A stretch of DNA of 64,000 bases, taken from assembly GCA_002245135.1 (NCBI GenBank), contig NGBS01000585.1, positions 124,001 through 188,000 on the forward strand, in the 5' to 3' direction. Shown in pieces: positions 1 through 64,000 of this stretch (position 1 is its first letter; each line of letters opens with the position of its first letter). This DNA is from Proteromonas lacertae. Taxonomy: Eukaryota > Sar > Bigyra > Opalinata > Proteromonadidae. Under the pieces are notes generated by a model, which was given only the letters and a program-made list of their open reading frames with translations, made no database searches and had not been told where the DNA came from. The position numbers and the translations under genes were made by a program.

Positions 1-3000
1 TATCTATAATCAGGCCATTCATCACTAGAATCACCATTACTTTCAGCATATTCTACTGCAGCTTTCCATAAATATATTGAACTGTAACTTGTTTCAAAAA
101 TTTCACCTAATAAAATAGTATTTTGATAAATCTGTTGAATTGAGTATGAAAAAGCACCTGAAGTTGTACTTTTGATTTCTGATGTATAAGGAGAAACGAT
201 ATACGTACCTGAAAGTTTATTTATTGTTTCTTCACTCAAATCATGATAATCATAATTCATAAAGAATATACTGATAGAATCTTTATCAATTGTTGTATCT
301 GAAAAATAATAGGATAAAAACTTCTCTTGTTCTGCACCAGAGAACAAATTAATACATACAAACCTTTCTACATCAACAAATATTGATTTGAACTTGGCAA
401 TAATACCTTCCAAATCATTAGGATTATATGGAGTGAAGAAATGAGAACCAATATAATTAAAACCCTTTTCAATTGCCATATTCTTTATAACATTCTCCAT
501 TATAGTTGTACTATTAGCAGTACTACCAATAACAAACAAATTCAACAATTCCATAGAATGAATATAATTCAATGTTGGTTCAGCTTTTTGGTTAATTGTA
601 ACACCAGTACTTAAAACATATGGAGAACATGTAGCACCATCTTCTCTTCCTAAATAGTCAAATATAACATCACTATTTGCAGCTTCTAAATATCTTTGAG
701 CTTCAGTTCTGCACAATGGAGTCATACAACCAAATATTATCTTCAAATTATCAGTGGATGTCATTATTGTTCTCATTTGCGCATATACTTTTGAAGATAT
801 AATAAAGTAATGATCAGCAATTAATAATCTACCTAAAATACCATTTCCATCATTAATTTCATCAATTGCTATATTCTGAATTAATAAGTTAAATTTCTCA
901 CTTTGTGAACCAATATCACTTTCATGTATAAATGCAACATGAATTGGATCATTATTATGCATTTCACCTAACTCTTTATTCCAATCACATACATAACCTC
1001 TTAAATCTCCATTCCATTGATTATAAAGATCTGGATCAATATATGCTGTTGGATGCCAATTGATTGTAATACTTCTATCTTGAATTGTACCTGAATAAAT
1101 CAATCTTTTCATTACATTATTACCTGCTAATTCAACTGATTCACTTGGAGTATCTATATAATAATCATATAGCAAAGAGAAAGTATCATAGTCAAAACTA
1201 TTAGAATCAGAAACTAATGATTTCCAAAACATTACCATTGTAAATGCAGTTTCAAATTCACTTCTAAAATACTTATCACTACCAATATTAACATGTACTT
1301 CTTGATTAAACTCAGTAGCCAAATAAGGTATTGTAAATGATGTTTTACCAGATACTCCAACAGATTCAAAGTATGTACCTATTACTTGATTACCATTTAA
1401 ACAAGATGGTTCTACTTGATACAGCAGATTCTCATCAAAGAGAGTTGATAATACAACCCAATTGGGAGGTATCATATTATAATTACATAAATCTTTAAAC
1501 AATGATATATATAGTTCATTACTATTCAATGTTGCTATAATATATCCTTTACTATTAGCAATAGATAATCTTTGAAGTTGAGCTGCATTATTATGTCCAC
1601 TATACTTGATATTACCCATCAATAATATATTCAATTCACCTAAATAATCTACCATATAATCATTCAATTTCTCAGTATAATTATCAGGTGAATATACCAA
1701 TACAACTGATGTTGTTTCATCTAATGACTTTTTAATTGCACTTATAGCTATTTGTGATGGATTTAATTCACCAGTTATTACATTTGAAGGACATTCAATA
1801 CTATAAGTATGCCCACAGAAGAAGAAGAATGCTTTTTTATCTTTCATTATTGATGTAATTATTTCATAATGATCTGGACTAACACCTCCAAATATATAGA
1901 CAATACCATTGTTTATTGCTTTGTTTATCAATTCTTCATATTTAATTACATCTGATTGTACATCATATATTTTATAATTCAAATAATAACCTAACACTTG
2001 ACCATTATTATTCAAATAATTAATTGCTGATAATAATGAATCAAACACTGGAGTTTCACTTTCTTTTAAACTGCCAGACAAAGACAATATTATTCCTATT
2101 GTATAAGTATTTACAGCCTTTCCATTACCTATTTGAACATCATCAAAATTACATTTTACATAATTACCATTTTCGTCATTATCAAATGCATCTGGAGTAT
2201 GCATATATTCAGTATAATGTAATAAATGACTAACTACATTTTCATCAATAAAAGAATCAGATATAGTTCTTCTTAAATAATTATTTTCAGCAAATTTTAT
2301 TTTACCCTCTGGACTATTATACTCAATTGATGACATATATTTTCTTACCACACTTGGTTCAAAACTCTTAGCCATTTCAACACCATTTGACCATATCATT
2401 ACACTTGAATATAATGAGGATGTAATATCATTAATAGAAGTTGTTGCTTTGTTAATTCTTTCATTCATACTCTCAGTAAATGCAAGACCTTCTGGTGTTT
2501 CATCCTCTGCTCTAAAAGCTTCAAATACTTCAAAATTCCTGTATTGTGATAATATAATTGTACTTGATGGTTCAACTACTATTAATCTTACATCTGGTTC
2601 ACCTAAACCATATTTTGTTAAATTCGTCTCAATATCAAAGAAACCTTGTGAAAAACCTCTATAGATTATTGCATTCTTTAAATTTCCACTTTTTGTAATG
2701 TCTTCTTTCCACATTTCTAATCTTTTACTAGCATCTTTTACATTATCATAGTAAATAGCATTAACTGATAAATCATGTAACTTCTTATAATAATATTTAC
2801 CAGATTCTTCAAATACCTTTTCAGCTGTAATTATTAATATTTCATCATAAAATCTATTTCTAATTGCATTCAGTAAAGGTTCATCTAATGATACATGATG
2901 ACTACTGATCATCACATTTTCATTACAATAACCAATATCTTGAACTAAGAAATGGAATAGTAAAACATTCTTCTCTTTCAATAAAGGTTCTACAGCATTT

Positions 3001-6000
3001 CTACATTCAACTCTATTAACAAAGAACACTGCGGGGGTGTTTTGGGTATTTATATAAGTTGATAATAAAGAAATACAAGTATCAGGATCAGATTTTGAAT
3101 CATAAATTTCTGGCTTTAATCTATAACCAAATACTCCACCTTTTTTATCATTCAATTCATTTGTTGCTAATTTAAACGCATCAACAGCACCTAATGAAGA
3201 TTCAGATAAACTTCCTGTGATTGGAGCGATTAATAATACTCTTGTAGCCAATACATCATATTGTTCCTTATTAATATCTTTAGACCATGAACATTGTTTA
3301 CCATATGTTGCTTCAATATTCCAATTCCAAGCCATTGGTGTTTGTAGATTATAGTTCTCAGAAACAGTAACAATATCTATTCCATCATCATTATATCTTG
3401 CTATAAAGATTGGAAGTTTTGGATAATGAGTTTCTGTCATTTCGATCATACCTGTACCATCTTTAACAGAAGTTGTTATTAACTGATTTCTTATATCTTC
3501 AATGTTATCGTAACTATTCAAAGCAGTAACTGCTTCATAATAAAACATTACTGATGCATAAGCTGCATTTGTACCAACAGTAGGTTTTGGTAAGTTTCCA
3601 AAATCAGATGTTTTTCTTTTAAACTCTTTATTTGCATCATTATCCAAATCATAGAAATAAGTACCAACTAAATACACACTACCTCTTTGTTCTTCAGTAA
3701 ATGTTTCATAATGTTCAAATTCTGATATTATATCAATGAATCTATATTTCATAACGTCAACACGTAAACTAACACACATTCTTAAAAATGAATGTATTTC
3801 TTGCATATCAGTAACTATAAACATTATTACTCCACCATTTTTAAGATTTCCATTTGTAATACGTGTAATCATATTAGTTGAAACAGGATTTGTATCATCT
3901 ATAGTAATAGTATTTTCAACTACAAATAAACCATCAGCTTCATATTGTACCATTTCACCTAAGTTTTGAGCAATACTATCACCACTTTTTACAATTACCA
4001 TTGATTTTGTTACTTCTAATGTTATTAAATATTCAAGAGTATCAGCAATATATTGATTTGGAACAGGTCCAACATAGAATGTATATTTATCACATTCTTG
4101 TCCTACTGATTTTCTTGGGAAGAAAAATATTGCATTTGATACTTTAGCTATTGGTTGGACTAGTGATCTACAATTACCATCATAACAACCAACAACAATC
4201 TTAACTAACTCATCATCAAATAATTCATGAGCTTTTGATTCAATTAAAGATACATCAGATTCATAATTGCCAATTTTTGCTACTGGCACAGAACCTAATA
4301 TATTTCCTTTAGATATTATTTCTTCAAGAGCAATTAAAACACCAAGTAAAACAGGACGATGAACATTTGCATCTGAACCAGTGGTTGATAATAATATTCC
4401 TATCTTTATAACAGAATACACTGTCTTTTCACCGTATTTAGCTTTACAGTTATACATTTCATTTGGTCCTCTAAATATAGATAAATATGGATCAACAACT
4501 ATATCATTTGTAGTAGAAAATTCACTAAGTAATTGAATATTTCCATTTTCATCTAAAGCTACTTTCCTAATTATAAATGGCGAAGGAATATGATTATTAT
4601 CTTGAAATTTGAATCTTCCTAAAGGTGTAACAACAGAAGTTGTATATAATTGTGGTTCCACAACACTAATATTCATTGTACCTGAATTATCAATAATATT
4701 TTCTAATAAAACCATTGCTGAATAAGCTCTAGCCATTCTATCAGATAATGAAGTCAAATAGGAGAATCTCTTATGCAAATTATTTGTAACAGTTTCTATT
4801 TGTTGAATTGTTTCAGGATCTCCTTTCCCTTCTCTATCAAATCCAGAAACAAAATAATGCCCTACAGCAGCTTCACCTAAATCGTCGATTTGTACAGCTG
4901 TTAAATCAATGCTTAAAATTGGATATAATGCTGAAGATATTCCTTCATCATACATTTGTTGTAATAGATTAGGCGCAGCAACACCTTCAAGCAATGATAA
5001 TATAAGTGCTCCTTCTGGTGCTTTTATTGTTGTTACATCTAAAATTGATGATAAATCATCTGTTTCATCTGGAACTGTAAACTTATAAGTGAATTCTACA
5101 GAGAATGAAGATATTTCACGTTGAATAAATTCAGCAAATGATGATGAATAATGTGATGTACTATATATCAATACCAACACACCAGGATTATTCTCCATAA
5201 TCCAATTATAGGTTGGATAATAAGAAACAAATGGTAAACCCATATTATATCCACTATATAAACAGGAATCTCCTTCATAATTCATTGGTAAAAATAACAA
5301 ACCACCAAAATCTTCAACAGTTTTATATATTGCATCTCTTATATCATTTCCCCATCCTCCAAAATATATTTTAATACCATATTTGTCATGAATCTTTAAA
5401 GTATTTACAATCGCATTCTCTGCTGATCCACCATCTGAGTATATAATCAAAATCAAATAATCACCATTTACTCCTCCTCTATTATTAATATCAGAAACTG
5501 CAGATAATAATGTATTTACAAAAATAATACCTACTTTATATAGATAAGTGGCTGTAGGAATCATTGCTGCAAATAATGTAGAACTTCTTACTAAATCACC
5601 ACCTAAGTGTTCTTGCCAATTACAATATCTATAAACATTAGTATTAAATGAAATTCTATAAGGGTTAGTAGAATAACCACCTGTAACTAAACTTTTGTAT
5701 ATTAAATCACCATTTTCATCAATTGTAGTAATCATAATTGTCTCTGAAAAATGATTAGTTTCTTCCATACTAAGATCACCTAAACAAGATGAAATTTTTG
5801 TCAAATATAATTGGTTTCTTACTGTAGAAACTTCTGAATCAGCAGCATCAGTAATAGATTGAAGCAAAAATGCACAAGCAACAAGATTCAATTCATCATA
5901 GAAATTTGGTGTATATTCACCAGATCCTAATACTTCAACATCATGAAAATATGAACTACACCTTTCACTTCCATCATTTGCAAATGGAGTATAAACAATT

Positions 6001-9000
6001 TGACCAGCTCCACCTTTATCAAACTTTATTTGAGTATCATCAACAATATATAAATGATATTTTTTACTACATTCTATTGGTGTCAATCCTTCTGCTTTGC
6101 ATACTTTATCATTAAATATTTCCAGAAAATCGTTAATGTATTTATTATGTAATAATACAATTATATCCTTAGAAAATATAAATCTATTTCTAATTTCTAT
6201 CAACTGTTTCTTCATTTCATCTTTATAATCACTTGATTCAACATCAATTTCTGCTTCATATGTAAAATCATTATTAACATCAACAAAAATACTTTTCAAA
6301 AAATCAGCTCTACTTCTATACAATCCCCTTTTAGTATATATAAAATGTGGGTTCTTAATAGATTGATAAAGTAAATGCATTCCAATTGGATATATTTCTT
6401 GATATGGCGTTGTTGACAAATAAATAATCTTCTCTAAACATTCTTGGCCAGGATCAACACCAGTGTAAAATAGCACAGAATCAATTGATTCAAAAGCAGT
6501 AACCATATAACTTTTAACTGTTGGATTGCATGCTCCAATAACAAATGGAAATCCTCTAGCCTTCAAATCAATAATTAAAGAAGAAGCATCATTCTTTATG
6601 GTTGGACAGTTATACAATTCATATTTTATTATTGTTCTTCTAATACCTTCATCAATATTCAAAGCTTCTATTTTAGTAACAGCATGTTCATATGTCAAAA
6701 AAGAAGCATAATTGTCAATATCAGTCAAATCTAAAACAAATGCTATACCAATAAATATCTGAGGTTGTTTAATTACATAAGGAGTTACAGAAAAATCTGT
6801 ATATAGGAATTCATCGTTATTCCTTAAGTTATAATATGGTACAGCTGTAATACTAGTAGTCATTTGCACAACAATTGTTTCTTTAGTTTCTTCAATATGT
6901 ATTAAGAATGGATAAACATTCATATAATTTGATCTTGACAGACGAAGTGAACCAACTGGACAATCAATTGTATTATCATAGAAATATGTCCTTAGGTTTA
7001 CAGCAGTTGTTTTATATGAAACGCCTAATGCTTTCAATGCAGTTTGCATCAACAATAATGAATTATAAAATGACATTGTTGTATCATCCAATAGTGTATA
7101 AGCATTTCCTTTATATTTTTGTACATTATTAACTAGGGCTGTATTTAAAATTGTAGTAATTTCAGGTGAATAAGTAGAATAGTAATAACAATTTTTAAAT
7201 AATGTTTGATTCTTGGCGTTTAAATATACTCTTATTGTATAATCCATCAACAATATTTTGAACCTTGAAGTATCATCAACTTCTCGATAATAAGCATCTA
7301 AGAAATCTTCAGTATGAGTAAATATTTGAGAAATAATTATAGTTTTTTCACATCCTGCAGTGTCCTTTACTATTTTTTCTACAATCTCATCAAAATTCGA
7401 ATTATCCTTAACTACTATATCAACTTTTGGTGTTATTCCTAAACCTTGAAGATACAATTTTAAATATCCACCAATATTTTTATTATTAAATGTATTATCT
7501 GATGTTAATAAAACACAATTAAGTGTTTGTTGTAGAAAATAGTGTAAAGGTAATGAGAATAATTGGTTTGGTACTGAATTCACTTGTATTACATTTGGAT
7601 ATTCTTCTTCACCACCACTTATCAAGATTGAAAACAGCAACACATCATATTTTATTAACAAATCACTTATTGCTTCTCTCTCAGTTTTATCATTTGTTCC
7701 TATCAAACACAATGGATTATCGGATATCAACATTCCTTCAACTTTTTCTTTTAAATCATTCATGTCATTCTCATCCCATCCAATCAAGCTAGTAACAACT
7801 CTTTTACCATTTATTCCACCATCTATATTAAACATATCTATTACTATTTCTAATGTATCCAATACAGTAACCCAAGATTGACTGAATCTATTAAATATCA
7901 TTCCAATTCTATAAGGTTCTTCAATTCCTGTAATCATTGAATTATCTGAAAAACTACATAATTCTTCAGGTCCACCAAATGCAAATGACTCTTCTACAAA
8001 TGTCGGTTCATATACTAATTCAGCTTTACCATCTGATTGTAATCTAAATATTTTAATATCACCTCTTGCCATTGCATTTGTATATATTTCATAAATACCA
8101 TAAGAAACTGAACTTGGAATTGTATGATACATATATTCTCTATACAGTGAAGGAGATGTTGAAGATGATGATAATATAGACTAAATAATAATAAACAAAA
8201 TATAAATACATCAATATATAATTCCATTACATTGTAGAGAAATGCCATTGTTGAAGTAATTGGAATATTCTCATTAAAAATATCACTTAAAAACTTATGA
8301 AATGTCTCTAAATTTTCTGATCCTAATTCATTACTACTATGCTGAATCATTAAAGATCCGCTGACCTATTTATAACAATTACATAAATAAATAAATAAAT
8401 ACTAAATCATATCCTAACCCTTTAGCTATTAGTTGATTCATATTCATTGCTATTATTTCATAATTGTTCTCTTTAGTGATATTCCATTTTTTAAATGTTT
8501 TAAATAATACTTCCAAGTATGATGATTCACAAGTAAGAATAACGATTGTTCCTTCTATTCAATAATAATAGAATAATATTTATTAATACGATCTTTAAAA
8601 GTACTATAAATAGTAGCAGCTGTTCTATTTGCTTCAGCTTCTGTTGTATTATCAATATTCATTTCCAATATTTTCTCACCATCCATTTGCTGAGATATAA
8701 AATATTCTTTCATGTAAATTCTTGCAGATTTACCAAACAGATCTGTTGTTCCAACTATTGTAGAGTTTTCATAACCTGAGTTTCTGGTATATTTGTATAT
8801 TTCTCTTGTATAACTTTCTTTATTGAAATTAGCAAATAATACATTCAAATAACACACTCTACCTTCGTTTGGTCCGAAATAAATAATCTCAAAGTTATTT
8901 TCGTTTTTAAATTCTGTATAGATTGCTTCTCTATCTTCAGAACTTGTTAATATAAAAAGAGTATTAACATTTTTATTCTCAAAATAATCACGAATTTTTG

Positions 9001-10443
9001 GAATAATTACATTCAATCCTTTATCTCTATTTATTAAAATAGGATGTAATTCTTTACCAAGAGTATCTTTCTATTCAATTTATAAAACATAATATATATA
9101 TATATATATATATATACATTAGCATTTAAATCATCAAATAATAAAGTGATAAAAGTCCATAATATTTTTGATTCATAAGTTGTCATATCAGATAATATCA
9201 TAACAGGCAAATAATCAGGATTTATAAAACCAGTATCAGGATTTTCACTATAATCACATAACTGTTCGTCCATTATTGACTCATATTGATTAGGTTCAAT
9301 TGAATTATCAATGGGTATTGTATAATCATAAACATACTTTGCATTGCCACTTTTTTCAATAATGTGATAGATATAATGTGTTGTAGCCATATAATGACTG
9401 TCTAATAATACGATTTCACCACTTGTGTAATCAAATAATTTATCATATACGAATGTAAACATTGTAAATATCTTTGGAGTTGGAACAGCACTATCAGCAT
9501 ATGCTAAAATATCCAACATAGCAAATGCAATTGAAGCAACATCTTCTCTTGCTGTAGCTTTAAATGGTTCAAATAGTATTTTAAATAATTTATTTTTTTC
9601 AGTATCTAAATCTTTATTATATGATGTGATTGAATAGGTTGAAGCTAAATCAGCTATATTAACACCAGGTGTTTCAAGTACATTTTTCAATGATATACCA
9701 CCTTCATACAATAACATTGGAAATTTATCTATATCATTATAATCTGTCGCTCTATCTGTTTGTATTTTTATTAAATCATCTGCTTTCTTCAACAATAATA
9801 ATGTTACAACACCTTCAGTTTTATATTTAGACAAAACATCAATATATTCAGTTATTTTATCAGCTGTAATTGTTTCATTATGAATATCAAATACTATTTC
9901 ATCGGCGTATAAATCTATTTCGTGTAAAATATGACTATAATAAAAATCACAAATAGCAACTTCTTTATCGAAGATTATTGCATAATACTTTGAATGTAAT
10001 GAACTGAGAATAAAAATGGCTATTTAAACAGAAATAAACAAAATATAAAATATACACAATTCCATTGGAGTTATAACTGATATACCAGGGATCTTATTCT
10101 TTGGACAGCCACCATCTGTATATAAATCGTAACACCATAACACTGTGCCATTACCAGCAATATATTCTTCCAATTGCTCATTTACATTTTCTGCACAATT
10201 TGCTATAGCCACTGTCATTGAATCATCTGCTAAATCTTTAGCAAAGGTGGGAGAATCTTCTGCTAAGTCAGTTACGGCAAACTCTGTAGCCATATTTTTA
10301 CTTAATTCATCAGAAAATGCTTTAAGTATATCGTAATTAACACTATGTAAGTGTGGACTTATATACCCTATCTTAATAGATGTGGCAAATGAAATAAATA
10401 TAAGAAATAACAATATTTTAATTTTATTTCTTATTAAATACAT
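1..10443 (-). CDS. Giant class C GPCR-like receptor A, ligand-binding part (C-terminus beyond window)
   Basis: A secreted-domain receptor gene running off the left edge. Exons by eye: 10443-10056, 10019-9118, 9070-8605, 8554-8403, 8365-8210 and 8180-1, giving about 3,414 residues in one frame. The start at 10443 gives a signal peptide (basic MYLIRNKIK, then a hydrophobic core ending near FATS). Nine successive units of about 380 residues begin near 10380, 9215, 7910, 6760, 5610, 4405, 3240, 2110 and 960. Several open with Leu/Ile/Val-binding-protein-like strands such as IKIGILLSTTGS and TIGIILSLSGSL, followed by NxxGGI(N/L)G helices. The edge sequence IYLWKAAVEYAESNG matches IYLWKAAVEYSTDY of the receptor at 35694-47403, about 100 residues before that protein's first membrane helix, so a 7TM domain should lie outside the window. 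Head to head with the Rab fusion gene. The ligand is unknown. I did not check every codon of the last exon. Confidence 0.85.
9071..9117 (-). repeat. (TA)n dinucleotide run inside a receptor A intron
   Basis: The 47-base intron between exons 2 and 3 of receptor A consists largely of TA repeats, with GT and AG ends intact. Such runs recur in other introns here (for example 61553-61588). Confidence 0.8.
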
Positions 10444-10509
10444 CCTAAATAAAATAACTGACATTATCGTTTCGATAATTATTTTGGCTTGACACTTATA
10501 CCTGAAAAA

Positions 10510-11983
10510 ATGAAATATAGTGATTCTGACTGGTATATATGAAATTCTTATACTTCTTCCCATATTTCTGCATAATGAATACATTGGAGTGAATATATAT
10601 TTACTTAGGGATTATAAATTCAAAATAATACTTGTTGGTGATACAATGGTAGGTAAAACATCATTAATGATGATTTATGCCAATAATAGGTGTGCAGAAA
10701 TTTTTATAGATAGTGTTGGTATAGATAGTGTATTTGTGCCTGTAATCATTTTATTTTAGAAATATAAAATCATTGAAATTGATGGTAAAAGAATAAGGTT
10801 GGAATTTGTATTGTTGTTTAAATTATAAATATTTAGTGGGATACTGCAGGTCCAGAGCGTTCTAATGCTATTACAAAATCATATTACAAAGACACTGATG
10901 GCATTATTATTGTGTATGATGTTACTAATAGAGGAAGTTTTGATAATATTAAAGAAAGGATTGATGATATTCATAAGTATAAATTCCATATATTAATGAT
11001 ATAGATATGCTCCAGAAAATGTACAACGTTTATTAGTAGGAAACAAATGTGATTTAACAGCTAAGAGAATTGTTACATATGAGCAAGCTAAAGAATATGC
11101 TGATAGTTTAGGAATTGAAGTAATTGAAACATCTGCAAAGAATGCTACAAACGTAGAAAAAGCTTTCTTAGCAATGGCTACTCAAATATTAAGTAATAAA
11201 AATGAAGAAGAGAGTTATCCTGATAATAAAATGAAGAGAAAGAATGTTTTAATTGGTGTGACAGGAAGTGTAGCTGCTGTTAAAGTATATGAATAAGATT
11301 TATATTTTGTATTTAATAGATATCAGAATTAGCAGTAAAAATAAATGAATTTGCCAATGTATTAATATTGAGATATTTTTAATGATTAGGTTAAAATAAT
11401 CTTGAGTAAATCAGCTGAACATTTTTATAACATATCTGATGAGTATTTTTTTATATACTTTCACCCATAGTTATAATCATGAATATTACAAAAGATTGAA
11501 GAAAGAGAAAATAGAAATATACAGAGATGAAGATGAATGGAAGAAATATAAACATATAAAAGAAGATAAAGTCCTTCACATTGAAGTATAATAGATATAA
11601 TATATAGTATAATTGAATAGTTAAGAAATTGGGCTGATTTGTTCTTAATAGCACCATTATCATGTGATTCATTAGCTAAATGTTCAAATGGATTGTGTGA
11701 TAATTTACTTGTATTTGTGATTGATATATTGTTTTTATAGACATGTGTAGCTCGTGCTTGGAATTTTTCAAAACCAATATATGTAGCTCCAGCGATGAAT
11801 ACAGGCATGTGGAATCATCCAATTACAGAAACTCAGTTGAATATATTGAAATCATGGGGATATGAAGTAATATACCCAAAAGAGCAAATATTAGCTTGTG
11901 GAGAATATGGAATTGGAGCAATGGAGAGTGTTGATATAATATGTGAAAAAATTAAGAAAAAACTAAAGTCAATAAGTGAATAA
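10510..11983 (+). CDS. Rab-like GTPase domain fused to phosphopantothenoylcysteine decarboxylase (PPCDC/HAL3)
   Basis: Ten exons join in one frame to 383 residues: 10510-10532, 10609-10729, 10760-10807, 10837-10976, 11005-11284, 11320-11358, 11390-11442, 11471-11585, 11621-11710, 11741-11983. Residues 1 to about 200 are a Rab-like G domain: P-loop [30 protein letters not shown]. The switch II Gln is Pro and there is no C-terminal prenylation cysteine. Residues from about 205 are a complete flavoprotein decarboxylase of CoA synthesis: [14 protein letters not shown], the VLHIELRNWAD motif with the catalytic His, APAMNTGMW, and [10 protein letters not shown] with the active Cys. The first four exons are exactly as long as those of Rab1 at 49830. 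No stop separates the halves. A Met at the junction ([10 protein letters not shown], about 11233) could be an independent PPCDC start, so the fusion needs a transcript. Confidence 0.8.
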
Positions 11984-12022
11984 AATTATATAATTATGTA
12001 TGTATATATGCATTTATTTATT

Positions 12023-14121
12023 TTAAAATAATGTTGTGAAAATACTTGGATGATAAGGTTTGTAGTAATTATAAGCACATACTTCAGAATTTCCAGAATA
12101 GAATATATCTCCAGCTTCTATACGCTTTTCTTTGTTCTTTTTTAATTTAACAAATGTACCTGTCTTCGATTGTAAATCTTGCAAAAGCCATTTACCTTCT
12201 ATATACTCAATTTTACAGTGTCTTAAACTCAACGATGTTTCAGGTATTTGAACCATCGTATCTCCTCCTTTACATCCTATTGTATTCACTCGACTATTCA
12301 AATAATACTTCCATCCTCTCACTGGACCTGTTAATGATTGAATACCAATATAAAAACCATAAGATTGCAGTTGGTAAGCAAATTCTAAATACTCCTCAGA
12401 ACTAATTTCACCTTCTCTTTTTGGTGCATCTGTATCTGGTGGCGGTTCTTCTTCTTTTCTACTTCCTTTTACACTCGTTTGTATTTCATCATCACCTTCT
12501 TCTTTAAATGCATTTTTGTGTTGATCAAGATTTGATTTGGCTTTAAATATTGTATTTATACCTTTCTTTTTCTCTTTTGGTTCTTCTTTCTTTTCCTCTT
12601 TCTTTTCTTCCTTTTTAGATTCACCACCATCACCACCATTCTCTTGTTCAGCTTTTGATCTTCTTATTTGTTCTTCAAGTTCAATCTCTTTATCATCATT
12701 CTCTTCATCTTGTTTTTTCTAATTATTATATATATCAATATACTCTTAAAAGTTTTTGTAATGAACTAGCAGTACTATCTCTAAATTGTTTTAATGGAGG
12801 AATATAATGATTTAATCCTTCAATTGGACCTAAAGCAGAAACCATCTCATCTCTGTTAATTTCTAACATTATACAATCAGTTTTGGTTGTGATTGTATTT
12901 TTATGAGGAATATTTCTAATCAATTGATATTCATTAAAGAATTTATTTTGTGTAAGCGTTGTTTTATCATCCAATTCAACTGTTCCTAATTGAATAAAAT
13001 AACAATTACCACTAATCTTGCCTCTTTCAATTAACACTGTTTTTGGTTTATAATTAATCTGTTTAAATGATAATGCAAGATTCAACATTGCATCTTCAGA
13101 TAAATTACAGAATAATGGGTGTTTATTTAACTGTGCTAATAATAAACGAGTTTTATCTTTCTGTTTCTGTAATATATCAGCTGATTCAGTTGCTATTTCA
13201 AATACCTGGAAAGCTGAATTACCAATTCTAAATACATCACCTTGCTTTAAGGTTACTGGAATATTGAAATATCTTGCCCAAGGTATTGTTTCACCTTGAG
13301 CTGGACATCTTCCAACTAATTGATAAATTGATCTTAAACGACTGTCTTCAACTGCTTTTATATAGAATCTATTACACTTTGCATAGATTGTTGCTTGTGT
13401 TGCAGCTATTTCCATATCATCAATGTTAATATAACAATTCTTACTTCTACCTAAATAATGTTGCATACTTTTAGATAATGTTGTTGCATATGGAGGAAAT
13501 ACAAAACTTTCAGCATTATATTGATATTTACGTCTTGATTCTCGAAGTTTTGTTACTTTTATTGCCATACTGTCCCATTCAGTATCAGGATCAATACTAA
13601 ATCCAACTTCATAAGTGTTTAAGAATATACGATCAGATGGTAATATTGGAATCTATAAATATGAATAATAAAAAGCGATAATATTTATACAATTCTTATT
13701 AAATCCATTCTTGTTGAAAGACTTGGCTTACTAGCTAAATCTTCCCACCAAATTTCACCATCTTCACTGTATATTTTTACTTGTACTTTAGCAGCTCTAT
13801 CATCTTTAATAACTACTTGACATTCATTGGAACAACCAATTAATATTGGTAATCCTTTAGGTTCAATTGTGAAGTCTTTGGGAGGATTATCACCTTGTGT
13901 TATTGTAAATGTTACTTTGTCAATATAAATGTCTTCTTTTGTTGTTTCATATACTGTTAAATCAGGCATTGATCTTCTCAATAATTGTTCTATTATTAAA
14001 TAATATTTTATAATAATTTATGAACTAATACGTGTATGCTCTTCTAATTTAACAGTTGTATGATTATCAGGTTGAATTTCTTCAACATCACCAAACTTTA
14101 TCTTCATTTTCTTCTTCTTTC

Positions 14122-14159
<38 letters not shown>

Positions 14160-14720
14160 TACTTTTGTGGAGTTCCAATATCAAAACTAGCATTCTCTGG
14201 TAATGCATCTTGAATATATTTCTCATAATTAGTTGTAGAATATCTACTTTGATCTGGCTGTATTGCATCTTCCATTAATCGAGAATGGGTTAGTTTTGTA
14301 TCATGAATTGCTCCTGGTCTTCGCTGTATTATTGTTTGTTTGCCAATTTCACCTGTAATGATTTTGCTATTTAATAAATAATAATAAATAATAATAATAA
14401 TATATACGTATAAGACATCATAGTTACTCTTACTTTAGTGTTTCTTCCTATAGTAAAACTATCTCCTTCATATAATTCTATTCTATGTCTTAATTTTCCT
14501 TTTCTTATGTATAACTGAGTGAAACAAGTTTCTCCTGTTCCATTTCCATCTTCTGCAAAGTTTCCGTCAACTATTCCATAGACTATAACCACAATAAATG
14601 TTTGAAAATACTCTGCGGAGAGATTGATACAATTTTGGCATGTTTAGGTAAAACTCCATCCTCCTTTACTCTCATCTGACAGGTTTTATCACTTCCTATA
14701 TATCCTTCAGATATAGGCAT
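12023..14720 (-). CDS. Multi-FHA protein with a cyclic-nucleotide-binding-like domain
   Basis: Seven exons (14720-14612, 14582-14408, 14366-14163, 14120-14032, 13989-13691, 13652-12744, 12718-12023) give 826 residues. FHA domains bind phosphothreonine peptides. Four FHA-like segments are visible: near the N-terminus (GYIGSDKTCQMRV ... LPKHAKI), at about 13950-13600 (PILIGCSNECQVVI), at about 13500-13180 (YLGRSKNCYINIDD) and at the C-terminus, about 12320-12040 (NTIGCKGGDTMVQI ... SLRHCKIEYIEGKW). The last keeps the best Gly-Arg/Ser-His-type pattern. Between FHA3 and FHA4, at about 13150-12830, lies a cNMP-binding (CAP-ED)-like fold (HPLFCNLSEDAMLNLALSF, VLIERGKISGNCYFIQLGTV). The linker before FHA4 is Lys/Glu-rich and probably disordered. 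The start is the first Met that keeps FHA1 whole. An open frame upstream at 14730-15058 could not be spliced in. Substrates unknown. Confidence 0.75.
14121..14162 (-). repeat. (ATT)n trinucleotide run forming an intron of the FHA gene
   Basis: The intron is GTAT, then ATT repeated about eleven times, then AG. Because it is free of stops and a multiple of three, unspliced transcripts would add an isoleucine run to the protein. Confidence 0.75.
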
Positions 14721-14729
14721 GTAAGAATT

Positions 14730-14957
14730 TTAAATTAGATTAAAAAAACTATAATTGGTTTTCAAAAAAAATAAATAAAAGGATATATAATCATATCCAT
14801 AAACATACTGAGTAAGACAAATCCTTTCTCTTACATAATATCCTAAATCTTCTAAACCTTTAGCATCAAGAAGAGTATTATCTCCAGAACTTCTACACTC
14901 TTTAATTTTATCTATTGTAATATAATTTATTTTGTCAATACTCCAAATGTTAATCAT
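14730..14957 (-). other. Unassigned open reading frame between two head-to-head genes
   Basis: An open minus-strand frame extends from about 15058 to 14730. Its first ATG is at 14957 (MINIWSIDKINYITIDKIKE). The composition looks protein-like up to about 14815 (a GTATGTTT donor-like sequence follows ICLTQ), then becomes Phe/Tyr-rich like a translated intron. It may be a 5' exon of the FHA gene, but no GT-AG pair I tried keeps frame with the FHA start. It may also be a small gene or chance. Nothing else is visible in the 14721-15060 interval. Confidence 0.25.
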
Positions 14958-15060
14958 ACGATTAGCTTTAAAACCACAAAAACAAAATACTTTCAACACT
15001 TGTTCATAGAATTTAATCAAAATAGATTTTATTATTTCTTCTTTTTGAAAAATTAAGAAG

Positions 15061-16571
15061 ATGAATACTAGTGAAGTAGATGAAATTGATGCAGCTATAC
15101 AAAATGCTACAAAATTATATCGTAGTTTAGAACAAGGTATTCTGATTTTTTTATATTTATAACAGCTGAATGTTCTACTTCAATAGCACCAATACCTGAA
15201 TTGTCATCCATTGATTTACCTACATTTATTGAGAAAGAGGTCATTCCACCAGCTAAAGATAAAGAAGAGAGTGAATGGCTAGAATCTTTGATTAAAAAGA
15301 CAATGGAAGCTAAAAATTACATGAATTATCCCATATTAAGTGAATTATGTTATTCACTTGATGTACTATTGAGTAATGTATTTGCTTTTGAAATATACAT
15401 TGACAAATTAACCTCATTTGCTCCATCAGGAGAATTTGTACCATATTATCAACTGATGTATTCAATTCCAGGATTAGAAGAATTATCGATAGAATCACAA
15501 CCAAATCTATTAATTCACAAACTATTTGATGGAGATGCAATATTCAATTTTCAAAAAATATACCCATTCTCATTTGACAATGAAATACTAAATGAATGGA
15601 TTGAAAAAGATATAATAATAACAATCTACAAAATACAAAAGAGAAAACAATCAATAAATAATGGTAAAAATAAAAACAATAATAAAAAGTTACCGTTACT
15701 GTTCTATGGTCAAACAATAGTATCACTTCGAAGTATGTTATTTTCATCTGATCTAACAATGAGAGTATAAATAATAATAATTATTATTATTATATTTGTA
15801 TAGCTATCTTTACCAATAATTAGAACAGAAATTCCATCTAAGAAAAGTTCATCTGATTCTATACCTCAAGAAATAACAGTTGGTGTATTAATAGGATATA
15901 TAAAGTTACATGTAAGGAAGCAATCTTTAGTGAAACCACCACCACCATCATTAACACCTGAAGAACAATCACAACAACCTGTAATAACAGCGAAAGACTT
16001 CATTCCACCTACTGATATAAGTGATATAAAATGTAATAATAATAATAATAATAAAATGAGTAATAGTTTTATAAATGATTCATTTAGTTCATTTATAGAA
16101 AATCCGAATATTCCAATGAGTATGAATGATATATATCTCTCAATAACAATCAATGGAATTATACTCTCTTCTATTCCAAATAAATCAATAAGTATAACGT
16201 TTCGAGGTAAATCAATAAATCCAATTCATAAAGAAATCAAAAAGTTTAAAGCTAATCGTTTAATAACTGATTTATCAAAATATTATATTCCAATAAAATG
16301 CAGTTTTAATAAAAATGATTTGAATAATAGAAGTACTTTTTATATAGAAATTTGTTTAGATGATGATATTTTAAATGCTATTAAAATTCCTTTAGATGAA
16401 AATGTATATTTTGAAACTAGTTTAAGTGTGAATGATCTTGATGAAAATGAAATTGGTCAATTAGAAGGAATATTTAGTAGTGGTAATGAAAGAAAAGTAA
16501 AAAATAGAATGAAAGAATATAAAGCTGGTTTGACAATCTTGAGATTCTTACAAATACATAAAAGAAAATAG
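15061..16571 (+). CDS. Hypothetical protein, possible C2-domain (C2CD3-like?) protein
   Basis: Three exons (15061-15136, 15166-15764, 15804-16571) give about 480 residues. I do not recognise the family firmly. The middle has beta-rich sequence reminiscent of a C2 domain: LLFYGQTIVSLRSMLFSSDL, then RLSLPIIRTEIP and GVLIGYIKLHV after a Ser-rich insert, a layout seen in centriolar C2CD3-type proteins. A Pro/Asn-rich linker (residues about 290-330) precedes a second beta-rich segment (DIYLSITINGIIL ... RSTFYIEICLDD) that could be another C2-like fold. The start is the first ATG of the frame, with a clean short first intron. No signal peptide or membrane helix. Head to head with the FHA gene. Function is not established. 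Confidence 0.6.
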
Positions 16572-16738
16572 TGTAATGTAATTTAACAATATTTGTTAAT
16601 TGATTCTGTTTATAATCCAAAATGTTTTGGATGTAAATAAAATAATAATACCACTCTATACCTTACATTAAGTTTCATTTTGAAGATATATTGAAACGAA
16701 TATATTTTTAAAACACTTACTTCTTTTTTTTGTTTGCG

Positions 16739-19391
16739 ATGCTTCCAAGTATAATTTCAATATTTTCCGCCATTATAGCTCCTTCTGAACAATATAAAAT
16801 TGTCAATGAGTTTTTAGATGAGTATAAATCACGAGGTGTTGTAGTTGGCGATAAGTGGTATTTATTAGATAATAAGTGGTATGAAAATTGGAAAAACTAT
16901 GCGAAAGTATAAAATAGTATTTATTAGATAAATAGTGCAATACAAAGGTTTGTCCTTTTGAAATTGATAATGGAAGTCTATTGGAACGATGGGATGATGA
17001 TGAAGAAATCACAGATAATGTATAATTAGATATTTAAATGAAATAGAGCTCTATAATAAAATTGCATTTGATCGAGAATTTAGACTATATCCTTGTACCT
17101 GAAGAAGTATGGTTATGTTTAGAAGATTGGTATCATGGTGGTCCATGTATAGAAGTGAAATGTGAAAAAATGAAGAATAAAGTAAAAATAAATCTCTATA
17201 ATGAAAATGATAATATATTCAAAAAATCAAACAACAATAATAATAATGACATTAATAAAAGATGTAGAGTATGCAATTCAAAGAGTAGATTTGTCTGTAG
17301 TGAATGTTTAAATACATATTATTGTTGTAAAAGTTGTCAAATCAGTGATTATGGAGTTCATAAACAATATTGTGAGTATATAATTATTATATAATTATAT
17401 TTAGTCGTAATAATAATAATAATAATAATAATCTTTATCGAGGTTTAGTTGGTATTAGTAATATAGGTAATACATGTTTTATGGCATCTTCATTACAATG
17501 TTTATCAAATATTTATTCATTAACACTTTACTTTTTAAGAAGACAATATATGAATCATATAAATACAAAAGTATTGGATATATATATATATATTGTTATT
17601 ATTATTTGTATATATAGAATCCATTAGGTACAGGTGGAATCATTGCTAACTCTTATGCATTCTTATTAAAAGATTTGTGGTTAGAAAACTATCCATATAC
17701 TAGTCCAGTATATATATTTATATAATTAATTGTTATATAATAGTCACGAATGAAGAAAGCTATTTCTCGTTTTAATAATCAATTCTCAGGATGGTCTCAA
17801 AACGATTCACATGAATTTTTATTATTCTTATTGGATATGCTACACGAAGATTTGAATTTGATAGAAAATAAACCTTATTATGAAAGTGATGATGATATTG
17901 AAAAAGAAAAAGTATTTTTCTTTTTCTTGTTATATATATAATAGGATGAAGAAATAAAGAGTAATTTATATTGGGAAAGATTTCTAAGTAGGAACAACTC
18001 TATTATTACTTACTATTTTACTGGACAATTTGTTAGCAATATTGAGTGTTTAGAATGTCATTATAAAGTGAATAACTATAGTAGTTTCAACTCAATTTCT
18101 TTACCATTTCCATCTACTAGTATGTTTAGTTTAATTGTATATATATATATATTCATCAGTATTTATTTATTAGTGTTTAATCATAAGAAACAACCTTTCA
18201 TCATCATTTCCTGCTAATTCTGAGAAGTATTATCAAGTCACATTGAAATTGTCTTACCATTCTCAGATTATTGATATAAAGGTATTGAATATATATATAT
18301 ATATATATTAGAAAGATGTAGCTTCAATATACTCATTACCAATTGAATGTCAAGAGATTATCGCAATTAATAATAACAACGCTATTGTTGATATTTGTGG
18401 AAATGATAAATTCATTTTTGATTATTATGATTACACAGAACCAATCAATTTCTTGATTTATGAAAAAGAAAAATTGTCAACAGAAGTAAAAAGTGACACA
18501 ATTATCATTCAACAAATGCATGCAGATGATGGTATTCATTATGTAAATATTCCATTTATATTAAATATAAAGAGTAATAAAATTACACTCAAAGAATTAT
18601 ATCATATCATCTATGAGCTAGTAGTTTATGAACAAATAAAAGAAGTTGATGATGATGTTAATAATAATAACAAATATTCAATAGATGAGAAAGAATGGTA
18701 TAAGAATATATCAATTCATTATTACAACAAAGAACTGAACGATTGGGAAAAAGATAGAATTCCAATAGATGAGAGTATTACATTAGAAACATACTGTAAA
18801 AATAATGGAATTAAAGATAAAATAATCAGAGAATTGTGTATTAATTATAGTAATACTCCATCCTATCTATTTGATGCAATTGAGTTGTTATCTTCAATGA
18901 AGATATCTTTATGTGAAAGTGATATGATTGGAACTAATATTTATGATTGTTTAGATTCATTCTCATGTTGTGAAATATTAGATGAAGAGAATAAATGGAG
19001 TTGTCCAAAATGTAAAGTTAAAAGAAGAATTCAACAAAACTGTTTCATTCAAAAATTCCCAAAGATTTTGATATTACATTTGAAAAGATTTTCATTCATT
19101 AATCGTAATTATGTAAATAAGATTAATAATTTTGTTGATTTTCCATTGAAAAATTTAGATTTAAGAAAGTATGGAAATAGAAATAGTGATGTTAATGAGA
19201 AGCATAGTTATGATTTGATAAGTGTTGTGAATCATTATGGAGAACCATCCTATGGACATTATGTAGCCTATTGTAAGCATGGTACGAATGGCAAATGGTT
19301 TGAATATGACGATAGCAGAGTGAATGAGATTGATGAAGAAAATGTTGTTACTGAAGGTGCTTATATATTGTTTTATAAATGTAATGAATAG
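16739..19391 (+). CDS. Ubiquitin-specific protease with DUSP and MYND domains
   Basis: About ten exons and about 780 residues; the first exon is only 10 bases (16739-16748). The order is a DUSP domain ([20 protein letters not shown]), a ubiquitin-like-region remnant, a MYND zinc finger ([16 protein letters not shown] ... [18 protein letters not shown]) at about 17257-17373, then a USP catalytic domain from about 17440. The Cys box is [18 protein letters not shown], the His box is [14 protein letters not shown], and the catalytic Asp/Asn region is YDDSRV. A Zn ribbon (CCEIL ... [11 protein letters not shown]) sits in the fingers. It cleaves ubiquitin from proteins; DUSP and MYND probably recruit substrates. 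The catalytic half resembles USP4/USP15. All catalytic residues I can see are present. An asparagine run (N8) precedes the Cys box. Confidence 0.85.
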
Positions 19392-19535
19392 ATTTCTCTT
19401 ATTATAAAAATATTATTACTTTTATACTTTTGTTATTTGCTATTTTTATTACTAAAAATAACTATTTACAAATCTATACAATCCATTAAAAAACAATTTA
19501 TAATAATAATAATATTTATTATATCAACAATTCAA

Positions 19536-22500
19536 TTATACTCTAACTCCTTCTTTATTGTGTTTTTCAGAAACAGATATTCTCCTACAAATTGATTCAT
19601 GTCTTGCTGTTTTTTTGAATATTCCAGTTCTTAATAAACAAAATAAAATCACTAATATCACGATTAATCCACCTGCTACTGATCCAATTGCTATTCCAAC
19701 TATTGCTCCACTATTTACATTACATTCACTTTCATCAATTACACTCCAAACACCTTCATTATTATCAATCATTAAACATTTTCTTCTCTTCATTCCACTT
19801 TTTGCTCCTCCACATTCTATCAACACTTCTTTTCCTCCTTTCTCAGCTGGAGTTCTTGGAAATCCAGAATCAGATTCACAAAATACTGCATCAAATCCTA
19901 TTTCCACTTCTACAGTCTCAATCTCTGTTGATGGAGGATTTCGAATTGTAAAGGTATATTTCGTTTTTTCAACATATTCTAATGGTGATCCATATATTTC
20001 TCCAGATTTTGAATCTAATGATATGCCTTTAGGCAATTCTGGATTTACTGCAATTTCAAGATTTGTTCCAACTGCAACAAATAAATATTCTGATTTTATT
20101 ACTTCTCCAAATTTAAATGTTTTATTTGATACTTTACTGGATGGAACTATCACTGGAATATCAGGAATTGAACATGATAATATAAATGAAAATGAAACTT
20201 GTTTTCCACTTCCACTTATTAAGATTGTGGTATTTACTGCATCAAAACTATTAGATATATAACCACTTATTCTTCCTTTCGAGGAATCAAATTTCAAAGT
20301 TGAGAATGGAAGATTGGGTATGATTGAATAAACTAAATTCTTTCCAGTTATTCTTCCTAATTCTAATCCATCATATTCTTTTCCACCTTCGATTGCTATA
20401 TTATCTACATGTCTAATTATTACTGGTTCTACAGATTCTTCAACATTTATTGTGATTGGATTGGATATTTCACCAGCATCATTATGACATTTGAATGTAT
20501 ATGATTTATTACTTGGTGGTTCTACATTTACTTTTCCACTTATTATTCCACTATTTTCATCAAATTTTAATCCTTCAGGTAATGCTGGTTCAATTGAATA
20601 TAATATAGTTTTTGCAACACATTCATATGGTTGAATATCATTATAACTCACTCCAAATATCATTATCACTTCTTTTTCATATTTTATATTATTCGGTTTG
20701 ATTGGTAATGTCACATTCATTTCAATTGTTATATCAATATAATCAACTTCATTTGAAGCTGTGAATTTACTTCTCATAGAATTCTCTTCAATCACCATTC
20801 CAGAAATTAAACCACTTCTTTTGTCTAAACTCAATCCATTTGGTATTTCATCTACACTATATTCAATATTTTCACCTATCACATAAAATAATTTCAATTC
20901 TTTATATTCTTTACCAGCTTCTAATATCACTGATTCATTACTCCAGATTTTTATTGGATTTTTAGAAGGTAAAACAGTTATGGATATTTCAATTGTTATA
21001 CCTTCATCACTTCCTGAATAAGCATTATTAGCTTTGAAATAAACTGGTTTTGATGATTCTTCAATATATGCTTGACCAGATATTAAACCAGTTTTATTAT
21101 CTATTCTTAAGCCACTTATTTCAGGATTCATTGAATAAAATACATCTTTTCCTGAAACTGTGAATAATCTCACATTTTCATAAAAATCACCTGCTTTGAA
21201 TCTATAAGATGTTTCTTTACTAATTAAAGATGGACTTTCATCACATGTATTTTCGATTTCATTCCACCATTTATCATTATTACAGTATAATGTTCGATTT
21301 CCTGTTATACCTGATGTTTTACATCCAATAGTTATTTCTGTTCCAGTTACAGTTTCTGGTATATCTTCTATTGCTTCACAATATCTTATTGGACATAAAT
21401 GGAAATTTATATCATATAAACTAATTGTGTCACTATTTGATGCTGTTATATTGAATCTAATTGCTGAATACATAATAGTTGTACTGTAATTATTAAACAC
21501 TCTCTTTCTTTCAGGATAAGTAATATCTTTAAAAGAGCCAATTAAAATCCATTTTGAATTGTAATATCCTTCCACTGAAAAATCTTTTGGACCACCATTT
21601 CTAGAATATACATAAATACTAAATTGATTGAAATATGTATGAAAATGATCTTTATATCTCATTATTGCCCAACCAGGGATTGTGTCAGTATACCATTCTG
21701 AATTAGGGTTTTCATCAAATCCATAAGCAACAGGATACATTGCTGATACGGTATTTGTTTCAGTTACTCTTTTAGCATATTTATTAAGAATTAAACAATC
21801 TTCTTTACTTCCAATTATTCTTAATAAAGATGAACTTATTTCAGGGAAATTTTCTTCACCATTGAATTTGTGTAATTCAATCGAAATTTCAACTGGATTT
21901 TCTTCTAACCAAGGAATTGGAAGAATAAACACTTCATCAGTTAAACCATCATATCGATTATTTGCCATTGTATCTGGAGATATTTCACCATTTGGTAAAT
22001 TATTTCGAAAGATTTCTTTTCCATTCACTTTTATTAATATTCCACTTATATAACTCACTTTTAAAAGCAAATCCATTATATTTATCTTCATAATCAAATA
22101 CATCTATCTTTCGAATATAAATCACATTTCCAGATACTTTGTTTAATTCAGATAATTTGGATTTTGACCATGTTAAATGTTCAGCATTTGGATTATCCCA
22201 ACCATTTTCATATTCAATTGAATTTTCCCATTCTGTATTATAATCATAATCCAATGTTGAATGGAAATGTCTTTTCTCTCATATCTTGTTCACTGACTAA
22301 TGTTGTTCTATCAACTGGAATTCCATATACTAATACATCTATAAAACCATCACCATAGCCCAAATATGATAAACTTCCTCTATAGACAGCAGTATATTCA
22401 TGATTTGATAAACAATATTCATATTCATAGATATTATTTCTTTCCCATCCTTCTTCTGATCCTTCTAAATCAATTATTGAAGTTTTATTCTGATTATCCA

Positions 22501-25500
22501 TTTCAGATGTTTTATAAAGAGATATTCCCCAATCTTCTGGATATGTATTTGAACTTCCATTCACATAAATAGAAATTAATGTTTTTGATTGTTTTAAACA
22601 TATTTCATTTATTGATTCATCATAAAATGTTAAATTTAAATACCTTGTTGTTATGCCATTCACATTTGATCCTGTTATTGTATATAATTGTTTTGGTGAT
22701 TCTTTTGTTACTACACCAGTTATTTCACAACTCTTTTCATCAAAGTGTAAAAATGAAGGTAATTCTGGTGATATTTCACAATTTTCAACCATTTTTACTT
22801 TAGGTACAATTCTAACTACTTCATTTAAATAGTATTCTTCTTTACAACTTTTAGGTAAATCTATTATTGGAGATTTTACAATTGTATTTATATCAATCGT
22901 ATTTGCGCTGTAGTGTTTTGCTTCAATTCTATCAGCAAGTTTTCCATCAGTGTAAAATTCAAACAGAAATGTTCCATCTCCTCTTTGAAAATCATTAAAA
23001 TAAAATTTATAATCTCCAGGAATTAGACATAAAACTGGGAAATATAATGGAAGTGATCCTGCTGGAATTGTATAATCTCGAATTGTTTTTTCATTTTGAT
23101 ATTGAAATTCACATATTATCTTCTCTCTCGGATCAATTGTATCTACTACTTTCACAAAATGAGATTTATATTCACCAGAACATCCACTTATTACATTTGT
23201 TATAATTTTTCGACTTACATATTCACTATTTGAATAATAAGCTCGAATTTCTAATTCATAATTATTTAAATATTCGGTTGCTACTATTTTTACACTTCCA
23301 GTATATTTATTATATGTAAAACCACCTGGAATAACTGGTAATTCATAAAAAATAACAGATCCACTTTCAATACTTATCAATAAATGACTTTCATTTCCAA
23401 TAAACAGATTCAATTCTTCTACTATTATTCCTTCATTATCTAAATCTTTTATATGTAATCCTTGAGGTTTTACATCTCCTATCACTTTTATAGATATGGC
23501 TGTGTTTACTGTTGAACCATCAGATAATTTACCATTTATCATATAAGATTTCACATCTTGAACTGTTGTAGCTGTTCCTCGAATTGTGCAACCTGATAAC
23601 TCTAAACCAGGAGGTAAACTTGGCATTGATTCACACTCACTTATTATTTCATCTCCTTCGATAAATGGAATATTGTCAGATATTCGATTATTCACTATAT
23701 ATACTGCATAACTAACTCGATATTCAAAATCTCCTCTTGGAACAAAATATAAAACATCTTTCAATTCTTTAAACTCGGAATCTAACTCATTCTTATAAGA
23801 TAATTTTATTCCACTTCCTCCTACATTCTTCATGTAATTCACTCTTATGAAGTGATATCCTTCACTCAAATATTTTGTTCCTGTTTTGCAACTCCAATCA
23901 TGAATTCCATTGTGATTGATTATCTCAATAAAATCAATAAATAACCAAGATCCTTGAACAGATGTTAAATTGAATGTATAATTTCCTGACGTTTCTATCT
24001 TTATATAACCTTCCCAATTTACTCCAAATTCACTGGCAAAATTGGGAGTTAAACCATCCCAAATTGATTGGATTGGATTATATTCTTCATTTATTTCATC
24101 TTCTAATCGAATTATTTCAGTTGTTACACCTTCACTTGAAGGAGTATAAGGATTTAAACAACTTGTGTCAAATTCATCAGATTTTAGATAATAAGCAACT
24201 ATTCCTTTTATATATTTATCAATTATATCAATATGGATTTTCACTTCATTTGTTGTGGATGTTTCTGTTGAACATTCCACTCTTAATTCTAGATTTATCA
24301 CTTCATTTATTTGTCCTTTCAATATATGGTTTGTAACATCAACTACTATTCGATCATCTCCTGTTTTACATTCACTTGCTACTCCTCTTTCGATCTTAAA
24401 TGGAATTTCAAAATAAGAATTCATTGGCATTGTAAAATATTCACTATCAAATGTTAAATGTGATACAACATTATATTCTACTAATGATTGATAGAACTGA
24501 ACTGGCTCTTCTATTTCTTTACCAGGTGGTGTCCATTTCATCAAAAATTTATATGTAGAACTATTGTTCATTTCATTACATTGAGTAGTAGAAGTTGATG
24601 TAATACACATTTCCTGTTTAAAAGAATAATGACCAACTATTCCGATTTTATGATATCCTGATGTTAATTGAGTTGAAACATATTTATCTGATTCTTTCCA
24701 CACACTACATTCAGTGGATGTGTAATATTTTATGAATTTTCTAACACCATGTTCATAAATTTGGCTGTATTTATTATTATCAATGTAAGAGTCAAATCTA
24801 GTAAAATCAGAATTTAGATGAAAAGAGTATTTACCACTCTTTGGAGCATATAATGCTCCTTCCATTGTATAATTCCAATAGAATACATTATGACTTGATA
24901 AAAATCCATCTAATTTATTATCCCATACTGAATAAGCATCTTCTCCATCTAATCCATCTAAATTGTCTATTGTTGTTTCTTTACTGTTATATATTGTAAG
25001 AATGTCATTTACACTACCACACATAAAACTATTTACATGATCTACTTTTATATTCAATCCAGATCTTATTACTTCATCAGCTTTTGTGATAACTATTGTG
25101 GTTGAAACACTACCAGCTGGATTTTCACCATTTATTGTTATTCTATTATTATTATTAAATATCATTTATATATACGTTATTGGATTTTCAGGAGGTAATA
25201 ATTCATCTATTTCTAATATTCCATCATCAGAGATTGATATTGGATAAGAACCAGATGGATTAAAACTAATTGACCAACTTTTCACTTTCTTGTCACTTTT
25301 ACAGGGAAATGAATCTGTTTGTTTTGCTCCAATTGCTAATTTAACTATTCCACATGTCATACTATTGGGTTTATCCCAAACTATACAAGTAATTTGAAAT
25401 TTATACCTTTCATTTCGATATTAGCTTTCATTACTACATTATCTGGTGTCGTTAATGTAATTGTATAAGTAGATTGATATTCTTCAAGCGGAATACCACT

Positions 25501-25739
25501 AATTTCGCCTGATGTTGGATGAAACTCGAGGCCTTTACCCAATGATGGGGTGATTGAGAATATTGCTCCTTTAATTGCAAAATTTGGATGATTGGGAGTA
25601 ATTTCATTTCCAACTACATAATCTGGTTTAGGATTATTATAACTGAAAGACTGTTCAGCATTTGAATATGCTAAACATAAGCCTAATTACATAAATTATC
25701 AATATATATACAAATAACACAAAGCAAAGCGTTTATCAT
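19536..25739 (-). CDS. Large type I surface protein: He_PIG, PA14 and discoidin-like modules, C-terminal TM helix
   Basis: The first exon (ATG at 25739-25737) encodes a signal peptide, MINALLCVICLCLAYSNAEQ, across a 29-base intron. About 2,030 residues follow. Putative-Ig (He_PIG) repeats recur with the signature GLxxDxxSGxISG: GLEFHPTSGEISGIP, GLRIDNKTGLISGQA, GLSLDKRSGLISGMV, GLKFDENSGIISGKV and GISLDSKSGEIYGSP. Two PA14-like lectin segments lie near 24900-24600 (GALYAPKSGKYSFHL) and 24050-23780 (WEGYIKIETSGNYTFNL). A discoidin-like region lies near 21750-21400. A Cys-rich CCP/sushi-like bit follows, then a transmembrane helix (AIVGIAIGSVAGGLIVILVI) near 19690-19610 and a short basic tail. 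This suggests an adhesin or glycan-binding surface protein. Two single-base frame breaks (22246-22254 and 22058-22066) interrupt the frame; the reading resumes with good domain continuity across each. Confidence 0.75.
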
Positions 25740-26375
25740 GAGTGTTTATTAATTGTTTAGAGAAAACTACTTTGAAACGATATTTTACAAAAACAAAAAA
25801 CACATCCTCATTATCAAATTGTAAAGTACATATCACATAATAATAATAGAGACACTAAATATATGGTTCCTGTTGTTATTTGACTAAATATTCAAAAGCT
25901 CTTGCAATTAACACATCTTCTATGTACATACTCAAAATATTATCGATATAATTATTTTCACATATTATATTGAGATATATCTAATCTGAAATATCAGAAC
26001 CGGCTGTAATAAAGATTAACACCAATATTATTTGTAACACTCGTACATCATTCTATGATAATAATCAGCGTCACCTTTTTGTTTCAATTGTTATTGAATA
26101 TATATAATCACTTCATCAGCCATCAGTTATAAATCTATTATTAATAACAGATCAAAACGAAGTCATTACCATAATTACATCTAGAAAATTCTTATATCCT
26201 AAACTATGAAGAATAGAATAAGAAAAACCATTCTAAATATCTGGTTTATCAAAATTTTGATAAACCATACATAATTAATATTTGTTTAAAGCGTATTTAT
26301 ATTTGATTTTAACAATATTAATTATTAGAAGTGAAAAGTATGAGGAAAACATATAAATAATTAAATTATTTCTAC
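25740..26375. other. Intergenic region with no gene seen
   Basis: 636 bases between two minus-strand genes: upstream of the surface-protein start and downstream of the RTEL1-like stop. All frames are broken on both strands, and I see no tRNA or other structured RNA. It is the longest noncoding stretch here. It holds the 26-base palindrome at 26242-26267 and presumably the surface-protein promoter. Confidence 0.6.
26242..26267. repeat. Perfect 26-base palindrome
   Basis: TGGTTTATCAAAA is followed directly by its reverse complement TTTTGATAAACCA, with no spacer and no mismatch. It lies about 110 bases beyond the stop of the RTEL1-like gene, so it could be a cruciform or terminator-like hairpin, or a dimeric protein-binding site. 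Confidence 0.85.
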
Positions 26376-29300
26376 TTATTCATCTTCAAATACAATAATA
26401 TAATCTTTCTTCTGTCTTACATACTGCAATCTACAAACTGGACATCTATTATCACTATGACTCATCTGAATCCAACAAGACCTACAAAAACCATGCAAAC
26501 AATTCGTATAATACAAAGGCAATTCACTACCACAAACAGGACAATCTCCAACACCTTTTAACAATAACTGAATAATATCTGAATCATCACTGTATCTATT
26601 CACTTTATATTCATAAGTATCAACATCAACATCATCATAAGTGTCATTAATACTTGTCGGATAGAGTTTAGGACGAGATAATGGATCTAATGGTTTTCCT
26701 GTTATTAAATCATGAGTTAATACTTTAGAAATACCACCATTTGGATGAGGTTCAGGTGTTGTACCTGTTGTCATTGAATGGGATCTATTTACTAATAATG
26801 AATTACTATTATTATAGATATTGTCATTATCTACATCAGTGAAATTAGTATTAAATGATAATACAGGAGGTGGTGGTGTTTGTATTTTATCTCTTACTTG
26901 GAAGAATGAAGTGATTTGAGCATTAACTTTATTCTTCTTCTTTGGAGTGTTTGACAGTTCTAATGGTTTTGCTACTTTTCTTTTCTTGCTAGAGACAGTA
27001 AAACTCATTACTGGTTTAACTACTGATTCAGTTTTTATATTTGAAAATGTAAAGTCTTTATTCTCATCCATTTCTTCATTTTCATCTTCATCTATTGAAT
27101 AATGAGTAATTTCTTCAGGATTATCAACTTTTTCATATCGCTTTATTCTTACATTCTTACCAAACACATTCTTTAATGGTTTTACTTGAGATATTACTTT
27201 ATGTGGTTTCTTTAGTATTGATTTAGATGATTGACTATCAAAATCATCAAATTGACTTGATTCTATCCTTTCATTCATCTTAGCAATAATTTCACCTGCA
27301 AAACTATTCATACTGCTATTATTCTTATTATTATTAATTTCATTCTTTACAAAGAAATTCTTGATTGTATCTTTATTATCTTCTTTCTTTTCTATTTTTC
27401 TTGGTTTATAAGTGTTAAACATCAATGTCAATTTCTTTGAACTAGAGGATTTAGAATCATCTTTACTATCTTTATTACTATTACTAAATGAGTTAAAAGA
27501 ATCATTAGAATTTACATCAATTGAAGGATTAGAAAAAATATTAACAGAAGATGGAGATGAATCTGTAGTAGTAAATGATGATTTAGAAGATGTATCTATT
27601 TTCTTATACAAATTGAACAATGATGGAGAAATAATTGGTTTAGCTGAAGATGGAGTTGATGAATTAATATTCGTTTTACCATTTGAAAAAGATTTAGATG
27701 ACTTTATATTGTTTATATTCTTCGAATATCTATTATCTTCTTGATCTTCTTCTTCTTCTTCTTTTTCATATTCTAAATCAACATGAGTCTTACTATTGTT
27801 ATCTTTAATATCTAATCCAATTCTCGGAGGATTAATTCTTAAATCATGAAAGAATTTATTCAATGGTGAAATAGAATCATTTATACTTTCATAATGTCTT
27901 AAATATGGTCTTAACCAAGCAGATAATCGATCGATTTGATCTTGTCGACTAAATCTTTCATCTAACAATATTATACTCCCATAATCATTCTTATGTCTAA
28001 TAACTCGACCAATAGCTTGATTAACAGCTCGAGATGCTTGTTGACAATACCATTGTTGGCCATTTATACGAATTATTCCACTAGGTGGTATATATTTATC
28101 TTGAAATTCTTTCTGTAATAGAACACGTGGATTATAGGCTGGTGGAAATGGTATTCCTGTGATTATAACACATCTTCCATATTCATTACTATAATCCATT
28201 CCTTCACTAGCTTTACCTCTACATATACCCATCATTATACCTTTATGAGTTGAATCTATACTATTTCTATACTGCGCTGATATTAAATTAAACTGATCAC
28301 TACTTCTTGGTTCAATAAATATTGGCTTGACTATCTCAAGCTTGCCATAAATATTTGTGTTTTTCCACACTCTAATACACTCATCCATTACAGAATAAGA
28401 AGGGAAAAATACCAGTATCCCACCAGTCACATTTTTACTAATAGTAATAATTGATTCACCTAATGCTTTTATATAGAATTCATTACTTCTCGTTTGATAA
28501 GAAGAATTGAGTGTAATATTATTAGCAGATTTCTTTATAACACTTAAAAATATTTGTCTCTGATGGATAATATGAGGATTCTCTAATTGAACAGGAAATG
28601 GTAATTGCATTGAATTAACAAACGAAGATATAGGTGACAATGTACCACTAGTTAATATAATATTATAAATTCCCAACTTTATTAATTCATTCATTGCTAT
28701 ACCTGGACTGAAACACCAATAACTTATTATCACATCTTCAGTTACACTATTCTTTGAAGATCTTAGAAATGATAAAGATGTCTGTTGTTGTTGTTGTTTT
28801 ATTATTTCTTTATGAATATGCAATTTATAATATTTACTTACATCTTTTATATTCTGATTTTCTCTAAATACTATTTTTACAAACTCTGCAAATGTTCCTA
28901 TAGCTGATGTTTTAGTGTTTATTAAATTAACAGTTTCTTCAGTCTTTTGTAGAGTGTCGATTATCACTTGAACTGTTTGTTGGTTTATACCGATATTATT
29001 GAATATTTTAAATATATATTCACCTGACTATTTACAATAATAATAAATATATATATATATACTAATGACTCTTTATTATCATGCAATTTTATATCATTAA
29101 TACTTTGTTCAAACTTCAACATAATGGTTTTCATTATTTCTAAAGTCTTTTCACTCACTAAATCATAATCCATCGATTTATAAGTATCTTTCTCTTCGTC
29201 ATATTTCATTTTACATCTATCTAAATCATCTACAATTGAAGCAATAGTGGATAATTTAAAATCATAAGAAGCTGCATCACAACAGACAGATTCAAGATTA

Positions 29301-30049
29301 TGAGCTTCATCAAATATAATAATTGAATTAGTCCATTCTATTTTCAATGATTTTCTTATGGTAGGATCTACTAGATAATTGTATGGTAATAATATTATAT
29401 CACATGATGTTTGAATATCATCTGAACGACTGTAATGGTAAGGACAAGCTCCTTTAGATTTACAGAATTGAACAATGTCTTCTATATCCATTATTCGATT
29501 ATCTGCATCGTGAAGTGTTTTGGATGGTTCGTAATAGGGACATAGATTCTTTTTAACCATTGCTCTACATCTTATATCTAAGATTCTGTTGTTTTTGTTA
29601 CTATCTTCTATTAATTGCTCATTTATGCACATTTGAGTTCGTGATCCTATAACACAAACTTTTGGTTTGTACGTTGTAGATTTAAGTTCTTTCACTACTT
29701 GTGTTAGTTGTGAATGTGTTCTGGAACAATAGATGATTGTTGGTTTTATTTGATTTTGACCCATAAATGAATTTGTTTCATTGTTACTTACTTTCTGTCC
29801 TGAAAACTTCTCTAATTTCTTAACATATTCATTCCTCCAAGCTATCGTAGCACACAACAGACATAAAGTCTATAAATATATCATTTTAGAACATTATAAT
29901 AATACTTTACCCGTCCCTGTTGGACTTTCTAAAATTGCATTCTGTTTATTATTCAGCGATTTTATAACACTTTTCATATAATCTATTTGACAGTCATACG
30001 GTTCGAAAGGAAAATCGATCATAATATGATCTATAGTGAATTTTGGCAT
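26376..30049 (-). CDS. RTEL1: RTEL1-like superfamily 2 iron-sulfur DNA helicase with C-terminal RING
   Basis: Exons 30049-29906, 29869-29063 and 29027-26376 give 1,200 residues. Walker A is [14 protein letters not shown], formed across the first intron. The FeS-cluster cysteines are visible ([20 protein letters not shown]), the DEAH box is [11 protein letters not shown], and the later motifs include SGTLSP and [14 protein letters not shown]. This is the XPD/FANCJ/RTEL1 family; the opening [18 protein letters not shown] favours RTEL1, which unwinds D-loops and telomeric structures. A long Ser/Asn/Lys linker follows (about 27800-26600), with Phe-Phe motifs DTIKNFF and NAQITSFF that look like degenerate PCNA-binding boxes. 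The end is a RING finger ([20 protein letters not shown] ... CRSCW ... CPVC), as in animal RTEL1. The start lies 24 bases from the divergent thymidylate kinase start. Confidence 0.88.
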
Positions 30050-30073
30050 TTTTGTTAATTTCGCGCCAAAACT
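30050..30073. promoter_or_regulatory. Shared 24-base divergent promoter with E2F-like site
   Basis: Between the two start codons lies TTTCGCGCCAAAA (30059-30071), matching the E2F/DP consensus TTTSGCGC. It is flanked on one side by RTEL1-like helicase and on the other by thymidylate kinase, both S-phase functions. CpG-rich motifs are rare in this AT-rich window, which makes chance less likely. Binding is inferred, not shown. Confidence 0.65.
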
Positions 30074-31385
30074 ATGAAAAGAGGTGTTCTTGTTGCTATA
30101 GAAGGATTGAATACACAATATATTCATGATATAGCTCAGACTGTGACAAATAAAATAAAAGAATCGCTGTCAAAGATAAAGGTTATAGATCATTCAAGTA
30201 TTTATATTGATAATTTCATTAGGTATTAAAACAAGTATATCACCATTAATACAGCAATATACAACTGCTAATTCATCAAAAGTACCATTAGTTATTCTGA
30301 ATTCTGCTAATCGTTGGGAATACTAGTATACTTTATGAGAATTTTGTATTTTTATTAGTGATGAGGTTATGAGTAATTTAGAGAAAGGAAATAATGTAAT
30401 AATAAGTAATTATACTTCAGAATCAGTGAAATTATCTCAACAATTCAATTATGATATAAATTGGATTAAAATATTGGATAACAATCTACTATTACCAGAC
30501 TACATTATCTCAATTAATTCAAAAACTCTTCAATTAAACTCATATTTAGATTCTTTAATACCTTCATTAAACAGTATAAAAATAGTGTCAGATGATTCAG
30601 AACAAATCATTCATCAGTGTATTAAACAAATGCAATCGATTCTAAGTACATTCAATTCATCTACGCCAATCAAAACAATCAATTTTAAACGAATGAAAGA
30701 ATTTGATTATTCTACATTTTTAACAACTCACCATCATCGAGAAAGTGAAAAAAGAGGGATGTTTATCGTATTTGAAGGTTGCGACAGAAGTGGAAAAAGC
30801 ACCCAAGTTGATTTATTAATACAATATTTCAAAAAATCAAACTTAAGGTTTGAACATTTTATATTTCCAAATAGAAATACAATTATAGGGAAATGTATTA
30901 ATAAATTTTTATCAAAAGAATTATCATTGAATGCACATTCTATTCATATGTTATTTGCAGCTAATCGTTGGGAAATGAAATCTCAATTAGAAGATGCATT
31001 ATACAGTGGTAGTAATATAATTGTTGATAGATATGCATTTAGTGGAATAGTTTATTCAAGTGCAAAGCGTATTCCAGATATGTCGCTTGATTGGTGTATT
31101 TATCCTGATTGTGGTATACCTTCCCCTGATTTGATTATATTTATGGATATCAAGCCAAGTGTTTGTTCCAATAGAGCTGAATTTGGTAATGAAGTGTATG
31201 AGACTAATGCATTTCAACAAGAAGTGTATCAACAGTATAAATTGTTGTTTAAAGGATATGATAATACACTATATGTAGATGCTTCACAATCAATTGATTC
31301 AATTCATAATGTGATTAAACATGCGATAATGAGTAAGATTAATCAAGTTGAAAAGAAAGTAATACTTCCAATAACTCCCAAATAA
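30074..31385 (+). CDS. Tandem thymidylate kinase: degenerate N-domain plus active C-domain
   Basis: Exons 30074-30197, 30223-30325 and 30359-31385 give 417 residues, about twice a normal dTMP kinase. The C-terminal half (from about residue 210) is a full kinase that phosphorylates dTMP to dTDP: P-loop [24 protein letters not shown], the DRY motif [11 protein letters not shown] and [11 protein letters not shown]. The N-terminal half has the same order of elements but has lost the key residues. [12 protein letters not shown] lacks the Gly-Lys-Ser/Thr P-loop, NSANRWEYY keeps the NRWE motif, and [11 protein letters not shown] replaces the DRY motif. It therefore looks like a pseudokinase domain that may dimerise with or regulate the active half. 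Shares an E2F-like promoter with the RTEL1-like gene. Confidence 0.88.
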
Positions 31386-31446
31386 ATCAGAACAAAGAAA
31401 GAGAAAAACTTAAAATAATTATATATATATATAAATCTATATTTTA

Positions 31447-32610
31447 CTATTCTATTAGACTTTGATTCATAATTAGACATAACAGTCGTCTTCTGAAGTA
31501 ACGCATCTGTGATTGTTTAAATGAAAGTGATGTAAAACCTTCACTGAGGAATTCAGTAGCTGTCAACATAAATACACCGCAATCACTTCCATTATGTTGT
31601 TGAGGTGTGTATCTTCTACATGATTCGCAGATCCATGCATCTATATCAGCATATTCTGTCTTTTTCTTATCCATATGCTCATCTTTTAAATATTGTAAGA
31701 TATTCTCAAAAATATAATCTCCAGATCCTCCAAGACTATCTACATAATATATCACTTTATCAAGCATATCAAGCAATATTAATGTCCAATGCATCTATAT
31801 ATAAAGACAAATATGAATAATATATACATTATGAGTGTTGATTGGAATAAATATCTTATCTTGAGCAAACACATCAAATTTCCTACTCCATCTTCTAACA
31901 CCTGCATAATTATACTTTCCTCCTTGTATTAGCTTATTATAGAAATAAGTATTAAAGAATCTAATTGGTGGTTCATTTTCATGCTCAACTCTATAATCAT
32001 TACGTTCCTGTAACATTGCATAATAGAAATTAACTACATTATCATTAAGCCACTGACCATCTTTCAGACATTGCAAATTATCACCTGTCAAATCGATTTG
32101 ATACTTTGAGATAATTGTTTGTCTATATTTACTATCTATTTCATTTATATAATCAATATAACTATCTGTATTACTGTGATTTATTTTATATTCCCTGACT
32201 ATGTATTTTATTTGTTCATCTATTATATCTTCAAGTACTATATCTTCTATTGATTGTACAATGTGATTCTATTAAGTATATAACAATTTTGAAAAATACA
32301 ATGGACTGTTCTTCATATTTATCATCATATGACTTCTGTTCCTTTTCAAGGCTATCTTTAGTTTTAGAAACATTTGTATCTATAGCTTCTAATTTTGTGT
32401 TAATATCTAAATTACTTATTCCATCAATTAAACCATCTATATCTCCATCTGCTTCATCAATAATATTAACAGTAACATTATGATATTTTGATTGTTTGTA
32501 ATTCTAAGAATAAAAAAAGAATGTCATACTTTCATTGGTGATACTAAATCATCATATGGAGAGGCGAATATAGGTATTTTTGTGAAGGAATCATCATAGC
32601 TTGCATTCAT
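31447..32610 (-). CDS. SUMO-specific protease (Ulp1/SENP family)
   Basis: Four exons starting at ATG 32610 (MNASYDDSFTKIP). The N-terminal third is acidic and unconserved. The C48 peptidase domain begins near 32090 (LKDGQWLNDNVVNFYY). Its catalytic triad is visible: His in MHWTLILLDM, Asp in IYYVDSLGG and Cys in NGSDCGVFML, with the oxyanion Gln in PQQHNG just before the Cys. The enzyme matures SUMO and removes it from proteins. RFFNTYFYNKL and FDVFAQDKIFIPIN are typical Ulp1 core segments. No transmembrane or targeting sequence is seen. The gene is complete and ends at TAG. Confidence 0.9.
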
Positions 32611-32826
32611 TTACTTAATATTAACTGATAAAACAACAAATTAAGTGATCAAGCTTCAAGCTTTTCATTTTTAAATGTTTGAAATAATCTCATATTCGTA
32701 TATTATATTCCTTTTATAGTATTCATTACTTGTGATTACCTCTTGTTAAACAAAATTACAAAAAAATATATATAATTAATGAAAATGGTAATAAATTAAA
32801 AGACAATCTAATAACTCTAATTACAT
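32611..32826. other. Short intergenic stretch, nothing seen
   Basis: About 216 AT-rich bases between the SUMO protease start and the PSF3 stop, both on the minus strand. No open frame or RNA gene is evident. Confidence 0.5.
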
Positions 32827-33490
32827 TCATAGACGAGTTTTTTTCTTTGGTGGTTCAGCTATATCAGATTGTTTGATTTTTTGATTTTGTCTATTATCAA
32901 TAATATCGATTTTATTATACCCTAATTTCCAATCATTGAATAATTTAGTAATAGTAACAGCTGATTCAAAAATGACCATCTCAGATCCTGTTAAATTATG
33001 ATAAATATCTGAAAAATCTTGATTATTAGAATTAAATGCTATTTGAAGCAACTCTGCAATTTTAGTAACAAGCACTCTACATTATAAATTATATTTATAA
33101 ATCTGAAACTATACCTTCGCAGTAGTTCTACTAGAGTTTTATCTAAAATAAAACCTATGTCCCTTCCAACTCTAAAATAATATGGACACAACTCTCTCAG
33201 GTTCAACTTTACTGATGGTGATCTTAAAGTAGGTCTATACAATTATTTAGAGACTAATACTTGTATTTCTCACCAAAAAAAATAGGAGGGTATAGAGTTA
33301 CAACACCCACTTCAAACATTTTTTCTGCAAGCCATGCAGACAGTTCTAGATGGGTATCTTTCTCAATATCTTCACTTCCGCTTGCTGGATTAAGATATCC
33401 TAAACTTACAACATCGACATTAAAAGAAACAGGTATTTTAGTTTCTTCTGCTAATATTTCATCCAGATCATAATATGATTTTCGCGCCAT
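32827..33490 (-). CDS. PSF3: GINS complex subunit PSF3
   Basis: Exons 33490-33261, 33234-33115 and 33076-32827 give 199 residues, the usual length for PSF3. It is part of the CMG replicative helicase (Cdc45-MCM-GINS). The N-terminus has the family pattern YYDLDEILAEETKIPV, followed by a beta domain and LELSAWLAEKMFEVGVVTL. The middle holds LRELCPYYFRVG and the end a helical region (GSEMVIFESAVTITKLFNDW) with a basic PPKKKTRL tail that may be nuclear-targeting. The start is ATG at 33488-33490, embedded in an E2F-like sequence. Both introns are short GT-AG types that keep the frame. Confidence 0.85.
33479..33488. promoter_or_regulatory. E2F-like sequence overlapping the PSF3 start codon
   Basis: TTTTCGCGCC on the plus strand overlaps the PSF3 initiator ATG (Met-Ala-Arg-Lys). 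It resembles the site between RTEL1 and thymidylate kinase. Because it also encodes Ala-Arg-Lys it may be coincidence. Confidence 0.35.
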
Positions 33491-33615
33491 TTTAATTTGA
33501 ATTTCTAATACATTTGTATTGATTTGTATTTTTTATGTACTTTTAAATAAGAGAAATCCTTTTTTACAATCAAATAATAAAAATAATGAAATACACAAAT
33601 CTTCAAATACAAAAC

Positions 33616-35579
33616 TATTTTATATTGTAATACTTTTTCACTTCATCTCTCAATACATTAGGACAGTCTGTCATTAATTCTCTTCCTTGACTTGTTTTAG
33701 GAAATGCTATAACATCTCTGATAGAATTCTTATTTAACAATACTGCTAAAAAACGATCTAATCCAAGTGCAAATCCTCCATGAGGAGGACAACCACACTT
33801 CAGGCCATTTAATAATGTAGAAAATGACTATAAAATTGGATTAATAATATATAATAAACATACATCAATTTCGATTTGTGATAATTTCAAACACTCTTTC
33901 AAAATCCACATCTGTAAGTCATAATTATGAATTCGAATTGATCCACCGCCAACTTCATACCCGTTTATCACTAAATCATAACTTCGTGATAGTATATCCA
34001 ATAGATTCTGAGATTTAAGTTGCTTAATATCAGTTGTAATAGGAGATGTGAATGGATGATGACAACTTTTAATTTCATTTTTATCATTCAATTCAAATAA
34101 AGGAAAATCTGTTATCCAACTAATATGATATGGTTTTAATGGTTTATAATATTTAAGTATTTGATTTCGTATTGTTCCTAATGCTTTAGATGATTCATAT
34201 TTTTCCCCATAACTTATAAAAGCTATATCATTATCATTCTAATAATAATATTAATGAAAAAAAGGGGTAAGTTATACAATTCCTAATGTTTCAATTATTT
34301 TTCTTTGATCTTCTAGTTTTATATTCTTAAGTATTGCACCATTCAATTTATTATTATATTTTGTCATAAATGTAATATGTTTCAAACCTTTCGTTATTTC
34401 TTTCAATTGACTTTTTGATTGATATTTCATTAATCCATCTACTTTGAGATAATTAACAGACATATCTTTATTGAATTTACTAAAGAATGGTATTGTTGAT
34501 AAGTCAATCAAATTATTAGGAAAACTATTTATATTTATATTATATCTCAAATCAGGCTTGTCACTTCCATATTTATTCATAACATCATTATATTTCAATT
34601 TCATTGGTTTAACATATTCTATTTTTAAACCTTTAAAAACATCTTCTAACAATTTCTCTACAATATCATATATATCCTATTAAACAAATAAAACAAATAT
34701 ATATACATTTTCATCAATAAAAGACATTTCTAAATCTAATTGTGTAAATTCATTTTGTCTATCATTTCTTAATTTTTCATTTCTAAAACATCTTACTATT
34801 TGATAATATTTTCTATATCCACCAATCATCAATAATTGTTTATATTGTTGCGGACTTTGACTCAATGAATAATAGTTATCAGTATTACTACCAAATGGAA
34901 CAATAAACTCATTTGCTCCTTCTGGACTACTTCTACACAACAGTGGAGTTTCTATTTCGATAAAATCCTCTTTATGTAATAATTGATGAATTTGAAATGT
35001 AATATTTGAGCGTGTTTCTATTGTTTTATGTAAATCTTCATGTCTGTGATCTAAATAGCGATATTTTAATTTTGTATCTTCGTTTAATTTTTTTGTTGAT
35101 ATATTAAATGGAAGTTGTTGTGATAGATTGATTATTTCAATGTTATTTAACAAGATTTCATATTCACCGAATTTCTTATTATTGTTTTTATCTTTCTCTG
35201 GACGGTTCTGAAAAGTTCCTGTTATGCTTACTACACTTTCTAAAGGAATTGATTTGAAATTATCTAGAGACAGAGAAGCTAATAATAAATAACTGTTAAA
35301 TTATATACCAATATCTTTGGTCATTTTAATCTGAATATCGTCATATCCATCATTTACAACAAAAAAAACAATCTTTCCCATCTTCCTCATAAAATGCAAC
35401 CAACCCTGTAATTTTACATTTTTTCCGATTAATTTATTTGATAACTCTTTTGTTGACTTTAAAATATGAACTTCATTTGAAAATGTTCTAATAAAGGAGT
35501 TATATGTTAAATTATGGTGACATAATGCATTACTTATTCTTTTTGTTGAAATATTTCTAAGAAATACAGAATAACTCAT
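33616..35579 (-). CDS. Aspartyl-tRNA synthetase, bacterial/mitochondrial type
   Basis: Five or six exons. The N-terminus ([17 protein letters not shown]) is basic and hydroxylated, like a mitochondrial targeting peptide. Next comes an OB-fold anticodon-binding domain ([20 protein letters not shown]). The class II core shows motif 1 ([17 protein letters not shown]), motif 2 ([28 protein letters not shown]) and motif 3 ([14 protein letters not shown]), with the AspRS-specific [11 protein letters not shown]. The insertion between motifs 2 and 3 and the SPEGA sequence mark the bacterial AspS/DARS2 type, so it charges organellar tRNA-Asp. This implies an organelle (mitochondrion or mitochondrion-related) that still translates. 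Head to head with receptor B, 114 bases between starts. Confidence 0.88.
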
Positions 35580-35693
35580 AAGTTATTGAGAAATGTAATT
35601 ATTTATTAATTGACAATGTCAATATGTTCTTTACCAAATCTAAAAAATATCCGTTTCATATATCGTTTTGAATAATTTTTTAAAACAATATTG

Positions 35694-38600
35694 ATGAGGA
35701 GCTGGGTTGTTGTTGATATTATATTTTTAATCTGTTGCGTTACTTTAAGTAATGAATACAAAATTGGCTTTATAAAATCTAAATATGATGATACTAATCT
35801 TATAGATGTCACAAAAAAGCATATAGAAACTGCTAATAAGATCGATCAACTAGGTACAAAAATAAATTTTCAAGAATATACTGATGATCAGGCAGAATCG
35901 TCAATTAAGTCCAACAATCCTGATGAACCAACAGAATTTGTATGTAATTGTGCAGCTGATAAAATGGATTATTATTTGAGTATCGTTAACAATACTAGCA
36001 AAATGATTTGGTGTTTATCACCCTATGCTCCCTATAGATGTAATCGTTCATTTCTACCAGGTGTATCACCCAATAATGCTGTTCTTTATAGTATAATATG
36101 TATTTACAATGAAATTAATAGCTTCTTACATAATGGCTTCAAAATATGATGCAATAGCATTTATAGGTGGAAATAATTTAGTTGATGAATATTACATACC
36201 AAGATTTGAAGCACTAGGCAATAATATGGGACAACATGTGTTTAAAGCATTAGAAATGAGTAAAGTAACTGAAAGTACAATAGATGAGTATGTTACTGAG
36301 ATATTAACATATGAAAGTTGTATTATTTATACAACAGTTAAAGATGATGCATTACTTACTCATCTAATAAGTAAAATAGGTGGTGAAGATCATACTAAAT
36401 ATACATTGATGTTTTTATTAGGAGGAATGTATGAAGATAATATTCTCCACTATAAAGCAGATATTCAAGATTATTTTATAGAAAAAATATATAAAATAGA
36501 TGATGATAATGATAATTTTAAATTGTACAAACAATATAGAAGCAATGATTTAACAAGCCATACAATATCTGAAGAAATGTTAATGTATAATAATAATCAT
36601 CACCATTTATATTTTTGTAAATAGAATGTCTTATATATCTGCATTAACTCATATTAGAACATTTGTAAACTCAGATGAAACGGTAAACTTGGTAAGTCAA
36701 GCATACAATCGAGAAATTCAATATGCAGGAGGTGAAATAGCATTTTTACCAGCTCAATCTACAGCTGTAACAACTTATATCTATAAATTCAAAGATAATA
36801 CAGGTAGTCAAGATTTAATTTATACACTACCTAATTCACAATCCATTGAACCAAATTATATTCATGGAAAAGTATTAACAGAGACATGCAATTTCATTAA
36901 GAACTCTGCAACAGGTGTTAATAGAAATACACCAGTGGTATTGTTTCAAATTGCTGATGTTAATACTGCAGATAAAAAAGACTCCTCTATTTATAATAGG
37001 ATATTTTTGGATTTTTTGATAGAGAGAGTAAATGATGCTAATGGTGTTTTAGGCTCTTTAATAAGTGTTTTATATATCAATTATTATAATAATTCACAAA
37101 TTGTTGAAGAGATTATTGATAATTATGAGATTTATCATCCCTCTGCTATAATTATTGATGTATTACCACAAATTAGAGATTATATTGTTAAAAGTATATA
37201 TTAAATAATATAATAATAATTCATATATAACAATGAATAGATACTGAATTTTTAGGTGATAATCTATTATATTTCTATATGGGATATAATGAAGGTGGAT
37301 ATTGTAATAAACATATAGTCTCAGCTTCTAATGTGAATAATGATATTTTGTTACCATTAAGATCATTTGCTAGAGATAAAGGTTATAAATCATTAGTATT
37401 ATTAGGATCTGATGGAAAGTATAATATTATTCTATTATTATTAACTAGTTATGGAGAATCTACCTATGCCAAAATGTATGAGAATATGAAAGCTCATGGA
37501 ATAAGTTCTGATGATATTTTAGGTAAGAAATTAACAAATAATACAAAACAATACTGTGATGATATAATTGATTCAATAAACAGATTCTTTCCAGATGGAG
37601 GAGCTATTTATAGTGTTGCAGAAAAGAATTATACTGAATGTATTCTCAAATCAATACATAATCATCCAAATGTTTCTCTTTCAAAATATAGTTTTATATC
37701 AGCAACAATTGATGAATTACAGATGAAGAATATCGGATGGGAATATGTAGAAGGAATTTATTATTTGACTTATTATTGGAATGGATCACATCATGAAACA
37801 ATTGAATCTTTTAGAAAGTATTACAGTAGTTTAATGAATGATGAATATCCTACTGTTAATTCAATTGCTTTGTATTATAATATCATTTATACATGGATAT
37901 ATGCAATGACTTTATCAGCATCAACAGAAGCATCAAATTATTTATCATATTTATTCCATCAAACATTAGATAGTGTAGTAATAAAACCATATGAAATTTA
38001 TACAAATGGAATGGGTCAATGTGTTTTAAGTATTTTAAAGATTGAAGATAAACAATCGATATATGATTCTAATAGTATGTTTGCTCAAGAAGCAAAAGTA
38101 TTCAATAATGGCAGTTATTACTGTAATTTGAATAATGATCCACCCATTAGTCAATCTATATTCTATACAGTTGGTGTGTTGTTTAATGTTCATGATCCTG
38201 AAGGTTTAACAAGATTAGATGAAATAGATTTAATCATTAATCTAATCAATCAAGATGGTGGTATAAATGGAAGATTACTAGTCACTAATTTTACGAATTA
38301 TGATGGAAATCCAGATCATATAGTAGAAGCGGCAAAACAATTGGTGTTTGACAGTAATCTATTATGTTTTATTGGAGGTAGAACAAGAGAAGAAAGAGAT
38401 GCACTTGATGATTGGCTAATTGAAGTTGATAAATTAATGTTTTCTATATATCCATCTACTGCTGAAGTGAATTATAGAAATATTATACAAGTTGCTGCAA
38501 TTCCAAATACATTAATTAATGATCAGCTGTTTATATCTCTTGATAGATGTGATGTTATTACTATTTTAGCAATGAATCAGTCAATTCAATATGAATATCT

Positions 38601-41600
38601 ACAATATGTAAATAATGTGACAAGTTACTATGGTTTGAAAATGAATGATATTATTACATTTACTAATTTGACATTAGGAATTGATGATTTTTATCCAATT
38701 CTATCAGCAGTGAATGATTCATTCGCTACTTCATATGATAAAAGAAAATGTGTAATTTCATTGGTTGGAGATAATACTGATAATATGATTCAAGCATTTG
38801 CTGAGTATTACACAACTGATGATTGGAGGTTTTTAATATTTGACTTTTCTATTACTTATTATTTGAATTCTGTTAATGGTAGTAATTATGACAATCATTT
38901 TATTGGTACTTCATATTATTCATTGAATTCTTTCACTGCTAATATTGTTATGAGAAATAATATTGATAATTATAAAGGTAATTCAATGTTGTTATTAAAT
39001 GAATATTCTGTTTCTGATTATAACTCAATGTTATTAGTTGCATTCGCAATGGATGGAATGACTGATGTTTCTGCAACTACAATTAAAACCAATCTCTATT
39101 ATGCATCTATAGAAGCTCCAACTGGAACTTTGCGTTTAGGATTGTCCAATTATTGTGTAGGTATTTGTACAATGTGTGAAATGCATGGTGCTATTGGTGC
39201 TGTTGAATTTCATACAAATCCAACTCCAATCATTCCAAGACCATTTTATTATATTGTATATTATATATTTGTTTATTTTATATCTAATAGAATCGTGATA
39301 AGAATTATTATACATCGGATAATTCATTGAATGGAGAGAGTAAAATGGTTGAATTAGACACGATTGGTATTCTATTATTGATGGATTATAATGAAAAAAA
39401 AACATTTATAAGATATGCATTAGCTCAAACAATTGCAGATATATCAAACTATCAAGCAAATATCAAAAATAAAGAAGTGGTAGTTGAATTAGATCGTTGT
39501 CCAACAACCAAAGATAGAGCTTCTGGCTTATTATTCGATTATCATAATCGTGGATTTAGAATTGTGGCTGGAGGATGTGATTCAACAACAAGAGATTTAA
39601 TGAGAAAAGCAATTGAAACATTAGATATGATTCTATTATATTGGGGATATAATACTGGTCATGATTGTTCAAAGAATATATTTTATTTAGCAACATCACC
39701 TTCACAAGAGATTATACCTACTACATTACATTATTTCCAAACAGTTAATAGAGATTCTATTGTTTTATACTCAACAGATCCAAAATATGAAATAAGAATT
39801 GGTATATTGAAATCTATGTTTAGTGATTTTGAATATAAGATTAAATATGAAGCAAATGTTGATTATACTGATTTTGAAAAGAATTTGTATTATCATTTAC
39901 TTCATTTCGATATTGCTTGTCCAGATGGTTGTCCAGTTTTAGTTTTATTAGATGGTGATAATGCTGAGACATTTTTAACAGTTTTTTATCAATACTTTAT
40001 TAAAAGATATTCAACAAGTGAAGAAATTTTAGAACATTTTCCAGTGTATATGTATGATAATTCACATACAACTTATTCATTAGGGAATATTACTAAAGGT
40101 GTAAATGTGTACAGTCCATATTTAAGAACTTACTCTGAAGAAGAGATATTATTCCATACCAATTATGAGACAATTGCAAATTATTCAATTCCTAATTATT
40201 TCGATGCTGTGGAATCTGAATCATTAATGTGGTTGTTGGATGTACTGAAAGATGCAACATCATTAGATACAGCTGATATTTTGAAACAAGCTTATATCAC
40301 AACTAAAAAGACAGCAATTGGAACAATTGTAATGGATATAAGTAATTCAATTTCTCAGAGTATTTTTTATGGAGTTGTTGATGAAAAAGGTGATGTTATT
40401 TATAAAGCAACAGTTAGTAATAATTGGGCAGGTGAACCTTGGAGAGATTCACTGAATAGATTTGTTGATAACAGTTGCGATTGGAAGAATGGTATTGGTG
40501 AAAAATATACAAGAAATGTGTTAAGATATGCTGTTGTTATTTCATCTATACCAGAATATAAATCAGAAGGTGTTGTATTCTATCAAGCATTATACGCTGC
40601 TGGTTCTAAGATCAATAAAGAAGGAGGCATTAACGGAATGATTTTAAATGCACTAGTTTTTTGTGATGGTAATGATAATAAGACTGCATATAGTCGTTTC
40701 ATTGACTTTTATAATAGAAATGTGACATTTTTCTATGGTGGTTGGACAAAAGAAGTAAGATATGGTTTAAATGAAGCAGCTATTGCTTCAAATTCAATGG
40801 TATTTAGTCCAGTAAATCTAGTAGGAGAAGAATGTTACACAAATTTGTATTTTACTAGTCTTACCTATCAGTCATTCTTCTTCTTTATTCCTTGGATATA
40901 TCAAATAACTAAAGGTAGTATGATATTATTATATAGTGATTCTGAGTTATCCAGAGGATTTGCTCAATCATTTATTAGAGAATTTGCTGTATATAAAGTG
41001 TCATTGCTGTTAGAGTATCAATTACCATTAGATAATGAAGATACTGATGGTATTGCTGAATTAATAAAAAGAGAATCACCTGATTATGCATTAGTATTGT
41101 CTTTCTTGGAAGGACCATCCAAGACTGCATTATTCAGATCATTCGAAAAGTACAATATGAGACCACCTACATATTATATTGTTGGTGTGTTTATAACTGA
41201 ACAAGATGTATTAGAAATTGGTAGTATAACGAATAATCATTATTATCTATCACCTTATGTTGAAACTGAAGAAACAAAACAATCACAAGAAGACATGATG
41301 AATCAAATCAAATCAATATTTAGTTATTATGAAGGTTCTACTCCTGAATTAGTTCATGGTTTTACAGCTTTAGAAATTGGTGCAAGTAATGCTATAAGAA
41401 TTGGCAGTACTGACCCAGCTAAATTAAGAGAAGCATTATATACATATGATGTTGAAACACCAATCGGAAAGGTCGTATTTAGTAGTAATAACATGATTAA
41501 TAATGTTGTATCATTTCAACAAGCAAAATGGGATAATAATGAATTTTCTAAAGTTTCTGTTTATGATTCAACTATACCAATTATTCCACAACAATATGGT

Positions 41601-44600
41601 TCAGTTTTATTTGATGATCCAATTATTCAGTGTGATATGAAGAATGACAAATTGATAGAACATAAAACAATAAAAATAGGAATATTAGTTAGTTTGACAG
41701 GAAGTTTAGAATCAACACACACTCCACTCTGTTTTGGTATTCAAACTGCTGTTCATGAATTATTTAGTATTGGAACAGTAAATGATCATTATGTACTTAT
41801 ACAATTTGGTGATTATGGATCTAATAATAATAAAATAAGAGAAACTATAGCTAAGTTGTATGATGTTGAAAAAGTAGGAGCAATAATTGGATGTACAGAT
41901 ATAGAATGTAAAAGAATAGCTCAAGAAGAAGCAAAAAATAGAAATAAGTTGTTCTATTATGTGTCATTGTCTGTAGGTCAAGAATGTGATTATAATACAT
42001 TTTATATTGGATCTGTTCCAAACCAATACATTTCTAGAGGATTTGAGTTTTTAATTACACAAAATTATCCAAAATTTGCATATTTGATAGCTGATAATGA
42101 TGAAGAGACAATGAAATTGGTTGATATAATAAAAGATGCATCAAGTGGTTTGTTTTCTTTAGAAGAACCATTTATTATATCAAATGAGAATTATTTATCA
42201 GTTGATATTATTAGTGATATATATGACAAATTAAAAAATGGTGGAATTATTCTAACAGCTGTAAAAATAAGTCAATTAAAGAAATTTTTAGAGTATTATT
42301 CGAATATGAAGGTAGACCATGAGAAATATGCTGTTTATGATATATTATGTAATGTTGATGAATTTGATTTACTTCAACCTTCTTTAAGAAGTAATGTTTA
42401 CATAAGTGGAAGGTATTTTTACGATATTGATAATGATTATAATAAAAACTTCATTAGAACTACAAAGCATTATGTTGCTTATGCTGAACCAACTGCTATT
42501 GCAGAAGCTGCTTATTTAGCAGTTCATTTCTGGGCAAGAGCAGCAAATGTTTCTGGAAGTTTTGAAACTGATGATGTAAGAAAAGCAAGTTATGGTTTAG
42601 AAATAGAATCAGGAAGTGGTAAAGTGACAATGACAGATGATAATCATATTACAGCTGCTTTTTTTGTAGCAAGATTTAGTGAAACTGGAGAAACATATTC
42701 CACAGTTTATTCAAAATTTGATGGAGAAACTGCTTTAGCCTTGGAGTTGGAATATTGAATCAACATTTGCTAAGAAATGTACATTCTCTGATGGACCAAG
42801 TGGTAATTTTACTGATGTGAATGTAAGACGTGTCTTGTTAGTTGCATCTTTAACTGGATCTTTGTCATCCAATTCAATTGGTTTGGTAGATGCTTATCAA
42901 ATTGCTATAAATGAAATTAATGTTGAAGGAGTTGCTGGTTATACATTAAAAGCTGATATTTTTGATTTACAGTCTGATATTGATGAATGTAAAAGTTATA
43001 TTAAAGATTATATTGAAAATGATAAGAAGAATCCTCTAGCTATATTCGTATCAGCTCCTGATGCTATGTTTGAATACTATTATTAAATTATGCTGATGAA
43101 ATAAACAGTGATATGATTGTGTTTAACTATTGAAACACAAGCTATAGGTTATTGTCATGATTCAGTATTTGTTGCAGTTGAACATAGTACATTATATGAA
43201 GAAGTAATCAGTTTGATTAGAAATAGATTCTATGATAAGATATTACTATTAGCTGAAAGTACAAATAATATTGCTGGGTTTGTTTATAAAGAATTTAATA
43301 CATACTTTTCTGATGTTATATGGAACAGTAACATGAAATGGACTGCTAGTGGTATTTCTACAGAATTAGACTTATTAAAATCATATATATCTCAAATAAA
43401 AAATGGTCAAGGTTGTATTTGTGTGTTTGCATCAGTAGAACAGTATAAGTTATTAGTTGATACGATGGAATTGCTAGGAATGGACTATAAATCAGACTAT
43501 CATATTATAGTGATGGATAAAGGTAATTTAATAAGAGATAGTGGATATAGAGATTTTGAAATAGTATCATCTTATATGCAAGAAGAAGGATCACCTGAGA
43601 ATGTTGCATTTAAAACAAAGATGTATGAAAGAATATCTACTAGTAATCATATTTCAGATATTGCATCAAGAACTTATACTTCAATTATATTATGGTCACA
43701 GGCAATAAACTCAGCTAATAGTTTATCTAAATTGAGAATAAAACAGCAATTGAGAAAAGAGCAATTGCAATCACCAGAAGGTTTGGTTTATTTTGGTTCT
43801 AATCAATATCTAGCTAGAATAATGAGAATTTATTATGTTAATGATGATGATACAACTACATTAGTTCATAACACAAAAACAGCTCATTTACCTGAAGCAT
43901 ATGAGATAAAAATTGACAATGTAAAGAAATGTGATTTTGATAATATAGATATAGGTGAAGAAGGAAATCTACAGCCATATGCAATAGCATTTGTTTATTC
44001 ATTTACAGGTGCAAGTAAGAGATGGGAGATTCCTTTATTTGAGACTGTTATGACAACTCTAAATTTGATCAATAATGGAGGTGGTATATTAGGTAATTAT
44101 TTGACTTCTGAAGCATTTAATGCAGAATCTTCAGTAGAAAAATATGTAGAAATAATGACCGAATTAGTAAAAGGCAATAAATTTACATATATATTTGGTG
44201 GAAGTGATGCTGAGACATTAAAAGCTATTGGTCCAATATTTGATAATACAGAAAAGATATTGTTCTATACTGGAAATGCTTATGGTGATAAAAGTTATTC
44301 AAATGTAATAGTTTTAACTCCATCATTAGCATCACTTGCAGATGCAGTGTCAAAGAGAGTTTTAGAATTGTCAAATAGTGCTTATATAGTAGCATCAGTT
44401 GATTCTTTTTCAAAGCAATTTGATAAACTGATTTTATCAAGAATGACAAATCTTTTGATTTCTCAAAATGGTCATTCTGATTATTATATAGATAATCCAA
44501 CAAAGACTGCTAATGAGATAAAATTAGCATTGAAAGGAAGTGGTTATATTGTTAATGCAATATATAATGTTAATGAGAATTACATATTTTATGATGCAAT

Positions 44601-47403
44601 CTGTAAAGCAGGAATAGTTGGACCTGATTATATTATAATAAATGTTTTCTTAAATCAAAATCTCTACAAAAGATTAGATCCGAAATGTATAGAGGGACAT
44701 ATATTTATTAATTCCTATTTTGAAGCATTAGGTTCATATGAAACAAATATGTTAGGAAGTGTCCCATATCTATCTCCATTATATAATGCTGATTTTGGTA
44801 TTAGAGTTGGTGATATTGATCCAACAGCTGCTACAGAAAGTGCAGCAATTGCCCAATTAATATGGAAAGGAATTGCAGTGAAAGTGAATTCATTGGAATA
44901 TAATAAAGTGAAAGAGATGTATCATTATTCAATTGATACACCATCATATTCTGTAGAAGTTGGAACAAATAATTATTTAAAAAGAAGAATATTTTCTGGT
45001 GCAATTCAAAATGGAAAATTGATTATTGACTGGGGACCTGACAATTATTTCACTTCCACAGTTTATAATAAATGGGATGGAAAGAATCTCAAACAAGTTG
45101 ATGATTGGTCTGATAAAAATAAAGGAGAAAACTATGAACAACCCACTATAATACTTGCATTTTTGCATGAAAAAGATATAGGTGGAAAAACTGAACAAAT
45201 GTCAGCTTTAATCGAAGATTTAGCAGTGGAAGAAATAAATGATCAAGGTGGAATATTGAATTACCAATTGTTTGCTAGACATTATTGGGTGACAATAAAT
45301 GATGCATATAAAACAGTTAGAACAATTCAAGAAGAAGGAAATACAACAGCAATATTTGGTTGTTCAACATCAGAATGTAGAAATGAAGTAGAAAGATATC
45401 TTTCCATTTCTACCAAAGACATTCTATTTTTCTATTTAGGAAGAGATGATGGATATTTATGTTCAAAGAGAACTGTTACAGCTGGTGTATCAATTAATCA
45501 AAAAGTAGAACCATTAGTCAAATACTTAACAAATGTTGATTTGAAATATATTTATCTAATTGGACCAGCTAGAAATTCAACTTATATTCAATTTGAAGTG
45601 TTGAAAAAATCTTCAATAACTGAAGGTTATGAAATAGTTGGTGAAGCTGCTTTCAGTCCATTTAATACCGAATTTGTTAGTGCTTGTCTTGAAGATTTAA
45701 AATCAAAAGTTGAATTATACAAAAGAGTTGGTATTTTCAATCTATTCATAGCTAAAGAGAATGCATTATTCTTAGAAGAGTATGTAAAAGATACAAGTTT
45801 ACAAACTACAACATCATTATTCATATTTAATTATGATCCAGCTGACATATCTTCATCAATCAAACAATCAATAGATGGATCATTTATAATTGCTGGTTAT
45901 TCAGATGCAGTTAAAAATACAGCATCAGGAGCATTTAAATTTACATCAACAGCAGAATATCAAGATTCGATTGATTTATCTGAATCATTAGAAGTGGCAT
46001 ATAGTACAATCTATTTGTGGAAAGCAGCTGTTGAATATTCAACTGATTATAGTAGTGACGAGTGGCCTTCAACTGAATATGTTGGTTTATCAATCAAATA
46101 TATATCATATGATGCACCATCAGGAACTTTACAGATTAGAAATAACAACAGAGCTTATAGAACAATGTATTTATTTAGATTAAGTGATCAAGAAACAATG
46201 CAAATATATCCAAAACAAGGAGTTCAATATATGGTTGAAAGTGAATTGACTTATATATCCAGTAGTGATTGTGTATTTGGTAAGAATAAAGAATTATACG
46301 AATACAATCCTGCATTGCAGTATGTAACATATATATTATGTGGTATAAATGGTTTTCTTTCACTAGTTACATTGTTCTTCGTTTATATGTATAGAAATAC
46401 AAAGATTATTAAAAGTGCAAGTCCGTTGTTTTTATATTACACAGTTATCTCAATAATGTTAATTGCTGCAATTGGTATTGTATTTACATTAGCTCCAACT
46501 AAGAAATCAATATGTCTAGCTAGAATATGGTGTTTGGCAATATCAGTAGATTTCTTATTCAGTATTATGTTTTCTAAAGCATGGAGAATTCATAAATTGT
46601 TCAATAATAAAGAAATGAAAAGAGTTAAAGTATCAAATTTGATGTTATTGAGAATGATAGCTGTGATATTAGGAATACAAGTTGGTTATTTATTAGTATG
46701 GACGTTTGTTAAACCTTCAGAACCAACACAGACATTTTCAACAGGTTATTCAGATTATCTAAGTGATGTTTATTTACAGGAATGTACTGAGAATTATGTA
46801 TTTATAGTAATTCAATTAGTGGCTGTGTTTATATTATTTGGATGGGGTACTAAGTTAGCATGGGGTGTGAGAAATGCATCAGCTGAGTTTAATGAATCAA
46901 TGACTCTAATGTCAACTATTGGTGTAATTATTGTAATGGGAATTATCATTGTTCCACTGAATTTCTTGATGGCTGGAGAACCAGATACATTGTTATTGAT
47001 AAGAAGTTTAGGTATTGAATTAGGTGTTTTTGCTGTTTTAATTCTACAGTTTGGATCAAAAATTATGTATTTGTATGTATTTGAAATAGGAGGAACATCT
47101 ACATTTAGTGGTTCATTAGGAAGTAGTAAACAGAGTAGTGGAAGTAAAGGTGGTGGAGCAAGTAAAGTAGCTAGAAGGAATGTAGCTCGTGGTAGATTTA
47201 CATTGAAACCACATATTTTAATAAGAGAACCAATTGAAATGGCAACTATTTCTTGTCCTGATATGTTTTATATACCACCTGAAGCATTTCCTGGAAGTAG
47301 TAGTAGTGTAAGAAGAGCTAATAGTACAAGTAAGCATAGTGTGAGTGTTAGGAAAATGTCAGATAGAGAAGGGTTAAAATCTGCTTATTCAGCTAGAGGA
47401 TAA
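35694..47403 (+). CDS. Giant class C GPCR-like receptor B: nine ligand-binding domains plus 7TM
   Basis: Exons 35694-36090, 36122-36584, 36625-37193, 37241-39255 and 39291-47403, about 3,850 residues. A signal peptide (MRSWVVVDIIFLICCVTLS) is followed by nine periplasmic-binding-protein-like domains of about 380 residues, starting near 35750, 36930, 38160, 39350, 40520, 41670, 42820, 43970 and 45140. Landmarks are IKIGILVSLTGSL, RVLLVASLTGSLS and repeated GGINGR/GGILN segments. A seven-helix domain lies at about 46320-47090, with the class C-like SASPLFLYYTVI before TM2, the conserved Cys of KSICLARIW at TM3, and TM6-7 ending KIMYLYVFEIGG. A Ser-rich cytoplasmic tail follows. Frame breaks occur at about 42736-42742 and within 43083-43117; reading resumes in step with receptor A. 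The ligand and G protein are unknown. Confidence 0.85.
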
Positions 47404-47567
47404 GTGAAATTTAAAAATTAGTCTTATTTATATAATATATATATACACAATTTTTATATATCTTATTCATATCTTATTCTATTTCGTTGTTGTTTTTAAA
47501 AATGATGAAAACAAATATTTATAGGTAATTATCAAGTAAATTACTTAATTGTCTCTATATATTAAGC

Positions 47568-48258
47568 TTAAACAGTCTGATTCTTATTCTCTTCTTCTGC
47601 TAGCATAGTATAATCATCCTTTTCTTTATGTGAAATTAATGGGACTGTATTTGATACTGAGAATAAATCATTTTCAGTTAATGCTGATTGGAAGACAGGT
47701 CTAGGTGTGAATTTAGGATGATGAACAAAGAAATATGTTATAATAAAACCAACAAAAGCAATGCAGCCACACATTACAAAGGTCTATATCAATAAATAGT
47801 ATAAAATATACGAATTTACTTCCCATTTTATCATTTATTGATTTGAAGAATAAACCAGCTAAAGTTGCTCCAAATTTTCCTGTTGCTGCACTTATTCCAT
47901 TAAATGTACTTCGAACTTCACGAGGATATAATTCCGTTGATAATAAGAATGTAGTGGCATTTGGTCCAAAATTAGTGAAGAAGAATGACAATCCATATAA
48001 TATTAACATTATAGCTGTATATTTAGTGAATATATCCAAACAAAATCCAAGTAAACAGTAAATTATACACATCATCATAAAGCCCATTAATTGAATATTT
48101 CGACTTCCTATCTTATCCATTAGAAAGGCACTTAAGAAATAACCAGGTAATCCAATTGCAGCTACTAATAAATACTGTTCAGCAGTTGAAACTGGATTAT
48201 CAGCCTTTAATACTTTATCTAAAACAGTTGGTCCAAATAAGATATTAGCATATAACTA

Positions 48259-48289
<31 letters not shown>

Positions 48290-49242
48290 TACAGTTAAAT
48301 CTAACAAAAACCAACATCCAGCTGAAGCTACTAAATGAACCCAATATTTCTTTTGTTTCAAAGCATCAACAAAACTGATTTTCTATATAATAAATATAAT
48401 ATTAAATATATAATTATACACTATCACTTTCTTCTCTTGTTTTATCGACATTCTGTGGTTTCTTTGTCTCAATAACCCAGTAACATAATACAATAATAAC
48501 ACAGGCTGGAACTGCTCCCATTGTAAAAGATAATCTCCATACTAAATCATAATTCTTACCACAAATAGCAATAAACATCCAACAGATTAATGGACTTAAT
48601 AAATTAGCGACTCCTTGCATTGCAAATGCTGTGGCAGTACTTTCTATTGATTTAATAATAAAAAAATTAAAAAAAATACTTCCTCTATGTCCTTTACCTG
48701 CTGATTCTGCAGCTAGTGTTGCAGAAATTGGATAAACACCACCAGCACCACATCCTAGTAAGAATCTCCATATAGCTATTGTTGTATATAGTGACATTGA
48801 TCCAATTTTGTACGATGCTGCACTATATTATGTATGATATATAAAATGTAATACCTTCCAACTGCTCCAATGATTGTCATTATCATACTGACAACCATTC
48901 CTTTCTTTCTTCCAATTTTATCACCAACATAACCAAACGCTAATTGTCCAATAGCTGCTCCAATTAAGCACATAGTTGCCATTAGCGAATTTTCAGTAGC
49001 TGATATTGGCTATGAACATCAAATTTAGAATAAGCAAATACTTTTCCTTCATTTTCAGCTTTTAGAACAACTAATGCCATATTTATTACAAATAAATTGT
49101 AATCAGTTCCCATCATACTTAAACCTGATACAATTTGATTTATGTTTATATTGAAAGAGCAAAAGCTTTTCTTTGGTTCTGTCTCCTTTTTTATGTTTGG
49201 ATCTTCAATGGAGACATACTCTCCTTCAACAGATTCGCTCAT
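47568..49242 (-). CDS. Major facilitator transporter, phosphate:H+ symporter-like
   Basis: Seven exons with a start at 49242. The N-terminus is acidic and cytoplasmic, then about twelve membrane helices. DYNLFVINMALVV in TM1, GDKIGRKKGM between TM2 and TM3, GCGAGGVYPISATLAAE in TM4 and LYPREVRSTFNGISAATGK in the TM10 region match Pho84/PHS-type inorganic phosphate transporters, where the corresponding motif is GxGxGGDYPLS. The central loop (KKPQNVDKTREES) is short. One intron near 48650-48685 is free of stops and could be mistaken for coding sequence; removing it restores HRGKSTATAFAMQG. The substrate is inferred from family resemblance only and could be another anion or organic solute. Confidence 0.75.
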
Positions 49243-49424
49243 TTAATAAACACAAATAATAATAGTTCAAAAATTTTGGTACAGATTCAACCTTCCCATA
49301 CTATTTAAATACCTTATCTCTATTGATATATTCTGCTTTGTCTCATTCTAGTTATATATTTAATATGTATCCACTATGATGTACTGCATCAGCTTATGCT
49401 GAAGTAAAAAAATAAAGAAATAAC

Positions 49425-49729
49425 GATAATATTAATTGACTAACGTATGCTCCTACTAGACACATTGTTGCCATAAATGAAATGTCACTGTAAGATAAAT
49501 GCTATAATGTTATAAAAAGAGATACTTTATCAGATCTTATTGATGTTAATATGACTAACACTCTCTTGTGTCTCTCAGATAATTGACCATCTACAATTCT
49601 GAGAGTCGGTTCATCAGAAACATGTATTGTTTCCATATTTTTGTGCTTTTGGAATGAATCTTGAAAGAATCTCTGTACAAGCCTCGAGCCTTTTTGATTA
49701 CCCAACCATGTAAATAAAAATTTTCGCAT
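49425..49729 (-). pseudogene. Remnant of a transporter related to the neighbouring MFS gene
   Basis: An ATG exon (49729-49527, MRKFLFTWLGNQKG) ends at a GTATCTCT donor. After the acceptor near 49502 the frame reads SDISFMATMCLVGAYVSQLI. This matches exon 2 of the intact transporter (TENSLMATMCLIGAAIGQLA), and the intron sits at the same place. The frame then ends within about 20 codons and no other transporter exon follows. The rest of 49243-49830 shows no gene. It is most likely a truncated duplicate. Confidence 0.55.
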
Positions 49730-49827
49730 AATCGCTGCCCCAGATCATTACAAATTTAAACCAATTATATTTCTTTTAGATCAAAAAATCTAAGATTGTT
49801 GAGCTTTTTTTGAATCTTCGTTTATAA

Positions 49828-50633
<806 letters not shown>

Positions 50634-50751
50634 ACTATCCATCATCTGTTGTAATTTCCTTAATTATTATACATTATTATTTTTAACGTCAAATTTTATT
50701 CTCATATCCCCATTTAACAAAAGTATTAATTCATAGAACCAATCATAATAA

Positions 50752-51734
50752 TTAGATTATGAATGGAACAATCGATTTTCTGTGTAATTTCTTATAATCA
50801 TCTCCATAATTCTTTATATAGCCTCTATGTTTTTGTAAAGCCCATTGTAACATCTGTAAAAATCCACAAACTGTAAAAACATAACTCATTGCGACTTTAG
50901 TATAAATACTGAAAAATATCCATGAACATACTTCAGCAGTGTAATTTGGACATGATACAAGCATAAATAATGGCCCTGTTGGAATAGGATGTCTTTTATC
51001 CCCATCTTTCTTCTTCATTAATCTGAATTGTAAATGAACTGCTCCATTAATACATTCACATATTGCCCATCCAATTATACAAAGTTTACCACACAATTCA
51101 CAATTTAGTGGTTGGTATAATGGACTACATAATGGGAAACCAATAGCTAATGCAAATCCCCAATAATAAATTGAGTTTTTGAATATATTACGTATTGGCA
51201 TCGTACCTCTACTGAATGTATGAACGAAAAATGTTTCGAATAATCTCTTACCATAATGGATCAACCATAAATAAACTGCAACTCTTGCATTACTTGAATA
51301 GGCTTTATCTCTTTCCTCTGAACCATATATAAAAGATGGACGTAAGAAATAAATCAACATAATTAAGAATGGACCTAAATATTCAACAACAAACACTGTT
51401 CTATATCCAATTTGTGGACCAAGATCGGTAACAATAATTTCATTTGCATTATATTAAAGAATTATTGCTTTATATGCTAAATTAAAAAAAGATATCATCC
51501 TCTAAAACACCATACTCACTAAGACTTTTAGAATCATCATTTAAACGGATTGGATTCTTTGGATCTGATCTTACTATCTTAAGACCTTGTCTTTCTGGGC
51601 TTATCCTCACTACATCACAATCAAAAATAAAAAATACATAATTCTTTGATTTTTACTCTCAAATATTGCACTGCTACACTGTCTTCAATCTGGATTTCGA
51701 CATTGCGTCGCTTAGATACTAAGATGATTCTCAT
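50752..51734 (-). CDS. TECR: Very-long-chain enoyl-CoA reductase (TECR/TSC13)
   Basis: Exons 51734-51638, 51609-51496 and 51443-50752 give 300 residues, the usual length. It carries out the last step of the fatty-acid elongation cycle in the ER, reducing trans-2-enoyl-CoA. The N-terminus is the ubiquitin-like domain typical of TECR (IQIEDSVAVQYLRVKIKEL). The membrane reductase follows: VFVVEYLGPFLIMLIYF, GKRLFETFFVHTFSRGTMP, FKNSIYYWGFALA, VSCPNYTAEVCSWIFF and the C-terminal KHRGYIKNYGDDY. The second intron has no GT-AG solution. Removing 51495-51444 (ATATCTTTTT ... GCAA) restores LEDDEIIVTDLGPQIGYRT, so it appears to be a U12-type AT-AA intron. Confidence 0.88.
51444..51495 (-). other. Putative U12-type (minor spliceosome) AT-AA intron in TECR
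   Basis: The 52-base intron starts ATATCTTTT (U12 consensus ATATCCTTT) and contains TTCTTTAAT (branch consensus TTCCTTRAY). It ends GCAA 10 bases after the branch A, the usual U12 distance. Both flanking exons read on in frame with the expected TECR protein, and no GT-AG alternative avoids the in-frame TAA. Confidence 0.5.
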
Positions 51735-51827
51735 TACGCAAGAAAATCAAAATTGCATAACAAGCCAAGTTTTTTCTTAGTTTTTTATTAATGGAATTCT
51801 CAGCAAGTGATGTAAAAATGCTGTTTG

Positions 51828-53865
51828 ATGACATTGGAAAATCTCTCAAAGGATGATTTGCTTGGGATTCCTTTTGTTATTGGTAATACATCGCTGAAGA
51901 ATGATTGTTTTGTTGTAGATAACAGTAATGAAATGTATGTGACATTAAAATCAAACCTATTTGACAGTGATTCCTATATTCAATTAAGAACTTATGTGAA
52001 TCAATGTCTTAATCGAGCAAATACACAGGATAAATGTCTTATATGCAATAATAATTGGTGCTCTGATGAAATAATAAAATGTGCGAATAATAGTTGTGCA
52101 AATGCTGTTCATGAATCTTGTTATGGGTTAATACCAAGAAATAATCAAAAACGTTGGTATTGTTGGAATGTATGTTTAATATATTTATCTAATTGATAGT
52201 GTATAAATCAAACAACATTGACTTGTGCAGTTTGTTTAGAAAAAGGTGGAATTTTAAAACCAACAAATAATGGTCAATATTGTCATGTAATTTGTGCAGC
52301 CTTCACTCCAGGTATAAATTAATATCTATTAATTATAATAAATTAGAGACTTCCTTAGCAGATAATCCAATGTTAGAACCAGTATTAGGAATAAAGAACA
52401 TATCAAAAGAAAGATATACATTACAATGTTCATTATGTAATAGACACAAAGGTGCTTGTATTCAATGTTGTTATGGGAAATGTACAGTATCATTTCATCC
52501 ATTATGTGCATTAAAATCACAATTACTGTTGATATCTGATAATGGTATTCCATTTGTAACATATTGTAATAAACATATGAAATTAATACAAAAATGTATA
52601 ATATAATTTATATTATTTAATATATATTTATAGCAAAGATAAAGTATTGCATTTGTAATAAAGAAAGCATTGAAAATGATTTCTATATTGAATGTACTTA
52701 TGGTAAAGGTGGTTGTAATGGTTGGGTTCATCCTGAATGTATTGGAATGACAAAGGAAGAAGCTGAACAATTGGAGAATTATATCTGTCCATTGTGTAAG
52801 CCATTATATGAAAAAGAAGAGAATGAAAAACAAAAAACAAAGACTAAATCGAAAGAGACAAATGAAAATAATAAAATATCATCATTATCATCATCGAAAA
52901 GGAATTTAAGGAAAAGAAATAGAGTAAGTTATAATTATGAAGAAGAAGATGAAGATGATGAAAATGAATTAAATAGTTCAAGTGATGAAGATGATAATAA
53001 CCCATTTCCATTATCAAGTGAGTTTTGTGATAATTCTTGGGATATTATAGGAAAAGATGATTTAACAATTCATTTAAGATTAACCAATGAATTAATTGGT
53101 TTAAATTATGTGAATGAAAACTATAAAGGAAAAGAAAAGGAATATGAAGAAGAAGAAGAAGAAATAGAAAGTGAAGTTGAGAATGAAAGAGGAAGGAAAG
53201 ATAAAGGAGAAGATGGAGATGATGACTATAATTCCTCTGAATCAAATGATGATGAATCTGATACTGATAAAGTAAGAAGGAGTAATAGAAAGAGAAGAAG
53301 TTATAGTGAAGGAAGTGAAGAAGAGGAAGAAGATGAAAGTGAAGAAGAATCAGTTGAAGATCAAACTGAAGATAAAGATAAAGATGATGTTGAAGAAGAA
53401 GATGAAAAGGAAGTGAAAGAAGAGAAGAGTGTAAAGAAGAATAAGAATAAAAATAAGAATAAGAATAAAAGTAAGGAAGTAGATGAAAATGAAAATGATG
53501 AATATGAATCACTCTTTTATTATACCTCAACATGGAAGATAATTAAGCAGAATGGATTAAATATAAGATTGAAATTAACTGGATCTGTATTGGATAAAAA
53601 CAATAGAAATAATGATAATAATAGAGAAAGAAAAAGAAAGAGTGTTATGGATAATGATGATATGGAAATAATGGAAGATGATAATGAAGAAGATGTTGAT
53701 AATAGTGAAAATAATGATGAAGAAACACCAAAGGAGAAGAAAACTGTAATTAAAAAGAAAACTCCAATAAAACGGAAATCTGTAAGTAGAAGATCTTCAA
53801 TAAAGAAGAAAAGGAACGATTATTTAGGAGATGATGATAATTGGAGTGATAGTTACAGTGATTAA
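51828..53865 (+). CDS. PHD/extended-PHD finger chromatin protein with acidic tail
   Basis: Four exons, starting at ATG 51828 (MTLENLSKDDLLGIPF). A PHD finger (CLICNNNWCSDEIIKC ... WYCWNC) is followed by an extended PHD (CAVCLEKGGILKPT, then CNRHKGACIQCCYGKCTVSF and HPLCAL), an arrangement seen in BRPF/JADE and related histone-modifying scaffolds. A third PHD-like finger (YCICNKESIENDFYIECTYG ... WVHPECIGM ... CPLC) ends near 52800. The remaining 360 residues are very Glu/Asp/Lys/Ser-rich and probably disordered. They hold two copies of a short motif, SWDIIGKDDLTIHLRLT and TWKIIKQNGLNIRLKLT. It probably reads histone tails in the nucleus. An ATG at 51791 opens a short out-of-frame frame and may be a uORF. 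Confidence 0.75.
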
Positions 53866-53947
53866 GTATAATTTAACTCATTTAGTGTATTATATGTATT
53901 TATTATCATCAAAAACACTATTTATAAACTACTTTGTGTGTTATATT

Positions 53948-55979
53948 TTAATATTTAAATGTCTTACTACCATATCTTGGAGAAATGATTTCAAATTGAA
54001 ATCCTTCTTTCTCATACTTCTGTTTTAATTCATCCACTTCAATATCTTTAATAATTCCAAATACTGCACCACCACTACCACAAAACTTCGCACAACAAGC
54101 GTTTTCTCTTGCGATTTCAATCATTCTGATATTTTCTTTACCTAAAACCTCATCTCCAAATACCTTTCTTCTTAAATCGAAGTTTTTATTTATTAAACTG
54201 TATAATAAATCATGTTTGTTGTTAATTAATGCATTTTTACCTTGCTCAGCATATAGTGCAAATCTATACAACATATATATGCTATTATATATATATATAC
54301 TCTTTCATTGCATCAATTACAGTTTTATCACCATGATCAAATCTATGTCTAACGTCAGAATGAATCTTACCAGAGTAAAAATATGTATAAAAGAAACAAT
54401 AATATTTATTATATATATTTATATTTAAAAAAATGATATTTCACTTGGTTTATTAATATAAGCTAAAAACAATTGTGGTAATTCGACATTCAATATTTCA
54501 TACTTACCTCTTTCTGTTATATCCATATACTCTTTATCAAAATCCATATATACTAAGTTATCATATACTTGAACCACTCTATCTTGAAGACCAGCTGTTA
54601 TATTCAACTCTTTCGTCTCAACAGATAATATCAATGTTGGTAATACTTCGATGGGAATATCATCATTTGTAACATGATAGGCGTTTAATAAACAATACAT
54701 TAAGGATGTAATGATTGCACTTGAACCTGATAAACCAACTTGTCTTGGGATTGTAGTATCATAACTATTAAAAAATATATATATATAATTATTATATTAT
54801 ATTATATATATTCTATATACCTTATTTCAAAATTAAAATCTGGAACTGATATACCGTAATCTAAACATGCTTCATAAAATATTTTACAGGTGGCTAATAG
54901 TATTCTTAAACCTCCATTATATACACTTTTAGAAAATTGATTATACAAATCGCTTATACTGGCAAATTCTAAATTATCAAAGCGTGGATGAGGTATTATT
55001 TTGAATTTATCACTTGGAGTTATTGATACATCTGCATAATAATTATTAATAGTAAATGAAATTGTTTTACCATTGTAACCATCAGATGGATTTCCTAATA
55101 AGCCTATTCTTGCATATGTTCGATCTATAAATAGATAATGATAAATAATACGTGTAAATGATATTGGTGCTTTTATTTGTGATGGATATTCATCAACTGT
55201 TAGTATTTTCATCGCATAAAATGATTCTGTTTGTGATAACCACTGCAAAAATGATTCTATTGTTGTATTAGCAGATGTTAGATTTGTTTCATTTGGTTGA
55301 ATGAATAAAGGTATTGATAAAACTGATTTTCCAGTTAATAATATACAATCTGATACTAATAGACATTTAGAGTTATCCAAGTCAGTAAATTCTTGTAGTT
55401 TATGAGAGCTTTTATCTATTTTCAAGTAAAGTTGGTTTGGTACTTGGCTTGAACAATCACTGTTATAGAGAATTATATTTTCTTTTTGTTTATTGAAATA
55501 GGAGAGAATAGATTTTATATGGAGATTGATAGGAATTAGACTCTATAAAATAATAAATGTAAATAGAATAGATATATACTGAACAATTCAAAAATAGACA
55601 TATATCTTCAGGTTTGAATGAGGTGATATGATCTGAGAGTAGACTAAGAAAATCCATACTAATGCAATGCATAATATAAAAATCATACGAATTAGATGAT
55701 TGTTTTTGTTTACTGTATATTATATGATTAAAACGAAAATTCTAAAACTATATATAACAAATAATATACAAGTTCTTTAAGCCAATTTTCAGTAGACTCA
55801 TCATCTGAAACATTTGTTATAAGAAACGAATCATATAATTGAGATATTTCCTTAATAGTGGATCCAAACGGATTTAAGTCTGGAAATCCAGATCCATTAG
55901 CGTCCTTCTGTTGAAGTGGATGTTGTTCACAGTCTATAGGTAGATGGTTACAATCATATAAAAAAATAAGATGTAACAT
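53948..55979 (-). CDS. Glucuronokinase-like GHMP kinase with long N-terminal extension
   Basis: About six exons from ATG 55979. The C-terminal 390 residues match plant glucuronokinase throughout: [20 protein letters not shown], the GHMP ATP motif [64 protein letters not shown] and [12 protein letters not shown]. It makes glucuronic acid 1-phosphate, the precursor of UDP-glucuronate for polysaccharides. The N-terminal extension of about 270 residues is not in the plant enzyme. Segments such as [20 protein letters not shown] recall a degraded nucleotidyltransferase, but I cannot show that. One intron (about 55758-55785) is placed by frame only. Confidence 0.82.
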
Positions 55980-56238
55980 CTCAAAATTATGTTCGTTTCT
56001 TATATGAAAATTTCAGTTGATTTTTGATTTTTTTATTGAGACATAATTAAAATATGTTTTGAGGGAAGAAAAAGAATAACTGATAGGAAAAGTAATATAA
56101 AATTGAAAAGAACAGACTTAAACAAAACAGAATCAAGAATTAAGAAAATAAATCTACAGCCAATCTCTAATTTTTATTCTTATGCTGTATCATATTACTA
56201 TACTGCAAACAAAATTCTATGCATTGCGACATTTATGA
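55980..56238. other. Intergenic, divergent promoter region
   Basis: About 260 AT-rich bases between the glucuronokinase start (-) and the PP2C start (+). No open frame, repeat or RNA gene is seen; it presumably holds both promoters. Confidence 0.5.
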
Positions 56239-57750
56239 ATGTTTGAAAAGTCTGAAAAACTGAAAGTTTCTAATTTTTTCATGTCTGACACATTGAAAAG
56301 ACAGAATACTTTCGAAGGAGATAAATCATTAGTAGAATACCAGAATGAGCTTAGTAACATAATATTTCCTTTCAGCCCTGCTGACGTTGGTATTAATCAT
56401 AAATGCTATATGAATAATAGATGAAGACTTTTCATTTGCTCCTGCTAAATTCACATTCTTCTTTGAAGGTATAACAGATCCAGGAGAAGTAGGTATAAAC
56501 AATCAAGACGAATATTTCATATTAAGGCTTCCTGAAAGTAGTGCTATTGTATTTGGAGTATTTGATGGGCATGGCAAATCATTAGGGCATATTGCATCAA
56601 GAATTGCAAGAAATTCGTTTAAAAATAGTTTCAGAGACAAACAAGCTATAGCTCAACTTAAAGAAGATCCTCAAAACTTTTTTAATCAAGTTTTTGAAAA
56701 AGCTAATAACGACATAAGAGATGTATTGAGTTGTTTGTTATTCTAATTTTGTTAGGCATTTCGTGATGTAACAAAGAACAAAGGTATAGAAATGAAAGAA
56801 CGTGATGGTTATCTATACAGAGAAAAGAATGGAAGAGAATTTACAGTTCAAGGAGGAACAACAGCAACAATATGTGTTATAGTGGATGATTATAGATTGT
56901 ATGTTGCAAATGTAGGTGATTCATTAGCTGTACTAGGAGGCTGTTCCTTACCAAGTCATGAAAGTAATTATAACTACACATCCACTCCCTCAGAATCACC
57001 ATTAATGCCAGGAAGGAGTTTATTTCCATCAAATAATGATTTTGATATGTTAGGATCATTACAGAAATCAATGAGAGTATTGACTGAAGATCATTCACCA
57101 ACATCTATTGAAGAATATAAAAGAATTAAAGATTTTAGATGTGATTCTAATAATTCAAAGTATTTATATATATTATGTATTTTATTGTTGATAATAATAG
57201 AGTTCCTGCTTTACAATTCATCTTTGATGATTACAGTGAAGAAAAGTTAGGATGTACCAATATATTTAACGATAGTTTTGGACGTATAATAAAGAATAAA
57301 GGTAATTTCATAAAGAATGCAAGATCAGAATATGCTTGTTTAGTTTTAACACCAGATGATGATATTAATAAAACTGCATTAAGTTTTACACGATCTTTAG
57401 GTGATTTTTATATGAAAACATATGGTGTAACTTTTAAACCAGCTGTTAATTGCTATGATCTGAGAGAGTTGAAAGGTATGCAACAGTTATATCCAGGTGA
57501 TATTGCTGGTTTATTAGTGTTAGGAAGTGATGGACTTTGGGATTGTTATAAGTTTGAAGATTTGTTTTATCATTTGTTACAAAATGGTATTTATATTTAT
57601 TTATATTTTATAGAAAAGAGTGATATTGTTGGAAATACATTAGGTATTGCTCATAATTTGATGGTTGACACAATAAACAATGCAAATGCTATGTTTGGAG
57701 AAGATATAGATAATATTACTTTCATAATGTGTTATATAATGGTAGAATAG
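56239..57750 (+). CDS. PP2C-type serine/threonine phosphatase
   Basis: Five exons, about 450 residues. Metal-binding and fold motifs are present in order: VFGVFDGHGKSLGHIAS, FTVQGGTTATICVIV, LYVANVGDSLAVLGG, RVLTEDHSP, SFTRSLGDFYM, LVLGSDGLWDCY and EDIDNITFIM. These cover the Asp residues for the two Mn/Mg ions. The N-terminal 75 residues (MSDTLKRQNTFEGDKSL) precede the domain and are not conserved. Inserts lie after NVGDS (Ser/Pro-rich, about 56955-57050) and before LVLTPDD. No membrane or targeting signal is seen. The target is unknown. Confidence 0.9.
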
Positions 57751-57780
57751 TATTAATGTAATAAATAAATAATTTGAAAT

Positions 57781-59713
57781 TCATTTAATTGTTTTATTGT
57801 TTATTAATTCTATTCTCATCATTTGACTAGAAATTGATAAAGCTGTTTCTAAAATACTAATTTTACTCATTACAAAATCAACAATTCCTTTCTTCATCAC
57901 GTTTGATATTTCTATTTTACTATTTATAGGATTGATGTAAAAACCTTTCACTTCTGTATTCTCAACTTTATTCTCTTCTAAAATACTATTAATCTCTGAA
58001 AATATTATTGAATCATTCTTCTGACAAAGATATTTAGGAGTTGATTTATACATTACAGAGATATTATCACAAACAATCTTGAAAAGATAAGATAAATAAG
58101 GATTAGAAGAATATATTTCAGGAATTGAATTGGATAAATCCTTGAACAAATAACAAAGATATAATTCAACACTACAACCTCCTCCATAAATGAAAATACT
58201 CTATATAAGAATAATAAGCAAAATGATATACATCTTCATCAGATTTTGAGTATTTTTTTGATTCAACTAAGTTCAGTTTCAAAGTATTCAACAATCTAAT
58301 GATTGAGAATTTATATTGTTCTCCGATTGATTGATTTTCACATCTCAATAATAACTGCGGTATTTGATTAACAGAATTTGTTTCATTCATATTATTAATA
58401 CCACTTATCTATTATTAGTAGTGTATTCTTATATACTTGCGTGTAATATTTATCACCAAATAATAGAGGAGATATAAAATCAGCAACACCAATATTCTTT
58501 TCTTCATTTAAATCAAAATCTATAATAAATCACAAACATATATTTATCTAAATACATTCTGAATAACCTAAAAGTGGTGATATGTTATAAACATTAGTTA
58601 TATTATTTATATCTTCCTTATTTACTCCATCAATAACTACAATTCCATTATTTATAAACACTTGTTCACTCCATTCAGGAATACTATATCTAGATATTAT
58701 ACAGTTTATATTATTATTATGAAAGTAAATAATCAGCTTATTCAATATATCATATTCATAATTAATTGTATTCATAACTTCTTTATTACTTGAGACTTTT
58801 ATTTTGCATTTATTCTCTGTTTTTATTAGAAAACTGCCTGCTAAAAGTACAAATCGAATATTTTCGAATTTCTGTTTATTCATTCGATGACTTGGAATAA
58901 TTCCAGCAGATATTATATATCCATTACTTATTATTATACTTTTATTAAGCGTAGAGCCAGATACTACATAATAATAATAATAATCAATACAAATTAGTAT
59001 GAAATTCTCTCTCAATAAATATGTCAGGATAAAAACTAAATCATGATTTTGATTTGATTTCTTGCTTCTACAATACATATATAATATTTTTATACATTTC
59101 TAGCCATTGTATTATTATTGATGAGAGTTCTTTTGCTATTAATGTATTTATATTTGTTGAAATTATTGTCGAAAATATTGGATATAAAAGTTTTAAATTT
59201 GATATTACTATTTTCTTTGATTTTTTGATAACTGATGGAATTATATATTCACTCAATAAGTGATAATGTATATAATCATAAACTTTACTAATATCAACAT
59301 ATCTAATTCATTATATTCAACTATATCATATACAATTTTCTGTCATTACTACTTATTCTAGACAATGTCTGCAAAATGTTTTGAAACAATTCTGTAATAC
59401 AAATCAAAAGCATTGAACTCCCATCTCCGTTAGTATCTCTAAAACTAACTAGAGTATTCTTTATGATTACCCCGTATAAATTTGTTACATCTAATGAATT
59501 TAAAATTGTAGCTCCACATGTTGTAATCACTAATTGAGTAGGAGAGGTGTTAATTATTGAATCTAAGCCTAATGGTCCAAATGATTGTTTAATAATAGAT
59601 AAGAGACTATTACAAACCTAAAACAAATTACATAGACTATATACTATAACTATTTCTTTCATAAAAAGCAAAAAATAAAATTGTCTCTGAGCTTGTTTCA
59701 ACAAGCCTGACAT
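57781..59713 (-). CDS. Divergent group II chaperonin, MKKS/BBS6-like
   Basis: About seven exons, ending at TGA. CCT-family landmarks occur in order. The equatorial domain has KQSFGPLGLDSIINT, and NGDGSSMLLICITELF replaces the usual GDGTTT. The apical region has LSGSTLNKSIIISNGYII, and the C-terminal equatorial segment has FIYGGGCSVELYLCYLF, the GGG.(T/S).E motif. Overall similarity is low and closest by eye to MKKS/BBS6, a subunit of the chaperonin that assembles the BBSome of cilia. BBS10, BBS12 or a fast-evolving CCT subunit remain possible. Frame slips by one base near 59075 without a plausible intron. The start could be 59713 or Met 59662; the first leaves only 8 bases to the next gene's ATG. 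Confidence 0.65.
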
Positions 59714-59721
59714 CTATTTTT

Positions 59722-61906
59722 ATGTCTATTCTTGATTTATTGAATGTAGAGAAGGGTTTATCCAGTATACCTTGTTTCTATATTTATATCATAGATAATT
59801 ATTCAATAAACCCATATTCATATCACCACTGTTATGAGATTCTAGGTGTATTTTTTTGTACTTTCTACATTATTCTAGCAATCTTGTTCTTACTGTTATC
59901 ATGCCGCTTGTGTAAATACAATTAAATGGAAATACGATGGAAATGAATTATTATCTTCAGGAGATGATTTGTGTATTACTTGTGTTGACACTTCAAAACA
60001 CTATCCTTCTACTCCTCCGATAGTATAATCATATTGAGTTAAATCTCGATAGAAATGGAAAGCTGTTACATCACATACAAATAACATATTTAGTGTCAAT
60101 TATTTATCATGTCAAGACAGAAATGTAGTATCTAGTGGTTTAGATTGTAGAGTAATAAATACAGTAATAAGAGAAGATGGAACACCAACTACTGTTTCTG
60201 TATGTAATTGTTCAACAGAAACAACTCCTAATACAGCAACTCATCATTCTTTACCACATAATTATTGGAGTTGTAGTTATAATGGATATATATATCAAGT
60301 ATTTATATATATTTATTATCAATTAAATAGTATGATAATAGAACTCCTCATCATTGTCAAATTACTACTTCTATATATGATATACCTTCAGTAGCAATAG
60401 TTAAGCGTCATTCTCAAATACAAACAATAGCCATTAATCCTAATAATCCATATGAAGTATTTCTATTGTAATAATAATTATTATGTAGTTATGTTCAGGA
60501 GAAGATGGTGGATCAATAGTATTATATGACATTAGGAGAGTTAGTATAGATGATGATGAAAGTATATTTATTATTCTTTATGAATATAGATAACTCAATT
60601 ATTCAGGAAATCACTCTACCTCATATGATTGATAAAGAAATTGGAGATAATAGAAGGTTTGGTCCTACAAATATACAATACAATAAGAATGGAACAGCCA
60701 TTATTGCACATATGCTTGGTGATCAAACATATATATTTAATTTAAATCAAACTGATGAAGAATCAGTTATACCATTAACCATTAAACCATCTAATAGTGA
60801 TATAAAAAAGGCAGAATATTTCTATTCAAAAGTATATAACAAACATTCTTATATTAACTGAATAGTATCAATTATGTGATAATATTCATGATAAAATAGC
60901 AAATTTAAATATGTGTATTTATTATGATCCAAACAATGTGAATTATCTCAATCTAAGAATAGAATGTTATAGAAATAGAAATTACACGTGTGATTCATCA
61001 AATGTATGGTTGTTATTATCATATATTATTTAATTGTAGATTGTTCAAGATTTAATATATTTACATAAACTCACTAAACAAATTGATTATTTAATTGAAA
61101 TAATAAAAATATGCAAAAATGTATTATATTTGAAAAATATTGTAAATGATAGAAATTGAAAGTTGATCTTTATTCAAATCTCGTAACAGAATATTTAGTA
61201 CACGCTACAGTAGAAGATAAGACAAAATTGAATTCAATTATTGATGGAATGGGAAATTTAAATCAATGCGACAGAAAAATGTATATATAATATAGATTTT
61301 ATTTTCTACATAATAACTATAGAAATACTCATTTTACACGCTCTCTTGTAGGTTGTTCTAATTTTGAGACTTCAATCAAACAAGCGACGTATAATAATAT
61401 ATGTTATTAATGATAAAAATAGCTTTCTTGGAAAGAATTCTGAATATGCAGCAGCTGGAAGTGATGATAAATCTTTTATGATATGGAATGTTAAAAGTGG
61501 GAAATTAGTAAGAAGAATAGAAGCTGATAGTACAATTGTTAATTGTGTACAAGTATATATATATATATATATATATATATCAATATAGGCTAATCCTGTT
61601 GATTTCAGAATAGCTACTTCAGGAATTGATCCAGATGTTCATATTTTTGAACCAGGATATGTTAGTAAATATGCATTGGAAGATTTATCGACTTTTATAG
61701 AAACAAATCAAAATGGAAATGTTGGTGAATTCTTTAATGGAGATCAATTGCAGATGATTTTACAAATGTTATTAGGAAATCCAATTACACATGTTGATGG
61801 GCTTGGCTTTTTTGGAGATTATTATAGTGATGAAGAGAACAATACAAGTGATAATAGTAGTGATGGTAGTGGAGGTGATACTGACGGTGCTGATGGAAAC
61901 TATTAG
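59722..61906 (+). CDS. WD40 protein of the DCAF (CUL4-DDB1 adaptor) type
   Basis: About eleven exons with introns of 21-42 bases; the second splice is uncertain. WD40 repeats are visible: HAACVNTIKWKYDGNELLSS followed by GDD, HTNNIFSVNYLS with VVSSGLDCRV, a repeat ending LCSGEDGGSIVLYDIRR, and two C-terminal ones, NSEYAAAGSDDKSFMIWNV and RIATSGIDPDVHIFEP. The helical insert in the middle (HDKIANLNMCIYYDPN) and the final repeat pair resemble DCAF6/DCAF8-type substrate receptors of CUL4 ubiquitin ligases. The C-terminus is acidic and Gly/Asp/Ser-rich. Head to head with the BBS6-like gene. The DCAF assignment is by layout, not by a checked DDB1-binding motif. Confidence 0.7.
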
Positions 61907-61970
61907 ATATTCAGGAAATAATTAATAAATTAACATACAATTCTAAAAAACATAAATGAATAACAAAATT

Positions 61971-62476
61971 TTAATCTGTTTTACGAATTAAACAAAATAT
62001 TCTTCCTTCTGACAATTTTTCTGGAACTAAATTTCTTAATAACTGCATACTTCCTTGAATATTCATCATTAAACCACCAAAAGATATATAAATAGACACA
62101 TTTTGATTATCTTGTTGATCATATTTAAATAATTTACCATGCATAGCATATTCATAATGATCAAGAAGAGTAGGCTATTTTTATATAAAAATCACATTAT
62201 ACAAGAACATGCGGCTCAAAAATACCATTATCAGGTTCACCTTTTAGATTTATTGTCTTTGCAAGTGCAATTGTTAAATTATCTGTAGATTTGCATGGAT
62301 AAACATCTATATTAATATCTAAAGTAATTTCAACGTTATCTTCTGATTTTACTACAAAACGAGAAACTATAGAATAAAAAGTATTGAATTATACCCTTTT
62401 CAAACTTTTTTCCATCTGGATCAATTTTTTCAATACGAAATTTATCTTCAAACAGAACAAAATCGGTTTCTGACAT
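61971..62476 (-). CDS. RPB8: RNA polymerase I/II/III shared subunit RPB8 (RPABC3)
   Basis: Three exons, about 148 residues, the normal size. The start MSETDFVLFEDKFRIEKIDP and the splice-restored DPDGKKFEKVSRFVVKSED match the RPB8 N-terminus. LDINIDVYPCKSTDNLTIAL, INLKGEPDNGIFEP, YEYAMHGKLFKYD and VSIYISFGGLMMNIQG follow in family order, and the C-terminus is CLIRKTD. It is an OB-fold subunit of all three nuclear RNA polymerases. Its start is 71 bases from the divergent listerin start. Confidence 0.93.
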
Positions 62477-62547
62477 TTAATTTCTGGTAAAAAATGTAAT
62501 GTAATCTACAAAATTCAAGCTTTTGCTTGTTAACAAATTAAGTTCAA

Positions 62548-64000
62548 ATGAGTAAAAACAGAAAAGGTAAAGGTGTTAATTCATCATCAAAAAGCGAACA
62601 ATCGTACAATCTATTATGTGAGTCAGGTACTGGAATGTTAGACTTCTCATCAGTTACAATGATCAACTGTCCAACTTTACAAAATGTATCGCCATTAACT
62701 TCTTCACCATCTCAATTAAGTCCAATGTCTAATCCTGAATTTTTAGTGGCATTGAAAAAAATTAGTTCAAAAGATGACACAACCATTACCAAAGTATGAT
62801 TAATATATCATTTATCATGCTAAATATAGGGATTACAATCATTTGAAGAGTTGATAGATAAAGAATTACCTCAAACCTGCGTGTTATATGCAGCTGAGTG
62901 GAGTGATCATTATGAAAAACTATTGTACAATAGAGACACATTCATCAGAAAAAGAGCGCATCAATGTATTATATAAACATTTATAAATTATCAATTTAGT
63001 AATGGGATTGTATGGAGCAAAGGTTAAGAAAGGAATATCTCCTTATTTAGATTTAGTATTACCACACTTGTTTCTAGGTATGTCAGATCCCCAACAACGA
63101 ATTCAAGAAGATGCAATTAAATCCTATCAGATGATCTTCACAACAGACAGAGCTAAAGAAACGATATATCAGAAATACACTAAAAGTTTATTAAAATATT
63201 ATAATAAAATATTAACTAATATAAATAATTATGATAAAAACATTACTGATAGATTATTACAGTCTATTTACACATCATTATCATTTTTGATTAATGATTT
63301 ACCTCAAACTCTGTTTGAGGAAATGTCATCCAATAAAAATGAAGGATTTGAACTAGTATTTAATAATTATATATTATGTTTATGATAGATTTTAACTCCA
63401 AAGTTTTTCCAACAAATGTCATCAATTGAATCTCTTCAAATAGTGGAAAGTGTAATGAAAATAATCCAATCATCTTTAAAGAGAAAATATGATATTATAT
63501 TAAATACTAAATGTAATATTATACAGCAGTTAATAAAAGGAATGAATAGATATTGTAATATGTTTATCTATTGGGATATTTTATTACAATTTATTAAGAT
63601 GTATATATATATTATAAATATTATAATCCTATACCAAATAGTTATCCAGAATCATTTAATTGTATTCAGAATAGTAAAGGTATAATGAACGCAATAGAAA
63701 GATTATTAACAAAGTATAATATATGTATATATTATTATTGTAATAGTAATGATATTGAGAAATATTCAACAGTTGTTTATCCACATCTATTACCATTATT
63801 AGATTCAATTCATCAGTATTTTATACACCTTATATATATTATTATTCATAATAGATCATGGAAAGATAATTTCCCAAGTCATATTTTATCATTTTTCACT
63901 TCATTATTCTCTTCATCAGAAATATTAACATCATCCTCATCATCATTTACAAAAAGTGAATTGTATTTTGATACATATATTGAATGTACTCTTTATATTG
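62548..64000 (+). CDS. LTN1: Listerin-like E3 ubiquitin ligase, N-terminal part (cut by window edge)
   Basis: The 5' part of a long gene, open to the right edge through at least six exons. The N-terminus (MSKNRKGKGVNSSSKSEQ) is basic and flexible. Then ALKKISSKDDTTITKGLQSF and WSDHYEKLLYNRDTFIRKRA form the first HEAT-type repeats, as in listerin's conserved N-terminal domain that contacts the stalled 60S ribosome and NEMF. MGLYGAKVKKGISPYLDLVL and FLGMSDPQQRIQEDAIKSY continue the helical repeats. The RING that would confirm it lies beyond the window. Two introns (about 63712-63744 and 63815-63853) are multiples of three with no stop, so retained-intron reading is also open. Listerin tags nascent chains on stalled ribosomes. 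Confidence 0.7.

Follow-up and report, generated by a model that had tools for sequence, protein, structure and literature searches.

The window, a stretch of 64,000 nucleotides of Proteromonas lacertae DNA, carries at 35694-47403 on the plus strand a gene whose predicted product begins with one signal peptide, continues with nine tandem type I periplasmic-binding units and ends with one class C 7TM domain. We interpret it as one of the giant class C G protein-coupled receptors (GPCRs) of an expanded family, in which an ordered array of nine UrtA/AmiC-type flytraps replaces the single Venus flytrap, and we put the probability of this model, taken jointly with the mechanistic steps proposed below, at roughly 60%. 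One flytrap per chain is the usual state of class C GPCRs, not a strict definition of the class, and the window receptor with its nine units departs from it. In descriptions of class C receptors, the 7TM core is driven by the closure of one flytrap; if the model is correct, two things become testable, the distance from the membrane at which binding still gates a receptor and the integration of several ligands on one chain, and bacterial-type amide/urea-binding domains would prove recruitable as an array.

Organization of the gene and its product

The gene and its paralogue in the window are composed as follows, the E-values of the units referring to the family model discussed below:

3..10023, minus strand: paralogous nine-unit receptor, its own 7TM domain lying just outside the window (C356:123022-123780)
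35694..35750, plus strand: signal peptide MRSWVVVDIIFLICCVTLS, with the ATG at 35694, read from the translation
35754..36925, plus strand: unit 1, the distal tip, interrupted by introns 1 and 2; E = 2.4e-16
36926..38151, plus strand: unit 2, interrupted by intron 3; Pfam match over its later part, E = 4.1e-40
38152..39347, plus strand: unit 3, with intron 4 in its C-terminal end; Pfam match, E = 1.8e-49
39348..40514, plus strand: unit 4; Pfam match, E = 3.9e-52
40515..41660, plus strand: unit 5, nearest to the bacterial urea-binding UrtA; PDB matches, E = 9.4e-64
41661..42738, plus strand: unit 6; best Pfam stretch of its piece, E = 1.8e-82
42820..43971, plus strand: unit 7, with two of the three frame breaks inside; Pfam match, E = 8.1e-63, scored with placeholder residues at the break
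43972..45138, plus strand: unit 8; Pfam match, E = 7.4e-72
45139..46323, plus strand: unit 9, membrane-proximal and the most conserved position; Pfam match, E = 1.2e-71
46303..47061, plus strand: class C 7TM domain (PF00003); Pfam match, nearest solved relative GABA-B receptor subunit 2
47062..47403, plus strand: cytoplasmic tail and stop codon, from the translation

The original prediction of a single signal peptide, nine units and a C-terminal 7TM domain is borne out by this layout, in which the unit starts recur every 1,146-1,226 bp, the units as cut are 364-395 aa long and the extracellular part comprises ~3,500 residues of type I units. Profile matches had been expected for every unit slice; among the raw open pieces of the window gene, Pfam Peripla_BP_5/6 covers units 2-9, some of them partly, but leaves unit 1 unmatched at E <= 0.1. 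A family model trained on units from other genes scores all nine (E = 2.4e-16 to 1.8e-82), and nine shuffled controls reach E = 1.2 or worse against it. Its training set excluded the window gene only, the neighbouring paralogue being kept, and the training units had initially been found using a model seeded from the window gene, so that independent support for the units is that provided by Pfam. The idea that the repeats are a coincidental reading is ruled out by the shuffled controls together with the position models presented below. Comparison with the PDB, which covered units 4 and 5, matched unit 5 to 8tg1, 7s6f, 8hic and 7s6e (E 1.5e-16 to 8.1e-14), among them the UrtA chains 7s6f, 8hic and 7s6e (E 2.1e-15 to 8.1e-14), and unit 4 weakly to AmiC (1qnl, E 0.0078). 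Unit 5 keeps UrtA-like sequence, including the GGWT and YEG-EC stretches; the bacterial UrtA and AmiC are, however, free-standing single-domain periplasmic proteins, not receptors.

The C-terminus matches 7tm_3, as had been anticipated (PF00003 at 46303-47061, 136.2 bits against a cut-off of 33.5, E = 2e-39). A Kyte-Doolittle scan reveals seven distinct hydrophobic segments between 46333 and 47046, and among solved structures the 7TM core is nearest to GABA-B receptor subunit 2 (7c7q_B, E 1e-16). One extra hydrophobic segment, within unit 8, is barely over the same threshold. The GABA-B subfamily is further characterized by obligate heterodimers and by the binding of GABA. As criteria for class C, the accessible part of PMC3727952 gives basic residues at the inner end of TM3 and an acidic residue at the inner end of TM6, and it names a 'PK' motif in TM7. 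The translation reads SKAWRIHK at the inner end of TM3 and AEFNES at that of TM6; the TM7 'PK' motif is absent, the corresponding residues being FGSK in the window protein, FGSK in the database protein P0005 and FGNK in P0002. The match of unit 9 stops ~12 residues ahead of the first hydrophobic segment, and the Pfam results contain no nine-cysteine domain, a feature of the mGlu/CaSR/T1R subfamily, between the flytrap and TM1. The sequence thus supports a protein in which one class C 7TM core carries nine type I periplasmic-binding-like units.

Introns and frame breaks of the window copy

The open pieces of the window copy sum to ~3,860 residues, in keeping with the ~3,850 originally estimated; they do not form one frame, four introns and three breaks having been overlooked in that estimate. 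The introns, which interrupt units 1-3, are short (22-47 nt) and all have GTAT...AATAG ends:

36100..36121, plus strand: intron 1, 22 nt
36585..36624, plus strand: intron 2, 40 nt
37194..37240, plus strand: intron 3, 47 nt
39256..39290, plus strand: intron 4, 35 nt
within 42730..43131, plus strand: three frame breaks, near 42738, 43071-43083 and 43117-43131

The first frame break falls in the linker before unit 7 and the other two inside this unit, and no intron with the GTAT...AATAG signature exists at any of the three. Mechanical GT..AG solutions can be written (seven for the first break, three across the other two), but all of them are without GTAT...AATAG ends and each would remove residues of an alignable unit. 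Introns were accordingly rejected as an explanation for every frame change, since four match the local signature and the three breaks do not. Since no signature intron accounts for these breaks, the window copy may be a pseudogene or may carry assembly errors at unit 7. To the former, a pseudogene of a real receptor family, we give a substantial chance, if somewhat below even odds: three breaks within ~400 bp, with no local-signature intron to absorb them, and the internal stops in other family matches of the genome argue for it, while outside the broken stretch ~3,800 codons are open over the four introns, and the clustering of the breaks in one short stretch is also compatible with a local assembly error.

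The family, its unit order and its conservation gradient

With 132 PF00003 matches in the genome, the window gene is one of a family and not a singleton. Nine units fit in 16 of the 17 loci examined in the genome (two with caveats), and the exception, a locus with three units, was one of five drawn at random. The first eight loci had been chosen for their long open frames and three more from the list, and the random draw was taken from 45 of the 132 PF00003 rows. Partly matched units were counted when their pieces stood in order, unit 1 being only partly matched in several loci; C994 comprises eight matched units and one unmatched stretch of fitting length, and C1043, which is cut at 25000, has at least nine. 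Stray plus-strand matches in C624 (E 0.0075) and C1089 (E 0.01) and a weak match in C1089 (E 0.036) were left out of the counts. C713, C140 and C356s are close copies and not independent, and the same applies to C104 and C116.

The database protein P0005 (3,886 aa) runs continuously from a signal peptide through nine units, seen as nine PF13433 (Peripla_BP_5) stretches, to the 7TM domain and tail, and the paralogue C283 has nine units, the first in part, in a single 3,672-aa frame. These two make it unlikely that the array represents several separate genes with their own starts, a possibility raised along with the original prediction, although P0005 speaks to it at the level of a relative only. 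The same genome contains 12 matches to G-alpha genes, five of them at E <= 6.3e-71. It also contains PA14/GLEYA matches and a single match to chitin synthase (PF03142). A fungal host, to which the PA14/GLEYA matches and the look of the rRNA had seemed to point, was rejected on account of this lone chitin synthase match, the lack of a clear match to gut-fungal primers and the HSP90 comparison. Among the 120 HSP90 matches listed, of 7,732 over the threshold in 8,000 candidates, six reach 99% and three 91%; those with a legible organism name are oomycetes, Placidida and a Cafeteria-like entry at 74-77%, besides four with plant or insect names (62-74% identity), one of which ranks first by score, so that a stramenopile origin is likely.

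In the predicted proteins, the signal peptide, the nine units and the 7TM core are accompanied by a unit order that is fixed across paralogues and by conservation that rises towards the membrane. For 108 of 119 units the nearest relative occupies the same position (label shuffles: mean 14.7, maximum 34), and with close copies removed this holds for 76 of 87 (mean 10.5, maximum 30); for each of the nine window units, the model of the same position gives the best score. The lock is weaker in the divergent loci C283, C624 and C1043 (18/23 within the three, at 15-27% identity), which account for 10 of the 11 mismatches seen once close copies are removed. The cleft-region signature differs at each of positions 3-9 and recurs in most close paralogues, that of position 5 being close to UrtA.

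Mean identity increases from 20.4% at position 1 (6 pairs) to 42.5% at position 9 (15 pairs), units 1 and 2 being the least conserved, and the same gradient is seen between the window gene and P0005, from 22% to 46% by unit. It could be argued that this gradient and the near-identical 3' halves of some copies result from 3'-biased, perhaps cDNA-mediated, gene conversion and not from function. Between C713 and C140, identity is indeed 98.5-100% in most 200-bp bins of the stretch that starts at unit 7 and stops near the 7TM end (with a dip to 84.5%), as opposed to 55-68% over units 3-5, and nearly all loci have short open frames at the 5' end and long ones at the 3' end. We nevertheless regard this explanation as rather unlikely, for the gradient is also present against P0005 and P0006, which likely come from another species.

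Proposed mode of action and comparison with known systems

According to the nine-flytrap model, the protein would form a rod projecting from the cell. Unit 9 would serve as an actuator coupling to the 7TM core and the G protein, and would meet TM1 without a cysteine-rich domain, as in GABA-B receptors; units 1-8 would be position-specialised, some of them perhaps still binding small amide or amino-acid-like ligands, and the fast-evolving tip would be responsible for paralogue-specific recognition. We count against the model the three frame breaks, the one three-unit locus, the weaker lock in the divergent loci and the SK/NK in TM7.

Alternatively, most of units 1-8 might be ligand-free and form a stalk for reach or adhesion, a fixed-length spacer raising a recognition tip off the surface, with sensing left to unit 9 or a few units. 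The near-constant unit number despite sequence drift and the fastest divergence of the distal units would suit such a stalk, which we still consider unlikely, as a pure spacer would have no need for position-specific cleft-region signatures that recur across paralogues. The units of the array adjoin with few residues between the model ends, a tight succession that is compatible with the stalk and with the binding readings alike. An extension of the binding view, improbable as it stands, is a 'barcode reader' repertoire, in which an ancient nine-flytrap receptor with a binding speciality at each position has given rise to gene copies in the order of a hundred whose constant base signals while the tips diversify; 3'-biased conversion between copies would then aid distal diversification, and the cell would display long multi-ligand probes. 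Finally, each of the nine positions could have its own ligand, the 7TM core integrating them as a coincidence sensor. Nine distinct position classes and the UrtA-like sequence retained in unit 5 would be in line with this, but the poor conservation of units 1 and 2 and the missing Pfam match of unit 1 in the window make it distinctly improbable.

Returning to the model of a nine-flytrap family, the GABA-B receptor subunits resemble the window receptor in having the nearest 7TM core and a flytrap joined to it without a nine-cysteine domain, but they possess, judging from the accessible part of PMC12716839, one flytrap instead of nine of UrtA/AmiC type. Fungal and gut-fungal class C receptors, as far as the accessible parts of PMC3251606 and PMC5168858 describe them, have undergone large lineage-specific expansions (78 in Allomyces) and likewise carry bacterial-type binding domains on a 7tm_3 core; their N-termini, however, reach 1,667 and 1,600 residues as compared to ~3,500 here, the gut-fungal ones exhibit type II domains, none with an ANF domain, in contrast to the type I units here, and a tandem array is not mentioned in these descriptions. 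The diatom class C receptors are also from stramenopiles, near GABA-B and in some cases equipped with a periplasmic-binding domain, but with N-termini of 40-730 residues (accessible part of PMC3727952). A tandem-flytrap class C receptor was not found in the accessible parts of the open-licence literature. Tandem binding domains on one signalling protein do occur in the bacterial sensors EvgS and CdgH, which, according to the available portions of their descriptions, have two tandem flytraps in a histidine kinase or diguanylate cyclase, as against nine on a 7TM core here.

Architecture and reading frame of the window gene

The genome searched was that of a eukaryote, assembled to 50.2 Mb in 1,181 contigs, in which the window corresponds to C356:124001-188000. 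Comparison of HSP90 suggests that the host is a stramenopile. The signal peptide, nine units and class C seven-transmembrane (7TM) domain of the original prediction were all found, from the ATG at 35694 to the end of the 7TM domain at 47061:

from ATG at 35694, + strand: signal peptide (translation)
between the signal peptide and the 7TM domain, + strand: nine repeat units
end at 47061, + strand: class C 7TM domain
stop codon at 47401-47403, + strand: end of the gene, preceded by a tail
within the gene, + strand: four introns of 22, 40, 47 and 35 nt, all with the ends GTAT...AATAG

The nine domain starts and the predicted unit size of about 380 residues held (364-395 residues as cut), and the measured spacing is 1,146-1,226 bp. 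The units exhibit only 10-19% pairwise identity and hence are not recent duplicates. The reading frame shifts repeatedly along the gene, and the four introns account for four of the shifts. Three more frame changes are located near 42738, at 43071-43083 and at 43117-43131, where a search for GTAT...AATAG introns revealed none that absorbs them; mechanical GT..AG solutions lack this signature and would delete residues of the unit concerned, and between the last two breaks the homology is carried on in a third frame. Thus, no single continuous protein is encoded by the copy in the window in its assembled form. An intron of 35 nt with the same GTAT...AATAG ends is present in the neighbouring RTEL1-like helicase gene (29062-29028, - strand), and such short introns with an invariant 3' end could be common across the genome.

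Relatives and positional identity of the units

A protein search identified three partial database proteins with the same domains (P0001, P0002 and P0003), and a second one, with the neighbouring paralogue as a query, identified P0005 (3,886 aa). This protein opens with a signal-peptide-like stretch, contains nine matches to the units as well as nine PF13433 stretches, and closes with a 7TM domain and its tail. Judging from these sequences, the nine-unit architecture is not an artefact of the window copy, because P0005 carries nine units and the 7TM domain, and the genome searched contains further family matches. PF00003 (7tm_3) gave 132 matches at E <= 0.001, 123 of them above the cut-off, some of the 132 being fragments, copies or interrupted matches; PF13433 (Peripla_BP_5) gave at least 112 matches (112 scored of 683 candidates). 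The window itself harbors a second nine-unit receptor of the family (3-10023, - strand), whose main frame of 3,181 aa leaves the window and extends as far as its 7TM domain.

Unit number was read in 17 loci including the window gene, five of them a random draw from 45 entries in the PF00003 match list, with partly matched units counted. Nine units fit 16 of the 17 loci, two with caveats (the stretch fetched for C1043 ends upstream, and one of the nine units in C994 is inferred from spacing), and four of the five randomly drawn ones. The sole exception, C1089:64435, shows three; this family member (C1089:64006-68349) has only three detectable units ahead of its 7TM domain.

Units were labeled by position, counting backwards with the 7TM domain as the reference. 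Twelve loci and five database proteins contributed the 119 units of the final set, and for 108 of these the nearest relative in another gene occupied the same position (mean 14.7, maximum 34 in label shuffles). With close copies dropped, this was true of 76 of 87 (shuffles: mean 10.5, maximum 30). Ten of the 11 mismatches in the reduced set belong to C283, C624 and C1043, three divergent loci within which 18 of 23 units agree in position, and the remaining one is unit 2 of C158. An earlier unit set gave 78 of 84. Position-specific models trained without the window gene placed all nine window units best at their own position. The simplest reading of these comparisons is a single origin of the nine-unit array, followed by duplication of the array as a whole.

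Conservation gradient and a possible mechanism

Mean identity among six sequences was 20.4, 26.4, 26.8, 28.9, 27.8, 34.9, 34.5, 37.8 and 42.5% for positions 1 to 9, i.e. from the distal tip to the membrane; between the window gene and P0005 it ranged from 22% to 46%, and the gradient is weak in divergent loci. That unit 9 is more conserved is in keeping with a role as actuator: by analogy to GABA-B receptors, its closing on a ligand would shift the 7TM core and thereby switch on a G protein. We infer that units 1-8 may form a rod, the clefts of which would keep position-specific signatures, with the tip of the array as its fastest-evolving part.

Gene conversion, rather than function, is a rival explanation of the within-genome gradient, on account of two observations. 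Compared in 200-bp bins, the loci on contigs C713 (L009/L017) and C140 (L013/L021) share 98.5-100% of their DNA sequence in most bins between unit 7 and the 7TM part, as opposed to 55-68% in units 3-5. The transitions are patchy, and the pattern resembles gene conversion at the 3' side. Besides, in nearly all 17 loci the open frames are broken into short pieces mainly at the 5' end, over the first units, and followed by runs of 1,400-3,200 aa; the introns thus lie at the 5' end, which would be expected if cDNA-mediated recombination took out the 3' introns.

Comparison with known receptors and neighbouring features

In the PDB comparison, which covered units 4 and 5, unit 5 matched bacterial urea-binding proteins (7s6f, 8hic, 7s6e) and also 8tg1. 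The 7TM core, which matched 32 sequences, is nearest to GABA-B receptor subunit 2 (7c7q_B, E 1e-16), and genes for G-alpha are present in the same genome. The window receptor lacks a cysteine-rich domain, and in place of the PK motif of TM7 the window receptor and P0005 have SK and P0002 has NK. According to excerpts of the respective papers, fungal class C receptors have N-termini of up to 1,667 residues (PMC3251606) or, where the domains are of type II, 1,600 residues (PMC5168858), and those of diatom receptors measure 40-730 residues (PMC3727952). In the open-licence literature searched, tandem flytraps came up in three bacterial papers, and no tandem-flytrap class C receptor was recognised.

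Elsewhere in the window, two long frames (19536-25165, - strand) contain putative Ig (He_PIG), PA14 and GLEYA domains and possibly encode surface or adhesin-like proteins, and adjoining frames (12023-13652, - strand) contain FHA and cyclic-nucleotide-binding domains. Another contig, C357 (stretch L006), carries an rRNA repeat; its unit measures about 7.65 kb, and the small-subunit gene in it is AT-rich and divergent.
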